Source of the DNA: Pectobacterium parmentieri
Lineage (GTDB): Bacteria; Pseudomonadota; Gammaproteobacteria; Enterobacterales; Enterobacteriaceae
Assembly: GCF_001742145.1 (NCBI RefSeq)
Contig: NZ_CP015749.1
Location: 3,410,001 to 3,474,000 of the forward strand
Direction: 5' to 3'
DNA length: 64,000 nucleotides
Position numbers and translations under genes: made by a program. The notes beneath the pieces are model-generated. The model was not told the origin of the DNA. It worked only from the letters and a program-made list of their open reading frames with translations, and made no database searches. Shown piece after piece: positions 1 through 64,000 of the stretch; within the stretch, counting starts at the first letter, position 1; each line of letters starts with the position of its first letter.

Positions 1-504
1 ACAGCCGCTAATCAGCACCATCATGGCGCAGGCCCAGGACCAATAAAACACGGTGGTATGTGAAGTGAACACCAGCGAAAGCACGACCACCACCGAGACG
101 GCGAGTCGCTGAAAGGCCAGAAAACGGTAGTTACCCTCGCGCAGCGACAAATTCTCCGAGATCAGCACCAACGCATAGGACAGCGTGAGCAGGTAGAGAA
201 AGAACACATTTCGCTGAAACAGCCATGCGGTCAACATCGCATAGGGCACTGCGGTAAGCAGACTTTGCAGTGTGCTGAACACCACACTCTGCGCCAGTTC
301 GCTATCTTGCTGTTTCGGAATCAGCAGTTGCGAAGCAAAGGTACAGACCTGCGCTCCCACCAACACGATGCTGTAACTCAGCGCGTAGATCCCCACCTCG
401 GCCATATTGTATTTATGCGAAATCAGCCAGATAGACAGCGCGCCAATCAATTGTGAAACTACCGATGAACCCGCAATGGTAGAAACGCTTTTTAGTAAAC
501 TCAT
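1..504 (-). CDS. Polysaccharide flippase (Wzx-like), 3' end outside window
   Basis: The reading frame starts with ATG at 502-504 and stays open to the window edge, so about 168 N-terminal residues are visible. They begin MSLLKSVSTIAGSSVVSQL and continue with alternating hydrophobic segments (for example GIYALSYSIVLVGAQ and FFLYLLTLSYALVLI), typical of the polysaccharide-transport flippases that move lipid-linked repeat units across the inner membrane. It is the last visible gene of the exopolysaccharide operon, 13 bp downstream of the Wzc-like gene. The family call rests on the N-terminal pattern and context only. A polymerase or glycosyltransferases would be expected beyond the window. Confidence 0.7.
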   Translation of the reverse strand, partial: MSLLKSVSTIAGSSVVSQLIGALSIWLISHKYNMAEVGIYALSYSIVLVGAQVCTFASQLLIPKQQDSELAQSVVFSTLQSLLTAVPYAMLTAWLFQRNVFFLYLLTLSYALVLISENLSLREGNYRFLAFQRLAVSVVVVLSLVFTSHTTVFYWSWACAMMVLISGC

Positions 505-517
505 CTTTTTAATAAAC

Positions 518-2650
518 TCACAGGTGACCGGTACTGTCGATTAGCGCATTCATGCGATGGTTCAGGGAACGTATCCCCTCTTTGGTTTCGAGGTTTTTAT
601 CCGCAACCTGATTCATTACCGCGCCAATCAGCACCGCGCGGTGCTGATTCACTTTCTCCATGGCATTAAGCACATCGCCTGCACGCCACTCGCCGGCTTT
701 CAGCACAAAAACCACCCCGTCTATTACCCGGCTAATGAGTTGACCATCCTGCGTTTGGTTCACCGCGGCCACGTCAACGATAATTCGCTGATAGCGTGTT
801 CTCAATTCAGCCATCAGCGTCACGACATGCTCGGACGACAGCATCAGTAAAGAAGACATCATGGCATTGCCACGCGGCAGGAAGCTTAAATTTTCACTGA
901 TTGTCACCAGTGCGGCATCCAGCGGTGATTGCCCTTGCAGCAGTTCCGCCACACCAATAGCGGAAGGGGATGCAAGGTCTTGCGTCAGCCCGTCGTCGTT
1001 AAAGAAATCCAGGTCGATAAGCAGCGTTTTTTGGTCAGCGCTGAAAGATGTCGCCAGCAAATGCGCCAGCAACGATCGCCCTTCGCCATGCTCTGCCGAG
1101 CTGATGGCAATGGCCTGGCAGGATGGATGCGATAACAAAATGTGGGTTCGCATACTGTGGACAATATCGACGTCCAGCGGCGCTGTAGTGATCAAACGCA
1201 CAACCTTTGAGCGCTCCACGCCACTGGCGAAGGTGCGAATTTCCCCCACCGGCGCCACATTCAGGCGCTTTTTCATCTGGCTGATACTGTTGATTGAATT
1301 ATCCAGCGCGGCTCTCACGATGAAGTAAACCACCGAGAAAATCAGGGTTAGCATGACAACCATCACCAACAGCATCGCTTTATTGGGTTTCGACGGGTGG
1401 TCAGCCAGCACGGCAGGGTCGTAAAGTATCGCATCCGGCTCTAAATAGTGACCCGCCAGCGTCTGCTCTTTGGTGCGCTGATAGAGCGCCTTATACAGCT
1501 CTTTTGTTTTATCCAGCGTGGTGGTCAGGTTGTTGTATTCATCACGTTTAGACGCCAGCGTTTGGAAATCCGCTTTCTGCTGCTCCAGCAGTTGCTGATA
1601 ATATTTTTCATCCCTCAACGCCGCCTGATACTGCTTATTCAGCCCCGCTTTCAGTTCAAGTAACACGGTGTGGGTCTGCTCTTCAATCGCCTGAACCTGG
1701 GCTTCGGCTTCTAAAATTTTGGTATGCTTCAGCCCGTAGCGTTTTCGTAAATCGTATAAAGAACGCCGAGCCTGAATCAGCGCAATGCGCAAATCCTGAA
1801 TTTGGGCATGATTAGAAATATCAGGCAAAGAAATGATGTTTTCCAGCGACGTACCTGCGTTCAAACGCACGCTGTTGTAGTTCGTTTCCGCCCTGATGCG
1901 ACGCTGGGTAGCATCCGCTAACTTGGTGGTGACGATCCCCAGTTGTTCAGTTTCGAAACCATCCACGCCGCGGAAAGTCAGCAGCCCTTCTTTCTTCAGA
2001 AACTGGTCGATGGTGGCCTGTTGCTCGACAACTTGCAGCCACACCTCTTCCATCTGTTTTTGGTTCAACGCTTTGGCTTTCAGTGTTTTGAGGTGCTTTT
2101 GCCTGGCCGTATAGTCAATAAATGCCTGCGCCGCGCCGTTAGCAATGTCGGCCGCTAGCTCAGGTGACGCCGATTCGTATGAGATAGTGGCAAGGTGCGT
2201 AGTGCGAACACCGGTGATAGTGAGGTTTTTCACTATCGTATCCAGCGCGTGATCGACCCGCTGTTGCTCATCGCCACGGTTATCCGCGTTTTTGTCTGTA
2301 TCGCCGTTAAACGCCGGATTTTGGTCCAGCTTGATGTCCCGCACGGCTTGTTCCAGCACAATACGCGACTGCATCAACGCATACTGGGTTTCGTAATAGC
2401 CGCTACGGGTGGAATCATAACCATCGACCTGCGGCAAAGGCGAAACGTTATCCTGTTGCGCTTTAAGCAGTACCGTTGCGGTCGACACATATTTGGGTGT
2501 GATCATGCTAATCAGCGGGTAAGCCACTACCGCCACAATCAGGCAGGCCAGCATGATCTTCCAACCGTTCTGTTTGATCTCTTGGGCAAATCTGGAGAAA
2601 TCGATGGTACTTTCCAGTTTTCTGCCATTTTCCACGATAGATAGACTCAT
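518..2650 (-). CDS. Wzc/GumC-like polysaccharide co-polymerase with degenerate kinase domain
   Basis: This 710-residue inner-membrane protein has a Wzz-type N-terminal segment: a TM at about residues 33-52 (IMLACLIVAVVAYPLISMI), a long periplasmic coiled-coil stretch, and a second TM near 428-447. A cytoplasmic ATPase-like domain follows. Such proteins set chain length and couple export to the Wza-type channel. The P-loop, residues about 522-526, reads GEGRS, so the invariant lysine is replaced by arginine. The Walker A' motif (LLIDLDF) keeps DxD. The C-terminus (NHRMNALIDSTGHL) has no tyrosine cluster. It therefore resembles a BY-kinase but is probably inactive or GumC-like. It lies 2 bp downstream of the Wza-like gene, so the two are translationally close. 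Confidence 0.85.
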   Translation of the reverse strand: MSLSIVENGRKLESTIDFSRFAQEIKQNGWKIMLACLIVAVVAYPLISMITPKYVSTATVLLKAQQDNVSPLPQVDGYDSTRSGYYETQYALMQSRIVLEQAVRDIKLDQNPAFNGDTDKNADNRGDEQQRVDHALDTIVKNLTITGVRTTHLATISYESASPELAADIANGAAQAFIDYTARQKHLKTLKAKALNQKQMEEVWLQVVEQQATIDQFLKKEGLLTFRGVDGFETEQLGIVTTKLADATQRRIRAETNYNSVRLNAGTSLENIISLPDISNHAQIQDLRIALIQARRSLYDLRKRYGLKHTKILEAEAQVQAIEEQTHTVLLELKAGLNKQYQAALRDEKYYQQLLEQQKADFQTLASKRDEYNNLTTTLDKTKELYKALYQRTKEQTLAGHYLEPDAILYDPAVLADHPSKPNKAMLLVMVVMLTLIFSVVYFIVRAALDNSINSISQMKKRLNVAPVGEIRTFASGVERSKVVRLITTAPLDVDIVHSMRTHILLSHPSCQAIAISSAEHGEGRSLLAHLLATSFSADQKTLLIDLDFFNDDGLTQDLASPSAIGVAELLQGQSPLDAALVTISENLSFLPRGNAMMSSLLMLSSEHVVTLMAELRTRYQRIIVDVAAVNQTQDGQLISRVIDGVVFVLKAGEWRAGDVLNAMEKVNQHRAVLIGAVMNQVADKNLETKEGIRSLNHRMNALIDSTGHL

Positions 2651-2652
2651 GG

Positions 2653-3210
2653 TCAGAAAAAGCTCATACCGACAATCACCGTGTCGCCAGGATGAACGGC
2701 GCGTCTTACATCAACATTTTCAATCAGTTGATTGCTATTAGACAGACGAAGCCCCACATCCTTGCGGTCTGCGCGATCGGTAAATCCGCCGGCCAGCGCC
2801 AGCGCTTTTTCAACGGTTAAGCCCGGCTCGTAGGCATACCCGTTCGGTTTCTCGACTTCACCGATGATGTAGAATTTTCGGAACTCGGCGATGCTGACCG
2901 TCACCATCGGATTTTGCAGATAGTCGCCGCGCAGGCGATTAGCCAACTCCTCGCCCACCTGCTCTGGCGTTTTCCCTTTCAACACCAGTTGACCAATGTA
3001 GGGGAAGGTAATTGCGCCGCTTTTATCCAGCATGAACTTCATCGTCATCTCCGGTTCGCCGTACACCAGAATATTGACAGCATCGCCTTCATCTAACTGA
3101 TAACCGGTGGTTTCGCTTTCAGGGTTGTCCATTTGCCGCTGGCTCGACAGGGAGCATCCCGCCAGCCAGACGCTGAGGCACAGAAAAATGCACAGTTTTA
3201 TTATTTTCAC
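2653..3210 (-). CDS. Wza/GumB-like polysaccharide export lipoprotein
   Basis: A 185-residue outer-membrane or periplasmic lipoprotein with a signal peptide ending in a lipobox (LAGCS, Cys about residue 19). A polysaccharide export domain follows (YQLDEGDAVNILVYGEPEMT), then a SLBB-like segment (FYIIGEVEKPNGYAYEPG). Proteins of this family form the export channel for capsule or slime polysaccharide. It is short compared with Wza (about 380 residues) and matches the compact GumB/EpsE type, which is normally paired with a separate barrel protein; such a protein is encoded immediately upstream. It is cotranscribed with the Wzc-like gene, judging by spacing. Confidence 0.85.
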   Translation of the reverse strand: MKIIKLCIFLCLSVWLAGCSLSSQRQMDNPESETTGYQLDEGDAVNILVYGEPEMTMKFMLDKSGAITFPYIGQLVLKGKTPEQVGEELANRLRGDYLQNPMVTVSIAEFRKFYIIGEVEKPNGYAYEPGLTVEKALALAGGFTDRADRKDVGLRLSNSNQLIENVDVRRAVHPGDTVIVGMSFF

Positions 3211-3211
3211 G

Positions 3212-4498
3212 TTAGATCTGTACCTTAGCCGTAAACATAATCAGAGCGTTATCACGGCCCAGCATTCTGACGACCTGGCGATCGCCGTTAGGGCCAATAA
3301 AGAAAGAATCGCTATCTTGATTGGAACGTAGCGTGTTCAGTTGATACTTTAATTCAACGTTAATAGAGGGCCTGAAGTTATAACTCATGGCGAATGTGAA
3401 CACCCTGTTTCTGTCTTTACGATCTCGCGGGTAATTCTTGTAAACGTCCGTCAGGTATGAATAGTCAAACGTGGTAGAGAAACGATCGACGAGCCAAAAA
3501 TGCTGATAAGAGATGCCGTATTGAGAAGCCAGGATATAGCCGCCAATTTCTGACGGATCTTTGATATGCTGCGACGTATGTACGGTAAAAACGGATTGTT
3601 TACGTGGTTTCCATTCCGTCTGAATATCCCAATTTACCCCGCTAAAATTCCTGGCGTTTGGGTTATTATCGAATGTCTTGTATAGCCAAGACACATTGGC
3701 ATCAATACCTGTTTTTCCCGTAAGCTGCGATTTAATACCGTATTCCAGAGAATATTCATCATTATCTTTTTGCGGAGCGATTTCATAACGCCGCTGATTA
3801 CCAATAAAACGGTAGCGAAAACGCGTTGCCGACGTGTATTGGTCAGATAATTCGGCGATCAAAGCGTTCTCGTGCCATTCCTGCCCAAGAACATAGTTAT
3901 AAAAATCAATATTGGTATTTTTAATATCCTCCGAGTGGCCTAACCGCAGTTTTCTAAACAGCAACGCGACGTCGGCTTTACCGCGCCCTTTCAGCGCGCC
4001 ATAGCTATAACGTAATTCACTGTTGAAAAGTGCGGTACTCAGCGGCGAATGAATACCGAAATCGCTGAACTGTTGTGGTCGAAAACCTTCGGTAATACCG
4101 CGCCCGCGCACTTCGTGCCCAAGCGTCTCCTCAAGACTGAGCGTTAATCCATGCCTCAACCCGTAGCGCCATGCGCCATTAAAGCGAAAGAAATGGTCGG
4201 TGTAATTATCCGCCGGATCGCTATAGTAACGACGATAATCACCGGAATACATCAACAGATATTGATCCTGATAGCGCGCGCCAATAGCCTTAATCATTGG
4301 CCTGATGCTCTGAAAATTAGAACTCACCGCATCCTGATCGTCAGCCTGATAGGTCACGTTATTCTCATGCCCATAGTCCAGACCCACCTGGCTTTGAAAA
4401 TCAATACCAGCGACGCCGATATGCGATTTCGGCATCAGGTCGGCCCAGGAGGGATGGGGGATGATCATTCCGGCGGCAATGATCAATTTAGTACGCAT
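3212..4498 (-). CDS. Outer-membrane beta-barrel protein of the EPS operon
   Basis: The reading frame extends to 4639, but the credible start is ATG at 4496-4498: it opens a signal peptide (MRTKLIIAAGMIIPHPSWA) and gives 428 residues, overlapping the upstream transferase gene by 11 bp. The mature protein shows alternating aromatic/polar strands typical of a large barrel and ends in the hydrophobic strand LIMFTAKVQI. Barrel proteins at this position in EPS operons are thought to complete the outer-membrane exit of polysaccharide beside a short Wza/GumB protein. I do not recognise a closer family, and the role is inferred from context. Confidence 0.7.
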   Translation of the reverse strand: MRTKLIIAAGMIIPHPSWADLMPKSHIGVAGIDFQSQVGLDYGHENNVTYQADDQDAVSSNFQSIRPMIKAIGARYQDQYLLMYSGDYRRYYSDPADNYTDHFFRFNGAWRYGLRHGLTLSLEETLGHEVRGRGITEGFRPQQFSDFGIHSPLSTALFNSELRYSYGALKGRGKADVALLFRKLRLGHSEDIKNTNIDFYNYVLGQEWHENALIAELSDQYTSATRFRYRFIGNQRRYEIAPQKDNDEYSLEYGIKSQLTGKTGIDANVSWLYKTFDNNPNARNFSGVNWDIQTEWKPRKQSVFTVHTSQHIKDPSEIGGYILASQYGISYQHFWLVDRFSTTFDYSYLTDVYKNYPRDRKDRNRVFTFAMSYNFRPSINVELKYQLNTLRSNQDSDSFFIGPNGDRQVVRMLGRDNALIMFTAKVQI

Positions 4499-5894
4499 TT
4501 TCACCGATAAACCCTTTGAAAATGGTTCTAAAGATAATTTTGATATCCAACCAAAAGGACCAACTCTGAATATAGGCAATATCGTAGTGAACCCGTTTTT
4601 CCATTTTATCGAGGGTATCCACTTCGCCACGATAACCATTAACCTGCGCCAAGCCTGAAATTCCAGGCTTCACTTTATGGCGAATCATGTAATTTTCGAC
4701 TAGCTGGCGATACTGCTCGTTATGCACGACGGCATGAGGACGCGGGCCAATAATCGACATCGTCCCTTGTAATACATTGAAAAATTGCGGCAGTTCATCC
4801 AGCGACGTGCGGCGTAAAAATGCGCCAAAACGCGTAACACGCGGATCGTTTTTAGTCGCCTGCGTCACAACGCCGGCGTTTTCCATCACGTGCATCGAGC
4901 GGAATTTCCACACTTTGATTTTGTTGCCGCTCAGGCCGTAACGATCCTGCTTGAATAACACCGGCCCCCGTGACGTCAGTTTGATACCAATAGCAATCAC
5001 TAGCAGCAATGGCGAAATCATTAGCGTAATAATGCCGCCAATCACTAAATCCTCAACGCGCTTAATCACCGAGCCAATGCCATCAAACGGCGATCTGAAA
5101 ATACTGATGGTCTGAATGTTATTGATAGAGCGAAACTGCGATACGTATGAGCTGTAGGAATAAAGATCGGGAATGATGTAGGTATCTACCGTCGTATCGG
5201 ACATCATCGACAGAAAATAACGAATGCGTTGTAGCGCAACCATTGGCAGCGCAATATAAATCTCATCCACCCTGCCCGCTTTAGCGTCTTCAACCAACTC
5301 GCTCACTTTGCCTTTAAATTGGCTCTTAAACAGATAGCCACAACGGGATGGGCTACGATCGTCGTAAAAAGCCAATTCCAACTGCATGTTGGCATACTCT
5401 TTAAGCAATGCTTTTTCCGCCGCTAACCCACCGGGCGTTAATCCCACAATAGCAATTCGCATCCGCTTTTTAGTCGTAAATTTAAACGTAATTAAACGCG
5501 CGATATAGAGACTACATAGCGAAAGAATATACCAGTACAGCATTGCGGAAAAATATATATTATCGAGTTGATGCAATAGACCCAGAGAGTACAGCGCACC
5601 GGTATAATTCCTGACCGTCTCCACAAAGATAACCGACAATAATGCGGAACCCCACAGTCTCCGCTGCCCACCAGTCTGCATATTTTTAAGACTATGGCGA
5701 TATAGTCCGGTATATTCTCCAATAAGTAAAAAAGAGGTAGAAAATAGCAGGCTAATTATAATAACGTCATCAAAATCGCCCATCAAAAATAGCCTAGCGC
5801 TGACTATTAATGCTAAATTAATTGATAAAAAGTCCATCAATTTAATAACAAAAAAGTCATTCCCATAGGAAATATTTATCTGATTAGTAGACAC
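4488..5894 (-). CDS. Undecaprenyl-phosphate sugar phosphotransferase (WcaJ-type)
   Basis: A 468-residue polyprenyl-phosphate glycosylphosphotransferase. It transfers a sugar-1-phosphate (often glucose or galactose) from a UDP-sugar to undecaprenyl phosphate, the first step of repeat-unit assembly. The N-terminus has about four TM segments, then a soluble CoA-binding-like domain (MRIAIVGLTPGGLAAEKALL). A fifth TM (GGIITLMISPLLLVIAIGI) precedes the catalytic domain with KFRSM, DELPQFFNVLQGTMSIIGPR and KPGISGLAQVNGYRG. The start is a GTG with a weak upstream ribosome site, so an internal start at MDFLSINLA is possible. It is the first gene of the operon, with a 600 bp gap upstream. Confidence 0.9.
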   Translation of the reverse strand: MSTNQINISYGNDFFVIKLMDFLSINLALIVSARLFLMGDFDDVIIISLLFSTSFLLIGEYTGLYRHSLKNMQTGGQRRLWGSALLSVIFVETVRNYTGALYSLGLLHQLDNIYFSAMLYWYILSLCSLYIARLITFKFTTKKRMRIAIVGLTPGGLAAEKALLKEYANMQLELAFYDDRSPSRCGYLFKSQFKGKVSELVEDAKAGRVDEIYIALPMVALQRIRYFLSMMSDTTVDTYIIPDLYSYSSYVSQFRSINNIQTISIFRSPFDGIGSVIKRVEDLVIGGIITLMISPLLLVIAIGIKLTSRGPVLFKQDRYGLSGNKIKVWKFRSMHVMENAGVVTQATKNDPRVTRFGAFLRRTSLDELPQFFNVLQGTMSIIGPRPHAVVHNEQYRQLVENYMIRHKVKPGISGLAQVNGYRGEVDTLDKMEKRVHYDIAYIQSWSFWLDIKIIFRTIFKGFIGENAY

Positions 5895-6497
5895 TTTTTA
5901 ATCATAATCCATTAAGTTTTTTATTATTGCCGTTTTTCCGTCCCGGATGATATATCACTTAAACAAAATTTAAAATAACAATCAGATCAATCTTAAATTT
6001 TTTTTAGCAAAGCGCACAAACTGCTAGTTTCTACAGCCATAATCATTAACTTATAAAATATAAATTTTCACGTCAGTAATTCTCTCGGAATATTTATTTT
6101 ATTATTATTTAATTTTAAATATTTGCATTAGATAATTATTTCAATGTGGTAGATAAAGAGTAAAATTTCGCCGTTCAGGGTAAAGCCCAGGCCATGATAT
6201 TTTCCGCGGTGTTGATCTACCCAACTTTCAGATGTGGAGGAATGGGTTCACTCAGCGTGAGTCTCAGCAGAGCAAGGCAATCGATAAGCCTGTCAAAGCG
6301 CCAACCTTAACGCAGAATCGTCACTTTCAATAAGCGCTCCGGCAAGCTTGGAGCCGTTCTGGAGCAACGTTTTTAGTCGGGGTTCGTAGGGACTAATTTG
6401 GGTCATGATTTTCAGTTATCTCAAAAATACCTAATCGGCATGTCAGATTTTAGCTCCGCGATATGTGGAGCGATGAACGTTATATGTGACCCCATCC
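5895..6497. other. Intergenic region: EPS promoter area and unassigned remnant
   Basis: Roughly 5895-6150 is very AT-rich and should carry the promoter of the minus-strand EPS operon; I cannot fix -10/-35 boxes. I saw no clear JUMPstart/ops element. From 6184 to 6333 on the plus strand one frame stays open for 49 codons (…IFRGVDLPNFQMWRNGF…) without a good start and ending in TAA. It reads like a fragment of a real protein, but I cannot name it. No terminator for phnP was recognised. Confidence 0.4.
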
Positions 6498-7271
6498 TTA
6501 CAACCCCAACTCAGCCCCATCATAAGCAGCATGAACATGCTCAGGCAGCAGCGTTTGTGTTTGGAGCCAGCGATCCAGTTTGTGGCCGATGTGGGTCAGG
6601 TACAGTTGTTTAGGGTTAAGCTGGGTAAAGATCTCCAACGTGCGAGTGACGTCATTGTGGTTGCGTGGAGGCGTCGTCTGGGGAGGATGGCTGCAATCGA
6701 CAACCGCATAGTCCAGCGAGTGCGCTGAGAGAAATTGAGCAGTTTCAGGCGGTAGACCGATGGTATCGGTCAGGTAGGCCAGCGTATGCGTCGGTGTCTG
6801 GATGAGGTAGCCATAGGTTAATTTAGAATGGATTAAGGGAACCGGTGTGATCCTGATGCCGTCCAGTTCGAGCGGCTGGAAAGGCATCAGAGGTTTTTGA
6901 AAATGTAGGATCCCCGGGTGTTTAAAGAGATCGTCACAACCGACGTCATCCGGGGGGCCAAAGACCGGAATGGGATCGCCATAGCCCCAGCGCAGGGGAA
7001 ATAATCCCTGAACGTGATCCATGTGGTAGTGGGTCAGTAGAATATGCCGACGCGAATAGGGAAGCAGATACGGTGATAACTCAGGCAGCCCGGCATCAAT
7101 CAGAATGACGCTGTCTTTGGTTGTGATTGCCGCGCAGCAGGCTCGGCGTCGCTTTTTTTCATCGCGTTGCGCCTGCTGGCAAATCTCACATTCACAGCCA
7201 AATGCGGGGACCTGTTGCGCGCCGCCGGTTCCCAGAAAGTGAAAAACAATCCCGTCATTATTCACTACCAT
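6498..7271 (-). CDS. phnP: 5-phospho-alpha-D-ribosyl 1,2-cyclic phosphate phosphodiesterase PhnP
   Basis: A 257-residue metallo-beta-lactamase-fold enzyme that opens the cyclic ribose phosphate left by C-P lyase to ribose 1,5-bisphosphate. The metal motif HxHxDH is present (THYHMDH, about residues 79-85), with further ligands near LTDT and THIGH. The N-terminal Cys cluster CECEIC plus downstream CC matches the structural zinc site typical of PhnP. It is the last gene of the phn operon, 26 bp after phnN, and it directly follows phnN in function. No phnO lies between them, unlike in E. coli. Confidence 0.95.
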   Translation of the reverse strand: MVVNNDGIVFHFLGTGGAQQVPAFGCECEICQQAQRDEKKRRRACCAAITTKDSVILIDAGLPELSPYLLPYSRRHILLTHYHMDHVQGLFPLRWGYGDPIPVFGPPDDVGCDDLFKHPGILHFQKPLMPFQPLELDGIRITPVPLIHSKLTYGYLIQTPTHTLAYLTDTIGLPPETAQFLSAHSLDYAVVDCSHPPQTTPPRNHNDVTRTLEIFTQLNPKQLYLTHIGHKLDRWLQTQTLLPEHVHAAYDGAELGL

Positions 7272-7297
7272 CGGCTTTCTCCTGCTATCCGGTACGA

Positions 7298-7864
7298 TTA
7301 TTCGCGATGCGCTGTGCAGGCTCGGTCGAGCGGCAGCAGCGACTGGAAGGTAGATAAGGTGTGTTGCAGATCGCCGTCGTTATTCAATAAAACACAGTCG
7401 CTTTGTAAGCGGTTTTGCTCTTCTTCGGCACGCTGCAAGCGCATGGCAATTTGCTGTTCGCTTTCTCGCCCTCTGGCACGTAGCCGCTGCCGTAGTGCCG
7501 ATTCGGAGACGGTCAGGCATATCGGAAACAGCGTATTGCCGTAGCGTTCACGCGCCTGAGTCAGGTAAGCTCGCGAACCGTTAACAATGACGTCACTTCC
7601 CCGCTGTAGCCAATAATCAATCTCTATCCCGATGCCGTAATGGCACTGATGCGCCTGCCAATTGAGTGCGAAGATGCCAAGCTGCTGACGGATCGCAAAC
7701 TCTTCGGGGGTCAGCGCGATGTGGTTCTCTCCTTGTATCTCTGCGGGACGGGTAATGTACCGGTGCGCTACCAGTAGGTGCGGCAACGACAACTGGCGGA
7801 TCGCCCGAAGCAGGCTGTCTTTGCCTGCGCCGGAAGGGCCAATCAGGTAGATGAGTTTCGTCAT
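7298..7864 (-). CDS. phnN: Ribose 1,5-bisphosphate phosphokinase PhnN
   Basis: This kinase converts ribose 1,5-bisphosphate to PRPP, the final step that returns the C-P lyase sugar to metabolism. The chosen ATG at 7862-7864 (MTKLIYLIGPSGAGKDSLL) lies 2 bp after the phnM stop and places the Walker A motif GPSGAGKD near residue 9, as in the family. The frame is open to 7894 but that extension adds unrelated residues. Length is 188 residues, as in E. coli. Other guanylate-kinase-like features are visible, such as HRYITRPAE and the arginine-rich lid (RQRLRARGRESEQQIAMRL). Confidence 0.93.
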   Translation of the reverse strand: MTKLIYLIGPSGAGKDSLLRAIRQLSLPHLLVAHRYITRPAEIQGENHIALTPEEFAIRQQLGIFALNWQAHQCHYGIGIEIDYWLQRGSDVIVNGSRAYLTQARERYGNTLFPICLTVSESALRQRLRARGRESEQQIAMRLQRAEEEQNRLQSDCVLLNNDGDLQHTLSTFQSLLPLDRACTAHRE

Positions 7865-7866
7865 AA

Positions 7867-9003
7867 TCAGAATACCCGAACGCCCTGACGCCACACGCGC
7901 ATCAGCTTCATGTGCGGCGTATGCCGTTTGACGAGCAGCAGGTCGGCTCGCCGTCCTTCTTCAATACAGCCGCGATCGTCAAATTTTAGCGCCTGAGCCG
8001 GGTTGCTGCTGACCAGAGCAATCGTGCGTGGCAGATCGTAATCATTACGCTCATCCTCTGCGATCATGAACGCCGCCTCCAACAAACTGGCTGGGTAATA
8101 GTCCGAAGACAGGATGTGAAGCACGCCAAGCGTAGCCAGATGATGTGCCGATACATTGCCAGAATGCGAGCCGCCGCAGATGACATTTGGTGCTCCCATC
8201 AGTACGTTCATTCCGACACGGTGTGCCTGCTGCGCGGCGATCTCCGTGGTAGGGAATTCGGCAATAGCAACACGGTGCTGGTGGGACTCGGTGATATGTT
8301 CCGGTGTCGCATCGTCATGACTGGCTAGCGTGATGCCTTTCTCGTGACAAAGATGGACAACGGCTTCCCGGTTGGGCTGCGACCAGCGGCGCGATCCGGC
8401 GAGTTGCTCCTCTTCAAACGCAGCCATTTGTTCATCATTCAGGTGATACTTACCTTTGTAGTACTGATGATATTTCTCCTGAGAAGAAAATTGCCGCTGC
8501 CCCGGAGAGTGATCCATTAATGACGCCAGCGCGACCAGTGGAATACCCGCCAGTTGTTCAAAAAGGGGAAATGTATCCTGATGTGGTAGCTCACAGCGCA
8601 GATGCAAATAATGATCGGCCCGATTGGTGCCATGCTGCTGGCTGTACAGCACCGCATCCGTCATGCGCCGCAGGTTCTCAAGCCGATGCCCACCATCACG
8701 GACATCCCCTACCGCAACGGCATCAAGAACGGTGGTAATCCCGCTGGAGATAATCAACGCATCGTGATTGCGCATCGCCGCTTCAGAAGGCCAGTTAACA
8801 CCGGGGCGCGGGGTAAAACACTTATCGAGATTATCCGTATGTAGTTCGACAAGCCCCGGCAGGAGCCAGGCCTGTTCACCATCCAGCGCACCAGGATGAC
8901 GGCTGGGCCTATCGCTGATGTGGTGAATCACGCCGTTGCGCACCTCTAATGAGCCATGAATAATTTCCCGAGAGAGCACCATATTGACGTTATTAATGAT
9001 CAT
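7867..9003 (-). CDS. phnM: Alpha-D-ribose 1-methylphosphonate 5-triphosphate diphosphatase PhnM
   Basis: A 378-residue amidohydrolase-family enzyme that releases pyrophosphate from ribose-1-phosphonate 5-triphosphate, giving the 5-phosphate substrate of PhnJ. The N-terminal metal motif is HxD ([12 protein letters not shown]), as normal for PhnM, and there is a second metal-binding stretch ([12 protein letters not shown]) and a late NPA motif ([10 protein letters not shown]). It overlaps phnL by 11 bp and sits 2 bp before phnN. Length and order are as in the E. coli phnGHIJKLMN core. Confidence 0.95.
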
Positions 9004-9712
9004 TTACGTTCTCCTGAGTGCGGGAAGTCATTGTCATCGAGTAAAGGCGATCGGCGACGTGTTGGCGCACTTCATCATCGTGAAAAATTCCAACGACAGC
9101 GCATCCTTTACTTTTTGCATCATCGATGAGTTGCGTGACGGCCAGTCGATTTTTGGCATCCAGCGAGGCCGTCGGTTCGTCTAACAGCAGAATCGGATAA
9201 TCGCCAATAAATCCGCGAGCAATATTGATACGCTGCTGCTCACCACCGGAAAAAGTGGCGGGTGCGAGCGACCAAAGCCGCTCAGGGACGTTCAGATGCG
9301 TCAGCAATTCGCCAGCACGAATCTCACTTTCCTGACGCGACATACCGCGTTCCAACAAAGGCTGGATGACCACGTTCAATGTGCTAATACGTGGAATGAC
9401 ACGCAGGAACTGGCTTACCCAGCCCACCGTTTCTCGGCGGATTTCCAGCACATGGCGAGCGTCCGCATTGACGATATCGACCCAACGTTCGCGATGACGG
9501 ACCCAGATGTGTCCGCCGTCGGGCTGATAGTTGCCGTACAAGGAACGTAGTAGCGTGGATTTCCCACTCCCGGAATGCCCGTGCAGCGCCACACATTCCC
9601 CCCCTTTCACAGACAGGCTGATATCGTGGAAAACCGGTAGTTGTGTGCCCTGCTGGTTATATAACACGAACGTTTTATCAACGTTCTCGATGCGCAATTG
9701 AGTATCCATCAA
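8993..9712 (-). CDS. phnL: C-P lyase ABC-type subunit PhnL
   Basis: A 239-residue ABC ATPase-like protein without membrane partners. With PhnI, G and H it is required for attachment of the phosphonate to ribose triphosphate. Walker A is [11 protein letters not shown] (about residues 45-55), the ABC signature is [14 protein letters not shown] and Walker B is [12 protein letters not shown], so all nucleotide-binding motifs are intact. It lies 18 bp downstream of phnK and overlaps phnM by 11 bp. Assignment to PhnL rather than PhnK follows from its position and from the region after Walker B ([13 protein letters not shown]). Confidence 0.93.
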
Positions 9713-9730
9713 GCGTCCTTTTGGCTGGAT

Positions 9731-10519
9731 TTACAAAATGGAAGAAACGAGCAATTGGGTGTAAGGATGGCTAGGATCGTCGAGCACCCTGTCCGTTAAC
9801 CCCTGCTCGACCACCCGCCCACGCTGCATCACCAGCAGGCGATGTGACAGCAGACGGGCGACGCCGAGATCGTGCGTCACGATGACGACAGAAAGCTGCA
9901 TCTCCACAACCAGCGTCCTGAGCAGATCGAGCAGCCGCGCCTGAACCGACACATCTAACCCACCGGTCGGTTCATCCATAAATATCAGCCGCGGTGCGGT
10001 GACCAAATTGCGTGCAATCTGAAGGCGTTGCTGCATCCCGCCGGAAAAGGTGGTTGGAAGATCGTCCAAACGGTTTTCGGGCAGTTCCACGTTCTCCATC
10101 CACTGCACCGCTTTACTGCGGATATCGCCGTAATGCCGATTACCGATGGCCATGAGTCGTTCGCCGATATTGCCTCCCGCCGACACGGTGGGGCGTAACC
10201 CTGCCAGCGGATGTTGCCAGACAATCCCCCATTCGGTACGCACCAGCGCTCGCCTTTGCCGTTCGCTAATGTCATAGATCGAGAGCCTCTGCTGCTCGGC
10301 GTTGCGGTAGATCACCTCACCTTCTTGCGGTGCCAGACGGGCAGAGATCGCATTCAGCAGCGTCGTCTTCCCCGAGCCGGATTCGCCGACAATCCCTAGC
10401 ACCTCCCCCGGCCACAGTTGAAACGACACATCGAGAAAACCTTTTTCCGGCGCGTACAGGTGTGTGAGGTGTTGCACATCGAGCAAAGCGGCATCGGATG
10501 CGTGATAGTCAGTCGTCAT
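9731..10519 (-). CDS. phnK: C-P lyase ABC-type subunit PhnK
   Basis: An ABC ATPase-like protein that docks on the PhnGHIJ core complex. The ATG at 10517-10519 (MTTDYHASDAALLDV) overlaps the phnJ stop as ATGA and gives 262 residues. The open frame to 10555 is inside phnJ and less likely. Motifs are intact: Walker A GESGSGKTTLLNAI, signature FSGGMQQRLQIARN, Walker B LIFMDEPTGGLD and H-loop VIVTHDLGVARLL. Similarity to dipeptide-transport ATPases is normal for PhnK. No permease gene is nearby, which supports the lyase role. Confidence 0.93.
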   Translation of the reverse strand: MTTDYHASDAALLDVQHLTHLYAPEKGFLDVSFQLWPGEVLGIVGESGSGKTTLLNAISARLAPQEGEVIYRNAEQQRLSIYDISERQRRALVRTEWGIVWQHPLAGLRPTVSAGGNIGERLMAIGNRHYGDIRSKAVQWMENVELPENRLDDLPTTFSGGMQQRLQIARNLVTAPRLIFMDEPTGGLDVSVQARLLDLLRTLVVEMQLSVVIVTHDLGVARLLSHRLLVMQRGRVVEQGLTDRVLDDPSHPYTQLLVSSIL

Positions 10520-11424
10520 GATGATTCTCCTCCCTGGCTTTGACGCTGCTGGCAATAGTCGGTGTCAGAGCAGACGAACATGCGTGTACCGTCATCATCC
10601 ATTACCACTTCATCAAGGAAACTGTCGCGCGCACCGCACAGCTCACACGGTTTGTCCCACTGCTGTATGGTGAAAGGGTGATCGTCGAAATCGAGGCTTT
10701 CCACCACGGTATACGGTGGAACGGCATAGACCCGCTTTTCTCGCCCGGCACCAAACAGTTGCAGCGCGGGCATCATGTTCATCTTCGGGTTATCGAATTT
10801 CGGGATCGGCGAAGGATCCATGACATACCGATAATTGACTTTCACCGGGTAGGCGTAGGTCGTGGCGATGTGCCCAAACCGGGCAATATCTTCATAGAGT
10901 TTCACCTGCATGACGCCATATTCTTCCAGCGCATGCATTTTGCACGTCTCGGTTTCGCGCGGTTCAATGAAGCGCAGAGGCTCAGGGATCGGCACCTGAA
11001 AGACCAGAATTTGATCTTCCTTAAGCGGCGTTTCAGGAATGCGGTGTCGCGTTTGGATCAGCGTCGCGTCGCTGGTTTTTTCCGTCGTTGGCACATTAGC
11101 AACCTTACGGAAAAAAGCACGGATCGATACCGCATTGGTCGTATCATCGGAACCCTGATCGATCACTTTGAGCGTATCGTCCGGCCCGATAATACTGGCG
11201 GTGATTTGAATGCCGCCAGTGCCCCAGCCGTAGGGCATGGGCATTTCCCTACTGCCAAACGGCACCTGATGACCGGGGATGGCAATCGCTTTCAGGATAG
11301 CGCGCCGTATCATGCCCTTCGTGCTTTCATCCAGATAGGCGTAGTTATATTCCGTTTCTGAATCGCTGCATTCCGTTTCTGGCGGGCTATCTTTCTGGTG
11401 GGAGGTCGCTGTCTGATTCATCAC
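10516..11424 (-). CDS. phnJ: C-P lyase catalytic subunit PhnJ (radical SAM)
   Basis: A 302-residue enzyme that cleaves the carbon-phosphorus bond of ribose-1-phosphonate 5-phosphate by S-adenosylmethionine radical chemistry, releasing the alkane and a cyclic phosphate. The C-terminal cysteine array C-X2-C-X21-C-X5-C is complete (CELC near residues 256-259, then VCSDTDYC), so the 4Fe-4S cluster and reactive cysteine are preserved. The N-terminal 25 residues are acidic and variable. It overlaps phnI by 4 bp and phnK by 4 bp, consistent with a co-translated core complex. Confidence 0.97.
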   Translation of the reverse strand: MMNQTATSHQKDSPPETECSDSETEYNYAYLDESTKGMIRRAILKAIAIPGHQVPFGSREMPMPYGWGTGGIQITASIIGPDDTLKVIDQGSDDTTNAVSIRAFFRKVANVPTTEKTSDATLIQTRHRIPETPLKEDQILVFQVPIPEPLRFIEPRETETCKMHALEEYGVMQVKLYEDIARFGHIATTYAYPVKVNYRYVMDPSPIPKFDNPKMNMMPALQLFGAGREKRVYAVPPYTVVESLDFDDHPFTIQQWDKPCELCGARDSFLDEVVMDDDGTRMFVCSDTDYCQQRQSQGGESS

Positions 11425-12524
11425 TCTTTTCTCCTTGGCGTGGCAGCGAGGTGTTCCTCACGCAGTCGTTTTAATAGCTCCAGCTCTGACTGGAAATCGA
11501 CGTAATGCGGGAGCTTCAGATGTGAGACAAAACCCGCAGCCTCGACATTGTCGGCATGAGAGAGGACGAATTCCTCATCCTGAGCCGGGCCGCGCACCTC
11601 TTCTTGATAGTCAGCGGCCTGAAGTGCGCGATCGGCTAATGCCACCGTGATGGCCTTACGTTCCGAGCGACCGAATGCCAGCCCGTAACCACGGGTAAAA
11701 TGGGGTGCGTCGTCGGCAGGTTTAACAAACCCGTTCACGGTTTCGCACTCGGTGAGCAGGATCTCCCCGATATCGATGGCAAACCCCACCTCTTCGGCGA
11801 CGATACTGACGGTGATGTATCCCGTGCGGATCTCTCCAACAAACGGATGATTACGCCCATAGCCGCGCTGGGTTGAATACCCCAGTGATAAAAGGAACCC
11901 CTCATCACCGCGAAACAGTTGCTGGAGACGCGCCGCACGCGTGCCGGGGTAACTTGGGGGATCCATTGTGATATCTGGTGGATCGCTATCGTCGCTGATA
12001 TTCCGTTCAGGGACGAGGTGTTGTTGAGAAAGAAACTGAAACGCATGGGGAATGTGTTCACGAGTTTCTTCATCCTCATCAACAGCGCCAGGTTGCGGAG
12101 CGACGGGATCCTCACCGTCAGCAAGCAGAGAGAAATCCAGCAGGCGATGGGTATAATCATAGGTTGGGCCCAGTAACTGCCCACCTGGTAAATCTTTGAA
12201 AATGGCCGAAACACGGCGTTCAAGGCGCATGTTGGGCGTGTTAAGCGGCTGACTGATCCCCCAGCGTGGCAGCGTGGAACGGTAGGCTCGTAAAAGAAAG
12301 ATACTTTCCACCAGATCGCCACTGGCCTGCTTGATGGCCAGCGCGGCGAGTTGGCGGTCATAAATATTGCCCTCAGTCATGACACGATCGACGGCTAAAT
12401 TAAGCTGCTGTTCTATTTGTGAACAGTCTAGTTCTGGTATATCCGTACACCCGCGGCGGCGACAGAATTGTAACTGGTGGGCAGCCTCAATGGCCTTTTC
12501 CCCACCTTTGACGGCAACATACAT
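11421..12524 (-). CDS. phnI: C-P lyase core subunit PhnI
   Basis: PhnI is the nucleosidase/transferase subunit that exchanges adenine of ATP for the phosphonate, with PhnG, H and L. The start is ATG at 12522-12524 (MYVAVKGGEKAIEAAHQLQF), giving 367 residues. The phnH stop TAA shares its last base with this ATG (TAATG), a classical coupling arrangement. The frame is open to 12626, but that part lies in phnH. The C-terminus LPHYVDFQSELELLKRLRE and the segment FTRGYGLAFGRSERKAI are characteristic. Length fits the family (about 354 in E. coli). Confidence 0.95.
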   Translation of the reverse strand: MYVAVKGGEKAIEAAHQLQFCRRRGCTDIPELDCSQIEQQLNLAVDRVMTEGNIYDRQLAALAIKQASGDLVESIFLLRAYRSTLPRWGISQPLNTPNMRLERRVSAIFKDLPGGQLLGPTYDYTHRLLDFSLLADGEDPVAPQPGAVDEDEETREHIPHAFQFLSQQHLVPERNISDDSDPPDITMDPPSYPGTRAARLQQLFRGDEGFLLSLGYSTQRGYGRNHPFVGEIRTGYITVSIVAEEVGFAIDIGEILLTECETVNGFVKPADDAPHFTRGYGLAFGRSERKAITVALADRALQAADYQEEVRGPAQDEEFVLSHADNVEAAGFVSHLKLPHYVDFQSELELLKRLREEHLAATPRRKE

Positions 12525-13105
12525 TAGCATTCCTCCACGTGGGTACTTCTGGGGATTGCAAAGAGCTTTTTCCCAGAGGTAAAGAGAAAATCCAACCCTG
12601 TCGGGAAGGCATGGGGACGGTTGCACAGGTAGTGCCGAATACTACCGGGCAGACGGGGAGAAATAATGCGATGCGTCTTGATGCCCGGCCCGGTCAGCTT
12701 CAAACACGGCCCGTCGTGCATACCTTCGACTTCTAAAATAATGGTGGTGGATTTTTCTGGTTCGACTTCGCTGCCGCAGGAGAGCGCCATCAGGTCATAA
12801 GAAAAACGGTTTCCACTCAACAGCACAAAATAAGCCTCTTCAAACACCGTAGTGATCGGCACATTCGTATGCAGGCACAGCGTGCGCAGCAGCAGTGGAT
12901 TACCGATCTTGGGATCGATAAACAGCGGTGTGGTGTGGCTGGTCAGCGTAAGCAGCGTAGCGGCCGTTGCAGACGACATGGCTTCCAGACCAGAAACATT
13001 GGGAACCGTAACCAGAGAACCCGGCTCACTCATTGCTTTCACGATTTTGCGAAAGCAGAGCTGTGTGCCAAATACGGGGTGGGCGAAGCCCGTCATCGTT
13101 GTCAT
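12524..13105 (-). CDS. phnH: C-P lyase core subunit PhnH
   Basis: A 193-residue PLP-transferase-fold protein without cofactor that forms the core (PhnGHIJ)2 complex. The sequence begins MTTMTGFAHPVFGTQLCFRK, with the typical phrase FRKIVKAMSEPGS following and GLDFLFTSGKKLFAIPRST at the C-terminus. It lies 6 bp after phnG and shares one base with the phnI start. Size equals that of E. coli PhnH. No unusual features. Confidence 0.95.
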   Translation of the reverse strand: MTTMTGFAHPVFGTQLCFRKIVKAMSEPGSLVTVPNVSGLEAMSSATAATLLTLTSHTTPLFIDPKIGNPLLLRTLCLHTNVPITTVFEEAYFVLLSGNRFSYDLMALSCGSEVEPEKSTTIILEVEGMHDGPCLKLTGPGIKTHRIISPRLPGSIRHYLCNRPHAFPTGLDFLFTSGKKLFAIPRSTHVEEC

Positions 13106-13111
13106 GACAAA

Positions 13112-13555
13112 TCATTCTCCCCTGACCAAAGTAAAGAAATTCACCCGACTGGCAGCCACTTCCTGCTGTTGCTGTTCCCGGTGAACACGCTGTTGGTCTG
13201 CTAACGGAGTGATGATTCGCTCCCATATTTCATGGAAATAGGATCGGGTTTGCAGGAGCGCATCGATCCAGGCGCAGAGCTCGGCATGTGGCTTGTTTCT
13301 GCCCGCAATATAGCTGTAGCCGCACGTCCCATCCTCCAGTTGTACCGCCGCGCGGGTCACCGTCATGTCACCCACAATAAAACGCGGCCCATCAACTTCC
13401 ATTCTCCCCTGCAACTGGATCAAACCAATCTGCGTCGGGCGCAAGAGCTGGTAGTGCGCGGAAAAGTGCAGCGTGTCCCAGTGCGCTTCCAGCTCAGCAG
13501 GGTCGCTATGAGCGAGAATAGACATCCAACGTTGTCGCTGTGTTAACTCAGGCAT
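13112..13555 (-). CDS. phnG: C-P lyase core subunit PhnG
   Basis: A 147-residue first subunit of the C-P lyase core. Typical stretches are RQRWMSILAHSDPAELEAHW at the N-terminus and LLRPTQIGLIQLQGRM in the middle, followed by FIVGDMTVTRAAVQL. In E. coli phnG follows phnF. Here its ATG follows the TAG stop of a dehydrogenase gene with no gap (TAGATG), so it is the fourth gene of the operon, after three phosphonate-synthesis-type genes. This direct abutment is strong evidence that both gene sets form one transcription unit. Confidence 0.94.
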   Translation of the reverse strand: MPELTQRQRWMSILAHSDPAELEAHWDTLHFSAHYQLLRPTQIGLIQLQGRMEVDGPRFIVGDMTVTRAAVQLEDGTCGYSYIAGRNKPHAELCAWIDALLQTRSYFHEIWERIITPLADQQRVHREQQQQEVAASRVNFFTLVRGE

Positions 13556-14485
13556 CTAATCCCTCCCCGTCAGCAAGGTACGTGAAAGATAAGAAAAGCA
13601 GGCAGTTTGATCCTGAGGATCGGCCGAGAGATCGGCCGTGTTTTGATAGCGCTGGCGCGCCGTATCGAAGAATTCGCTGTGGATCGCAGAGCGCTGGAAA
13701 AGCGTATTGGCCAGGTCGAGATCTTTCAGACGGATGGATAAAGGAACCGACACAGTTTCACGCGGGTTCAGGTAGCGATCCAGCATGACCTCCATGTAGG
13801 TCGAGCGTCCGCGCCCCAGCGTTAGCGCATTTGCCAGCACATCCGGGGCGATATCATGGGCCTCCGCCAGCAATAGCGCTTCCGCCGCCACCAGCAGATG
13901 CACCGCCTCACAATAGTTATTAATCACCTTCATGGTCTGCGCACTGTGGTTACTCGCCATCAGTACATAGCGATCTGACAGGCTGGTGATGACATCGTTA
14001 ATCGCGTTGGCAAAGCCATCAGCATAAGGCCCTACCCAAGCGGCAAGTTTGCCCTGCCGCGCACCTTCTGGGCCCCCCGAGACGGGGCACTCCACATAAT
14101 GCGCACCGTGCTGGTGAAAAAAGGTTTCCATCCAGCGGCTCTCTTCCGGCCCTATCGTGCTGATATTGAGTAACAGAGGGCGATAGCGGGTCAGTTTCTG
14201 TCTGACCTCCTCCGCCTGAAAAACCTCACGTATCGCCTCCGCATCCTTCAGGCAGATAAGCACAACTTGTTTTTCCTGCGTGAACAGTTGATGCAGTTCA
14301 GGGACAGCTTGTGCGCCTTCGGCGGCAACCTCGTTCGCTTTACAGTGAGTCCGGTTGAACACGCTGAGCGAAAAATGGCGCTGTAATAGTCTGAGCGAGA
14401 TAGCTTTTCCTAATACACCAACGCCAACTAAAGAAACAGAATGAGTCATATCGGCAATCCTTGTCGCTAAGGGACGGGCCATCAA
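13556..14485 (-). CDS. NAD(P)-dependent beta-hydroxyacid dehydrogenase family protein in phosphonate operon
   Basis: A 309-residue protein of the 3-hydroxyisobutyrate/6-phosphogluconate dehydrogenase family. It has a Rossmann motif (VGVGVLGKAI), the substrate-binding motif CPVSGGPEGARQG and the catalytic lysine region MKVINNYC. ATG at 14485 overlaps the decarboxylase stop as ATGA; an internal ATG at 14449 (MTHSVSLVGVGVLG) fits the domain better and either may be used. Its position between phosphonopyruvate decarboxylase and phnG suggests that it reduces phosphonoacetaldehyde or a related phosphonate. Known phosphonoacetaldehyde reductases are iron alcohol dehydrogenases, so this would be a different enzyme type. 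The substrate is inferred only from context. Confidence 0.8.
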   Translation of the reverse strand: MMARPLATRIADMTHSVSLVGVGVLGKAISLRLLQRHFSLSVFNRTHCKANEVAAEGAQAVPELHQLFTQEKQVVLICLKDAEAIREVFQAEEVRQKLTRYRPLLLNISTIGPEESRWMETFFHQHGAHYVECPVSGGPEGARQGKLAAWVGPYADGFANAINDVITSLSDRYVLMASNHSAQTMKVINNYCEAVHLLVAAEALLLAEAHDIAPDVLANALTLGRGRSTYMEVMLDRYLNPRETVSVPLSIRLKDLDLANTLFQRSAIHSEFFDTARQRYQNTADLSADPQDQTACFSYLSRTLLTGRD

Positions 14486-15636
14486 GAAGCCTGAGAGGGG
14501 GTATTAAGAAACTGCATAAATGCATCGCGGTTTTGCGCAGGGGAGGTCGCTGGTCGCCCCAGATCGTTGCGATGACCCACTCGGCATCGCACCTCAATGA
14601 ATTGACTACTTTGTGCCTGCAGTGCCTGTTGCAGCGCAGTCTGTAAGGCTTCTTGCGTTTCGACGTAGTACGTTTTTCCATAACCGCTGGCTGCAGCGAT
14701 GGGTGCCAGCGGCAAGCGAGAGGCCGCCGTAGGCTGTCCTCCCACAGAGTCATGCGCGCCGTTGTTGATGACGATATGTATCAGGTTGTTGGCCTGGGCG
14801 GTGTTCGTCAGCCCGCCCATGTGCATCAACAACGCCCCATCGCCATCCAGACAAACGACTTTTCTCTGTGGCTGCGCGTCGCACAGGCCCAGTGCGATCT
14901 GGCTGGCAAGCCCCATGCCCCCGACGGTCAGAAAATCTCGCTGGTGCCCTTCACCACGCTGTTCGCGTAATTCATAAAGCTCACGCGACAGCATGCCCGT
15001 GGTACTGACAATGGGGAGAGTGGACGGCAACTCGTTCAGGCATGCAGCGACAATGGCTTCTCGCCGCATCAGCACCTGCTCAGCGGCTGGATGGTCAGGC
15101 GTGGCTGCCGAGGAAAAGGTATTTTTTCTCACCACCAGCGCCACAGGACGGTGTTCATCATGCGCACGCTGGAGCAAAGCCTGAATATCATCCCACAGAG
15201 GGGGATTATGGCTATCCAGCACAATATGCGGAATATCCAACACATTGAGTTGAGGCAATGTGACTCGCCCCTGCATAACATGCTGCGGCTCATCATGCAG
15301 TTGCTTACCGCTGGCATCGACTTCGCCACGCCAGCCGATAATCAGCAATAGCGGAATACCATACACATCCGGCGTAGCCAGGGAGCAAAGGGGGTTGATC
15401 GCATTGCCTAACCCTGAATTTTGCATATAGACCACGGGTAGCGTTCGCGTCGACAGGTAATGCCCAATCGCCATCCCCATTGCGCAACCTTCATTACTCG
15501 CGATACGGTGCGCGAGCCCGCCGTTATTACTTCCGATCGCCAGACAAAACGCTTTTAATAATGAATCAGGGACGCCACTGAAAAAATGCACGCCGCGTTG
15601 AACCAGAAACTCGATAAGCTTATTAGGGTCAATCAT
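14482..15636 (-). CDS. ppd: Phosphonopyruvate decarboxylase
   Basis: A 384-residue thiamin-diphosphate enzyme that converts phosphonopyruvate to phosphonoacetaldehyde and CO2, the irreversible step that pulls the unfavourable PEP mutase reaction forward. It starts MIDPNKLIEFLVQRGVHFFS and shows GVPDSLLKAFC and SNEGCAMGMAIGHYL (the conserved glutamate region). The ThDP/Mg motif is VVCLDGDGALLMHMGGLTN, with the later asparagine in INNGAHDSVGGQ. It is complete in one chain, as in bacterial Ppd. A 190 bp gap separates it from the PEP mutase gene and it overlaps the dehydrogenase gene by 4 bp. Confidence 0.93.
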   Translation of the reverse strand: MIDPNKLIEFLVQRGVHFFSGVPDSLLKAFCLAIGSNNGGLAHRIASNEGCAMGMAIGHYLSTRTLPVVYMQNSGLGNAINPLCSLATPDVYGIPLLLIIGWRGEVDASGKQLHDEPQHVMQGRVTLPQLNVLDIPHIVLDSHNPPLWDDIQALLQRAHDEHRPVALVVRKNTFSSAATPDHPAAEQVLMRREAIVAACLNELPSTLPIVSTTGMLSRELYELREQRGEGHQRDFLTVGGMGLASQIALGLCDAQPQRKVVCLDGDGALLMHMGGLTNTAQANNLIHIVINNGAHDSVGGQPTAASRLPLAPIAAASGYGKTYYVETQEALQTALQQALQAQSSQFIEVRCRVGHRNDLGRPATSPAQNRDAFMQFLNTPSQAS

Positions 15637-15826
15637 AATAAACCTTCCCTTAGCATCATCTTGTCGCTCAATGTTGTCATTAACAACAATGATGACGCCT
15701 TGATTTTATCATTATATGGTGTGGATAATTTGGGGCACCGCACTGGCGTTAAATAATAACAACACGCCTACCACGCCAATGAATAGCGTGATGAAAATAA
15801 TTATACTGACGCCCCAAAATATTTCG

Positions 15827-16759
15827 CTATCGCGTGCCGGGTATAAGATCCAGAATATCTTTTATCGACATGCATTGATCCTCAACTTCCAGCGTTCGAC
15901 CATGCTTGAGGATTTCTGGTAAAATTGATTTCATCGCAGGATAAGCCGCACGTAACATATGGTTTGCGTAAATAACAATATTGAATCCACCATCAATCAG
16001 TTGATCGAAAGTAATATCGTTAAAACTGGTAGGAACACAAACCAAAGGTAAATGTGGATAATGATCGCGGAATTGTTTAGCGAAAGCTAAAATCTCAGAA
16101 GGGTTCTTATGCCGACTGTGGATCATAATGCCATCGGCACCGGCATCAGCATAATGTAAGGCACGGTTTATCGCATCTTCCATACCGACGTCCAGAATCA
16201 GGCTCTCAATACGCGCGATTAACATAAACTCGGGCGTCAGTTGTGCTTTTTTTGCAGTCGTAATTTTTTCGCAAAAATCCGCTACAGAAGCCTGCGTTTG
16301 CTTTACATCATTACCAAATAAAGAGTTCTTTTTCAGGCCGGTTTTATCTTCGATAATCATGGCGGAAATACCCAGATTTTCGGCGGCACGGATCCGGTGG
16401 GATAAATGTTCAGTTTGCCCGCCAGTATCACCGTCAAAAATTAATGGGCGGGTAGTAACATCAAATATTTCCGTAATCGCTTGAAAACGATGACTGATGT
16501 CTACTAACTCCGTATCGGGTTTTCCACGCAAAGTGGAATCGGTGAGTGAGCTAGACCAAAACGCATCAAATTGATAATGAATATCGCCATCTTCATAAGC
16601 AGCTTGCTCGATTAATAAAGCAGAAAGCGGACTGTGAGCCTCCATCACACGAATGCCTTTTTGCTGCTGCAATAATTCACGGAGTGCACTACGACGTGAG
16701 CCTGGCGTACACCCCTTATATGAATCCGTTGGGGCATGATGAGGTAAAATGATAGACAT
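15827..16759 (-). CDS. pepM: Phosphoenolpyruvate phosphomutase (PEP mutase)
   Basis: A 310-residue enzyme of the isocitrate-lyase superfamily that rearranges PEP to phosphonopyruvate, the entry step to nearly all known natural phosphonates. The diagnostic motif EDKxxxxxNS is exact (EDKTGLKKNS, residues 137-146), which separates it from methylisocitrate lyases and other relatives. The metal site FDGDTGG (about 108-114), ARIESLI and GADGIMIHSRHK are also present. It is the first gene of the operon, with a 700 bp AT-rich region upstream. Its reading frame ends …DLIPGTR; a hydrophobic open stretch in another frame follows (see findings). Confidence 0.96.
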   Translation of the reverse strand: MSIILPHHAPTDSYKGCTPGSRRSALRELLQQQKGIRVMEAHSPLSALLIEQAAYEDGDIHYQFDAFWSSSLTDSTLRGKPDTELVDISHRFQAITEIFDVTTRPLIFDGDTGGQTEHLSHRIRAAENLGISAMIIEDKTGLKKNSLFGNDVKQTQASVADFCEKITTAKKAQLTPEFMLIARIESLILDVGMEDAINRALHYADAGADGIMIHSRHKNPSEILAFAKQFRDHYPHLPLVCVPTSFNDITFDQLIDGGFNIVIYANHMLRAAYPAMKSILPEILKHGRTLEVEDQCMSIKDILDLIPGTR

Positions 16760-17463
16760 GGTTATCTCCTATGTACCATAGAGTTGGGGTAAACTTTCCC
16801 TAGCAAACCAAGTGCAACAATCAAAAGACCACGCGACTTTATATTTATTTCGATTAAATATACCAACGGAGCAATTCTATTCATTGGAAAAAACACTGCA
16901 ATAGGGGTAAAAATTTTTCGTTTATTTTTTCACTTTGTCTACCTTATTGAAATAGCATCAATTTAAACGATAAAGAAACTCTAAAAACAGAACATTAATA
17001 ACAATAACCATTTTTATTCATGTTAAAAAACTAAAAAAAATCTTTTTTATGGTTTTTTAGTTCAATAAATATCTGAAATGGAGATGGCAATAAAAAAACC
17101 TATTGCTATGAGCATTTATCGTTGAACATATAATTCGCCAATAAATAATTATCATGAAAAGATAAAAGTCTCTATACCCTAAAATTTTGATTTATTTTTA
17201 CGATAGCAGCACGAGCGACGCTCAATATGTACCATTAACCCTCCTATCCTCATTCCCACGATCCCGCTCCTAATCACACCATGTTAAACAGTGGTTTACA
17301 TTTATGTAAAAATCGATGTCCACACACCAGTTTATTGGTATAACGGTAATCATTATCAAGCAGATACAACACGTTAATCTCCCCATATCCTGCCCACACA
17401 TGCTTCTAAGGAAGAAAGATGTTGTCGGCGTAATGACTCAACAACAGCCTAAGAATTTACTCT
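16760..17463. other. Intergenic region between divergent pepM-phn operon and DUF4034-like gene
   Basis: About 700 bp, very AT-rich from 16800 to 17200. It must hold the promoter of the minus-strand phosphonate operon and that of the plus-strand gene at 17464. I looked for a Pho box (direct repeats like CTGTCAT on either strand) and saw none. Near the plus-strand gene there is a 7-2-7 palindrome TTTACATTTATGTAAA (17295-17310) and a Fur-box match at 17339-17357. No ORF of note. Confidence 0.5.
17339..17357 (+). promoter_or_regulatory. Predicted Fur box upstream of the DUF4034-like gene
   Basis: The sequence TATAACGGTAATCATTATC matches the 19-bp Fur consensus GATAATGATAATCATTATC at 16 of 19 positions, with the entire right half intact. 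It lies about 106 bp upstream of the ATG at 17464. Iron-dependent repression of that gene is inferred; the site could also act on the divergent pepM operon, though that start is about 580 bp away. Confidence 0.65.
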
Positions 17464-19545
17464 ATGACATCAATCTCTGAATCACTCACCGCATTGGTGA
17501 AATCCCGCGCGCAGTTGCGTGAGATGTTCGCAACGCATCAATTCGATACGCTTGATACCCTGTTGGAACAAGAGCACCAGATTTGGCTGGATGGCCCGAA
17601 CCTGCCTTATACCTATAACTGGCACATGAATTCGATCTTTGACCCAGCGGTATCACACGCTGATATTCTGTCGCACTTGCAAGCCTGGGTTGCTGCACGT
17701 CCTGAGAGCTATCACGCCCATCATCTCACCGGGCAGTACTGGGAAAATGCCGCCGCACGAATTCGTACCTCAAATGGCGGACAATATGTCGAAGACGATC
17801 GCTGGATGGGGGCCGAACTGGCTCGCGATCTGGGCGTTGCCGCCTACCTGCGTGCCAGCGCGTTACATCAGCGACCTGCCCTGACCTTTTCCCGCCTGTT
17901 TCGTTTGACCTGCTATTTAGGTGAACCGCAGTGGCTAGGCGTATTACTGCAAGGTGGTGATCCCCTGACCTACGCACAGCGTCAGGCGCAGGTTGAACCC
18001 GAACTTTGGGAAGCGGGTCTGCAACACTTGCGTAATGAAGGGGAACAAGCGCTTGTTGAACTTCCTGTTGCTCTGCCTACCCCGCTGCCAGCCAGAAAGA
18101 CGCACGAATGGGAAGAGCCTATGCACTACTGGCTGCGGGTCACCTTAGCGACTCGTCCACAGGACGTAGCCATTCGTAAAGAGTGCGTTTACTTCCTATA
18201 CCCACGCTGGGGTGGCAGTCATGAGATAATGGCACAATTTATTGATGGGCCACTGTGTGAAGCACTGACAGAATCCGAACGTAACAGCCTGCGTGTTACC
18301 CAATGTTGGGACTATATCGGCTATGACTCACTGCTGCCTGATGCTCAGGACACAGAAAGCGTGGCGTACTGCCGAAAAACCTTCGACAGGTTGCTGGCGC
18401 TTGAGCTTGATGTGGATGAACGGGCAAAGGTGCTCCGTAAATATGCCAGTTTCCTCAGCCACTATGCGCGAACCGAAGAAGGCGATGAAATTCACTGGAA
18501 TAAGGTTGATATGCAGAAGGCCTATGACCTGATGGTTGAAGCGTGGCAGGTTGATCACCCTGAATCACACCCTGATGAGGGCGCGCTCGATACCTTAATT
18601 AGCTGTGTGAATTTTGCCAGTATTGAAGACCGTTTCAATTTGATGCCAAAATTTTTGGAACGCTGTCAGGCGTGGGCAGATTCGGCGTATGAAACCACCA
18701 TCGCCGCGATCGCTAGCAAATTTGGTTTCTATGGCATCGCTCAGGGTCAATTCGATAGTGACGCCTTACTTGCACGTTGCAGCACTCTCGAATCCGATGT
18801 CAATTTTGGCCAAGCCGCTGCTAACCTGTTCGAGTCGGTTTCTGAGGAAGCGGGCGTCTTTCTGTTGCACGAAGCCGCGAGCTGGGGAGAAGCCTCTTCA
18901 ATGGCGACGCTCTCCGATTTATATTCCGGTCATTTATCCCGTCGTAACGGGCGCGATCCCTCTCCTTATGAAGATCGAGACAACGCGAAATACTGGCAGG
19001 AAAAAGCCGCAGATGCTGGCAATGAAATTTGCCAATACAACATTGCCTATGGCCTGGTAAGAGATAATGAGACGCTGACACCAGAGCAATACCTGCGCGC
19101 ACGTGAACTGATGCTCGGTGTCCTGCACCGTCCTAACGTGGGAAGAATAGTCTGGACACGTGCAGCAAGGGAATTGAGTTCACTGTTGTTGTTTAGCGAT
19201 ATTGTAGAAGATCAGCAATTCTGTCTGGATGCGGTCCTGCCGGAATTATGGAACGACGAAGATGATGCCAACCGCGACTATGCGGCAGGTTACTACGCGC
19301 ATGCTTTCCGCAACGGTGCAGGCGTAGCCCAAAATAGCTATCTGGCCAAAGTGTGGATCGATCGCGCATTGGAAATCACCCCCGATAGCCAGTACAACCA
19401 CGACCGTGCGAACGAAATTTATCAACGGAGCGGTATGCTGGGCGGCGTCCGAGCGAAGATGGGCTTCAACCGCGATAAAGCGCGTATTGACGCACGTGGA
19501 CGTGCTATCACGTTTGGTGATAACGCCGATCGGGAACACCAGTAA
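17464..19545 (+). CDS. Large cytosolic DUF4034/Sel1-like protein
   Basis: A 693-residue soluble protein with no signal peptide or TM. The N-terminal third resembles the DUF4034 family (LLEQEHQIWLDGPNLPYTYNW, WAARPESYHAHHLTGQYW, GVAAYLRASAL), rich in Trp and His. The C-terminal part contains Sel1/TPR-like helical repeats (EASSMATLSDLYSGH, NAKYWQEKAADAGNEICQYN, GYYAHAFRNGAGVAQN). Such proteins are usually scaffolds, and no biochemical role is known to me. It is monocistronic between the phn operon and the export locus. The Fur-box match upstream suggests iron control. Confidence 0.65.
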   Translation: MTSISESLTALVKSRAQLREMFATHQFDTLDTLLEQEHQIWLDGPNLPYTYNWHMNSIFDPAVSHADILSHLQAWVAARPESYHAHHLTGQYWENAAARIRTSNGGQYVEDDRWMGAELARDLGVAAYLRASALHQRPALTFSRLFRLTCYLGEPQWLGVLLQGGDPLTYAQRQAQVEPELWEAGLQHLRNEGEQALVELPVALPTPLPARKTHEWEEPMHYWLRVTLATRPQDVAIRKECVYFLYPRWGGSHEIMAQFIDGPLCEALTESERNSLRVTQCWDYIGYDSLLPDAQDTESVAYCRKTFDRLLALELDVDERAKVLRKYASFLSHYARTEEGDEIHWNKVDMQKAYDLMVEAWQVDHPESHPDEGALDTLISCVNFASIEDRFNLMPKFLERCQAWADSAYETTIAAIASKFGFYGIAQGQFDSDALLARCSTLESDVNFGQAAANLFESVSEEAGVFLLHEAASWGEASSMATLSDLYSGHLSRRNGRDPSPYEDRDNAKYWQEKAADAGNEICQYNIAYGLVRDNETLTPEQYLRARELMLGVLHRPNVGRIVWTRAARELSSLLLFSDIVEDQQFCLDAVLPELWNDEDDANRDYAAGYYAHAFRNGAGVAQNSYLAKVWIDRALEITPDSQYNHDRANEIYQRSGMLGGVRAKMGFNRDKARIDARGRAITFGDNADREHQ

Positions 19546-19828
19546 GTTGCGCCCTGCGCCTCTTTTCCTTCCCATCGAGGTGGAATAACATCGCTATCAT
19601 GTCGTAGGGCAGCCCGCTGCCCTCATCATCAAGCCTTTCATCGTAATCGCAGTGATGCACAAAGATATGAACAGGAATTGTTCAACGACGCTTTATTGAT
19701 GTTGTCAGTTTGACCCATTCTGTACCATGATATCTTCCAAAATCAGTACCGCTAATGAAGTGAAATTCAGAAAGTTTCTTTACCTTTTCTGACGTGGCAC
19801 ACACCTCAACAAATTAAGGCAGGTCAGT

Positions 19829-20632
19829 GTGAATAGTTTCAATAACTCAGCACTTCGTCGCGCTTTTACGCCGCTGGCATTTTGTCTATTGGCGTTTAGC
19901 GCTCATGCCCAAACGAGCGACCCACTCCTGGCAATGCCTTCTCATGATAATCAAACCGCTGCGCCCGCAGACAATCAGGCGCGTGGGATCCTCATCGCCG
20001 TCGATCAGGCCACGCTGTCCAGTGATTTGGCTGGGCGTATTGTAGAAATACCGTTTCGAGAAGGGGAATCCTTCAAGAAAGGCGATCTGTTAGTGCGGTT
20101 TGACTGTTCGATTTATCAGGCCCAATTGGCCGCAGCCTCTGCTGCCACGCGAGCTGCAGAAGCGGAACTGAGCCAAAATCAGCAACTGGCACAGATGAAA
20201 TCGGTAGGGAGACACGCGGTATCGTTATCCGCAGCGCACTTTGCACAGGCTCAGGCAGAAAGCCAGGTCTATCAAATCCAGGTCAATCGTTGCCGACTTC
20301 TGGCCCCGTTCGATGGACAAGTAGTAAAACGCCGCTCCCAAACATACGAAAGCGTCGGCATTGGCGCACCGGTTCTGGATATCGTCAATAATCGCCATCT
20401 GGAGATCAACCTGCTGGTGCCATCACGGCTATTGTCGGTACTAAAACCCGGATTAACCTTTACCTTCACTCCCGATGAAACCGGCAAACCGTTACAAGCC
20501 AAAGTCACACGGCTTGGCGCACGTATTGATGAGAGCAGCCAAACCCTTGGCCTGACGGGTACGCTAGCCCACACGGACGATACGTTGATGGCTGGGATGA
20601 GCGGTACAGCACAGTTCTCGGAGGTGCGGTGA
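19829..20632 (+). CDS. HlyD/RND-type periplasmic adaptor protein
   Basis: A 267-residue protein with a Sec signal peptide (FTPLAFCLLAFSAHAQ) followed by a compact adaptor fold. Visible parts are the lipoyl half (DLAGRIVEIPFREGESFKKG), a helical hairpin (residues about 100-150), the second lipoyl half (CRLLAPFDGQVVKRRSQTYE) and a beta-barrel (LVPSRLLSVLKPGLTFTF). It would bridge an inner-membrane partner to a TolC-type channel. The start is GTG with AAGGCAGG upstream. Its stop overlaps the next start (GTGA). It is the first gene of the export operon. Confidence 0.85.
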   Translation: MNSFNNSALRRAFTPLAFCLLAFSAHAQTSDPLLAMPSHDNQTAAPADNQARGILIAVDQATLSSDLAGRIVEIPFREGESFKKGDLLVRFDCSIYQAQLAAASAATRAAEAELSQNQQLAQMKSVGRHAVSLSAAHFAQAQAESQVYQIQVNRCRLLAPFDGQVVKRRSQTYESVGIGAPVLDIVNNRHLEINLLVPSRLLSVLKPGLTFTFTPDETGKPLQAKVTRLGARIDESSQTLGLTGTLAHTDDTLMAGMSGTAQFSEVR

Positions 20633-21957
20633 ATACTCCGGCAACCACTGCCAGTGCCGCCGCTTTTGCCCGCTTCCTTGACGTTGAGCGGCAAGCGCGA
20701 GCAGCAAAAAGTACCGAAGAATTGGCCTATTGCATCGTCAACGACAGCCAGCCGCTGTTCGGTTTTCGCCATGCCGCGTTGATCATCAATGGCCGGGTAC
20801 GCGCAGTCACCGGCGTCACCCAACCCGCGCCCCATGCGCCCTTTGTGGCGTTTATCGAACGTGCCTGCACCCAGTTGTCATCCGCCGATGAGAAAGCATT
20901 GGCCCAATGCACAGTGATTGAAGCCTCACAGCTTGATGAACAAAGCCGTAAAGATTGGCTGGCGCTGTCTGCCCCCGAGGCTCTGTGGTCCCCCCTCAAC
21001 GATCGTCAGGGGAAACCCTTCGGTGCTATTTGGTATGCGCGAGAACAGCCATGGCAAAGTACCGATCAGGTGTTGGCGGAGCAACTCAGCGGTGCTTTTA
21101 GCCACGCCTGGCTGGCACTCGAACCGCAAACGACCCGCTGGCGGCGACGACAGACTCGATGGAAAATCGCCGTACCTGCGCTGCTACTGATCGCTTGTCT
21201 GTTTATTCCGGTGCGTCAGTCTGTATTGGCACCCGCCGAAGTTATTCCTCATCAGGGCCGTGTCGTCGCCGCCCCACTGGACGGTGTGATCCAATCCTTC
21301 ACGGTGTTACCGAACCAGAGTGTACGCCAAGGGGAGGTGTTGGTTCGCTTTGACAGTACAACCCTGAAAGCTCAGGCAGATGTAGCCGAACGAGCATTGA
21401 ATGTCGCCGAAGCGGAGCACCGAGCGAGTTCTCAACGCGCGTTTCAAGATGCGGATTCCAAAGCTCGGCTCGACTTTCTTGCCGCTCAGGTGGCACAAAA
21501 ACGAGCAGAACGCGATTACGCCAATGCTTTGCTGAGCCGCGCAGAAATCCGTGCCGAACGAGATGGTATTGCGGTGTTCGCCGATGCCACGCGCTGGATG
21601 GGTAAGCCAGTACGCACCGGCGAACGTTTGATGGAGTTGGCAGACCCCGCTCTCACCGCATTACGCATTGAGTTGGACGTAGGCGACGCCATCCAGTTGC
21701 AGCAAGAGGCACCCATCACACTGTTTCTGGACAGCGACCCGCTGACACCGCACGCCGCATTGTTAGAACGTATCGCCTATGAGTCGGAACAGACACCAGC
21801 CGGCAATCTGGCCTACCGTCTGGATGCACGCTTCACTGACACACCGCCACGTATCGGCCTGCGCGGCACGGCAAAAATTTCCGGCGACTATGTTCCCCTT
21901 GCCGTTTATCTATTCCGTCGACCGCTGGCAGTGATCCGTCAGGCGATTGGGTTATGA
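20629..21957 (+). CDS. GAF-like domain fused to HlyD-type membrane adaptor
   Basis: A 442-residue protein. Residues 1-170 form a cytoplasmic GAF-like sensor or docking domain (FARFLDVERQARAAKSTEEL, then LFGFRHAALII and PFGAIWYAREQPW). One TM follows at about 183-200 (KIAVPALLLIACLFIPV). The periplasmic part is a HlyD-type adaptor: QGRVVAAPLDGVIQSFTVLP, a coiled-coil hairpin, then SRAEIRAERDGIAVFADATR. It overlaps the preceding gene (GTGA) and the following gene (ATGA), so the three proteins are probably made in fixed proportion. The domain pairing is unusual for type I secretion. The GAF call is from fold-like pattern only. Confidence 0.75.
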   Translation: MNTPATTASAAAFARFLDVERQARAAKSTEELAYCIVNDSQPLFGFRHAALIINGRVRAVTGVTQPAPHAPFVAFIERACTQLSSADEKALAQCTVIEASQLDEQSRKDWLALSAPEALWSPLNDRQGKPFGAIWYAREQPWQSTDQVLAEQLSGAFSHAWLALEPQTTRWRRRQTRWKIAVPALLLIACLFIPVRQSVLAPAEVIPHQGRVVAAPLDGVIQSFTVLPNQSVRQGEVLVRFDSTTLKAQADVAERALNVAEAEHRASSQRAFQDADSKARLDFLAAQVAQKRAERDYANALLSRAEIRAERDGIAVFADATRWMGKPVRTGERLMELADPALTALRIELDVGDAIQLQQEAPITLFLDSDPLTPHAALLERIAYESEQTPAGNLAYRLDARFTDTPPRIGLRGTAKISGDYVPLAVYLFRRPLAVIRQAIGL

Positions 21958-24059
21958 ATCCGCACCTGCCTCCCCTGCGCGCCGATCTTCAATTGGTAGA
22001 ATCGGCTCCGGGCATCAACGGAGCCCCGCAGTGGGTGCTGTCCGATCCGATAACCGGGCGTTATTTTACCCTGACTCCCTCGGCTATCCGCCTGCTGCGT
22101 CATTGGCCATTGCGCCAGCCGCAGCAAATACTGGACGCCGCCAACAAGGAGCCCGGCCTGCCGCTGCGAGTGAAAGAATTGGAGCAACTGCTACAGTTCC
22201 TACGCCAGCACGATCTGGTCGCGGCAAGCGACCCAGAACAACGTCAGCGCTATCTGGGCAAAGCTCAGGCGATGCGCACCAGCTTGTGGAAAAGCGTGCT
22301 GCATCAGTATCTGTTTTTCCGTATTCCTCTGTGGCGACCCGATCCGGTACTCAACCGCTGCTGGCCGTGGCTACAGCGCTATGGTGCGCCCTTTCTGGTC
22401 TGGATCTTTCCATTAATCCTGCTGCTGGGTTTATTTTTAGTCAGTCGAGACTGGGTACGTTACACCCATTCATTTCCACACCTCTTCAGCCTGTCCGGTA
22501 TGGCTGTGTTCGGTGTCTCTCTGGTGTTCGCCAAATTTATCCATGAGCTAGGCCATGCCTTTATGGCGAAACGAGCGGGCTGTCGTGTGCAAAGTATGGG
22601 CGTTGCCTTTATCGTGTTATTTCCCTTGTTTTACACTGACACTACCGACGCCTGGAAACTGAAGGATCGTCAGGCACGTTTGCTGATCGGCGCGGGCGGC
22701 ATTCTGGCCGAACTGATGTTGGCGGTTATTGCGCTATTGGCCTGGACATTACTGCCAGATGGCCCGGCACGAACAGCCGCTTTTATGCTTTCCAGCGCGA
22801 CGTGGCTGACCACATTAGTCGTAAACCTTAATCCTTTGATGCGCTTCGATGGCTACTTTTTACTTAGCGATTTCTGGCGCGTAGAAAATCTGCAAGAACG
22901 TGCCTATGCGCTCTGCCGCTGGCGGTTGCGGGAAAGTCTGTTCGGTCATGGTCACCCAGCGCCGGAAAACCTTTCCCCATCCCTGCAACGCAAGCTGCTG
23001 GTGTGGGGCTATGCCTCCTGGATATGGCGCTTTTTCCTGTTCTTTGGCATCGCGCTGGTGGTTTACCACTTTTTTATCAAGGTGATCGGCATTGGTTTAA
23101 TGCTGGTTGAGATCGTTTGGTTTATCGCGCTACCGATAGCCAAAGAAGCCTATGCCTGGTGGTCCATGCGCAAATCAATACACCCCATCGCTTTTTTACG
23201 CAGCGCCCTGCTGTGCCTGATCCTGTCATTTATTTTGCTTTATCCATGGGGGGGGAGTATCCACATCCCTGCCGTATTGGAAGCGGAAAAGGTCAGTACC
23301 CTCTACAGTCCAGTACCCGCACAGGTTAACCGGCTACACGTAACCGATGGTCAACAGGTGGATGCGGGGGACATTCTGCTGGAACTGACGTCGGTCGATC
23401 TGGATTATCGTCTCGATATTGAACGTCAGCGTATCGCCCAATTACAACAGCAGCGGCAGCGTGGAGCGGCACGGCAGGAAACCGCCAGTGAAATTCAGGT
23501 CATGGATCGGCAGTTAGCTGAAGCGCTAGCACGCTATCGAGGGTTGGCAGCACAGCGTCAACGCTTAACGATTCGGGCACCGCAAACGGGCGTGGTACGC
23601 GATCTGGCACGTGACCTGACAACAGGACGCTGGCTAACGGCAGATACCCCCCTACTACGAGTGGTGGACCCCGCTCAGGGTCGGGTGGTTGGCTATATCC
23701 CCGAGGAATCACTCCGGCGCACTCAAGAGGGCATGCTGGGCGTCTTCCTTGCCGACGATCCCGCTTTCCCACGTCTTGACGTCACGCTTCATGACATCGC
23801 CCCCACAGGCAGCGCTTACCTGCAACAAGAAATGCTCGCGTCCGATCGCCACGGCCCGATTGCCGTGCGACGCGATAACGAACGTAATCCGCAGCCGGTG
23901 CAAGCACAATACCGCGTGCAGTTTACCCTGCCCCCTCAAGCGCCGTTACCACAACAGCCTCTGCGCGGTAGCGTCGTCGTCGCGGGAGAGAAAGAATCAC
24001 TACTGGGAGCCACCTGGCGCCGCGTCGCCGCCTTAGGTATCCGCGAAAGTGGTTTTTGA
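21954..24059 (+). CDS. PqqD-like / M50 zinc metalloprotease / HlyD fusion protein
   Basis: A 701-residue multi-pass membrane protein. The N-terminal 90 residues resemble PqqD-like peptide-binding domains (QWVLSDPITGRYFTLTPSAI). The core is a site-2-protease type M50 domain with the zinc motif HELGH at residues 197-201 and the distal ligand motif NLNPLMRFDGYF with Asp near 299, so the active site looks intact. The C-terminal part is a HlyD-like periplasmic arm (SPVPAQVNRLHVTDGQQVDA, coiled coil, RAPQTGVVRDLARDLTTG). Relatives are annotated as putative peptide zinc metalloproteases near secretion genes. It may process or gate the cargo; that is inference. Confidence 0.85.
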   Translation: MNPHLPPLRADLQLVESAPGINGAPQWVLSDPITGRYFTLTPSAIRLLRHWPLRQPQQILDAANKEPGLPLRVKELEQLLQFLRQHDLVAASDPEQRQRYLGKAQAMRTSLWKSVLHQYLFFRIPLWRPDPVLNRCWPWLQRYGAPFLVWIFPLILLLGLFLVSRDWVRYTHSFPHLFSLSGMAVFGVSLVFAKFIHELGHAFMAKRAGCRVQSMGVAFIVLFPLFYTDTTDAWKLKDRQARLLIGAGGILAELMLAVIALLAWTLLPDGPARTAAFMLSSATWLTTLVVNLNPLMRFDGYFLLSDFWRVENLQERAYALCRWRLRESLFGHGHPAPENLSPSLQRKLLVWGYASWIWRFFLFFGIALVVYHFFIKVIGIGLMLVEIVWFIALPIAKEAYAWWSMRKSIHPIAFLRSALLCLILSFILLYPWGGSIHIPAVLEAEKVSTLYSPVPAQVNRLHVTDGQQVDAGDILLELTSVDLDYRLDIERQRIAQLQQQRQRGAARQETASEIQVMDRQLAEALARYRGLAAQRQRLTIRAPQTGVVRDLARDLTTGRWLTADTPLLRVVDPAQGRVVGYIPEESLRRTQEGMLGVFLADDPAFPRLDVTLHDIAPTGSAYLQQEMLASDRHGPIAVRRDNERNPQPVQAQYRVQFTLPPQAPLPQQPLRGSVVVAGEKESLLGATWRRVAALGIRESGF

Positions 24060-24332
24060 TCGATCTTAGTCCCCCCTGCGGGCAGTACCTCGCCTTTAAG
24101 CCCGCAGCCAACCTATTTCCCCTCATCAGCCTATTTACTGTGAAGCGGTATTTTTCAAAATATTGCTATTTTTTTCTGCCGGTAACCAACAAAAAGTCGC
24201 GCTTAAGCTATGGTTCATAAGTGACTAAAAAACAAGTCAATATGATAACAACAAAATAATAAGACAGCTAATCAACGCGCTCTTTACCCGAGTAAAACCA
24301 ACAAAAAAACAGTCATTCTATCAAGGGGATTC

Positions 24333-25145
24333 ATGATGAAGTTAACTAAACGATTCTATGCCAAGTCTGCCCTTGCGGCATCGTTGGCCGTTATGATGTT
24401 TCATGCAGAAGACGCCTCCGCCTGTGCAGGCGATGAACCCTATATCGGCTCGGTATGTTATATGGTCACCAGTTACTGTCCGAGCGGTTATCTACCTGCT
24501 GCGGGACAATCACTCTCGATCAACACTTATCAGGCACTCTATTCGTTGATCGGCAATTTATGGGGCGGCTCGCAGCAAACCGGCAATTTTACGTTGCCCG
24601 ACCTGCGCGGTAGAAGCCTCGTTGGCTCAGGGCAAGGTACGGGGCTCAGCCTGATAACACGCGGCCAATCGCTGGGTGCCGAAACCGCCACTCTAGCGGC
24701 AAGCAATATCGCACCTCACACCCATCCCACCACGCAATCACTCACCAACACCTTTAATGTGCTAGTGCCTGCCACCACAGGCAATCTCAATGTTACGGCC
24801 GCGCTACCGCTCGCCGCTGCTACGCCCGCTACGGGCGGTGCCACGCCGACGGCAGGTGCAAACTTCCTGACGGCGATCAGTGCCACCGTACCGGTCGGTG
24901 CAGCAACTCAGAATGCCAGCTTTAAAGGGCCGTATCAGGCAGCCAAACCGGGCAGCGGATCGACGTTGCCCGCCGATGTGACCGTGACGGGCGTAGCCAG
25001 CTTACCGTCGTTCACCGTCAAAGTGCCGGAAACCGTGGTGGGTAATAATACCGGGGGGGGAATGCCATTCTCGGTGCGCGATCCCGCGATGGGGTTGACC
25101 GCCTGTATTGCCGTGCAAGGTCTCTACCCAATCAATCCAAACTAG
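24333..25145 (+). CDS. Secreted phage-tail-collar domain protein
   Basis: A 270-residue protein with a signal peptide (KSALAASLAVMMFHAEDASA) and an N-terminal tail-collar domain: EPYIGSVCYMVTSYCPSGYL, then LYSLIGNLWGGSQQTGNFTL and PDLRGRSLVGSGQG. The MdpB-like His motif APHTHPTT follows. The C-terminal half is Ala/Thr/Val-rich with low complexity. Tail-collar proteins outside phages are known as secreted proteins of uncertain function (microcystin-dependent protein family). No phage genes are nearby. It lies inside the export locus but has its own terminator, so it may be a second cargo or an outer-surface accessory. Confidence 0.8.
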   Translation: MMKLTKRFYAKSALAASLAVMMFHAEDASACAGDEPYIGSVCYMVTSYCPSGYLPAAGQSLSINTYQALYSLIGNLWGGSQQTGNFTLPDLRGRSLVGSGQGTGLSLITRGQSLGAETATLAASNIAPHTHPTTQSLTNTFNVLVPATTGNLNVTAALPLAAATPATGGATPTAGANFLTAISATVPVGAATQNASFKGPYQAAKPGSGSTLPADVTVTGVASLPSFTVKVPETVVGNNTGGGMPFSVRDPAMGLTACIAVQGLYPINPN

Positions 25146-25181
25146 TCGGGTTTTGACATTCCGATTTTTGAAATATTAAGC

Positions 25182-25210
25182 GTGCCGGGTATTTTCCCGG
25201 CACTTTCTTT
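25182..25210 (+). terminator. Intrinsic terminator after tail-collar gene
   Basis: A perfect 8-bp stem GTGCCGGG/CCCGGCAC (25182-25189 and 25196-25203) with a 6-base loop, followed by TTTCTTT. It ends the transcript of the preceding four genes and implies a separate promoter for the giant gene in 25211-25501. Confidence 0.85.
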
Positions 25211-25463
25211 ATTCAGTAATTTAGATATTAATATCATTGAGTTAATGATTGAGTATCGTAAGACAATTTCACCATTAGAAATGCGAATCCTATAAACAAA
25301 AAAAATCAATAGAGATTCATCTTACTTTTCGGAAATTTATATTCACAAGTTTTAATATTTCACTTAAATTTACATTAAGACAACAGAACAATCATGTGGC
25401 AATCATTTGCTTTACATTTAGTGCTACATGGCGTTTTTACGTCTCCCTACCACATCGATTAGG

Positions 25464-25480
25464 TTGTTATGTAATAACAA
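25464..25480 (+). promoter_or_regulatory. Palindrome upstream of the giant repeat-protein gene
   Basis: TTGTTAT GTA ATAACAA is a perfect 7-3-7 inverted repeat ending 21 bp before the ATG at 25502, just ahead of the ribosome site (GGGAG). It could be a repressor operator or an mRNA hairpin that affects initiation. No regulator is identified. Confidence 0.4.
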
Positions 25481-25501
25481 TGATTACTGGGAGTACAGGC
25501 T

Positions 25502-28500
25502 ATGCAATGGCGCCATTTCTTATCTTCATGCAGTAAACGCGATCGTACCAGTAGCGACACGGTGACAGATTTATCGACACCGCTAGGGTACGCCCTTGAA
25601 GCACGCATGATGTTTGATGGCGCCGTCGCCGCCACCGTGAATCAAGCCGATGCCGGGCAAACCGCCAGCGATGCGGCACACAACACCGCCTCAGCAACAA
25701 CCAATGACACCCAAAAAGATCAATCCAGTGCTCAAACCGACCACCGCACAGGGCAGGACGCAACGGATACCCAGGATGCAACCAGCGACATCGCGGTTGC
25801 TGGGGATACTGCCCGCAAAGAAGTGGTGTTTATCGATACCTCATTAACCGATTACCAAACGCTGGTCGACAACGTACCTACCGGTATCGAGGTGGTATTG
25901 CTGGATGGCAGCAAAGATGGCCTAAGCCAACTGGCAGAGTGGGCAAAAAACCACAGCGGTTATGATGCAATTCATGTACTTAGCCACGGTGGTGAGGGCG
26001 AACTGCAATTGGGTTCGTTAACGCTGGACAGCAAGACCGCCGACGCACGTGCCGCTGATTTAGCCACGCTGGGCGCAGCGCTGACGGAATCAGGAGATTT
26101 ACTGTTGTACGGCTGTGAAGTCGCGCAAAGCTCCGGGCAGAGCTTCGTTTCTCTGCTGGCACAAATCACGGGGGCCGATATCGCGGCCTCTAACGATACC
26201 ACGGGTCTGGGTGGAGATTGGGATCTTGAAATACAGACTGGGGTGATTGAAGCCGCAGCGCTACAAATAGACAGTTACCAGCATGCCTTGCACGTCAGCA
26301 ACACTGAGGTAACACTGTGGATCGATGGTATAGATTATAGCACCAACCCAGTGGGGCCAGGCAGCGAAGTATTCCTAGATTTAAGGGATGAGGCCAGTTC
26401 CGAATGGTACATTGATATTGACCCGGTCACCTCGACCATCACCATGACCATACGTAACGGTCAAGGGCCGTATGTGGGGCTTGAGTCGTTCGACTTGGTG
26501 TTCAATAACCTCACTAACGGCACATTACTCGCCATCACTTCGATCACCAAGGATAACAGCGTAACCACCAGTGAGGCGAAGCTTTCAGCCAGCGTTATCG
26601 GCACCGACAAAACCATCACCTTCCATGTCGACAACGACGGTACAAAAGGCGATGGGGTTTTAGTGTGGCACTTCACGTCGACCAATCTTGGCGGTAGCAG
26701 TGATACCCTACCAAGCGTCAGCGGTAGCGGCACCAATCCGACCTACACCGAAAACGGCACCGACGTCGGCTTATTTACCAACGTAATCGCTAATACCAAC
26801 GACAATGGACAAACCTTTACCGGTGCCACCTTTACCGTAACCAACGTAACAGACAGCACCGAATACCTGAACATCAATGGCTTCAAGGTATCGCTGATCA
26901 ATGGCAATAGCGTCTCACTCGGCAGCGGCTACGGTTCGGCCAGTGTCTCCCTCAGCGCTGGCACGGCAAGCATCAGCCTAAGCGGAGCGATATTAAGCAA
27001 TGCCGATATGGGCACCTTGCTATCTGGCATGACCTACGGCAACAGCAGCGAGAATCCCCATACCACCGCACGGGTCGTGACCCTGACTCAGGTCACCGAT
27101 TCTGGTGCCAGCAACAACAGCTACAGCCCCGGCAATATCGCCAGCACCGTCACCGTGGTTGCCGTCAACGATGCACCAACGGATTTGGCGCTTTCCAACA
27201 CGACATTCGGCCAGTCTCTGGGCAGCAACGGTATTATCGGGACGTTATCGGCAACCGACGCAGACTCCACCACATTTACCTACAGCCTGGTGAGTGGTGT
27301 CGGCAGTACTGATAATGCGCTATTTACCCTCAGCGGCAGCACGCTGAGAGCGGTTAATGCCGCCACCATGGCAGCCGGAACCTATTCCGTGCGTATCCAG
27401 GTCTCCGACGGGCAAGCGACCTATGAGAAGGTCGTCACCCTAACGGTGGCCGACGATATCGCGCCTACATTTGACGCGACACCGACGATCACCGCACCGA
27501 CAGTGAGCGGTTTTACCCTTAATACTGACCTCAACGAGCGGGGCACCATCTATTATGTTGTGCTCTCCGATGGCGCCAGTGCACCGAGCGTCACTCAGGT
27601 CATTAACGGGCAGAACGCCTCAGGTAGCCTGGCACTCGCTTTCGGCAGTCAGTTAGCCGGCAGCGCGCCCTACAGTCAATCCCTGACCCTGACGGGTTTA
27701 GCCGCCGCCACCGCCTATGATGTGTATGTGGTCGCCAGAGACAGCGCCGGTAATGCCACCGTCAGCGTCGTCAAGCTTGATGTCACGACCGCCGCAAGCA
27801 GCACCGCACCAACCCTGTCCGCCACGGGCAGCAATCCGGTATTTATTGGCGGTATGGCGGGTGCTGTCGATCTGTTCAGCGGCGTCAGCGCCGACACGCG
27901 GGACAGCGGGCAGACCTTTAACGCACTGACTCTGACCGTGTCCAACGTCAGCGACAGCGGTGAATTTATCAGCGTGGCGGGCAACACCATCAGCCTGGCG
28001 AGCAATGGCAGCGGCACACTGACCGGCATCGGCAGTTATACGGTAACGCGCGTCGGCAATACTGTGACGCTACAGTTGAGCGGGATGACCGCCAGCAACA
28101 CGCAATTTGCCGGTCTGGTGGATGGCTTACGCTACGGCAATAGCAACAGCAGCGTTACGGCGGCCACACGGGATGTGTCCTTAACCGCCGTCAGCGATAG
28201 CGGGACCAGTAACAACACCACGTCGCTAAGCCTTACGTCGTCAGTGAATGTATTAGCCAGCAACAGCGCGCTGTATGTTACCTCTGGAGACGATACCGGC
28301 GCTGATGCGTCTTTCGGCAATAGCTTACAAGACGATCTCAATGATGGCGGCGGGCTCAGCCTGCGCGAAGCGTTGCATTGGGCCAACCAGACCCCCGGCA
28401 TCGATCGTATCGTATTTCAGACCGACGTGACGCTGAGCAGCTCCATTTTGTCACCCACCGAGACCCTGCTTATCGACGGTCAGAGTTTCACCCTGAACGG

Positions 28501-31500
28501 TGGCGGTTATTCTGGCTTTCAGATCACCAGTTCGTCGCTGACGTTCGCCATCCAGAACCTAACCCTGACCCATTTCACCACCATCAACAACCTGTACTCG
28601 GGTGGTGTGCTGGGGATCAATGCTGGCGCATTAGATATCAACTTCAGGTTGTACAACGTTGATATTACGGGGAACACCGACGATGGCTGGGGCAATGGCA
28701 TGATTGACCTGAGCCATATTCAACAGGGCGCCTACATCTTCGATCTCGATCAGGTCAATATCCATGATAATACCCAGTTGGGCGGCACGAATGAAGAAGG
28801 CGTGATCAAGTTGTTCGTGTCCGGCACCCAGCAAACCGTCTCGCTGTCACTCACCAATTCAGCCATCTACAACAATAATGGTGCCAATGCGGCCAATGGG
28901 TCGATTGGCGTGGCAGGTCTCTACTTGGCGTCAAACGGCAGCACCAACGCCCCCAACACCCATGTCACCTTGATGAACACCACCATCACCGGTCAGGATG
29001 CCGGTATTGAGTTTCACTTCATCAACCATGCCTCTAGCTGGGCTGCCAGTGTGCGCAACTCGATTATATCGGGCAATACTGTCGATATTGTCATCCATAA
29101 CGACACCACCACTAACGGTTCCTATACCCTAAATGGCGGTAATAACCTGATCGGCAGTAACGTTAATCTCGTGTCATCATCAGATCCTCGTCTGGCTACT
29201 ACAGCCAGCAATGCCATTAATCAGGGTGACCGTTTCTCTGTTACCGGCAATGGTGATGCGCGGGGCCTGGATCGTGTGCGACAAGGGGCTGTCGACATCG
29301 GTGCTTACGAATCACAGTTTACTTCGGGTGTGAGTCCACAAGTGGACCTGAACGGTGCAGGCTCTGGCAGTGACTATAGCGCTACCGTCTCTACCGGTCT
29401 GAGTACAGGCGTGCCTATAACCGATATGCTGGCAACGCTGTCACAAACTGATGGCGATACTCGTCTGTGGACACTGACGCTCGCGCTGTCTGGCAACACC
29501 GATGGCAGTAACGAATATATGACGCTATCGCAGCAGGCTCTGTTGGCAGCTCATGCAGCAGGCATCAACGTCTCCGGGGATGGCAGCCAAACCCTGACTC
29601 TCACTGGCGGCGCTACGTCAGAAGCCTTCCAGACCGCACTACGCGCTATCGTGTATGTCAATGTGGCCACGACCCCTAGCGGCGGTGCACGTACCATTTC
29701 GGTTACCGCCAATGACGATGCCAGCCGCAGCGCGACCTCGACGTTGACGGTGGTCGTTGGCAATCCCCCTGTGGTTGCCGCACCGATCCCCGCACAAAAT
29801 ATCGCCCAGAATGACGGCCTGAGTTTCACCGTACCGGCAGGCACCTTCACCGATCCGGATGTCGGTGATACATTGACCCTCAGCGCCACGCTGGCAGATG
29901 GTTCGCCGCTGCCAGGCTGGATCACCTTTAATCCGGTCACCGGCACCTTCTCCGGTACGCCGGGTAACGCCGATGTCGGTAGCCTGTCTATCCGCGTCAC
30001 CGCTACCGACGGCAGCAACGCCTCGGTATATACGGATTTCAGCCTGACCGTCACCAACGTTAACGACGCGCCGGTGGTGGCGACGCCGATACCGGCACAA
30101 AGCGTGGCACAAGATGACAGCCTGAACTTCACCGTACCGGTAGGTACCTTCACCGATCCGGATGTCGGCGATACCCTGACCCTCAGCGCCACGCTGGCCG
30201 ATGGTTCACCGCTGCCGAACTGGATTACCTTTAATCCGGCCACGGGCGCCTTCTCCGGCACGCCAGGCAATGCAGATGTCGGTACCCTGAGCATTAAGGT
30301 CACCGCCAACGATGGCGATGCGTCCGTCAGCACCACGTTTAGTTTGACGGTCACCAACGTCAACGACGCTCCGGTGGTCGCGACGCCGATACCGGCGCAA
30401 AGTGTGGCACAGGATGGCAGTCTGAGCTTCACCGTACCCGCAGGCACCTTCACGGATCCGGATGGCGATACTCTCTCTCTGAGCGCCACGCTGGCCAACG
30501 GTTCACCGCTGCCAAGCTGGCTCACCTTTAATTCGGCCACCGGCACCTTCTCCGGCACACCGGGCAATGCAGATGTCGGCACCCTAAGCATTAAGGTCAT
30601 CGCCAACGATAGTGGGGCATCGATCAGCACCACCTTTAGCCTAACCGTCACCAACGCCAACGACGCTCCGGTGGTCGCGACGCCGATACCGGCGCAAAGT
30701 GTGGCACAAGATGGCAGTCTGAATTTCATCATTCCCGCGGGTACTTTCACCGATCCGGATGGCGATACCCTGACCCTGAGCGCCACGCTAGCTAACGGCT
30801 CCCCGTTGCCAAGCTGGCTCACCTTTAACACAGCCACTGGCACCTTCTCCGGCACACCGGTTAATGCGGATGTTGGTAGCCTGTCTATCCGCATCACCGC
30901 CACCGATGGCAGCAACGCCTCGGTATATACGGATTTCAGCCTGACCGTCACCAACGTCAACGATGTGCCAGTGGTTGGCACACCGATACCGGCACAGAGT
31001 ATCGCGCAGGATGGTAGCCTGAATTTCACCGTTCCCGCTGGCACGTTTATCGATCCCGATGGCGACACTCTGACCCTGAGCGCCACGCTGGCTAACGGCT
31101 CACCGCTACCGGGCTGGATTACCTTTAATCCGACTACTGGCACCTTCTCCGGCACGCCAGGCAATGGCGATATCGGCAATCTGAGCATTAAGGTCACCGC
31201 CAACGATGGTGATGCCTCGATCAGTACCACCTTCAGTCTGACAGTTACGCCAGCGAACCAGGCTCCCGTAGTATCCACACCAATCCCGCCGCAAAGTGTA
31301 GTGCAGGATGGCGGCTTCAACTTTACCGTGCCTGCGGGCACCTTCAGCGATCCCGATGGCGACACTCTGACCCTGAGTGCCACGCTGGCAGACGGTTCAC
31401 CGCTGCCAAGCTGGATCACCTTTAATCCGGCCACTGGCACCTTCTCCGGTACACCGGGCAACGCCGATGTCGGTAATCTGAGCATCCGCGTCACCGCCAC

Positions 31501-33964
31501 CGACGGCAGTAATACCTCAATTAGCACCAGTTTTGGCCTGACGGTGACCAACGTTAATGATGCGCCAGTGGTTGGCACACCGATACCGGCACAGAGTATC
31601 GCGCAGGATGGTAGCCTGAATTTCACCGTTCCCGCTGGCACGTTTATCGATCCCGATGGCGATACCCTGACACTGAGCGCCACGCTGGCAGACGGTTCAC
31701 CGCTGCCAAGCTGGATCACCTTTAATCCGGCCACTGGCACCTTCTCCGGCACACCGGGCAACGCCGATGTCGGTAATCTGAGCATCCGCGTCACCGCCAC
31801 CGACGGCAGCAGCGCGGCGGCACATACGGATTTCGGCCTGACCGTCACCAACGTCAACGATGTGCCAGTGGTTGGCACACCGATACCGGCACAGAGTATC
31901 GCGCAGGATGGTAGCCTGAATTTCACTGTTCCCGCTGGCACGTTTATCGATCCCGATGGCGACACTCTGACCCTGAGCGCCACGCTGGCAGACGGTTCAC
32001 CGCTGCCAAGCTGGATCACCTTTAATCCGGCCACTGGTACCTTCTCCGGCACGCCGGGCAATGGTGATGTAGGCAACCTGACGATCAAAGTCACCGCCAA
32101 CGACGGTGATGCCTCGGTCAGCACCACCTTTAGCCTGACGGTCACTAACGTTAACGATGCTCCAGTGGTTGGCACCCCAATCCCACCACAAAGCGTGGCG
32201 CAGGATGGTGGCTTTAACTTCACCGTACCGGCAGGCACCTTTACCGATCCGGATGGCGATACCCTGACGCTCAGTGCCACCCTCGCTGACGGGTCACCGC
32301 TGCCGAGCTGGCTGCACTTCGATCCCACCATCGGCACCTTCTCCGGCACGCCGGGCAATGGTGATGTCGGTATGCTGGTGATCCGAGTAACGGCCACCGA
32401 CGGCAGCAATACGTCCATCAGCACCAGCTTTGGTCTGACAGTCACTAACATCAACGATGCCCCAGTGGTTGGCACCCCAATCCCACCACAAAGCGTGGCG
32501 CAGGATGGTGGCTTTAACTTTACCGTACCCGCAGGCACCTTTACCGATCCGGATGGCGATACCCTGACGCTCAGTGCCACCCTTGCCAACGGGTCACCGC
32601 TGCCGAGCTGGCTGCACTTCGATCCCACCATCGGCACCTTCTCCGGCACGCCGGGCAATGGTGATGTCGGTATGCTGGTGATCAGGGTAACGGCCACCGA
32701 CGGCAGCAATACGTCCATCAGCACCAGCTTTGGTCTGACAGTCACTAACGTTAATGAAGCTCCTGTGGTATCCACCCCTATTCCACCGCAAAGCGTGGCG
32801 CAGGATGGTGGCTTTAACTTTACCGTACCCGCAGGCACCTTTACCGATCCGGATGGCGATACCCTGACGCTCAGTGCCACCCTCGCCAACGGGTCACCGC
32901 TGCCGAGTTGGCTGCACTTCGATCCCACCATCGGCACCTTCTCCGGTACGCCGGGCAATGGCGATATCGGTACGTTGGTGATCAGGGTAACGGCCACCGA
33001 CGGCAGCAATACGTCCATCAGCACCAGCTTTGGTCTGACAGTCACTAACGTTAACGATGCGCCAGTGGTGTCCACCCCGATCCCGCCGCAAAGCGTGGCG
33101 CAGGATGGTGGCTTTAACTTTACCGTACCCGCAGGCACCTTTACCGATCCGGATGGCGATACCCTGACGCTCAGTGCCACCCTCGCCAACGGGTCACCGC
33201 TGCCGAGCTGGCTGCGCTTCGATCCCACCATCGGCACCTTCTCCGGTACGCCGGGCAATGGCGATATCGGTACGTTGGTGATCAGAGTAACGGCCACCGA
33301 CGGCAGCAATACGTCCATTAGCACCAGCTTTGGTCTGACGGTGACGCGCAGCATTGTAGGCAGCGATCCGCAGTTCAAAGCCAACGACGGTATTGGCCGG
33401 ACGCCGTCATCAAGCGATGCGCGCCAGTTGTCTACGCAGGATGCCACAACGGCACCGCCGACGTTGAATGGCCTGATTACCAACCCGTCGCTCGGCAGTT
33501 TCACCGTGGGTAACGACGGTGCACCAATGTCAGTGATGTCTGCCATTTTCGCTACCGGACGCCAGAACACAGAGGGAGGCACCATACCGGTCAGCCAGGT
33601 TGCGGGCACTTTCGGACGCGGAGTCGCCAGCGGCATTGGCATTAACTTCGACAGCACCCTAGGCTCCTTCCCCAGCTTTAGTAAAGATCCCGCACTAGGC
33701 GGCACCTCATCGCTGGCTAGCGCATTCTCGGGGATCTATCTGCCTTCACTGATGCCAATGGAGGTCTTCTCCGGCGGTAGTTGGAAGAACATTCCGATCG
33801 ATAGCGCGGGCAGCACAACGAATAGCACCGATGACGGCACTGGGCGTTCCGTGGCATTTATGCCCTCGCTGCATCAGCAATTACAACAGATAGGTGACTC
33901 GGAACTGCAACGTCTGGCAGCCATTGAGCAAGCATTGCAGGAAAGTGGTCAGCAGCAAGGATAA
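25502..33964 (+). CDS. Giant DUF4347 / cadherin-like / putative-Ig repeat exoprotein
   Basis: A 2820-residue protein with no Sec signal. A LEPR-like motif (LEARMMFDGA, residues 32-41) is followed by a DUF4347 domain (about 109-265, FIDTSLTDYQTLV to GGDWDLEIQTG). Two similar beta modules flank a cadherin-like module (about 400-920), then a CSLREA-like beta-helix segment (GGGLSLREALHWANQ, about 945-1280). Twelve tandem putative-Ig (He_PIG type) repeats of 99-100 residues span about 1420-2616, with PIPAQSVAQDGSLNFTVPAG, FTDPDGDTLTLSATL and TFSGTPGNADVG as recurring phrases. The C-terminal 200 residues are non-repetitive and end QESGQQQG. It is probably a large surface adhesin or matrix protein exported by the neighbouring adaptors and TolC homologue. 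I saw no RTX nonapeptides. Confidence 0.85.
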   Translation: MQWRHFLSSCSKRDRTSSDTVTDLSTPLGYALEARMMFDGAVAATVNQADAGQTASDAAHNTASATTNDTQKDQSSAQTDHRTGQDATDTQDATSDIAVAGDTARKEVVFIDTSLTDYQTLVDNVPTGIEVVLLDGSKDGLSQLAEWAKNHSGYDAIHVLSHGGEGELQLGSLTLDSKTADARAADLATLGAALTESGDLLLYGCEVAQSSGQSFVSLLAQITGADIAASNDTTGLGGDWDLEIQTGVIEAAALQIDSYQHALHVSNTEVTLWIDGIDYSTNPVGPGSEVFLDLRDEASSEWYIDIDPVTSTITMTIRNGQGPYVGLESFDLVFNNLTNGTLLAITSITKDNSVTTSEAKLSASVIGTDKTITFHVDNDGTKGDGVLVWHFTSTNLGGSSDTLPSVSGSGTNPTYTENGTDVGLFTNVIANTNDNGQTFTGATFTVTNVTDSTEYLNINGFKVSLINGNSVSLGSGYGSASVSLSAGTASISLSGAILSNADMGTLLSGMTYGNSSENPHTTARVVTLTQVTDSGASNNSYSPGNIASTVTVVAVNDAPTDLALSNTTFGQSLGSNGIIGTLSATDADSTTFTYSLVSGVGSTDNALFTLSGSTLRAVNAATMAAGTYSVRIQVSDGQATYEKVVTLTVADDIAPTFDATPTITAPTVSGFTLNTDLNERGTIYYVVLSDGASAPSVTQVINGQNASGSLALAFGSQLAGSAPYSQSLTLTGLAAATAYDVYVVARDSAGNATVSVVKLDVTTAASSTAPTLSATGSNPVFIGGMAGAVDLFSGVSADTRDSGQTFNALTLTVSNVSDSGEFISVAGNTISLASNGSGTLTGIGSYTVTRVGNTVTLQLSGMTASNTQFAGLVDGLRYGNSNSSVTAATRDVSLTAVSDSGTSNNTTSLSLTSSVNVLASNSALYVTSGDDTGADASFGNSLQDDLNDGGGLSLREALHWANQTPGIDRIVFQTDVTLSSSILSPTETLLIDGQSFTLNGGGYSGFQITSSSLTFAIQNLTLTHFTTINNLYSGGVLGINAGALDINFRLYNVDITGNTDDGWGNGMIDLSHIQQGAYIFDLDQVNIHDNTQLGGTNEEGVIKLFVSGTQQTVSLSLTNSAIYNNNGANAANGSIGVAGLYLASNGSTNAPNTHVTLMNTTITGQDAGIEFHFINHASSWAASVRNSIISGNTVDIVIHNDTTTNGSYTLNGGNNLIGSNVNLVSSSDPRLATTASNAINQGDRFSVTGNGDARGLDRVRQGAVDIGAYESQFTSGVSPQVDLNGAGSGSDYSATVSTGLSTGVPITDMLATLSQTDGDTRLWTLTLALSGNTDGSNEYMTLSQQALLAAHAAGINVSGDGSQTLTLTGGATSEAFQTALRAIVYVNVATTPSGGARTISVTANDDASRSATSTLTVVVGNPPVVAAPIPAQNIAQNDGLSFTVPAGTFTDPDVGDTLTLSATLADGSPLPGWITFNPVTGTFSGTPGNADVGSLSIRVTATDGSNASVYTDFSLTVTNVNDAPVVATPIPAQSVAQDDSLNFTVPVGTFTDPDVGDTLTLSATLADGSPLPNWITFNPATGAFSGTPGNADVGTLSIKVTANDGDASVSTTFSLTVTNVNDAPVVATPIPAQSVAQDGSLSFTVPAGTFTDPDGDTLSLSATLANGSPLPSWLTFNSATGTFSGTPGNADVGTLSIKVIANDSGASISTTFSLTVTNANDAPVVATPIPAQSVAQDGSLNFIIPAGTFTDPDGDTLTLSATLANGSPLPSWLTFNTATGTFSGTPVNADVGSLSIRITATDGSNASVYTDFSLTVTNVNDVPVVGTPIPAQSIAQDGSLNFTVPAGTFIDPDGDTLTLSATLANGSPLPGWITFNPTTGTFSGTPGNGDIGNLSIKVTANDGDASISTTFSLTVTPANQAPVVSTPIPPQSVVQDGGFNFTVPAGTFSDPDGDTLTLSATLADGSPLPSWITFNPATGTFSGTPGNADVGNLSIRVTATDGSNTSISTSFGLTVTNVNDAPVVGTPIPAQSIAQDGSLNFTVPAGTFIDPDGDTLTLSATLADGSPLPSWITFNPATGTFSGTPGNADVGNLSIRVTATDGSSAAAHTDFGLTVTNVNDVPVVGTPIPAQSIAQDGSLNFTVPAGTFIDPDGDTLTLSATLADGSPLPSWITFNPATGTFSGTPGNGDVGNLTIKVTANDGDASVSTTFSLTVTNVNDAPVVGTPIPPQSVAQDGGFNFTVPAGTFTDPDGDTLTLSATLADGSPLPSWLHFDPTIGTFSGTPGNGDVGMLVIRVTATDGSNTSISTSFGLTVTNINDAPVVGTPIPPQSVAQDGGFNFTVPAGTFTDPDGDTLTLSATLANGSPLPSWLHFDPTIGTFSGTPGNGDVGMLVIRVTATDGSNTSISTSFGLTVTNVNEAPVVSTPIPPQSVAQDGGFNFTVPAGTFTDPDGDTLTLSATLANGSPLPSWLHFDPTIGTFSGTPGNGDIGTLVIRVTATDGSNTSISTSFGLTVTNVNDAPVVSTPIPPQSVAQDGGFNFTVPAGTFTDPDGDTLTLSATLANGSPLPSWLRFDPTIGTFSGTPGNGDIGTLVIRVTATDGSNTSISTSFGLTVTRSIVGSDPQFKANDGIGRTPSSSDARQLSTQDATTAPPTLNGLITNPSLGSFTVGNDGAPMSVMSAIFATGRQNTEGGTIPVSQVAGTFGRGVASGIGINFDSTLGSFPSFSKDPALGGTSSLASAFSGIYLPSLMPMEVFSGGSWKNIPIDSAGSTTNSTDDGTGRSVAFMPSLHQQLQQIGDSELQRLAAIEQALQESGQQQG
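29767..33348 (+). repeat. Twelve tandem ~300-bp coding repeats (putative Ig domains)
   Basis: Twelve units begin near 29767, 30067, 30367, 30664, 30961, 31261, 31561, 31861, 32158, 32458, 32758 and 33058. The last four (32158-33348) are almost identical at DNA level, and units 7 and 8 share long identical stretches with unit 5. Early units are more diverged. Such an arrangement expands and contracts by recombination and is prone to assembly collapse. Confidence 0.9.
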
Positions 33965-34066
33965 CCCTGTGCGACAACGCAGCAACTGGCGATACGCAAG
34001 ACGATCGCAAGCACAGCCATCACAAGAATAACATTGGTAATGATGATAATGACGAGGAGCGGAATC

Positions 34067-35575
34067 GTGTTAAAGGGTCGGAAACTATTTAGCCTTAGCG
34101 CCATCGTGCTAGCCGCCAGCGGCTGTGCCGTAACCACCCAGCCGATCAGCAAGGTCGAAAGCGGGCAGCGTAGCCAGCAGGACCGAGTCGCCATGTTCAG
34201 CCAGCAGGAGCCGGTTACGGCACCGATCACGCTGTATGATGCTATGGCGCGTGCACTGAAATACAACCTCGAATCACGCCTAAAGGTGATGGAATATGCG
34301 CTGAGCCAGCAACAGGTGGAGCTGGCACGTTACGATATGCTGCCAAAGCTGGCGGCATCGGCAGGCTACGTGGGGCGTAACAATATGAGCGCCTCCAGTA
34401 GCCGCAGCGTAGAAACGGGACGTACCTCTCTGGAACCGTCAACCTCACAGGATCGCGACCGCGATGTAGCCGATCTGACCATGGTGTGGAACGTGCTCGA
34501 CTTTGGCGTCAGCTACGTTACCGCCCAGCAAAAATCGGATCAGCGCTGGATAGCCGAAGAACGTAAACGTAAGGTGGTGCACACCATCCTGCAAGACGTG
34601 CGCTCCGCCTACTGGCGCGCCGTGGCTGCCGAGCGTCTGCTGGGGCAGATTGACAGCCTGATCGCCCGCGTTAACGCCGCACGCGACGCGAGCGAGCGCA
34701 TGTCATCGCAGCAGATTGGCGATCCGATTGAATCACTAAGCTACCGGCGCGCGCTGATCGACGCCACGCGCCAGTTGGAAGAGCAGCGCCGTGCTCTGTC
34801 TCTAGCCAAGACGGAGTTAGCAACCCTGATGAATCTGCCGCTGGATACGGCCTACAAGCTCGCGTTACCACAGAGCGGCGATGAAGTCGTACCGCAGTTG
34901 AATGTCGATGTGAGGGTACTGGAAGAAACCGCACTGGTCAGCCGCCCGGAATTGCGCGAACAGGATTACCAGGTAAGAATTCATGCCGCTGAAACCCGCA
35001 AGGCGCTGCTGCGCATGCTACCCGGCGTAGAAATTAGCGCAGGCGGCCATTATGACAGCAACTCCTTCCTGGTTAACAACAGTTGGGCTGACGTCGGCGT
35101 GAAAGCGACCTGGAACCTGTTTAACCTGCTGTCCGGCCCAGCCGCACGTAAAGTGGCACAGGCTAACGAATCCGTATCGGAAGTACAGCGTCAGGCGATG
35201 TCGCTGGCGATTATGGCGCAGTTATACATCGCCCGAGCCAACTTCAATGAGGCACAGCGACAGTATAAAACCAGTGCAGAATTGCGCGATCTCGATACCC
35301 AAATCGTCGAACAGCTACGAAACCGCTATAAGGCCAACAGCATCGGCGAATTGCAATTGATTCAAGGTGAGCTAAACGCCCTCAACGCCAGCCTGCGTCA
35401 GGATCTGGCCTATGCAGAACTACGTAATACCTACGGCCAGATATTCTCGACGATCGGACTGGATTTGCTACCGAAATCATTGCCATCCAATAGCCTTGTG
35501 GATATCAGCCAGTCACTGCGTCAATCTGACGCCAACTGGCAGCAGGGCAAAATCAGTACCTTACAATCGTTCTGA
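34067..35575 (+). CDS. TolC-family outer-membrane channel lipoprotein
   Basis: The likely start is GTG at 34067-34069, preceded by GAGGAGCGG, giving 502 residues. The open frame to 34034 adds an unlikely MVMMIMTRS prefix. A lipobox (LAASGCAV) marks it as an OprM/CusC-like lipoprotein. Two TolC-type repeats of long amphipathic helices follow (DAMARALKYNLESRLKVMEY, QRRLSLAK-like helices, YIARANFNEAQRQYKTSAEL). It would be the outer-membrane conduit for the three adaptor proteins encoded upstream. It starts about 100 bp after the giant gene on the same strand, and a strong terminator follows. Confidence 0.88.
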   Translation: MLKGRKLFSLSAIVLAASGCAVTTQPISKVESGQRSQQDRVAMFSQQEPVTAPITLYDAMARALKYNLESRLKVMEYALSQQQVELARYDMLPKLAASAGYVGRNNMSASSSRSVETGRTSLEPSTSQDRDRDVADLTMVWNVLDFGVSYVTAQQKSDQRWIAEERKRKVVHTILQDVRSAYWRAVAAERLLGQIDSLIARVNAARDASERMSSQQIGDPIESLSYRRALIDATRQLEEQRRALSLAKTELATLMNLPLDTAYKLALPQSGDEVVPQLNVDVRVLEETALVSRPELREQDYQVRIHAAETRKALLRMLPGVEISAGGHYDSNSFLVNNSWADVGVKATWNLFNLLSGPAARKVAQANESVSEVQRQAMSLAIMAQLYIARANFNEAQRQYKTSAELRDLDTQIVEQLRNRYKANSIGELQLIQGELNALNASLRQDLAYAELRNTYGQIFSTIGLDLLPKSLPSNSLVDISQSLRQSDANWQQGKISTLQSF

Positions 35576-35617
35576 TAGGCATCGTTGCCACGCCTGAGAA
35601 CGCCATTTTTACGCGAT

Positions 35618-35648
35618 AGAAAGTGGGCAGCCACGCTGCCCACTTTCT
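35618..35648. terminator. Bidirectional terminator between TolC-like gene and entA
   Basis: A 14-bp perfect stem (AGAAAGTGGGCAGC, 35618-35631, with its complement 35635-35648) and a 3-base loop. It lies between convergent genes, 42 bp after the TolC-like stop and 8 bp after the entA stop, and can serve both strands, although the U-run is short. Confidence 0.75.
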
Positions 35649-35655
35649 TCGTAAA

Positions 35656-36441
35656 TCAGGCCGTCAGCGTTGCCCCACCATCCACCACCACATCCTGCAT
35701 AGTGATGTGGCTGGCTAGATCGGAAGCCAGAAAAACCACGGTATTGCCGACCTCTTCCGGCTGCCCAATCTTGCTCAGCGGGATCCCCAACTTGTACTGG
35801 TCAGGAAAACCCGCAATAGTGCGCTGTTCCGCATCAGCGCTGTGCCACATACCGCGCTGCATCGGCGTATCCGTCGATCCTGGCGACACCACATTACAGC
35901 GCACGCCGTAAGGTGCCAGTTCCAACCCGGCACAGTGAGACAGGCTAGTGAGCGCCGCTTTCGAAGCACAGTACGCCGCCATTTGCATACGGGGAACATG
36001 CGCGGCATTGGATCCGACGCAGACAATCGCGCCACGGCGCTGCCGCTTAAAATGCGGCACCAGCGCATTCAGCAGGTAAAATGCGCCGGAAGCATTGACG
36101 TTAATACACTGGTGCCAGTCATCCACACTCAGCGTATCAAGATCACCCAGGCGCAAAATGCCAGCGGCGTTGACCAGAACGTCAAGCCCCATTTCAGCCA
36201 GTTGCTGGCGACACACGACTGCCACGCTGTCCGGCTCGCTGATATCCAACGTCACGCAGGAAAATGGGCGATCTTTATACGGGGAGGTCTGATGTCGGAA
36301 TTCACGGTCGAAGCCGATCACGCTCGCGCCTAGCGCGACAAACTGGTGGGCAATACTTTCACCAATGCCGCTCGCCGCACCAGTTACCCAGACGGTTTTC
36401 CCACTGAAATCAAACTGAAGAGGTTGTACCTTATTCATCAT
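35656..36441 (-). CDS. entA: 2,3-dihydro-2,3-dihydroxybenzoate dehydrogenase EntA
   Basis: A short-chain dehydrogenase that makes 2,3-dihydroxybenzoate, the catechol precursor of enterobactin/chrysobactin-type siderophores. The nucleotide motif is VTGAASGIGESIA, the NAAGIL motif is present, and the catalytic triad lies in VGSNAAHVPRMQMAAYCASK (Ser, Tyr, Lys). The C-terminus FLASDLASHITMQDVVVDGG is typical. ATG at 36441 or 36438 is preferred over the GTG at 36453; all lie in or after the entB remnant, whose stop is at 36447. It is the last gene of the entCE(B)A unit. Confidence 0.9.
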   Translation of the reverse strand: MMNKVQPLQFDFSGKTVWVTGAASGIGESIAHQFVALGASVIGFDREFRHQTSPYKDRPFSCVTLDISEPDSVAVVCRQQLAEMGLDVLVNAAGILRLGDLDTLSVDDWHQCINVNASGAFYLLNALVPHFKRQRRGAIVCVGSNAAHVPRMQMAAYCASKAALTSLSHCAGLELAPYGVRCNVVSPGSTDTPMQRGMWHSADAEQRTIAGFPDQYKLGIPLSKIGQPEEVGNTVVFLASDLASHITMQDVVVDGGATLTA

Positions 36442-36446
36442 TTTCC

Positions 36447-36554
36447 CTACCACACCATTTCCACGCTGTTTTCATCCTGTGACAGGCTGTTGTCCAGATA
36501 GCGGCAAACCGGCAATCGGACACCTTGATACTGACGGATAGAAGGAATTGCCAT
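36447..36554 (-). pseudogene. entB: entB remnant (35 codons)
   Basis: Between entE and entA a 35-codon frame starts with ATG at 36552-36554 behind an AAGGA ribosome site, 26 bp after the entE stop. Its first residues, MAIPSIRQYQ, look like the start of EntB (E. coli EntB starts MAIPKLQAY). The frame then runs into an unrelated-looking tail (…DNSLSQDENSVEMVW) and stops just before entA. The isochorismatase and aryl-carrier domains (about 250 residues) are missing, as expected for an internal in-frame deletion. The EntB assignment rests on ten residues plus position. Confidence 0.6.
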
Positions 36555-36580
36555 CACAACATCCTTATCTGTTTTGAATA

Positions 36581-38209
36581 CTACGTTGGGTCTTGAATGC
36601 TCAGTTGCGCCTGAATGCGCTGACGGAGTAATTTCTTATCAATCTTGCCGACCGGCGTGACGGGCAAGGTATCGATCATCTCAAAGCGATCCGGCAGTTT
36701 GAATTCAGCAATCCCCTGATTACGAAGATATTTTCTTAACGCGATGGCTTTCAGAGAGGGATCGCTGACCACCAGAAAAGCGCAGCTCTTTTCGCCCATG
36801 ACCGGATCGGGCATGGATACCAGCGCAGCATGGAGAATGCCGTCATGCTTGAGCAACAGGTTTTCAATCTCTTCGGCAGCGATTTTTTCACCACCTCGGT
36901 TAATCTGATCTTTCTCCCGCCCAACCACGCGCAAATAGCCTTCTTCGGTCATCTGCACTACATCGCCCGAATGATAGAAACCCTCACTGTCGAAAGCACG
37001 GGCATTGTGCTCCGGGCTGCGGTAATAGCCACGGAAGGTGTACGGGCCACGCGTCGCCAGCAGCCCCGCTTCGCCCCTCGGCACCGGATTACCCTCTATG
37101 TCTAACACCTTCACTTCATCGTCCGGGCTCATCGGGCAGCCTTGCGTGGTAAAGGTATGTTCATCGCTGTCATCCAGTCGGGTGTAGTTCACCAGCCCTT
37201 CCGCCATCCCAAGCACCTGCTGTAGCTGGCAACCCAAGACCGCCGGGATGCGTCGGGCGACGGTTTCACTTAGCTTTGCGCCCCCCACCTGCAAGACTTT
37301 CAGGCTACGCAGCGCCGCGCCAAACTGTTCTGCCGCCTGGATCCACAACGCGGCAGCAGGCGGCACCAGCGAGGTAATATCGATCTGATGTCGTTCGATC
37401 AGCGGGAAGCAGGTCATCGCCCCCGGATCGGACGCCAGCACCACGCGCCCACCGGCATAAAACACGCCAAGCGAACCGGGCGAGCTTAACGGGAAATTAT
37501 GCGGTGCTGGCAACGCGCACAGGTAACGGGTTTGTGGCGTTAGCTCACAAATTTCCACGCTACGGCGCACGCTGTAGTAGTAATCATCATGGGTACGGGG
37601 AATCAGCTTCGGCGTGCCGGTACTGCCGCCGGAAAGCTGGAAAAAGGCGACCTGTCCCGATGCGGAAGGCTGATATTCGCTGGTTGAAGCAGGTAGTTGC
37701 AGCCAGTCAGACAGGCTGTGCCCCAGCGGGCTGTCGCCAAGCATCACCACCGTTTGCAGGCCAGGAACCTGCGTTTGTAGCCGATCCAGAAATTCACCGT
37801 TGCCAAACAGTGGATGTTCGGCCGATGCGATCAGCAAACGCGGTTCGATCTGCGTGGCATACGACAGCAGTTCCAGTTTGTTATGGCTGAACAACGCGTT
37901 AACTGGCGCGACGCCCATTTTCAGCAACGCAAAAAAGGTCAGATAAAATTCGCCGACGTTCGGCAGTTGTACCAGCGCAGTGTCACCACAGCGTAGGCCG
38001 CTTTCCGTCAGGCGCGATGCCAGCGCGGAAGACTGTTGGTCCAGCTCTCGATAGCTCCACTGACGTTCGCCACAAACGACGGCAACCGCATCCGGCTGTG
38101 TCGTCAGATGGCGTTCCCAGGCATCCGTTAACGGCAAGCCAACCCAGTACCCCTTGTCGCGATAACGCTGTGCCAGTTCCTCTGGCCAGGGCGTAAATTC
38201 AATGCTCAT
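36581..38209 (-). CDS. entE: 2,3-dihydroxybenzoate-AMP ligase EntE
   Basis: A 542-residue stand-alone adenylation enzyme that activates 2,3-dihydroxybenzoate and loads it on the aryl carrier domain of EntB. Core motifs are intact: [20 protein letters not shown] (A3), [26 protein letters not shown], and the C-terminal lysine in [15 protein letters not shown]. Its stop is followed after 26 bp by the entB remnant, so its normal acceptor is not encoded here. It overlaps entC by 4 bp (ATGA). Confidence 0.93.
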
Positions 38210-39402
38210 AATCCATCCACACCGGAGTTAAGCCCAAACGCATTCAGCATCGTATTTAATTTGGCGGCGGTTTCGGCCCATTCATCTTCAGGGACGGATG
38301 CCTCAACAATGCCCGCTCCCGCAAACAGGCGGACTTTATTGTGTTTGATGGTACCGCAACGAATGGCTACCGCCCATTCGCCATCGCCGTTGGCATCACA
38401 CCAGCCAACAATGCCGCTGAATACGCCACGATCGTGCGGTTCCAGTTCGGCGATCAACTGACGCGCTTCCTGCGTGGGGAAGCCACACAGTGCAGGGGTC
38501 GGATGTAGCTGACAGGCGACCTGAAGTGCTGTCATATCCGGGTTCGCCAGTTCACCGCGGATCGCCGTGGACAGGTGCCACATGGAGGCAGTGCTCATCA
38601 GCGAGGGAGCCGATGGAATGGTTAACGACGCGCACAACGGCGTCAGGCGTTGGCGAATGTCGTCCACCACCAGCTTATGCTCGTGCTTATCTTTGCCAGA
38701 ATTCAGCAAACTCTGGCTGTTCAGATAGTCCAGATGTTCATCGTTCATCCGTCGAGCCGAACCCGCCAGTGGATTAGAGACAATCACATTTCCCTGCTTA
38801 CGCAGCAGCAACTCTGGGCTGGCACCCAGTAATACGGCCCCATCTGGCAGCGGCAGCGAAAAGTGATATCCACCCGAATTCTGTACCATCAGGTTGTTGA
38901 GGATCGTCTGCGCCTTAACGGGCCTTATCAGCTCAATGTCCAGAATACGCGACAGCACCGCTTTGCTCAGTTCTCCACGACGGAAGCGCTCAACGGCTTG
39001 TGCAACAATGGACTTGAACTGCCGTTCGTCTGGAACGCTGTTTAGCGTTAATGCGGTGGGTGATGCTGTCCTGTGCTTCCGGGCACGGCTGACAAGTTCA
39101 GATTTCGTCGTAACGGTATAATTATCAGGGATATAGAGACAAGATGGCTGCGTGGTATCAAAGGGGATCGCCCCCACCACAATAGGCAGCGTCTGCCCTG
39201 CCTGACGCGCCCGCTGAAATGCCTGCGCGATTGCAGGGCTAAGCCTGTCATCATGCGAGTCAGGAACACAAACAGGGGACGAAATACGTTCAAATAAGCC
39301 GGAAGTAGAAAGGCTTCGGTGTTCCGATGCATATAAAAAAGCAGTCTGTTCCGAATAGGTTAGCCCGCTAAATGTTTCAGTTTCTGTAATCAGTGTATCC
39401 AC
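38206..39402 (-). CDS. entC: Isochorismate synthase EntC
   Basis: A 398-residue chorismate-binding enzyme that converts chorismate to isochorismate at the start of catecholate siderophore synthesis. Family stretches are present: [49 protein letters not shown] and [21 protein letters not shown], with magnesium and substrate glutamates conserved. It is the first gene of the minus-strand ent unit, with Fur-box-like sites upstream at 39438-39456 and 39640-39658. Confidence 0.93.
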
Positions 39403-39437
39403 AAGGTAACTCCTGAGCTCGCAAGTTAAATACCAAT

Positions 39438-39456
39438 GATTATTAAAATCATTACC
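39438..39456. promoter_or_regulatory. Predicted Fur box at the entC promoter
   Basis: GATTATTAAAATCATTACC matches the 19-bp Fur consensus at 15 of 19 positions. It lies 36 bp upstream of the entC start, where repression would be effective. Fur control of ent genes is established in enterobacteria; this site is a prediction. Confidence 0.6.
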
Positions 39457-39639
39457 ATTTATATTAAGCGCAGTTAAGTTACAATGAAGTCACACGTTTG
39501 GTCAATCCTCCCATAGACAGGTTATTGCCTCTATCTGAGTAGGGGTTATATTGATGTTAATCAATTTTATTGTTCATCTTTCATAACTGTTAATGATTAA
39601 CAATAGGAATGTATTGATTATAAAACCCACATCACAAAT

Positions 39640-39658
39640 GATAATGGAAACAATTATC
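39640..39658. promoter_or_regulatory. Predicted Fur box at the MFS/receptor promoter
   Basis: GATAATGGAAACAATTATC matches the Fur consensus at 15 of 19 positions, with both outer half-sites intact. It lies 76 bp before the ATG at 39734 of the truncated MFS gene, in the divergent ent intergenic region, and probably controls the plus-strand unit that ends with the receptor gene. Confidence 0.65.
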
Positions 39659-39712
39659 ATTCATTGTCAATGAAATTAAGCTGCGTTAAACTGCGCCAAT
39701 ATTTTACTAACT

Positions 39713-40171
39713 GTGTCTAAATGTGAGCCTGTCATGGATGAAAGCATGTATCGCCAGCACACTCGTTCCGTTGTGCATCTGGCGTTACTCATCAACATGC
39801 TTTCCCTCGGTAGCCTGGTGATGTTGGTAGACCTCAGCTTCATCAGTGTACTGTCCATGGATGCCAAGAACATCGGCTACATTAGCGGCGGTTCAACGTT
39901 TGCCTCAGCCATCGTCGGCTTCCTCACTGCGCCTTATCTGGACAGATTTAACCGTAAACATGCCCTGCTCGTCTTACTGATGTCGTGCTTTGGCCTGACA
40001 GTTACCTGCATGTTTGCCACTAACCAAACCCACCTTTTACTGCTGCTTATTCTGGCGGCGATGCTGCTGACCATACGCTTGATTCCACAGTTATCTGAAC
40101 GCAGCCGAAAAATAGCAGCGCGCCAGTGGCGTCGAGTAGCGCAACCAACGCACATGCAACTTGAAGTATGA
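39713..40171 (+). pseudogene. Truncated MFS transporter (probable siderophore exporter)
   Basis: The frame begins at GTG 39713 or, more likely, ATG 39734 (MDESMYRQHTRSVVHLALLI). It encodes about four TM segments with an MFS motif-A-like loop (APYLDRFNRKHALL). MFS exporters have about 400 residues; this frame stops at roughly 145-152. The last codons and the TGA stop at 40169-40171 come from a copy of a dispersed intergenic repeat (40142-40179), so the 3' two thirds of the gene were lost at that junction. Position opposite entC suggests it was a catecholate siderophore exporter. Confidence 0.7.
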
Positions 40172-40179
40172 CGGGTATA
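40142..40179 (+). repeat. Partial copy of a dispersed intergenic repeat
   Basis: About 38 bp containing CAACCAACGCACATGCAAC and AGTATGACGGGTATA match the right end of the full element at 44543-44657 with few differences. The left half is absent. It supplies the stop codon of the truncated MFS gene. Confidence 0.75.
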
Positions 40180-40287
40180 CAAGGCAATAAACCGATCGAC
40201 TCACGCAACGAGTGGGTCGGCAATACAGCAACACCGTGTGTTACTTACGGGGATATTTTTTTCTACTCTTTGACAGGGATCTTTGAC

Positions 40288-42261
40288 ATGCAGCTAAAAC
40301 CAGAAAGTCGTGTTTCACATCATCATTTCCCACACAGCAAGGTGTATCACGCCCTGCTGGTGACCGGGTTACTGGCACTGCCTGCACTCGCACAGGCAGA
40401 AAACGCGGCAGATGAAAAAATCGTTGTGACCGCAACACAGACGAAGCACACCACGCTGAGCGCCCCCGCCAGCGTCTCTGTTATCACCCGCACCGAGCTG
40501 GAAAAGATGTCGGTGAATAACGTTTCCGACGCGGTGAAAAAGCTGCCGGGCATTAACATCAATCCGTCATCTACCTATGGCCGTAACGAAATTAAGATCC
40601 GCGGTATGCGGGCTGATTACACGCTGCTGCTGGTGAATGGTCGTCGTATCAACTCCCAAGAATCACTCGCGACCGATATGGGGAATGATTTCGATCTTAG
40701 CTCCATTCCGATGTCGGCGATTGAACGTATCGAAGTGATTCGCGGTCCGATGTCTTCGCTGTACGGTGCCGACGCACTAGGCGGTGTGGTAAACGTAATA
40801 CTGCGCCAGCCGGGTGAGAACGTTGCCGGTGAGATCGGCTATAACTTTCAGGCACCAACCGAAGGGTCCGGCGGCGATAATAATCGTCTGAATGGCTACG
40901 TCAGCGGGCCATTAATAGAAAATACGTTGCTAGGTAGTTTGATTGTAGACGGCGGCAAACGTGACGCATGGCGTACCGAACAATCTAAGAATCGCAACTC
41001 AGATGCACTGGAAAAACGTGATAACTATAGCGTGCTGGGTAACCTGACGTGGTTGATCGATTCACAGCAGAGTTTGGATTTTGATGCAACGTATACCAAA
41101 GATGACCGCTTCGTCGACTGGAATAACTTTGGCACCACCGCCCATAATACACAAAAAATCGATCGCCTCAGTCTCGGACTCACACATAACGGTAGCTGGG
41201 ATAATTTCGATACGCGGCTGCGCTACTACTACGAAAACATCGACTTAATGGACAACTCTCAGCTCAATGAAAGCGTAGCCGACATTACCCAGAATAATCA
41301 GACGGTTGATGGGCAGATTTCTGGCTATCTGGGAGACCATCTTCTGACCGGCGGCGGCGAATACCGCATAACGTCATTGGAACACAGCATGAACATGAAA
41401 GGCGGTAAAGTCGACGTCAATCAGAGCGCCCTTTTCCTGCAGGACGAGTTCAAGATTGCTGATTTAGCCCTCACCTTTGGTGGCCGCGTCGACCACCATG
41501 AAGTCTATGGAACAGAATTCAGTCCACGCGCCTACGCCACTTATAGTTTAACCGACAACTGGGTGATCAAAGGCGGTGTCAATAAGGCATTTAAAGCCCC
41601 AACGCTGGCTCAGTTCACCAAAGGCTATTCCAAAGCGGACTGCCGCATATTCTGCCGACGCATAGGCAATCCAGACCTCAAAGCAGAAACCTCTATCAGT
41701 TATGAAATCGGTACTGCCTATGAAGCTGAGCGCTTCGGCGCAGGCGTTATGCTATTTAATAACGATATCAAGGATATGATCCAAGCTGAAGCTTGGAATG
41801 GTGTCAGGTCTACTCCTCCAGTCAATCTTACTTATTACAACGTGAATAAAGCACGTATCCAGGGGATTGAAACCTCATTCTGGATCGATCTGACAGAGGA
41901 TCTAAACTGGACCACCAACTGGACTATCGTCGATGCCGAAGACCGCACCACCAGAAAGCGTCTGAAACAAACGCCGAAAAATACGCTTAACACGCAGTTG
42001 AATTGGCAAGCGCTGGATAACCTTTCGACCTACGTATCCTATCAGTACACGGGAAACCAATATTTGCGTGATAAAGAAGTCTTTAGAACCAGAGGCTTCA
42101 ACACGGTGGATATTGGTGCGACCTATACGCCGATTAAAAATGTGGATCTGAAACTGGGTGTCACGAACCTGACCAACGAAAAACGGGATTACGTCGCAAC
42201 CAACAACGACTACTTCCTGTCTGGACGGACGGTGTACGGCGGCGTTAGCTATAAGTTCTGA
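40288..42261 (+). CDS. TonB-dependent catecholate siderophore receptor (FepA/CirA-type)
   Basis: An outer-membrane receptor of 657 residues from ATG 40288, preceded by AGGGAT. The open frame to 40168 is an artefact of the upstream sequence. The signal peptide (ALLVTGLLALPALAQA) is followed by a TonB-box-like EKIVVTATQ and a plug domain (VSDAVKKLPGININ, SSLYGADALGGVVNVILR). A 22-strand-type barrel ends in TVYGGVSYKF with a terminal Phe. A Cys pair (DCRIFC) precedes GNPDLKAETS, as in FepA/CirA/IroN relatives. It would import ferric catecholates. Its own promoter is probably upstream of the broken MFS gene. Confidence 0.9.
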   Translation: MQLKPESRVSHHHFPHSKVYHALLVTGLLALPALAQAENAADEKIVVTATQTKHTTLSAPASVSVITRTELEKMSVNNVSDAVKKLPGININPSSTYGRNEIKIRGMRADYTLLLVNGRRINSQESLATDMGNDFDLSSIPMSAIERIEVIRGPMSSLYGADALGGVVNVILRQPGENVAGEIGYNFQAPTEGSGGDNNRLNGYVSGPLIENTLLGSLIVDGGKRDAWRTEQSKNRNSDALEKRDNYSVLGNLTWLIDSQQSLDFDATYTKDDRFVDWNNFGTTAHNTQKIDRLSLGLTHNGSWDNFDTRLRYYYENIDLMDNSQLNESVADITQNNQTVDGQISGYLGDHLLTGGGEYRITSLEHSMNMKGGKVDVNQSALFLQDEFKIADLALTFGGRVDHHEVYGTEFSPRAYATYSLTDNWVIKGGVNKAFKAPTLAQFTKGYSKADCRIFCRRIGNPDLKAETSISYEIGTAYEAERFGAGVMLFNNDIKDMIQAEAWNGVRSTPPVNLTYYNVNKARIQGIETSFWIDLTEDLNWTTNWTIVDAEDRTTRKRLKQTPKNTLNTQLNWQALDNLSTYVSYQYTGNQYLRDKEVFRTRGFNTVDIGATYTPIKNVDLKLGVTNLTNEKRDYVATNNDYFLSGRTVYGGVSYKF

Positions 42262-42289
42262 TACCAACACGTTCTAATGAATGGCTTTT

Positions 42290-42312
42290 AGCCCGCTCGC
42301 GCGGGCTTTTTT
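42290..42312. terminator. Terminator after siderophore receptor gene
   Basis: AGCCCGC TCGC GCGGGCT (stem 42290-42307 overall) followed by TTTTT on the plus strand. It ends the receptor transcript, and its T-run overlaps the stop codon of convergent entD. Confidence 0.88.
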
Positions 42313-43084
42313 AGCAACAGAGAAAAGTGGTGACATCGTACTCTCTCAACAGGTACGCGCCTTTAAAGCGGCGTCCAGAGTAAAACGCTGGCGTCAGATC
42401 GGTCAGCAACTCCAGCTCAAACTCGCGTTTGGTAATATCCAGCGCCACCAGTCTGGCATCCAGAAAATCGAAGTAGTGCCGAACCTGCGGGTAAAGTGCC
42501 TTGAACAGGCTCTCTTTCGCCGAGAAACTTACCGTCAGCAGGCAGCAGAACGACTCCTCTCTCCCCAGAAACCACTGGAACTCTTCGTCACCAATGATAC
42601 CGGGCCACAGCGACTGCGCACGTTCGTCGGATATAAATCCTTCGATATCAACCCCCACGCACGACAGCTCACCATTACGCACATGCGCAGCGCAAAGAAC
42701 GCTGTCTTTATTATGACTCAGCGAACCGGCGATGTTTTCCGGCCACTGCGGCGAGCGATCCTCCCCGCTATGCAGAATAAAATCGGGGTGATCCAGCTTG
42801 TTCAATACGTGTCTGGCAAGGTAGCGTCCAGCAAGAAATTCAGCACGTCGTTTAGGTACGGCGCGCTCTAGCGCATCGGAAAAAGGAATGTTCGCTTCAG
42901 CAAAAAGCGCATCATCATAGGCAGAAGAATGGAAATGGCAGCGAGCAGTAATACCTGGGTAGGCGGCACCGTCCGTTGCCCGTGGAAAAGTAATCCATTC
43001 AACATCATCAATAAAAGCAGAAAGCATGTCACTCCACTCAGGCAAGCAATCGCGCCCGCATTCAGTAAACATCGCGTAGATCAC
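42311..43084 (-). CDS. entD: 4'-phosphopantetheinyl transferase EntD
   Basis: A PPTase that activates carrier domains of siderophore synthases with phosphopantetheine. Signature motifs are GVDIEGF, with its Mg-binding Asp and Glu, and FSAKESLFKALYP. The N-terminal motif GRYLARHVL and SLSHNKDSVLCAA are also typical. The 257-residue frame may start later, at MFTECGRD or MLSAFIDD, since E. coli EntD is shorter at about 206-209 residues. It belongs functionally with entCEA, yet its carrier-protein partners (EntB and an NRPS) are not intact here. Confidence 0.9.
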   Translation of the reverse strand: MIYAMFTECGRDCLPEWSDMLSAFIDDVEWITFPRATDGAAYPGITARCHFHSSAYDDALFAEANIPFSDALERAVPKRRAEFLAGRYLARHVLNKLDHPDFILHSGEDRSPQWPENIAGSLSHNKDSVLCAAHVRNGELSCVGVDIEGFISDERAQSLWPGIIGDEEFQWFLGREESFCCLLTVSFSAKESLFKALYPQVRHYFDFLDARLVALDITKREFELELLTDLTPAFYSGRRFKGAYLLREYDVTTFLCC

Positions 43085-43086
43085 GC

Positions 43087-43113
43087 TTAAACCCTGAAAA
43101 ACGCAGGGTTTAA
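43087..43113. terminator. Hairpin between entD and nucleoside transporter gene
   Basis: A 10-bp perfect stem TTAAACCCTG/CAGGGTTTAA with a 7-base loop, located 63 bp after the transporter stop and directly upstream of entD. It probably terminates the minus-strand transporter transcript, although no long U-run follows on that strand. Confidence 0.45.
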
Positions 43114-43175
43114 AACGAAAAATGGACGACTTTCGCCGCCCATCATCTCGCTACTGCAAGAATGCTTGGTTACAT

Positions 43176-44453
43176 TTACAGAGCCAAAAAGAACCCTGCG
43201 ATGCAGGCGCTCATCAGGTTAGAAAGCGTACCTGCCGCAACCGCTTTCAAACCAAAGCGGGCAATATCCTGACGCCGAGTCGGTGCCATACTGCCCAAAC
43301 CTCCAATAAGAATAGCAATAGACGAAAGGTTAGCAAAGCCGCACAGTGCGAACGAAATCACCGCTTTGGTATGATCCGACAGAACCTGCAAGCCAGCGGC
43401 CTGCACGACGTCATCGGCTTTCAGATATTCGCTGAAATTCATGTAAGCGACGAACTCGTTGACGATCAGTTTTTGCCCAATGAACGAACCAGCAACGGTT
43501 GCTTCACTCCAGGGAATACCGAGCAGAAACGCCACGGGCGCAAAACACCAGCCCAAAATCAGTTCCATTGACAGTTGCGGGTAGTCAAACCAGCCACCAA
43601 TCCCGCCAAGAATGCCGTTCAGCACAGCGATCAAGGCGATAAATGCCAGCAGCATCGCGCCCACATTCAGCGCCAACTGCATACCGGAAGCTGCACCACT
43701 TGCCGCGGCATCAATAACGTTAGCCGGGCGATCGTCTTCATCAACAAAGCCAACCATTTCATCATGATCGTGCGTTTTTTCCGTTTCAGGCACCATCAGT
43801 TTGGCAAACAGTAACCCGCCCGGTGCCGCCATGAAGGATGCAGCAATCAGGTATTCCAACGGCACGCCCATCTGAGCATAGCCTGCCATCACAGCACCAG
43901 CAATTGATGCCAACCCACCACACATGACAGCAAACAGCTCTGATTGCGTCATATTGGCAATATACGGACGCACCACCAGCGGGGCTTCCGTTTGGCCGAC
44001 AAAGATATTGGCCGTCGCAGAGAGCGATTCAGTACGAGAGGTTCCCAGCAGTTTCTGCAATCCGCCACCAAGTACCTTGATGACCAATTGCATAACACCC
44101 ATATAGTACAACACGGCGATCAGGGAAGAGAAAAAGACGATAATCGGCAAGACGCGGAGTGCAAAAACAAACCCACCACCACCAAATACCTCGAACATTT
44201 TGTCGGAAACCAGACCACCAAACATGAACGACACGCCTTGATTTCCGTAAGCGATAACGTTTGCTACACCCCCCGTCAATCCCTCCAGAATCTTACGCCC
44301 GATGGGTACATACAGCACCAATGCACCGATACCGATCTGAAGAATGAAAGCACCAACTACGGTGCGTAATCTGATAGCTTTACGGTTATTGGACAACATA
44401 ACCGCGCACAGTATCAGAACAATCATGCCGATGAGACTCATAACGAGTTGCAT
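43176..44453 (-). CDS. Concentrative nucleoside transporter (CNT family, NupC/NupX-like)
   Basis: A 425-residue inner-membrane symporter that imports nucleosides. The start is ATG at 44451-44453 ([20 protein letters not shown]), preceded by AGGGA; the frame open to 44561 runs into repeat sequence. Family motifs are intact: [32 protein letters not shown] (the QTEA substrate-site motif), [19 protein letters not shown], and near the end [13 protein letters not shown] with [12 protein letters not shown]. It looks closer to the NupX (YeiJ) branch than to E. coli NupC, judged from memory. It is monocistronic. Confidence 0.88.
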
Positions 44454-44542
44454 GTGCAGTTCCCTATAACGCGTGAAAAAAGTGAGTGCATAATAAAAAG
44501 TCATTTCGCCAGAACGGTCAGCACGTGCTGGCGAACGAATCC

Positions 44543-44657
44543 TATACTCTAAATAATTCAAATTTCAGGCAGGCGGCAAGCCAAGGAATCCCGATGAACG
44601 TGATTCGGGTGACTTGGCGTAGCCAACGTACATGCAACGTGAAGTATGACGAGTATA
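44543..44657. repeat. Complete copy of a ~115-bp dispersed palindromic repeat
   Basis: The element begins TATACTC and ends GAGTATA (perfect 7-bp ends). It carries an internal hairpin built on CCAAG…CTTGG and CCCGA…TCGGG. Its right end matches the partial copy at 40142-40179. I associate this type of intergenic repeat with Pectobacterium, Serratia and Yersinia. It sits about 90 bp upstream of the nucleoside transporter start, in a 416-bp gap with no gene. Confidence 0.75.
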
Positions 44658-44810
44658 AAGAGTGGCTCGTGAAGCGCGCTAATTTATGTCACAAATACAC
44701 ACAACATCGAACAGCCAAAAACACAAAAAGGAGATCTTGATCACAATTTCATGGTTGATATATGAAATCGAAATGACTGTTCTGCATGTTCTCGCACAGA
44801 AATAACAGAA

Positions 44811-44837
44811 AAGCGGAAGCCGCTCCGCCTTCCGCTT
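44811..44837 (-). terminator. Terminator after yjjV
   Basis: A 9-bp stem AAGCGGAAG/CTTCCGCTT with a 9-base GC-rich loop; on the minus strand it is followed by TTCTGTTATTTC. It lies 33 bp downstream of the yjjV stop and ends that transcript. Confidence 0.7.
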
Positions 44838-44869
44838 GGGGGAATGATCGTAGCGCAACGGTAGCCGCG

Positions 44870-45667
44870 CTATGCCAGGGTGAGCCGTTCAAATAGCCTG
44901 AGCGAATTCTGCCAGAGCGCCTCGGCAATCTCCTCGGGCGGTTCAGTGCGCAGCTCACACAGCGTTTGAAACGCACAAGGAATACGCTCAGGTCGGTTTG
45001 GCTGCCCCTGATAACCACTCATCGGCATATCGGGTGCATCCGTTTCCAGCAGCAGCCGTTCTAACGGTAGTTGCGCGATTGCCTGACGGGTTTTATTCGC
45101 TCGGTCATAGGTAATCGTTCCCCCTACACCGATGTAATAACCCAGCCGGATAAAAGCCTGCGCCTGTGCCAAACTGCCAGCAAAACCGTGAACCACACCA
45201 GTGCGTGGCACGTCAAGACGCCGGAGTAATTGTGCCAGTCTGTCATGGCTGCGGCGCGAATGCAGGATCACTGGAAGATCGTATTTTTTCGCCAGCCGAA
45301 GCTGCGCCTCCAGGAAAGTAAGCTGCCGCTTGAGCTGCGGTTCCGGCATATAGAGATCCAGCCCAATCTCCCCTATCGCCACCAGCTTTGCAGGCAATTG
45401 GCTGAGTTCATCTTCCAGACGGAGCAGGTCGTTCTTCTGATGCTCGGCGATATAAAGTGGATGAAGGCCAAGCGCGGCGTAAAGCGGAGAGTAGGTATGA
45501 GCAAGCGTCAACACGCGCTCAAAGTGCTGGGAAGCAACGGCTGGGATAATGATGCGTTCCACCCCAGCGTCTCGTGCCAGACGCAAACTTTCTGGTGCAT
45601 CATCGTAGAATAGGGGGAAATCGAAATGACAGTGGGTATCGATAAAACGGTGTCGTTCAGAAGGCAC
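44870..45667 (-). CDS. yjjV: TatD-family metal-dependent hydrolase YjjV
   Basis: A putative metal-dependent deoxyribonuclease of the TatD family. GTG at 45665-45667 is favoured because it brings RFIDTHCHFDFPLFYDD to the N-terminus as in E. coli YjjV; the frame is open to 45700. Metal ligands are visible: HxH in DTHCHFD, EIGLDLY, LHSRRSHD, VHGFAGS and ETDAPDMP. It is in its ancestral neighbourhood (prfC-osmY-ytjA-…-yjjV), but yjjU, which lies between ytjA and yjjV in E. coli, is missing and a small CsbD-like gene is in its place. Confidence 0.9.
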   Translation of the reverse strand: MPSERHRFIDTHCHFDFPLFYDDAPESLRLARDAGVERIIIPAVASQHFERVLTLAHTYSPLYAALGLHPLYIAEHQKNDLLRLEDELSQLPAKLVAIGEIGLDLYMPEPQLKRQLTFLEAQLRLAKKYDLPVILHSRRSHDRLAQLLRRLDVPRTGVVHGFAGSLAQAQAFIRLGYYIGVGGTITYDRANKTRQAIAQLPLERLLLETDAPDMPMSGYQGQPNRPERIPCAFQTLCELRTEPPEEIAEALWQNSLRLFERLTLA

Positions 45668-45766
45668 GTCGCTTCTCTCCGTCAAGATGAGGCGACCCAA
45701 TCGACGCGCAAGTCATATCCAGCCAAAGCATTATGGCAGAATCGAACCTGTCGTTGCAGTGAGGCC

Positions 45767-45955
45767 TCAGTGTAACGTGGTTTTCTCTGAGGATACCTCT
45801 TCGTGCGCTTTTCCGTAACCCTCTTGCAAAACGCCGGACAAGTAATCGTTACTTCCTTCCAGCCAGGCACAGTCGCTGTCAAACCAATCGGCCCACAGCG
45901 CCAGAAAGCTCCCTTTCCACTGTTTCCATTTGCCAACAACGATATCGCTATTCAT
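45767..45955 (-). CDS. CsbD-like small stress protein
   Basis: A 62-residue protein (MNSDIVVGKWKQWKGSFLAL…) with the CsbD-family pattern GxWKQxKGxxxxxW, then a central DxxxLxGxxQxxYGKAxEE-like segment (YLSGVLQEGYGKAHEE). Members, such as YjbJ, are abundant stress-induced proteins of unknown function. Of two adjacent ATGs the second, at 45955, has the better spacing to AGGAGG. It lies between yjjV and ytjA and probably shares the general-stress character of its neighbour osmY. Confidence 0.75.
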   Translation of the reverse strand: MNSDIVVGKWKQWKGSFLALWADWFDSDCAWLEGSNDYLSGVLQEGYGKAHEEVSSEKTTLH

Positions 45956-46082
45956 CATAAACCTCCTGATAAACTGTCGAAATGCAGCAAATACACGGAC
46001 AGTGTGCCGGTAAAATGTGACAGCCGCGTGGCGCGGCTGTGTGCTCTGTATGACAATTATTTAGATCAAATAATGCGCTACG

Positions 46083-46244
46083 CTACGGCCGTTTTCGACC
46101 AGTAAACAAGCTAACCAGAAACAGAATAATACCGACAACAAAGACGATTTTCGCCGCACCCGCTGCCGTACCGGCTAACCCGCCAAAACCCAGTGCTGCC
46201 GCGATCAGTGCGATAACTAAGAATATAATGCCCCAACGAAACAT
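46083..46244 (-). CDS. ytjA: YtjA-family small membrane protein (DUF1328)
   Basis: A 53-residue protein ([20 protein letters not shown]…) of two TM segments separated by the Gly/Ala-rich loop [12 protein letters not shown] and ending FTGRKRP. A ribosome site (GGAGAG) precedes ATG at 46242-46244. In E. coli ytjA follows osmY directly, as here (150 bp gap on the same strand). Its function is unknown, and the family is stress-associated. Confidence 0.9.
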
Positions 46245-46395
46245 ACGCTCTCCTTACCAGACAAAATGAAAAATCATGGTGGTCATCCTGACGCGCATCG
46301 TGCGTCCTGACTGCGTATCCACGGGTGGTGTTTTATTATGAAGATGAAGTAGGGCTATACGCCATGACGGATAGCCCGGTACGAAATGGCGACAG

Positions 46396-47004
46396 TTATT
46401 TGACTGTCAGATCGTTTTTGACGCTTTTCACGCCCTCAACGGCTTTTGCAATACTTTCAGCACGATCGGACTGCGCTTTGTTGTCCACTTCACCGCTCAG
46501 TAGCACAACGCCTTCCTGAGTTTCGACTTTCACTTTACGAGACGGAACAATGTCATCCGCCAACAGTTTAGCCTTAATCGTGCTCGTCACCACGGCATCA
46601 TCAGCGTAAGCACCAACCGATTGTGATGGATTATCCTTAACCTGCAGTTTGTCGCTAACGGATTGGACGCCATCAATCTGAGTGGTAATTTCCACTGCTC
46701 GGGTGCTGAGAGCCTGGCTGCCGACAAAGCCGCTCAACGTGACGACACCGTTTGACGTTTCAACTGAAATATCGCTGCTAGTAATCGATTTGTCTTCCAG
46801 CAATGCACTCTTCACTTTTGCCGTAATAGCGCTGTCGTTCATGTAACCAGACGCTTTATTCGCGGAACTATCGATTTTTGCACCCGTTGTATCCGCGATA
46901 CGATCTACCTTCTGCCCTAACGTTTCTTCAGCCATAGCACCGCCAGCCAGAATCGAACCTAGGGCAACGACGATCAGCGATTGTGTCAATGTGGTTTTTT
47001 TCAT
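46396..47004 (-). CDS. osmY: Osmotically induced periplasmic BON protein OsmY
   Basis: A 202-residue periplasmic protein with a signal peptide (SLIVVALGSILAGGAMA) and two BON domains (about residues 55-125 and 130-202), each with the pattern VKSALLEDKSI…VETSNGVVTLSGFV and IKAKLLADDIV…VETQEGVVLLSGEV. BON proteins bind membranes or unfolded outer-membrane proteins, and OsmY is a stress chaperone induced by RpoS. It is separated from prfC by 523 bp, so it has its own promoter. Confidence 0.93.
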   Translation of the reverse strand: MKKTTLTQSLIVVALGSILAGGAMAEETLGQKVDRIADTTGAKIDSSANKASGYMNDSAITAKVKSALLEDKSITSSDISVETSNGVVTLSGFVGSQALSTRAVEITTQIDGVQSVSDKLQVKDNPSQSVGAYADDAVVTSTIKAKLLADDIVPSRKVKVETQEGVVLLSGEVDNKAQSDRAESIAKAVEGVKSVKNDLTVK

Positions 47005-47527
47005 CGATGTCTTCCTTCTTAATGCTTTTCTATAAACCCGAAATAACCTATCAGGGTCACGTTAACGCCTACACCGTCATCAGCAAATCAAGGCGATGAT
47101 GACGTTACCAATGCTCTAATAACTCCCTACTTCCGCATAAAAAATCAGAGCATTGAATTACAAAGGCGAAAAAAATAAAAATAATGAACCAAATTAAATT
47201 ATGTTAACAGTTTAACGAGCCAAATAAGTTAACACGCTGTTAACTATAGCCCACAGAATGAGAAATCACAGGGTAACGAAGGCGCATGCACAGCAATTCA
47301 GATTTGTCTGCTGCACCGAGATGAGAGATAGTGCGAAGGGAAATTAAAATATAAAACATTGATTTTTAATCTATTTTAAAATAAAAACACCCGGCATTTT
47401 TGGCCTAAAACCAAATATAACCGGGTGATGATTATTTTAACAACATGGTCACTAATTAAACGCCACCGTCACTGTTTCTTCATGAAGCCGTGGTTGCATT
47501 GTTCAAAACCAATGTCGTTATAAGCAA
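47005..47527. other. Intergenic region between osmY and prfC
   Basis: An AT-rich stretch without a gene. Both neighbours are on the minus strand, so it holds the prfC terminator (47383-47427) and the osmY promoter. I cannot define the promoter boxes or a sigma-S element from the sequence alone. Confidence 0.5.
47383..47427 (-). terminator. Probable terminator downstream of prfC
   Basis: Arms CACCCGG (47388-47394) and CCGGGTG (47421-47427) enclose a 26-base loop that can fold further. On the minus strand the stem is followed by TTTTTATTTT. It lies about 100 bp after the prfC stop. Confidence 0.6.
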
Positions 47528-49117
47528 TTAATGTTCACGCGTTTGGTGGAACGTGACTTCAGGATAACGTTCCCGCGTCAGGTTCAGGTTCACCATCGTC
47601 GGGGCGATATAGGCCAGGTTATCGCCACCATCCAGCGCCAGATGCAGTTCGTTCTTACGCTTAAATTCTTCGAATTTCTTCACGTCGCTGCACTCAACCC
47701 AACGCGCGGTTGAAACGTTAACGGACTCGTAAATCGCTTCAACGTTGTATTCCGTTTTCAGACGGGCAACCACCACATCAAACTGCAGCACCCCGACAGC
47801 ACCGACAATAAGGTCGTTGTTGGTCAACGGACGGAATACCTGTACGGCACCTTCCTCGGACAACTGCACCAACCCTTTCAGCAGTTGTTTCTGCTTGAGC
47901 GGATCGCGCAGGCGGATACGACGGAACAGTTCCGGCGCAAAGTTGGGAATACCGGTGAATTTCATCTCTTCACCCTGGGTAAACGTATCACCAATCTGGA
48001 TCGTGCCATGGTTGTGTAACCCGATGATATCGCCCGGGTAGGCTTCTTCAATGTGGGAACGGTCGCCTGCCATGAAGGTCAGCGCGTCGGAAATCACCAC
48101 GTCTTTGCCCGTGCGAACCTGACGCAGCTTCATGCTTTTTTCATATGTCCCAGACACGACGCGCATAAACGCCACGCGGTCACGGTGTTTCGGATCCATA
48201 TTGGCCTGGATCTTGAACACAAAGCCGGTGAATTTCTCTTCCGCCGCCGTGACTTCACGAGTATCCGTTTTACGCAACATCGGCGTAGGTGCCCAGGCGA
48301 TCAACCCGTCAAGCATGTGATCAACGCCAAAGTTACCCAATGCCGTACCAAAGAAGACTGGCGTCAATTCACCGGCCAGAAACGCATCCAACTCAAACTC
48401 GTGCGAGGCCCCTTGCACCAACTCCAGCTCTTCACGCAGTTGTGCAGCCAATTCTTCACCAACAGCGGTATCCAGATCCGGATTATTCAACCCTTTAACG
48501 ATACGCACTTCCTGAATCGTATGGCCTTTACCGGTCTGATACAGGTAGGTTTCGTCTTTATAAAGGTGGTATACGCCTTTGAACAATTTGCCACAGCCAA
48601 TCGGCCAGGTGATCGGCGCACAGGCAATTTTAAGCTCGCTTTCGACTTCATCCAGCACTTCCATCGGATCGCGGATGTCACGGTCAAGTTTGTTCATGAA
48701 CGTCAAAATCGGCGTGTCGCGCAGGCGAGTGACTTCCATCAGTTTACGAGTACGATCTTCGACCCCTTTTGCCGCGTCGATCACCATCAGGCAGCAGTCC
48801 ACCGCCGTCAGTGTACGGTAGGTATCTTCGGAGAAATCTTCGTGCCCTGGGGTATCCAGCAGGTTAATCAGACATTCGTGATAGGGAAACTGCATCACAG
48901 ACGTAGTGATGGAGATACCACGCTGCTTTTCCATCTCCATCCAGTCGGATTTCGCATGCTGATTGGAACCACGCCCTTTTACCGTACCGGCAGTCTGAAT
49001 CGCCTGTCCGAACAGCAGGACCTTTTCGGTAATCGTCGTTTTACCGGCATCGGGGTGAGAAATGATAGCGAACGTTCTTCGCTTATTGATTTCATTAAGA
49101 AAATCTTGGGTTGCCAT
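47528..49117 (-). CDS. prfC: Peptide chain release factor 3
   Basis: A 529-residue GTPase that recycles RF1/RF2 from the ribosome after termination. G motifs are intact: [13 protein letters not shown] (G1), [14 protein letters not shown] (G3), FMNKLDRD (G4). Domain II and the RF3-specific C-terminal domain ([20 protein letters not shown]) are complete, and the length equals that of E. coli RF3. It is followed by osmY as in other enterobacteria. The hipBA pair has been inserted upstream. Confidence 0.97.
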
Positions 49118-49397
49118 GTATAAATTCTTTTAGTTTGTACACGGATTTGTACACACTTCTGGAAGTACTCTCTTTTCAGTTCTTCGCTTGTCAAATCCGT
49201 CGTGTTAATCGTAATTGGCCGCTATTTTCTCTGATCTTGGCGTTATAAACAATCAATGGTCGCCTAATCGATTACATTTACTCTCAGCGTGCGCCAACGC
49301 TCAGTTGTCGCTGTTTGCAATCGTTGCTTCTTCAGCTCATAGCCAACGGCTTAGAGCTTTAAATGATATAGAAGAACGCACACGGAACCCTAGCCTA

Positions 49398-50612
49398 TTA
49401 GCGCAGTGGTATATCTCGCAAGTGTTTCTCAATAGATACCATGATAGATTTGGTCAGCGGTAAGTGTGCTTTTTCTTTCGCCCATACTTCATGGAAGCTT
49501 GCCACAGTTTGCCTGGCCGTATCCAACACCAACTTTTCTGGCAACATGGCTTTGGCCGCTAAGTGCGATAATTCATCCAGAGTAAAATCACTGAATTTTT
49601 TGCTGCGGCTAACTTTTAACGAGGCGCTATCATCGGGAATGTAGGGAATGGTCGAGACAAAGTCATAAGCTGGTGCAATTGATGCTGTGCGCTTGTCTTT
49701 GTAAATAACAGACCAGTTCTTCAAATGCATATCAGCGTTACCAATTAGGGTATTGAACACCAACCTGCGAATAAATTCAGCAATGTCTTCCTCTTGACCC
49801 TCTATACCGATAACCTGCGCGATATTACGCATACTGGCTTTTTTGTATTTATCTTGAGGATATACGCCAAAGACTTGCGCAAAGTCTTCAATATGTATTG
49901 CTTGCCCTTCAGCACGGTCAAAACGCTTGATTGCAAAGGCACTATTGCCAAACTTTCCGATTCCTTCTGGGATGTTAGCAATCTGGTTAATGGGTAGCAG
50001 TTGAATCTCTGGCACATCCATTCCTAACATTCGCGCCAATACCATCATCGAATATTCATTTTCTGGCACGGCTTCAAAGCGAGATGACGGCAATTTCACA
50101 ATCCACGAGCCACCTTTACCTGTAGCTGGGATCGTCAACCCGCCATTGGCATGTTGCACGGCTGAAAATTTCAACTGCACACCTGCCAATGAAAAGCGCA
50201 TCGGTGCTTCGTATTTGGTTTCATCTTCTATTTCTTGCTGCACATTAGGCGGTAGCGCTTCACCATCGGCAGGTTCAACAGTAATCGCTCCCGCTAAATC
50301 TTGTCCTAATACCCACAATAGAAAAAATTCCCGCGCGGGGTTCACACCCGCACGCTCTGCCAAGTAGTTACGCATCGTTTCTTCTGGCAGGAGATTGGAG
50401 AAAAACGGTGTTAACTTGGTTTGGGTAGGTTTGAAGTTAGTGACCAAGCCACCGAGCGAATCCTTAAAGCCAAGTCCTAACACAGGCCGGAATTCATCAT
50501 TCGCGTAAGTATCCGTAAAAGCAAATAGCGTCTTGTCATTGCCAACGTTGGTGATCGTTGCGATAGGCGCTCCGTAGAGCAAAACGTTTAAAGTGGATAC
50601 ATTATTAGTCAT
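49398..50612 (-). CDS. hipA: HipA-type serine/threonine kinase toxin
   Basis: A HipA-family kinase of about 404 residues. HipA toxins phosphorylate a translation target (glutamyl-tRNA synthetase in E. coli), which halts growth and promotes persistence. The N-terminal Couple_hipA-like domain (LNVLLYGAPIATITNVG…LPEETMRNYLAERAG) is followed by the ATP-site lysine (GGSWIVKLPSSRF), the catalytic loop LIGNADMHLKNWSVIY and the metal-binding APAYDFVST. All look intact. The frame starts at 50624; adjacent ATGs at 50615 and 50612 are alternatives. It overlaps the end of hipB, the usual toxin-antitoxin arrangement. Confidence 0.88.
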   Translation of the reverse strand: MTNNVSTLNVLLYGAPIATITNVGNDKTLFAFTDTYANDEFRPVLGLGFKDSLGGLVTNFKPTQTKLTPFFSNLLPEETMRNYLAERAGVNPAREFFLLWVLGQDLAGAITVEPADGEALPPNVQQEIEDETKYEAPMRFSLAGVQLKFSAVQHANGGLTIPATGKGGSWIVKLPSSRFEAVPENEYSMMVLARMLGMDVPEIQLLPINQIANIPEGIGKFGNSAFAIKRFDRAEGQAIHIEDFAQVFGVYPQDKYKKASMRNIAQVIGIEGQEEDIAEFIRRLVFNTLIGNADMHLKNWSVIYKDKRTASIAPAYDFVSTIPYIPDDSASLKVSRSKKFSDFTLDELSHLAAKAMLPEKLVLDTARQTVASFHEVWAKEKAHLPLTKSIMVSIEKHLRDIPLR

Positions 50613-50916
50613 CATTGTCTCCATCTAAATGGTATGCAAGTGACATCCCTTCCCCCTCATCCTGAGTTCCTTTGCTACTTCGAATGATCGACTTTATCGC
50701 TGGCACAGACTTTTTAGGCGCGACAAATAGCTCCAGGTCAAGCACACGCGCGAGTGCAATCAAGCTGGAAACCCTTAGATCAACGCCTCCAGACTCGATT
50801 TTCGAGATATGGCTTTGAGGTACACCCGAACGGGCGCTTAGCTCTCTCTGGCTAAACCCCTTACGTGCGCGTGCTTCTCGAAGACTTTCTAGTATTTGCT
50901 CTGTTACATAGCTCAT
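50605..50916 (-). CDS. hipB: HipB-like antitoxin (HTH repressor)
   Basis: A 103-residue XRE-type DNA-binding protein. The helix-turn-helix is ARKGFSQRELSARSGVPQSH followed by ISKIESGGVDL. The C-terminal tail is acidic and flexible (EGEGMSLAYHLDGDNDD), as expected for a toxin-binding tail. It precedes and overlaps hipA. It probably represses its own operon through TATATCA-containing inverted repeats in 50925-51045. It may be more closely related to HipB of other two-gene modules than to the E. coli protein. Confidence 0.85.
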   Translation of the reverse strand: MSYVTEQILESLREARARKGFSQRELSARSGVPQSHISKIESGGVDLRVSSLIALARVLDLELFVAPKKSVPAIKSIIRSSKGTQDEGEGMSLAYHLDGDNDD

Positions 50917-50992
50917 ATTTGATATTCTTTAATATATCAATCATCATAAAATATATATAAAAATATATCACTACAATCAAAAGAGCACAAGA

Positions 50993-51045
50993 TTGATTAG
51001 CTTCTATATATCATTCTGTATGATTGATATATAGAAGCTAATCAA
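50993..51045. promoter_or_regulatory. Long perfect inverted repeat upstream of hipBA
   Basis: Arms of 21 bp (50993-51013 and 51025-51045) are perfect complements around an 11-bp centre. The core TATATATCA/TGATATATA recurs in shorter form at 50931-50940 and 50973-50980, next to the hipB start. A repressor-binding array is the likely role. The stem is AT-rich without a T-run, so it is not a normal terminator. Confidence 0.55.
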
Positions 51046-51121
51046 AGGTGATGTTAAGCGTTGTATCGGTGATAGCACAAACCAGCGTGACCACATCTTT
51101 AGGGGATATACGAGATGACCA

Positions 51122-51814
51122 TTAGAGGCTCTTCTCTTCTCCGTCTTTTTTCACTACCGGGCTGCCATCCGGTTGCATGTCACTCTCCTCCTCTTCTTCT
51201 TTCACTGGCGTGCTCGCAGTAAGAAGGTAAGGAGACTGTTGCCAGCGAGTACGACGATTCTGCAACAGCGTTCGGGTCAGAATGATGCCGATAGCCAGCG
51301 ACAGTAAGATCATCAGACGAAGAATATTGGTGGTGTTATCCACCTGTCTGGCTTCGGTTGCCAACACATGCGTATCCAGCGTGATGCGCAGGAAGCCGAT
51401 AGGCCCTTCTTTTCCCTCAATGGGCTGCACCAGTTGATGGTTAAAGTAACTGCCGACCCGATTGCCGTCCAGCGCCAACCGGTCTCGCAGTTGTACCTGT
51501 TCACCCACATGCGCCACCAGCGAACCATCCTGCTGATACACACCAGCATCCAGAATACGGCTATGATCGGTGAGCTGTTTGAGGATGGTCGTAATCTTTT
51601 GACCATTATCATCCACGCTGCTCATCAGCGGCGAAAGGCTGTAAGCCACCTGTCTGGACAGCGTGCGCGACAGATCTTCGACCTGTTCAGAGCGTGCCAT
51701 CTGGTGGCTTAAACTGAAATAGGACGCACCTTGCATTAATACCACCAGCAGGGCGAGGCAAATCAGCACAATTGCCGTGCGGTGGAGACGAAATTTCACC
51801 CGGGCGCGAACCAT
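51122..51814 (-). CDS. ytjB: Membrane protein YtjB (Smp)
   Basis: A 230-residue inner-membrane protein with a TM at the N-terminus (TAIVLICLALLVVLMQGASYF), a periplasmic sensor-like domain (HSRILDAGVYQQDGSLVAHV, RLALDGNRVGSYFNHQLVQP) and a second TM (ILRLMILLSLAIGIILTRTL). A charged cytoplasmic tail follows (TPVKEEEEESDMQP). It aligns well with E. coli YtjB by memory. It is divergent from serB, a conserved arrangement in enterobacteria. Its function is poorly known; older names link it to virulence or aerotaxis-like signalling. Confidence 0.9.
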   Translation of the reverse strand: MVRARVKFRLHRTAIVLICLALLVVLMQGASYFSLSHQMARSEQVEDLSRTLSRQVAYSLSPLMSSVDDNGQKITTILKQLTDHSRILDAGVYQQDGSLVAHVGEQVQLRDRLALDGNRVGSYFNHQLVQPIEGKEGPIGFLRITLDTHVLATEARQVDNTTNILRLMILLSLAIGIILTRTLLQNRRTRWQQSPYLLTASTPVKEEEEESDMQPDGSPVVKKDGEEKSL

Positions 51815-51970
51815 GATAATCCTTACACGATTTGGATACTTTCATGTTGCCAGAAGCGCCAGCGATAGGATAGCTTGTTGCCCAGTTTTTGAAGGGATAT
51901 GTTTGGTCGACGCCACATCCTTTTTTATCGCACGACTTTATTGCACTATTGCCAGCAGAGGATTTTCCCC

Positions 51971-52948
51971 ATGTCGAATAGTCTGACCTATTGTGATCTC
52001 CCAGATGAGATCAACTGTTGGCCGGGACTGCCATTATCACTGAGCGGTGACGAAGTGATGCCGCTTGACTACCGCGCTGGCGACACAGGCTGGCTGATTT
52101 ATAGCGACGTCCTCGATAAAAACCTGATTTCCCGCTACCAGCGTAAGTTGGGGAGCGCCATGGTCATCGTGAGCGCCTGGAACGTCGGCGACTATCAGGT
52201 CGTCCGTTTGGCAGGCACATTGACACCACGCGCAACCAAGCTGGCTCACGAGTTGGGTATCGATGTCGCGGCCATGCGCAACGCACCGACGCTGCGGTCG
52301 CCGGGTTTACTGGTAATGGACATGGATTCCACCGCGATTCAGATCGAATGCATTGATGAAATCGCCAAGCTGGCAGGCACTGGTGAGCTGGTTGCTGAAG
52401 TCACCGAACGCGCGATGCGCGGCGAACTAGATTTCGCCGCCAGCCTACGTCAGCGCGTAGGGACATTAAAAGGTGCCGACGCCACTATTTTACAAACGGT
52501 ACGCAAAACCCTGCCACTGATGCCGGGTCTAACTCATATGGTTAGCCAGCTTCAGGAAGCGGGTTGGCACGTTGCGATTGCATCGGGCGGGTTTACCTAC
52601 TTTGCTGATTACTTGCGTGACGAGCTGGGTCTGGTCGCCGCCGTTGCCAACGAATTAGGCATGCAAGACGGCAAACTGACGGGTGAAGTCATCGGTACGA
52701 TTGTCGATGCAAAATATAAAGCCACTACGCTGCAACAGTTGGCGGAAAAGCTAGAAATCCCAATGCATCAGACCGTTGCTATCGGTGACGGCGCGAACGA
52801 TCTTCCGATGATCAAAACCGCCAGCTTAGGTATTGCCTATCACGCCAAACCCAAGGTTAATGAGCAGTCTACGGTAACGATCCGTCATGCCGATCTCACT
52901 GGCGTGCTCTGCATCCTCAGCGGCAGCATGAGACACGAAAAGCGTTAA
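51971..52948 (+). CDS. serB: Phosphoserine phosphatase
   Basis: A 325-residue HAD-family enzyme for the last step of serine biosynthesis. ATG at 51971 (MSNSLTYCDLPDEINCWPGL) matches family starts; the frame open to 51899 is not credible. The catalytic motif is DMDSTAIQIECIDE, motif II is ASGGFTYF, and motif III/IV is KPKVNE preceded by GDGANDLPMI. The N-terminal ACT-like part is present. It is followed by radA after 17 bp, as usual. Confidence 0.96.
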   Translation: MSNSLTYCDLPDEINCWPGLPLSLSGDEVMPLDYRAGDTGWLIYSDVLDKNLISRYQRKLGSAMVIVSAWNVGDYQVVRLAGTLTPRATKLAHELGIDVAAMRNAPTLRSPGLLVMDMDSTAIQIECIDEIAKLAGTGELVAEVTERAMRGELDFAASLRQRVGTLKGADATILQTVRKTLPLMPGLTHMVSQLQEAGWHVAIASGGFTYFADYLRDELGLVAAVANELGMQDGKLTGEVIGTIVDAKYKATTLQQLAEKLEIPMHQTVAIGDGANDLPMIKTASLGIAYHAKPKVNEQSTVTIRHADLTGVLCILSGSMRHEKR

Positions 52949-52965
52949 TTAGTAGGAGGTGAACC

Positions 52966-54348
52966 GTGGCAAAAGCCGTCAAACGGGCGTTTGTATGTAA
53001 TGAATGTGGGGCTGATTACCCACGCTGGCAAGGGCAGTGCAGCGCCTGCCACGCCTGGAATACCATTACTGAAGTCCGCCTGGCGTCGGCGTCCGTATCA
53101 CGCTCCGACCGTCTCACCGGCTATGCGGGTGAGAGTGCAGGTGTCAGCCGGGTGCAAAAACTCTCGGAAATCAGCCTTGAAGCGTTACCCCGCTTTTCCA
53201 CTGGCTTTCAGGAATTTGACCGCGTTCTGGGCGGCGGCGTCGTTCCTGGCAGCGCGATCCTGATCGGCGGCAACCCCGGCGCAGGTAAAAGTACCCTGCT
53301 GCTGCAAACGCTCTGTAAGCTGTCAGAGAACATGAAAACTCTGTACGTTACCGGGGAAGAATCCTTGCAGCAGGTCGCGATGCGGGCACACAGGCTCAAT
53401 CTGCCGACCCAGAATCTCAACATGCTGTCAGAAACCAGCATCGAACAAATTTGCCTGATTGCCGAGCAGGAACAGCCGAAGCTGATGGTGATCGACTCCA
53501 TTCAGGTCATGCATCTCGCCGATATTCAATCGTCCCCCGGCAGCGTAGCGCAGGTGCGCGAAACCGCCGCCTACCTGACGCGCTTCGCCAAAACGCGCGG
53601 CGTTGCTATCGTGATGGTCGGCCACGTCACCAAAGACGGTTCACTCGCTGGTCCGAAGGTATTGGAACACTGCATCGACTGTTCCGTGCTGCTGGACGGT
53701 GATGCCGATTCCCGTTTCCGCACGCTGCGCAGCCATAAAAACCGTTTCGGTGCCGTCAATGAATTGGGCGTGTTCGCCATGACGGAACAAGGGCTGCGTG
53801 AGATCAGCAATCCATCGGCCATTTTCCTCAGCCGCGGGGATGAAGTGACGTCCGGTAGCTCGGTCATGGTGGTGTGGGAAGGTACACGCCCGCTGTTGGT
53901 TGAGATTCAGGCACTGGTAGATCAATCAATGATGGCTAACCCACGTCGCGTTGCCGTCGGATTAGAGCAAAACCGCCTGGCGATCCTGCTGGCAGTACTG
54001 CATCGCCACGGCGGCTTGCAGATGTCAGATCAGGATGTGTTCGTGAACGTCGTCGGCGGCGTCAAAGTGACCGAAACCAGTGCCGATCTGGCGCTGCTGC
54101 TATCGCTGGTTTCCAGCTTCCGCGACCGCCCGCTGCCGCAGGATCTGGTCATCTTCGGTGAAGTCGGTCTGGCTGGCGAAATTCGTCCGGTTCCCAGCGG
54201 ACAAGAGCGCATTACCGAGGCCGCCAAACACGGTTTTAAACGCGCCATCGTTCCTCATGCCAATATGCCGAAGAAAGCCCCAGCCAGCATGCAGGTGTTC
54301 GGCGTGAAAAAGCTGGCCGACGCGCTGGCGATCCTCGACGATCTCTAA
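52966..54348 (+). CDS. radA: DNA repair protein RadA
   Basis: A 460-residue RecA-like ATPase that promotes branch migration during recombination repair. It has an N-terminal zinc finger (CNECGADYPRWQGQCSAC), Walker A GGNPGAGKST, the RadA-specific KNRFG motif (SHKNRFGAVNE) and a C-terminal Lon-protease-like domain (VNVVGGVKVTETSADLALLL). It is probably cotranscribed with serB. No unusual features. Confidence 0.97.
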   Translation: MAKAVKRAFVCNECGADYPRWQGQCSACHAWNTITEVRLASASVSRSDRLTGYAGESAGVSRVQKLSEISLEALPRFSTGFQEFDRVLGGGVVPGSAILIGGNPGAGKSTLLLQTLCKLSENMKTLYVTGEESLQQVAMRAHRLNLPTQNLNMLSETSIEQICLIAEQEQPKLMVIDSIQVMHLADIQSSPGSVAQVRETAAYLTRFAKTRGVAIVMVGHVTKDGSLAGPKVLEHCIDCSVLLDGDADSRFRTLRSHKNRFGAVNELGVFAMTEQGLREISNPSAIFLSRGDEVTSGSSVMVVWEGTRPLLVEIQALVDQSMMANPRRVAVGLEQNRLAILLAVLHRHGGLQMSDQDVFVNVVGGVKVTETSADLALLLSLVSSFRDRPLPQDLVIFGEVGLAGEIRPVPSGQERITEAAKHGFKRAIVPHANMPKKAPASMQVFGVKKLADALAILDDL

Positions 54349-54479
54349 ACGAACCACAGAAAGCTATCCGTTGCTCTTCGCCCTGTGTCCCTTTAGCTCA
54401 AACAGGCGTGTGAAAGAGTAGCGGAGGTTACCTTATCTTGTGGTATTTTGTTTAGTAAGCTAAACAAGAGTGTTGCACT

Positions 54480-55733
54480 ATGTCATCATTTGATTACCTG
54501 AAATCCGCTATCCGCCAGAAGGGTTGCACCCTACAGCAGGTTGCCGACGCAACCGATATGACTAAAGGCTATCTCAGTCAATTACTTAATGCCAAAATCA
54601 AAAGCCCTAGCGCACAAAAACTGGAAGCACTGCATCGTTTTCTCGAGCTGGAATTCCCCCGCTATGAAAAGAATATTGGTATTGTCTTCGGCAAGTTCTA
54701 TCCACTACACACCGGCCATATTTATCTGATTCAGCGCGCCTGTAGTCAGGTCGATGAACTGCATGTGATTTTAGGCTACGACGAACCGCGCGACCGGCTG
54801 ATGTTTGAGAACAGTTCGATGTCACAGCAGCCCACCGTCAGCGACCGCCTGCGCTGGCTGCTGCAAACCTTTAAATATCAGAAAAATATTCATATTCACG
54901 CCTTTAATGAGCAAGGAATGGAACCCTACCCACACGGCTGGGATGTGTGGAGTAAGGGTATTCAAGCGTTCATGCAGGAAAAAAGCATCACGCCCAATTT
55001 CGTCTACACCAGCGAAGAACAGGATGCCGCGCAATATCGCGAGCACCTGGGGATTGAAGCCGTCTTGATCGACCCGCAGCGATCCTTCATGAACATCAGC
55101 GGTTCGCAGATCCGTCACGATCCTTTCCGTTACTGGGACTATATCCCGACAGAAGTGAAGCCGTTCTTTGTGCGTACCGTTGCCATTCTTGGCGGAGAAT
55201 CCAGCGGTAAATCCACGCTGGTGAACAAGCTGGCTAATATCTTCAACACCACCAGCGCCTGGGAATATGGCCGCGATTACGTGTTCTCCCATCTGGGTGG
55301 CGACGAGATGGCATTGCAATATTCCGACTATGACAAGATCGCGCTGGGTCAGGCACAGTACATTGATTTTGCGGTCAAATATGCCAATAAAGTGGCCTTT
55401 ATCGACACCGACTTTGTCACCACGCAGGCATTCTGCAAGAAATATGAGGGCCGTGAGCATCCATTCGTTCAGGCGCTGGTCGACGAATACCGCTTCGATC
55501 TGGTGATTCTGCTGGAAAACAATACGCCTTGGGTAGCCGACGGGCTGCGCAGCTTAGGCAGTACCACCGCCCGTTCGGAATTCCAGAACCTGCTGAAAAC
55601 GATGTTGGCTAAAAATAATATCCCGTACGTTTACATCAAAGAGTCGGACTACGATTCACGCTTCCTGCACTGTGTGGAATTGGTACAGCAAATGTTGGGG
55701 CACGATCGGTCGCCTGAACAAATAAAAAGCTAG
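54480..55733 (+). CDS. nadR: Trifunctional NAD regulator NadR
   Basis: A 417-residue protein with three parts. The N-terminal HTH (CTLQQVADATDMTKGYLSQL) represses NAD genes. An NMN adenylyltransferase domain follows (GIVFGKFYPLHTGHIYLIQR). The C-terminal ribosylnicotinamide kinase has a P-loop (GGESSGKSTLVNKL). It has its own short upstream region after radA. Its stop overlaps the stop of convergent ygfA within CTAG (55730-55733). In E. coli these genes are far apart, so this marks a synteny break. Confidence 0.96.
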   Translation: MSSFDYLKSAIRQKGCTLQQVADATDMTKGYLSQLLNAKIKSPSAQKLEALHRFLELEFPRYEKNIGIVFGKFYPLHTGHIYLIQRACSQVDELHVILGYDEPRDRLMFENSSMSQQPTVSDRLRWLLQTFKYQKNIHIHAFNEQGMEPYPHGWDVWSKGIQAFMQEKSITPNFVYTSEEQDAAQYREHLGIEAVLIDPQRSFMNISGSQIRHDPFRYWDYIPTEVKPFFVRTVAILGGESSGKSTLVNKLANIFNTTSAWEYGRDYVFSHLGGDEMALQYSDYDKIALGQAQYIDFAVKYANKVAFIDTDFVTTQAFCKKYEGREHPFVQALVDEYRFDLVILLENNTPWVADGLRSLGSTTARSEFQNLLKTMLAKNNIPYVYIKESDYDSRFLHCVELVQQMLGHDRSPEQIKS

Positions 55734-56380
55734 TGCGTGTTCCACTGCCAATGGTGGGAAGGGGTGATAATTTCCGGTAGCGGGATGTCCCAGCTTTCCA
55801 CTGGCAGTGCGTCAACCATCTGACAATCGTGGGCCAGCCCCATCGGGTAAGGCCCGATGTCCGTATGGCTACGATACTGCAACGTGCGGTCGTAAAAACC
55901 ACCGCCCATGCCCAACCGCTGCCCCCGATCGTCAAACGCCACCAGCGGTGTCAGCAGAATATCCAACTGCGGTAATGGCAATACCTGCCGCACGTCCAGA
56001 CGCGGTTCCATAATCTTCAGCCGATTGCGCACCAGCTCAGTGTCCGGCGCATAGCGCAGGAACAGCAGATGCCCGGCACGAAACGGATGCAGAACCGGCA
56101 AGTAAACGTGCTTCCCCTGCTGCCATAGCTGGTGAATCAGCGGTGAAGTATCCAGCTCGCCGTCAAACGACAGAAAGACCGCCACGCTATCTGCTTGTAG
56201 GACTTTCGGGTGCGCCACGACGCATTCACACACCTGTTGCGCAAAGTGCGCCTGCTGTTCCGGCGTCAATAAGCGTCGCCGCTGGCGTACAGCCTGACGG
56301 ATCTGCTGGCGTAATGCTGCTGTAGAAGAGAATGAGGTATCGGGAAGGATTGTCGGTTCAGAAGATGACATGGGCTGCAT
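55730..56380 (-). CDS. ygfA: 5-formyltetrahydrofolate cyclo-ligase
   Basis: This enzyme converts 5-formyl-THF to 5,10-methenyl-THF with ATP. ATG at 56380 (MQPMSSSEPTILPDT) or 56371 is preferred; the longer frame to 56470 lies within 6S RNA. Family motifs are AVFLSFDGELDTSPLI, GKHVYLPVLHPF and GQRLGMGGGFYDRTL (ATP site). The E. coli protein starts close to the RQRRRLLTPEQQ segment. It is directly downstream of ssrS on the same strand, the conserved ssrS-ygfA dicistron. Confidence 0.93.
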   Translation of the reverse strand: MQPMSSSEPTILPDTSFSSTAALRQQIRQAVRQRRRLLTPEQQAHFAQQVCECVVAHPKVLQADSVAVFLSFDGELDTSPLIHQLWQQGKHVYLPVLHPFRAGHLLFLRYAPDTELVRNRLKIMEPRLDVRQVLPLPQLDILLTPLVAFDDRGQRLGMGGGFYDRTLQYRSHTDIGPYPMGLAHDCQMVDALPVESWDIPLPEIITPSHHWQWNTH

Positions 56381-56410
56381 ACGCCACGGGTCAAGAATAA
56401 TAAAAGAAAG

Positions 56411-56595
56411 GGAATCTCCGAGATGCCGCCGCAGGCTGTAACCCTTGAACCCTTGGTTCAAGGTGAACATAACGTCGCAGTCTTAAGGCTTCTCGGACGA
56501 ACCGAGCGTGCTCACCAACCGCAGAGCATTACATTCTGTTTGGTATGAAATATCGGCTCAGGGGACTGGCCCGCTGACGAACATCTCAGAGAAAT
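56411..56595 (-). ncRNA. ssrS: 6S RNA
   Basis: The minus strand from 56595 to 56411 (185 nt) matches E. coli 6S RNA closely. It opens ATTTCTCTGAGATGTTCG, continues with GGGCCAGTCCCCTGAGCC and GGTTGGTGAGCA, then CTTGAACCAAGGGTTCAAGG, and closes with GGCATCTCGGAGATTCC. The ends pair to form the closing stem. 6S RNA mimics an open promoter and sequesters sigma-70 RNA polymerase in stationary phase. It lies between zapA and ygfA as in other gammaproteobacteria. Confidence 0.97.
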
Positions 56596-56669
56596 TTTAT
56601 TCGTTACTCGCGATAAACCTTAGCACGTCTTATCGCGTAAAAACACCGTACTTTTGTCAAAATACGACG

Positions 56670-56999
56670 TTATTCAAATTGCGTACCCTGACGCTCCGTG
56701 ATCTTACCCTGTTCCAGCAACGCCTGCTCAATAGTCTGCTGCAACATACGAATACGCTGTTCCATATTCGACGCATAATCACGCGTTTTGCCCCGTTCCT
56801 GCGCCAATTCATGGCACACATTCAGCGCGGCAATGAACACCAGTTGCTCGGTGTTGGTGACTCTAGTGCGAACTTTCAGATCTTGCAACCGCTGGTTAAG
56901 ATCTTCCGCAGCCTGATTCAACGCTTCCTGTTGTTCTGGCGGACAATTCACTCTTAACGAACGGCCAAAAATTTGAATATCTACTGGTTGTGCAGACAT
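56670..56999 (-). CDS. zapA: Cell division protein ZapA
   Basis: A 109-residue FtsZ-ring stabiliser. It shows the N-terminal [20 protein letters not shown], the conserved [13 protein letters not shown] helix and a C-terminal coiled coil ([20 protein letters not shown]) that forms the tetramer. It is divergent from ygfB and upstream of ssrS, the standard enterobacterial order. Confidence 0.96.
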
Positions 57000-57191
57000 A
57001 CCACCTTCCTGCCTTTTTTCGTTCTTGCGCCAGCGTGTCGCATAGCATGAGCATTACCCGTTACATCGGGTTCGTTAAAGCGGGCGCAACTATATATAGC
57101 CGGGATCTAAGATACAAGCCCTTTCTGGAATCCAAAGGGAGCTTGGTGGTAGCATAGCACGAACCAATCCAGCCAACGATGACGAATCCGC

Positions 57192-57779
57192 ATGTCTATA
57201 GAGAATACGTTTCCCGCCTATGAGGGCCTTAACCAACTGCTTCACCAACAGCAAGTCGCGCTGACTGCAGCAGAAATGCACGGCTTGATCAGCGGAATGC
57301 TGTGTGGTGGAAACCATGACGACAGTTGGAGAACGCTGGTTTTTGAACTGACTAATGAAGGTATGGCGTTTACTCAAACGCTGTCGCAACCGCTTCAGGA
57401 TCTGTATCAGGCCACGCGTGAAGCGCTGGAAGATGATGGTTTCCTGTTTCAGCTTTTCCTGCCAGATGACTCGCAGGACGAGGTGAGCGTCTTCGATCGC
57501 GCCGATGCGCTGGCAGGTTGGGTCAACCACTTCCTGCTTGGCCTGGGCGTCATTCAGCCAAAGTTGAACAAGGTTAAGGGCGAGTTGAAAGAAGCCATCG
57601 ACGATTTGCGCAACATCGCACAGCTTGGCTACGACGAAGATGAAGATCAGGAAGAATTGGAACAATCACTGGAAGAAGTGATTGAGTATGTTCGCGTTTC
57701 TGCCATTTTGTGCCATACCGAATTTACCAGCCAGCACGTTGTGGCTGCGCCCGAGCAGCAAAAACCAACGTTGCACTAA
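57192..57779 (+). CDS. ygfB: UPF0149 family protein YgfB
   Basis: A 195-residue acidic protein ([20 protein letters not shown]) with the UPF0149 pattern [13 protein letters not shown] and [13 protein letters not shown]. The C-terminal stretch is highly acidic ([20 protein letters not shown]). Function in enterobacteria is not defined; a homologue in Pseudomonas affects beta-lactam resistance through regulator binding. It is the first gene of the ygfB-pepP-ubiH-ubiI unit. Confidence 0.94.
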
Positions 57780-57840
57780 TACCGAATTACGCAGGGCGGA
57801 AGGGAAAAACAACCGCACGGACTACTTTCAGGAGCAGGTG

Positions 57841-59166
57841 ATGAATCCACAAGAATTTCTTCGTCGTCGTCAGGGTCTGTTGGAAAAAATGGCACCGGGC
57901 AGCGCGGCGATTATTTTTGCTGCGCCGGAAGCACAGCGCAATGCCGACAGTGACTATCCTTATCGTCAAAATAGCGATTTCTGGTATTTCACAGGGTTCA
58001 ATGAACCAGAAGCCGTTCTACTGCTGGTAAAAAGCGATGCCAAGCATCATCACAGCGTCATCTTCAACCGTGTGCGCGATCTGACCGCTGAAATCTGGTT
58101 CGGTCGTCGCCTTGGTCAGGAAGCCGCCCCCGCCAAACTCGGCGTTGACCGCGCCCTGCCGTTTGGCGAAATCAGCGCACAACTGCATCTGTTATTGAAT
58201 GGACTGGACGTCGTGTACCACGCGCAGGGGCAGTACGATTACGCCGACAAACTGGTCTTCACCGCGCTGGATACCTTGCGCAACGGCACCCGTCAGGGGT
58301 TTGCCGCTCCCGCGACGCTGACCGACTGGCGCCCGTGGGTGCATGAAATGCGCCTGTTCAAATCGCCTGAAGAAATCAGCGTCATGCGTCGCGCCTGCGA
58401 AATTACCGCGCTGGCCCATACGCGCGCCATGCAGAAGTGTCGTCCCGGCATGTATGAATACCAGCTTGAAGGCGAAATTCACCACGAATTTACTCGTCAC
58501 GGCGCGCGCTACCCGTCTTACAACACCATTGTTGGCAGCGGTGACAACGCCTGTATCCTGCATTACACCGAAAACGAAACACAAATGCGCGACGGCGATC
58601 TGGTACTGATTGACGCAGGCTGTGAATACAAAAGCTATGCTGGTGATATTACCCGCACCTTCCCCGTCAACGGTAAGTTTACCGCGCCACAGCGGGCCAT
58701 TTATGACATCGTACTGCGCTCACAACTGAGGGCGCTGGAGCTGTTCGGGCCGGGTCGCAGCATCCGCGACGTCAACGAAGAGGTGGTGCGCATCATGGTT
58801 AACGGGCTCATCAAACTCGGCGTGATGAAGGGCGAAGTCGAAGAGCTGATTGCTGAACAGGCACATCGTCAGTTCTTTATGCACGGCCTCAGCCACTGGT
58901 TAGGTCTGGATGTGCACGATGTCGGCAACTACGGCACAACCGACCGAGGACGTCCGCTTGAGCCCGGAATGGTACTGACCATCGAGCCAGGTCTTTACAT
59001 CGCGCCCGATGCCAAAGTGCCACAACAGTACCGGGGAATTGGCGTGCGTATCGAAGACAATATCGTGATCACCGAAAACGGTAATGAAAATCTGACGGCT
59101 GGCGTGGTCAAAGACGCCGATGCCATCGAAGCGCTGATGGCACAGCAGCATGACAAACAAGCATAA
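57841..59166 (+). CDS. pepP: Xaa-Pro aminopeptidase P
   Basis: A 441-residue dimanganese peptidase that removes N-terminal residues preceding proline. ATG at 57841 (MNPQEFLRRRQGLLEKM) with AGGAGCAGG upstream gives exactly the E. coli length; the frame open to 57682 overlaps ygfB and is rejected. Metal ligands are visible in LIDAGCEYKSYAGDITR, HGLSHWLGLDVHDVG, TIEPGLYI and GVRIEDNI. It is part of the conserved operon with the ubiquinone hydroxylases. Confidence 0.96.
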   Translation: MNPQEFLRRRQGLLEKMAPGSAAIIFAAPEAQRNADSDYPYRQNSDFWYFTGFNEPEAVLLLVKSDAKHHHSVIFNRVRDLTAEIWFGRRLGQEAAPAKLGVDRALPFGEISAQLHLLLNGLDVVYHAQGQYDYADKLVFTALDTLRNGTRQGFAAPATLTDWRPWVHEMRLFKSPEEISVMRRACEITALAHTRAMQKCRPGMYEYQLEGEIHHEFTRHGARYPSYNTIVGSGDNACILHYTENETQMRDGDLVLIDAGCEYKSYAGDITRTFPVNGKFTAPQRAIYDIVLRSQLRALELFGPGRSIRDVNEEVVRIMVNGLIKLGVMKGEVEELIAEQAHRQFFMHGLSHWLGLDVHDVGNYGTTDRGRPLEPGMVLTIEPGLYIAPDAKVPQQYRGIGVRIEDNIVITENGNENLTAGVVKDADAIEALMAQQHDKQA

Positions 59167-59191
59167 ATCGCTTTTTCAACAGGACTAAAAC

Positions 59192-60370
59192 ATGGCGGTC
59201 ATGATTGTCGGTGGCGGAATGGCAGGCGCGACGCTAGCGCTGGCAATATCGCGGCTCTCGCAAGGTACGATCCCGGTCGAGCTGGTTGAAGCCTATTCTC
59301 CGCTCGATAGGGAACATCCTGGCTTTGACGCACGCGCGATTGCGCTGTCCGATGGCACACGCCAGCAGTTGGCGGCGCTGGGTATCTGGCAAGCGCTGTC
59401 GGGTCATGCGACCGCGATTACCGACATTCATGTCAGCGAACGCGGACATGCTAGCGCGGTGGATTTGCACGCGTCGGACTATCATGTTCAGGCATTGGGC
59501 CATGTGGTTGAACTGCACGACGTCGGGCAACGCCTGTTTTCTCTGCTGCAACAAGCCCCCGGCGTGCGCCTGCACTGTCCTGCCAAAGTGGTTGCCGTCA
59601 AACGGACGCAAGAAAACGCGACGCTAACGCTGGACAACGGTACGGAGCTAACGGGTCAACTACTGGTTGCCGCGGATGGGTCACATTCTATGCTGTCGCA
59701 ATCCTGCGGAATTCACTGGCAACAGCATGCGTATGATCAGATCGCGGTTATTGCCAACGTGACCACTACCAAACCCCATTGCGGGCGGGCATTTGAGCGA
59801 TTTACCCCACACGGCCCGCTGGCACTATTGCCTATGAATAACGGTCGCTGTTCGCTCGTCTGGTGTCATGATCAACATCGTCAAGCTGAGGTCGATGGGT
59901 GGAGCGAAACCGAATTTCGCCAGCAGTTACAGCAGGCTTTTGGCTGGCGTCTGGGGCAACTCACCCACATCGGCGAACGCCACAGTTACCCGCTGCGCTT
60001 GCTAACGGCGAACCAGCACATCAGTCATCGGCTGGCGCTGGTCGGCAACGCGGCACAAACGCTGCACCCCATTGCAGGACAAGGCTTTAATCTGGGGATT
60101 CGCGATGTGATGTCGCTGGCGGAAACGATAGTCGATGCCGCGCAGAACCTGCAAGATATCGGCCAGTACAGCGTACTCAGCCGTTATCAGCAACGCCGCG
60201 AACCAGACCAACACACTACTGTAGCGATTACCGATGGTCTGGTCAGACTGTTTGCTAACCGCTATACCGCGCTGGCCGTCGGCCGCAATCTGGGCCTGAT
60301 CGCTATGAATAACCTGCCGCTGATGCGCGATGCTTTTGCCCGTCGCACGCTGGGTTGGGTAAAACGTTAA
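59192..60370 (+). CDS. ubiH: 2-octaprenyl-6-methoxyphenol hydroxylase UbiH
   Basis: A 392-residue FAD monooxygenase of ubiquinone biosynthesis. FAD motifs are MIVGGGMAGATLALA at the N-terminus, the DG motif (LLVAADGSHSMLSQ) and the GD-like motif in ALVGNAAQTLHPIAGQGFNL (Asn replaces the usual Asp, as is common in UbiH). It lies 25 bp after pepP and 29 bp before the ubiI start. Confidence 0.94.
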   Translation: MAVMIVGGGMAGATLALAISRLSQGTIPVELVEAYSPLDREHPGFDARAIALSDGTRQQLAALGIWQALSGHATAITDIHVSERGHASAVDLHASDYHVQALGHVVELHDVGQRLFSLLQQAPGVRLHCPAKVVAVKRTQENATLTLDNGTELTGQLLVAADGSHSMLSQSCGIHWQQHAYDQIAVIANVTTTKPHCGRAFERFTPHGPLALLPMNNGRCSLVWCHDQHRQAEVDGWSETEFRQQLQQAFGWRLGQLTHIGERHSYPLRLLTANQHISHRLALVGNAAQTLHPIAGQGFNLGIRDVMSLAETIVDAAQNLQDIGQYSVLSRYQQRREPDQHTTVAITDGLVRLFANRYTALAVGRNLGLIAMNNLPLMRDAFARRTLGWVKR

Positions 60371-60399
60371 TTAAAGCTCGCCAACAGGAAAATACGGAA

Positions 60400-61611
60400 A
60401 TGCAATCATTCGACGTGGTTATTGCCGGTGGCGGTATGGTCGGTTTGGCGCTGGCCTGCGGCCTACAGGGTAGTGGCCTGCGCATCGCCGTGCTGGAAAA
60501 GCAGACGGCAGTATCCCAGCCGCTCGGGAAAAACCATGCCCTGCGCGTCTCCGCCATTAATGCCGCCAGCGAGTGCCTCCTGCGCCATATCGGCGTTTGG
60601 GAAAACCTCGTGGCACAGCGCGTCAGCCCTTACAACGACATGCAGGTCTGGGACAAAGACAGCTTCGGCAAAATCAGCTTTAGCGGTGAAGAGTTCGGTT
60701 TTTCTCATCTTGGGCATATCATTGAAAACCCCGTGATTCAGCAGGTGTTGTGGCAACGGGCTTCCCAGTTAAGCGACATCACCCTGCTCTCCCCCGCATC
60801 ATTAAAACAGGTCGCCTGGGGGGAGAACGAAGCCTTTATTACGTTGCAGGATGACAGCATGCTGACCGCCCGGCTAGTAGTTGGCGCGGACGGTGCCCAC
60901 TCGTGGCTACGCCAGCATGCCGATATTCCGCTGACCTTTTGGGACTACGGACACCACGCGCTGGTCGCCAATATTCGTACTGAACATCCGCATCAATCCG
61001 TCGCGCGTCAGGCGTTCCACGGCGATGGCATTCTGGCATTCCTGCCGCTGGACGATCCGCGCCTTTGCTCGATTGTCTGGTCGCTTTCACCAGAGCAGGC
61101 ACAGGCGATGCAAGGCTTGCCAGTAGAGGAATTCAACCGTCAGGTGGCGATGGCATTTGATATGCGATTAGGGCTATGTGAACTGGAAAGCGAGCGCCAG
61201 ACGTTCCCGCTAATGGGGCGCTACGCTCGCAGCTTCGCAGCACACCGACTAGTGCTGGTCGGCGACGCGGCGCACACTATCCACCCGCTGGCAGGGCAAG
61301 GCGTCAATCTGGGCTTCATGGATGTCGCCGAACTGATTGCAGAGCTGAAACGCTTACAGGCTCAGGGCAAAGATATCGGCCAGCATCTTTATCTGCGGCG
61401 CTATGAACGTCGCCGTAAACACAGCGCCGCCGTGATGCTCGCGAGCATGCAAGGGTTCCGCGAATTGTTTAACGGTGACAATCCGGCGAAAAAGCTGCTG
61501 CGTGACGTCGGACTGGTACTCGCGGACAAACTGCCCGGCATTAAACCGACGCTGGTCCGTCAGGCAATGGGATTACACGATCTGCCAGACTGGCTCAGTG
61601 CCGGAAAATAA
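60400..61611 (+). CDS. ubiI: 2-octaprenylphenol hydroxylase UbiI (VisC)
   Basis: A 403-residue FAD monooxygenase paralogous to UbiH that performs C5 hydroxylation in ubiquinone synthesis. ATG at 60400 (MQSFDVVIAGGGMVGLALA) is chosen because it begins the FAD-binding fold; an earlier in-frame ATG at 60355 lies within ubiH. The DG motif (LVVGADGAHSWLRQ) and VLVGDAAHTIHPLAGQGVNL are complete. In E. coli gcvTHP follows; here an AT-rich island of small genes comes next. Confidence 0.95.
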   Translation: MQSFDVVIAGGGMVGLALACGLQGSGLRIAVLEKQTAVSQPLGKNHALRVSAINAASECLLRHIGVWENLVAQRVSPYNDMQVWDKDSFGKISFSGEEFGFSHLGHIIENPVIQQVLWQRASQLSDITLLSPASLKQVAWGENEAFITLQDDSMLTARLVVGADGAHSWLRQHADIPLTFWDYGHHALVANIRTEHPHQSVARQAFHGDGILAFLPLDDPRLCSIVWSLSPEQAQAMQGLPVEEFNRQVAMAFDMRLGLCELESERQTFPLMGRYARSFAAHRLVLVGDAAHTIHPLAGQGVNLGFMDVAELIAELKRLQAQGKDIGQHLYLRRYERRRKHSAAVMLASMQGFRELFNGDNPAKKLLRDVGLVLADKLPGIKPTLVRQAMGLHDLPDWLSAGK

Positions 61612-61948
61612 TAAAATTGGAATGGATAATTAACCTTGCCGCTTAGGCGGCGGGTTATCAATAACGATTCATTTTTAATGAAATCAGTAATCTTAACTAC
61701 TTATCTTGATATTTAATCTACTGATACCATTTTACGTAAATAATGAAATTTATCGTTTAGAAATAATTATCGCGATACACCGCCATTCCGCTATAATTTT
61801 ATTATTTAAAATACATAATTAACTATTTTTAGAAACGATATCTTTCTGGCATAAATAATATTCTCATTAAACACTCAGTCTCTACTTCCTTTCAATAAAA
61901 ACTTACGTTATAACGTTCCTAGAGAAGACATCAATAGGCATTATCGCC
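61612..61948. other. AT-rich intergenic region after ubiI
   Basis: It holds an imperfect hairpin AACCTTGCCGC/GCGGCGGGTT (61632-61656), 20 bp after the ubiI stop, that may end the ygfB-ubiI transcript. The remaining 290 bp is strongly AT-rich, with no gene seen. Base composition changes sharply here relative to the operon to the left. Confidence 0.5.
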
Positions 61949-62203
61949 ATGCAAATTAGGGTGGTTGCCGAAATTTTTAAAAATAACCCCGTAGAATTAA
62001 GCGATACCGAGGCAATACATATCTCAATCTACTCAAATAAAGATAATTTAAACTTAACAATGGTCGCTCGTCATCTTTATGAATTAATAATTTATGATTA
62101 CCCTAGCACTGACACTTTTAACCTAACCGACGAACAGTTCATCCTTGCAGGTTCGCGCTACAATCGAAGTATTGAACGAAGCCAGAGCGATTTATATCAA
62201 TAA
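61949..62203 (+). CDS. Small hypothetical protein
   Basis: An 84-residue soluble protein (MQIRVVAEIFKNNPVELSDT) with no signal peptide, TM or family I recognise. It is mildly acidic and rich in Ile, Tyr and Asn, with low-GC codons. It is the first gene of the AT-rich island. Coding status is plausible but unproven. Confidence 0.5.
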   Translation: MQIRVVAEIFKNNPVELSDTEAIHISIYSNKDNLNLTMVARHLYELIIYDYPSTDTFNLTDEQFILAGSRYNRSIERSQSDLYQ

Positions 62204-62349
62204 ATGAAGAAAAAAGTTCGAAAGAAGAAAGGGATTGGACGTCATACGGCAGATCGATGCTAAATCATCGAGAAAGAATAACAAAACTTCTTTATGATGT
62301 TACTACCCAAAAAAATGGTGGCAGTAATTAAAACCACGAGAATACTTAC

Positions 62350-62649
62350 ATGCAAAGCTATAGCAAAATCACTTACAACATTACATTTTATCTTTACTCA
62401 TTTCTCTGCGCTATGATCATATTGATCACATCAATAAGAGATTACGAAGGGATGGTCGATGGGGTAGAAATAAAAAACCTCTGCGAGATACCAGAGGGAG
62501 ATTCTGATGGATTCTTTTCATTTATCATTATCCCATTATCTATCCCATTCTTCCTTGTAAAAAGGAGCATAGCCAGAACAACTACCTATATTATTATTCT
62601 ATTTTATTACTTATGGAGTTTTTATATTCGATTTAATTTTTGCCAATAA
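62350..62649 (+). CDS. Small YjeO-like membrane protein, paralogue 1
   Basis: A 99-residue protein with three hydrophobic segments (NITFYLYSFLCAMIILIT, FFSFIIIPLSIPFFLV, TYIIILFYYLWSFYI) and a periplasmic or cytosolic loop containing DGVEIKNLCEIPEGDSDG. It is clearly paralogous to the genes at 63299 and 63624: all share a GVEIKNLCE / DSIEDLCE / TSLETFCE motif followed by an acidic D-rich turn and IIxPLSIPFxLVKR. It resembles E. coli YjeO from memory. Function is unknown. Confidence 0.6.
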   Translation: MQSYSKITYNITFYLYSFLCAMIILITSIRDYEGMVDGVEIKNLCEIPEGDSDGFFSFIIIPLSIPFFLVKRSIARTTTYIIILFYYLWSFYIRFNFCQ

Positions 62650-62813
62650 TTAAAAAATCACTTAACCACTAGACTGGGCCCATTTAATCATAATGAGCCC
62701 GTTGAAAATGGTGACGTCAAAAAATATTTTTCTTCAGCGATGGGGAACGGAGATTTTATGTGTTAATATCAGTAAAATGAAAAACAATGATATGTATTTT
62801 TACATGGTGACTT

Positions 62814-63248
62814 GTGTTAAAATTCAAATACAGCGACTTCATCAAAGCAATATTCTTGCTATTTTTCTCAATTGGCGTATTTATTGTCTCCGCGATCTTG
62901 TTTTACGAAGAAAGCTACCACTACAAAAAAAATAATTATTTTACCTATTATATTCTCACCCTCGACGAGGTAAAAGACATACCTGTTATTTCTGACAATT
63001 ATGAATTTTACTATTACTCACAAGATGGCACCCAGCGATTAACCAATGGTGTAGTTTTTTATAATCCCATACCTGAGCGTAAAGCCGAATTGGTAGAATA
63101 CATAGAGATGCTTGGGTTTAAAAAAACCAAAAACATCCCATGGAGTTACAGAAATATAAGTGAAGCGTGGATAAAAGGACATGACGAGGTTAATCTAATA
63201 CAAGATGATAAAGAAAGAACGATTGACATCTCATTTATTAAAGGATGA
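62814..63248 (+). CDS. Hypothetical membrane-anchored protein
   Basis: A 144-residue protein starting with GTG at 62814 (MLKFKYSDFIKAIFLLFFSI). One N-terminal TM (FIKAIFLLFFSIGVFIVSAILF) is followed by a soluble domain rich in Tyr and charged residues (YEFYYYSQDGTQRLTNGV, WIKGHDEVNLIQDDKERT). No family recognised. It lies between paralogues 1 and 2 and overlaps the next frame by 4 bp, suggesting cotranscription. Confidence 0.55.
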   Translation: MLKFKYSDFIKAIFLLFFSIGVFIVSAILFYEESYHYKKNNYFTYYILTLDEVKDIPVISDNYEFYYYSQDGTQRLTNGVVFYNPIPERKAELVEYIEMLGFKKTKNIPWSYRNISEAWIKGHDEVNLIQDDKERTIDISFIKG

Positions 63249-63610
63249 TTTTCTTCACTAAAACCATTGCAATTCATAGATTGGATCAGGTGCTCGATAA
63301 AATGTTAAGAAAAAATAGTTGCATTTACAATATATATTTTTATATCTATTCTGCCTTATGCTTTTTTTTAATAAATGCTTTTTCTACCATCAAATATGAA
63401 TGGATGATAGATGGCGATTCAATTGAAGATCTCTGTGAAGTGCCAAAGGCTGATGCCGATGGTTTCTTAAGCATTATCATCGTTCCTTTATCTATTCCTT
63501 TTCTTTTGGTTAAACGAAGTCCGCCAAGAATCATTACTTATCTTGCTATCCTGATATATCATTCATACCGTTTTTATACACGAATTAGCCTCTGTCCAAT
63601 CGCTTATTAA
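63245..63610 (+). CDS. Small YjeO-like membrane protein, paralogue 2
   Basis: The frame is open from 63245 (121 residues), overlapping the previous gene by 4 bp. An internal ATG near 63302 (MLRKNSCIYNIYFYIYSALC) gives a 102-residue product that aligns end to end with paralogue 3, whose start is MLKKNYTYNVYFYAYSLLC. Shared features are the W-M-I-D-G-type segment, DLCEVPKADADGF, VPLSIPFLLVKRSPPRIIT and the ending FYTRISLCP. It has three TM segments. Function is unknown. Confidence 0.6.
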   Translation: MIFFTKTIAIHRLDQVLDKMLRKNSCIYNIYFYIYSALCFFLINAFSTIKYEWMIDGDSIEDLCEVPKADADGFLSIIIVPLSIPFLLVKRSPPRIITYLAILIYHSYRFYTRISLCPIAY

Positions 63611-63623
63611 AAGGGGTCATAAC

Positions 63624-63926
63624 ATGTTGAAAAAAAACTATACCTACAATGTCTATTTTTATGCTTATTCCTTATTGTGTATTTTTTTAATTGATGCTTT
63701 TTCCTCAACAAGATCTGGATGGATGTTTGGCAACACCTCGCTTGAAACGTTCTGTGAAACGCCAAGAAATGATGCGGATGCTTTTTTAAATTTCATCATC
63801 ATTCCTTTATCCATCCCTTTTCTTCTGGTTAAACGGACTCCGCCAAAAATCATTACTTATCTTGCTATTTTGCTGTATTACTCAGGCAGTTTTTATACGC
63901 GAATTAGCATCTGTCCGTACAAATAA
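63624..63926 (+). CDS. Small YjeO-like membrane protein, paralogue 3
   Basis: A 100-residue protein (MLKKNYTYNVYFYAYSLLC) preceded by AAAAGGGG. It has the same three hydrophobic segments as paralogue 2, and the regions IIPLSIPFLLVKRTPPKIIT and SFYTRISICPYK are nearly identical to it, so the duplication is fairly recent. TFCETPRNDADAF replaces the DLCEVPKADADGF loop. Nothing further is seen from 63927 to the window end. Confidence 0.6.
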   Translation: MLKKNYTYNVYFYAYSLLCIFLIDAFSSTRSGWMFGNTSLETFCETPRNDADAFLNFIIIPLSIPFLLVKRTPPKIITYLAILLYYSGSFYTRISICPYK

Positions 63927-64000
63927 AATACCATAAAAATGTAGATACATTATTTCTTAATGTTCTGCCCATAACATTGTAAGTATCCCGGTAAACCGAA

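What the first reader, a model, noticed from the sequence alone, without database searches (positions are those of the whole stretch)
19829..35575. Export locus with three adaptor proteins and a TolC homologue but no ABC ATPase or RND pump
In order the locus has a HlyD-type adaptor, a GAF-like/HlyD fusion, a PqqD-like/M50/HlyD fusion, a secreted tail-collar protein, a giant Sec-signal-free repeat protein and a TolC-family lipoprotein. Classical type I systems need an ABC exporter such as HlyB or LapB. None is present, and the only multi-pass membrane protein is the M50 fusion. This suggests an export route in which an intramembrane-protease-like protein takes the place of the pump, or one that borrows a distant ATPase. 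The first three genes overlap by 4 bp each, so they form one machine.
Basis: partly seen in the sequence, partly recalled or inferred. Interest (0 to 1): 0.78.

Follow-up and report, generated by a model that had tools for sequence, protein, structure and literature searches.

The report
Pump-less exporter for giant tagged proteins
A soft-rot bacterium carries a gene set that looks like an export channel for one giant surface protein but has no pump of its own; the same set recurs in many bacteria and goes with a short tag at the start of the giant protein, so it may be a little-studied way of secreting very large proteins.

Summary
Window 19829-35575 encodes a short HlyD adaptor, a GAF-HlyD, an M50-HlyD, a collar protein, a 2820-aa giant and a TolC-type protein, with no ABC exporter or RND pump. 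It is not a one-off: of 41 related loci that I read, 33 carry all five core parts (M50-HlyD, GAF-HlyD, HlyD, OEP, boxed giant). The giants share an N-terminal box, LE(P/A/Q)RxxFD(G/A)A, and often a C-terminal FxxQL-like motif. Among 398 genomes, 39 of 40 with a LEPR-model hit at E<=0.001 also have M50-HlyD. The M50 active site is intact in all 41. Six module genomes show only MsbA-level ABC scores and no second SecA, so a borrowed type I pump is not required. The idea is partly in print: Kamneva et al. 2015 described a sister locus with a secondary SecA ATPase and proposed M50 as the pore. I find that sister type also paired with LEPR giants; the window type lacks the secondary SecA. Best reading: a dedicated ABC-free exporter of LEPR-tagged giants whose motor is not encoded, perhaps housekeeping SecA. 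Export, tag reading and energy source are inferred.

The parts
19829..20632 (+). Short periplasmic HlyD/RND_mfp-type adaptor (267 aa) with an N-terminal hydrophobic signal
   Evidence: HlyD_3 53.2 bits; TIGR01730 129.9 bits, cut-off 94.9; counterpart found in 38 of 41 loci
20629..21957 (+). GAF-HlyD: N-terminal GAF domain, one helix, periplasmic adaptor (442 aa)
20650..21123 (+). GAF domain (residues 8-165)
   Evidence: model pLDDT about 79-90 here; VIA rows
21954..24059 (+). M50-HlyD fusion (701 aa): PqqD-like N-terminus, site-2-protease membrane domain, adaptor
   Evidence: 41% identical paralogue in the same genome
21990..22208 (+). PqqD/RRE-like small domain (residues 13-85), tentative
   Evidence: PF05402 14.1 bits, below cut-off; three strands plus three helices in the model
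22542..22556 (+). Metalloprotease motif HELGH (residues 197-201); catalytic Asp 299 at 22848-22850
   Evidence: invariant in A1; both His, Glu and Asp kept in 41 of 41 aligned loci
24333..25145 (+). Secreted tail-collar protein (accessory)
   Evidence: Collar 67.1 bits; relatives in 5 of 41 loci
25502..33964 (+). Giant LEPR-type protein (2820 aa): DUF4347 and Ig/cadherin-like repeats, no Sec-type hydrophobic core
   Evidence: Pfam; N-terminus
25595..25624 (+). LEPR box LEARMMFDGA (residues 32-41), proposed address tag
25823..26281 (+). DUF4347 domain (residues 108-260)
   Evidence: PF14252, 169 bits
33869..33883 (+). C-terminal motif LHQQL (residues 2790-2794)
   Evidence: pattern phi-x-x-Q-L in the last 70 residues of 25 of 35 giants
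34034..35575 (+). TolC/OEP-family outer-membrane channel with lipoprotein-like signal (signal read by eye)
   Evidence: OEP 132.2 bits; counterpart in 39 of 41 loci

Best explanation
The locus is a dedicated ABC-free export and surface-display module for its own giant protein. The giant carries an N-terminal LEPR box in place of a Sec signal. The M50-HlyD protein is the inner-membrane platform: its PqqD-like cytoplasmic domain is proposed to hold the LEPR box, and its site-2-protease core to cut the leader near or after it as the chain enters the membrane. GAF-HlyD, with a cytoplasmic GAF domain, is proposed to gate the step by ligand. The three adaptors, whose hairpins look similar in length (two from models; the third by eye), would form one mixed ring docked on the TolC-type channel. 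The motor is not encoded in the locus; since most sister loci have a SecA-like ATPase, the most likely motor here is the housekeeping SecA, working with the M50 membrane domain or with SecYEG. Shown by sequence: gene set, conservation, pairing with LEPR giants, intact protease site, no ABC exporter in the unit, no second SecA in 28 of 36 genomes. Inferred: export, tag recognition, cleavage, ring, motor. My sub-estimates: pairing of module and giant 0.9; export or display 0.8; M50 reads or cuts the LEPR region 0.55; housekeeping SecA as motor 0.4.
For: All five core parts in 33 of 41 loci. A loose form of the LEPR pattern marks a giant in 36 of 41 loci; the strict form is in 31 of these 36, in 0 of 97,410 other residues of the giants and 0 of 1204 other ORFs. 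C-terminal motif in 25 of 35 giants, against a mean of 4.6 and maximum of 10 in 500 shuffles. Among 398 genomes, 89 have M50-HlyD, 93 DUF4347, 74 both; LEPR model E<=0.05: 83, 69 with M50-HlyD; E<=0.001: 39 of 40. Within DUF4347 genomes, LEPR occurs in 58 of 74 with and 2 of 19 without M50-HlyD. Protease site kept in 41 of 41. A 10-residue uncharged hydrophobic stretch in the first 60 residues of 5 of 36 giants, against 39 of 40 HlyDs. LEPR variant follows module type: D in 36 of 36 window-type giants, S or N in 6 of 6 sister-type giants whose start was in the stretch. Sister type has a SecA-like ORF in 8 of 12 loci.
Against: No experiment shows export of any LEPR giant. The PqqD-like domain is weak by sequence. 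Eight of 41 loci lack at least one detected part, some at contig ends. Five of 41 have an ABC ORF of 480 aa or more within 19 kb (G140, G246, G251, G379, G227), and 11 have shorter ABC-ATPase ORFs; a loose cluster of ABC ATPases lies within 6 kb of, and once inside, the span in 8 of 41. They stand in different places. 14 of 83 genomes with LEPR hits at E<=0.05 lack M50-HlyD; 2 of 19 DUF4347 genomes without it show weak LEPR hits; 16 of 74 with it show none. Four M50-HlyD genomes had neither DUF4347 nor LEPR hits; three were read, two have boxed giants, one has none found. The window giant itself does not score in the LEPR model. Four of 12 sister loci, and their genomes, have no second SecA either. 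Housekeeping SecA is universal, so its role cannot be tested by presence.
Confidence: 0.55

Rival explanations
1. Self-contained pump-less export: the M50 membrane domain is itself the protein-conducting pore, without any NTPase, driven by the proton gradient or by folding of the Ig-like domains outside.
For: No ATPase recurs inside the unit: 28 ORFs lie inside the module spans and two have Walker-A-like motifs, each in one locus. Six genomes have neither a LapB/PrtD-type ABC exporter nor a second SecA. Zhang et al. 2012 (PMC3482391, passages only) proposed that PrsW membrane proteases form a conduit for extrusion and processing of toxins.
Against: 8 of 12 sister loci keep a SecA-like ATPase, which suggests that a motor is needed; housekeeping SecA is always present; ABC ATPases of varied kinds lie near 8 of 41 modules.
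Confidence: 0.22
2. Two-step route: SecA/SecYEG moves the giant across the inner membrane using the LEPR region as an odd signal, M50 acts only as the leader peptidase, and the adaptors and OEP carry it on from the periplasm.
For: Two of six DUF4347 giants read from genomes without M50-HlyD have Sec-type signals and no LEPR box; A-rich residues follow the box.
Against: 31 of 36 giants have no uncharged hydrophobic 10-mer in the first 60 residues; the box itself holds E, R and D in 36 of 36.
Confidence: 0.22
3. A type I ABC exporter elsewhere in the genome powers the module in trans.
For: 25 of 38 module genomes pass the LapB-type (21) or PrtD-type (15) cut-off somewhere; the window genome has two LapB-type hits and one PrtD-type hit. 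Seven of the other 13 have intermediate scores.
Against: G010, G163, G186, G216, G393 and G463 have at most 318 bits to TIGR03375 and 241 to TIGR01842; the window genome's 600-aa ORF that I take for MsbA scores 307 and 230. G010 and G163 are single-contig genomes. A HlyB model was not run separately.
Confidence: 0.06
4. The module does not export the giant but processes, anchors or releases it, or exports a small molecule.
For: M50 and GAF domains suggest regulated cutting (inference).
Against: 31 of 36 giants have no Sec-like hydrophobic stretch, and LEPR box and module go together.
Confidence: 0.1

Closest known systems
Secondary SecA_DEAD / type-I-related locus of Kamneva, Poudel and Ward 2015 (PMC4452313; abstract, sections 16, 17 and 18 and passages read; figures and supplements not seen)
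   Same: GAF-HlyD, Peptidase_M50/HlyD, HlyD/biotin_lipoyl, sometimes OEP, no ABC transporter; the authors already proposed SecA_DEAD as ATPase and M50 as the pore
   Different: Their locus has a secondary SecA_DEAD protein; the window locus and its genome do not. They call the broader role completely unknown and name no substrate in what I read (a figure legend mentions proteins over 1,000 aa, not seen); here the substrate is proposed to be the LEPR giant.
Type I secretion systems (HlyB-HlyD-TolC, LapBCE; recalled)
   Same: HlyD-type adaptors, OEP channel, large Sec-signal-free repeat protein with a C-terminal motif
   Different: No ABC exporter; three adaptors, one fused to a site-2 protease; conserved N-terminal box
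LEPR-XLL proteins (NCBIfam NF012209)
   Same: N-terminal LEPR motif on giant proteins
   Different: The window giant reads LEARMMFDGA and does not score; the paralogue scores 13.5 bits, cut-off 17
PrsW-dependent toxin export proposed by Zhang et al. 2012 (PMC3482391; passages only)
   Same: A membrane-embedded protease proposed as conduit and processor
   Different: Different protease family; no adaptor or OEP in the passages seen
RiPP M50 proteases (daptide protease NF041824, YydH/LiaK NF058609)
   Same: NF041824 146.4 bits over residues 25-390 of M50-HlyD
   Different: Below curated cut-off 300; substrate here would be a giant protein, not a peptide

Membership tests
Type I secretion system | Linked ABC exporter | tested here: not met
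   None in the locus or paralogue
Type I secretion system | HlyD-type adaptor and OEP channel | tested here: met
Type I secretion system | Uncleaved C-terminal secretion signal on the substrate | tested here: inconclusive
   Conserved C-terminal motif in 25 of 35 giants; function unknown
Kamneva 2015 SecA_DEAD locus | GAF-HlyD, M50-HlyD and HlyD proteins encoded together | tested here: met
Kamneva 2015 SecA_DEAD locus | Secondary SecA_DEAD protein in the locus or genome | tested here: not met
   Window genome: one SecA (430.5 bits) and a 32.5-bit fragment match; no SecA-like ORF in 41 window-type loci
LEPR-XLL domain (NF012209) | Score over cut-off 17 bits | tested here: not met
   Window genome has no match at E<=0.05; paralogue 13.5 bits
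Peptidase family M50 (site-2 protease) | HExxH, distal Asp and membrane fold | tested here: met
Tripartite RND efflux pump | Linked RND pump | tested here: not met
   No such ORF in the locus
Daptide/RiPP M50 protease | Score over curated cut-off | tested here: not met
   146.4 against 300 bits
PqqD/RRE leader-binding domain | Pfam PqqD over cut-off | tested here: not met
   14.1 against 23.4 bits; fold of this part not searched alone

The most novel reading that the evidence does not exclude
A distinct secretion pathway: the LEPR box is the address tag of some of the largest bacterial proteins, read and processed by an RRE-M50-HlyD platform and passed through a three-adaptor ring to a TolC-type channel. 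It exists in a form with a SecA-like motor and in a form, seen in the window, that runs with no dedicated NTPase at all.
Probability: 0.35. Interest if true: 0.9.

Novelty: new variant of a known kind. Interest (0 to 1): 0.72.

Why it matters
If true, a widespread route for proteins from about 1,300 to over 10,000 residues lacks the ABC pump that defines type I secretion, and a named sequence signature (LEPR) for which I found no function in print becomes a targeting signal. It gives the 2015 prediction a candidate substrate and so a direct test: tag plus module.

Tried and rejected
Considered and dropped: (1) an ABC exporter in trans as a general need. (2) DUF4347 as the mark of the pathway: 19 of 93 DUF4347 genomes lack M50-HlyD; I read loci of 6 of those 19 and found 0 LEPR boxes. 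(3) My first reading of the sister loci as a tandem pair of M50-HlyDs: the smaller partner has no HExxH in 12 of 12 and matches the GAF-HlyD profile over most of its length in 12 of 12, in two pieces in G151; Pfam GAF passes in 4 of the 5 partners scanned. (4) A conserved ATPase or regulator beside the module: nine clusters recur in 4 to 9 of 41 loci, all in the flanks but for the collar protein and one ABC ORF in G216. (5) The D. solani hlyD phage-resistance paper (PMC10169776, passages) names prtE, so I did not link it. (6) Asaia secretome (PMC12502724, passages), tripartite-pump review (PMC8277102, passages) and a Burkholderia proteome naming a DUF4347 protein (PMC12322963, passage): no bearing found. 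Literature searches for the module or tag: (badly chosen terms). I saw listings only, apart from the papers named here; of these only PMC4452313 describes such a locus. No preprints are held. The GAF-HlyD model is poor outside the GAF domain (mean pLDDT 64). The fold search barely tested M50-HlyD before residue 178.

Limits of counts: the 41 loci were chosen by me for long contigs from the hits, not at random; two further fetched loci (G079, G151) were set aside as the distant type. Loci were found by the M50 protein, so its 41 of 41 is by selection. The 36 giants were picked by a loose form of the N-terminal pattern, so E, R and D are partly by selection; the pattern also allowed A, K and S there, and the Ala after D-G/A was free. 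Of the 35 giants in the C-terminal count, G227, G376 and G379 run off the stretch and the G327 frame runs into an HlyD-like end. Fisher tests treat related genomes as independent. Two searches scored only 2-3 candidates per genome, so paralogues are undercounted.
Full report

A SECOND COPY. The same genome holds a paralogous locus (M50-HlyD 41% identical): a 3176-aa giant, OEP, HlyD, GAF-HlyD and M50-HlyD in one row, beside genes that look like Tad-pilus pseudopilins by my reading. No ABC exporter shows in the 40 kb read. Its giant is quite different in repeats (beta-propeller-like and Ig) but starts with the same kind of box, VLEPRMMFDAA.

CONSERVATION. M50-HlyD at E<=1e-40 is found in 13 of 197 genomes of the order (single-sequence query), 57 of 369 of the class and 89 of 398 of the phylum (profile query). 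I read 41 window-type neighbourhoods from 36 genomes: GAF-HlyD in 40, OEP in 39, short HlyD in 38, boxed giant in 36, all five in 33. In G328, counted as a miss, an OEP, an HlyD and a boxed giant lie at the end of another contig. Gene order varies (giant first, between, or after). ABC ORFs of 480 aa or more lie within 19 kb in 5 of 41 loci and shorter ABC-ATPase ORFs in 11, in no constant place.

THE TAG. Aligned on the box, the 36 giants have E, R, D and the Ala two places after D in all 36, and L in 35 (partly by selection, see limits). A strict form of the pattern occurs near the N-terminus of 31 of 36, nowhere else in 97,410 residues of these proteins and in none of 1204 other ORFs. The last 70 residues carry phi-x-x-Q-L in 25 of 35, against a mean of 4.6 in shuffles and 1.2 in internal stretches. 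Only 5 of 36 giants have a Sec-like hydrophobic stretch, against 39 of 40 short HlyDs and 35 of 39 OEPs.

CO-OCCURRENCE. In the same 398 genomes, DUF4347 occurs in 93, with M50-HlyD in 74 of those; LEPR-model hits (E<=0.05) in 83, with M50-HlyD in 69; at E<=0.001, 39 of 40. Among DUF4347 genomes the LEPR hit occurs in 58 of 74 with and 2 of 19 without M50-HlyD. Six DUF4347 giants read in genomes without M50-HlyD have no box: two begin with a Sec-type signal; of the other four, three begin within or almost directly at DUF4347-like sequence and one (G364) after a short tail. Four M50-HlyD genomes had neither hit; of these I read G249, G344 and G463. In G344 and G463 a boxed giant is present that the models missed; in G249 none was found.

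THE SISTER TYPE. The more distant M50-HlyD hits (12 loci read, two of them in 20-kb stretches) pair with a longer GAF-HlyD partner and, in 11 of 12, a short HlyD. Where the start of the giant was in the stretch, it is a LEPR giant of the S/N form (6 of 6; 36 of 36 window-type giants have D). Eight of the 12 have a SecA-like ORF in the locus with SecA_DEAD, preprotein-binding and P-loop domains; the scaffold/wing family PF07516 (recalled as part of normal SecA, not checked) is not among the hits. The other four genomes have no second SecA_DEAD match over 29 bits, so the ATPase is not universal even here. This looks like the locus of Kamneva et al. 2015 (PMC4452313; abstract, sections 16-18 and passages read), who noted the lack of an ABC transporter, suggested SecA_DEAD as ATPase and M50 as pore, and called the broader role completely unknown. 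That it is the same locus rests on gene content, not on their sequences.

THE MOTOR QUESTION. In the window type no SecA-like ORF lies in any of 41 loci. Of 36 window-type genomes, 28 have just the housekeeping SecA besides matches of at most 33 bits; 8 have a further SecA_DEAD protein of 229 bits or more. For ABC exporters in trans, 25 of 38 genomes pass the LapB- or PrtD-type cut-off; of the other 13, seven have intermediate scores and six (G010, G163, G186, G216, G393, G463) only what I take for MsbA-level scores. These six also lack a second SecA. So neither such a pump nor a dedicated SecA is required. What remains is housekeeping SecA, another unrecognised ATPase, or no NTPase.

MECHANISM. 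Shown: composition, conservation, pairing with boxed giants, an intact protease site in all 41. Inferred: that the giant is the cargo, that the box is read by the PqqD-like domain and cut by M50, that GAF gates the step, that three adaptors share one ring, and that SecA drives it. The PqqD call is weak, supported only by the model's topology and by similarity of residues 25-390 to a RiPP leader-protease model below its cut-off.

VERDICT. Real, conserved and unusual, but the basic idea has a published precedent. New here, as far as my searches show (open-licence PubMed Central only): the cargo tag, its two forms that follow the two module types, the C-terminal motif, and a form without a SecA partner.

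Noticed in passing
window 8993-16759 (-): C-P lyase genes (PhnJ, PhnI and two ABC ATPases) sit next to a phosphoenolpyruvate phosphomutase and a thiamine-pyrophosphate enzyme that may be a phosphonopyruvate decarboxylase, so phosphonate breakdown and synthesis genes appear side by side.
   Followed up: partly
window 17464-19545 (+): A 693-aa DUF4034 protein directly upstream of the module; matched only once, in the window itself, among the 43 neighbourhoods scanned.
   Followed up: partly
window 29551-33705 (-): A 1384-aa antisense ORF runs across the repeat part of the giant gene, probably a by-product of the repeats and codon use.
   Followed up: no
relatives, (e.g. G253:C115:112865): LEPR hits lie in open frames of up to 19,427 residues, far longer than the window giant.
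   Followed up: no
L019:16291-19999 (-): The paralogous module of the same genome is flanked by what look like Tad-pilus pseudopilin genes; one flanking family recurs in 4 of 41 loci.
   Followed up: partly
L175, L182, L184, L188, L190, L192, L194, L051: Eight SecA-like proteins of 651-726 aa in sister loci show no PF07516 scaffold/wing hit.
   Followed up: partly
window 35656-42261: Dihydroxybenzoate (catechol siderophore) genes and a TonB-dependent receptor follow the module.
   Followed up: no
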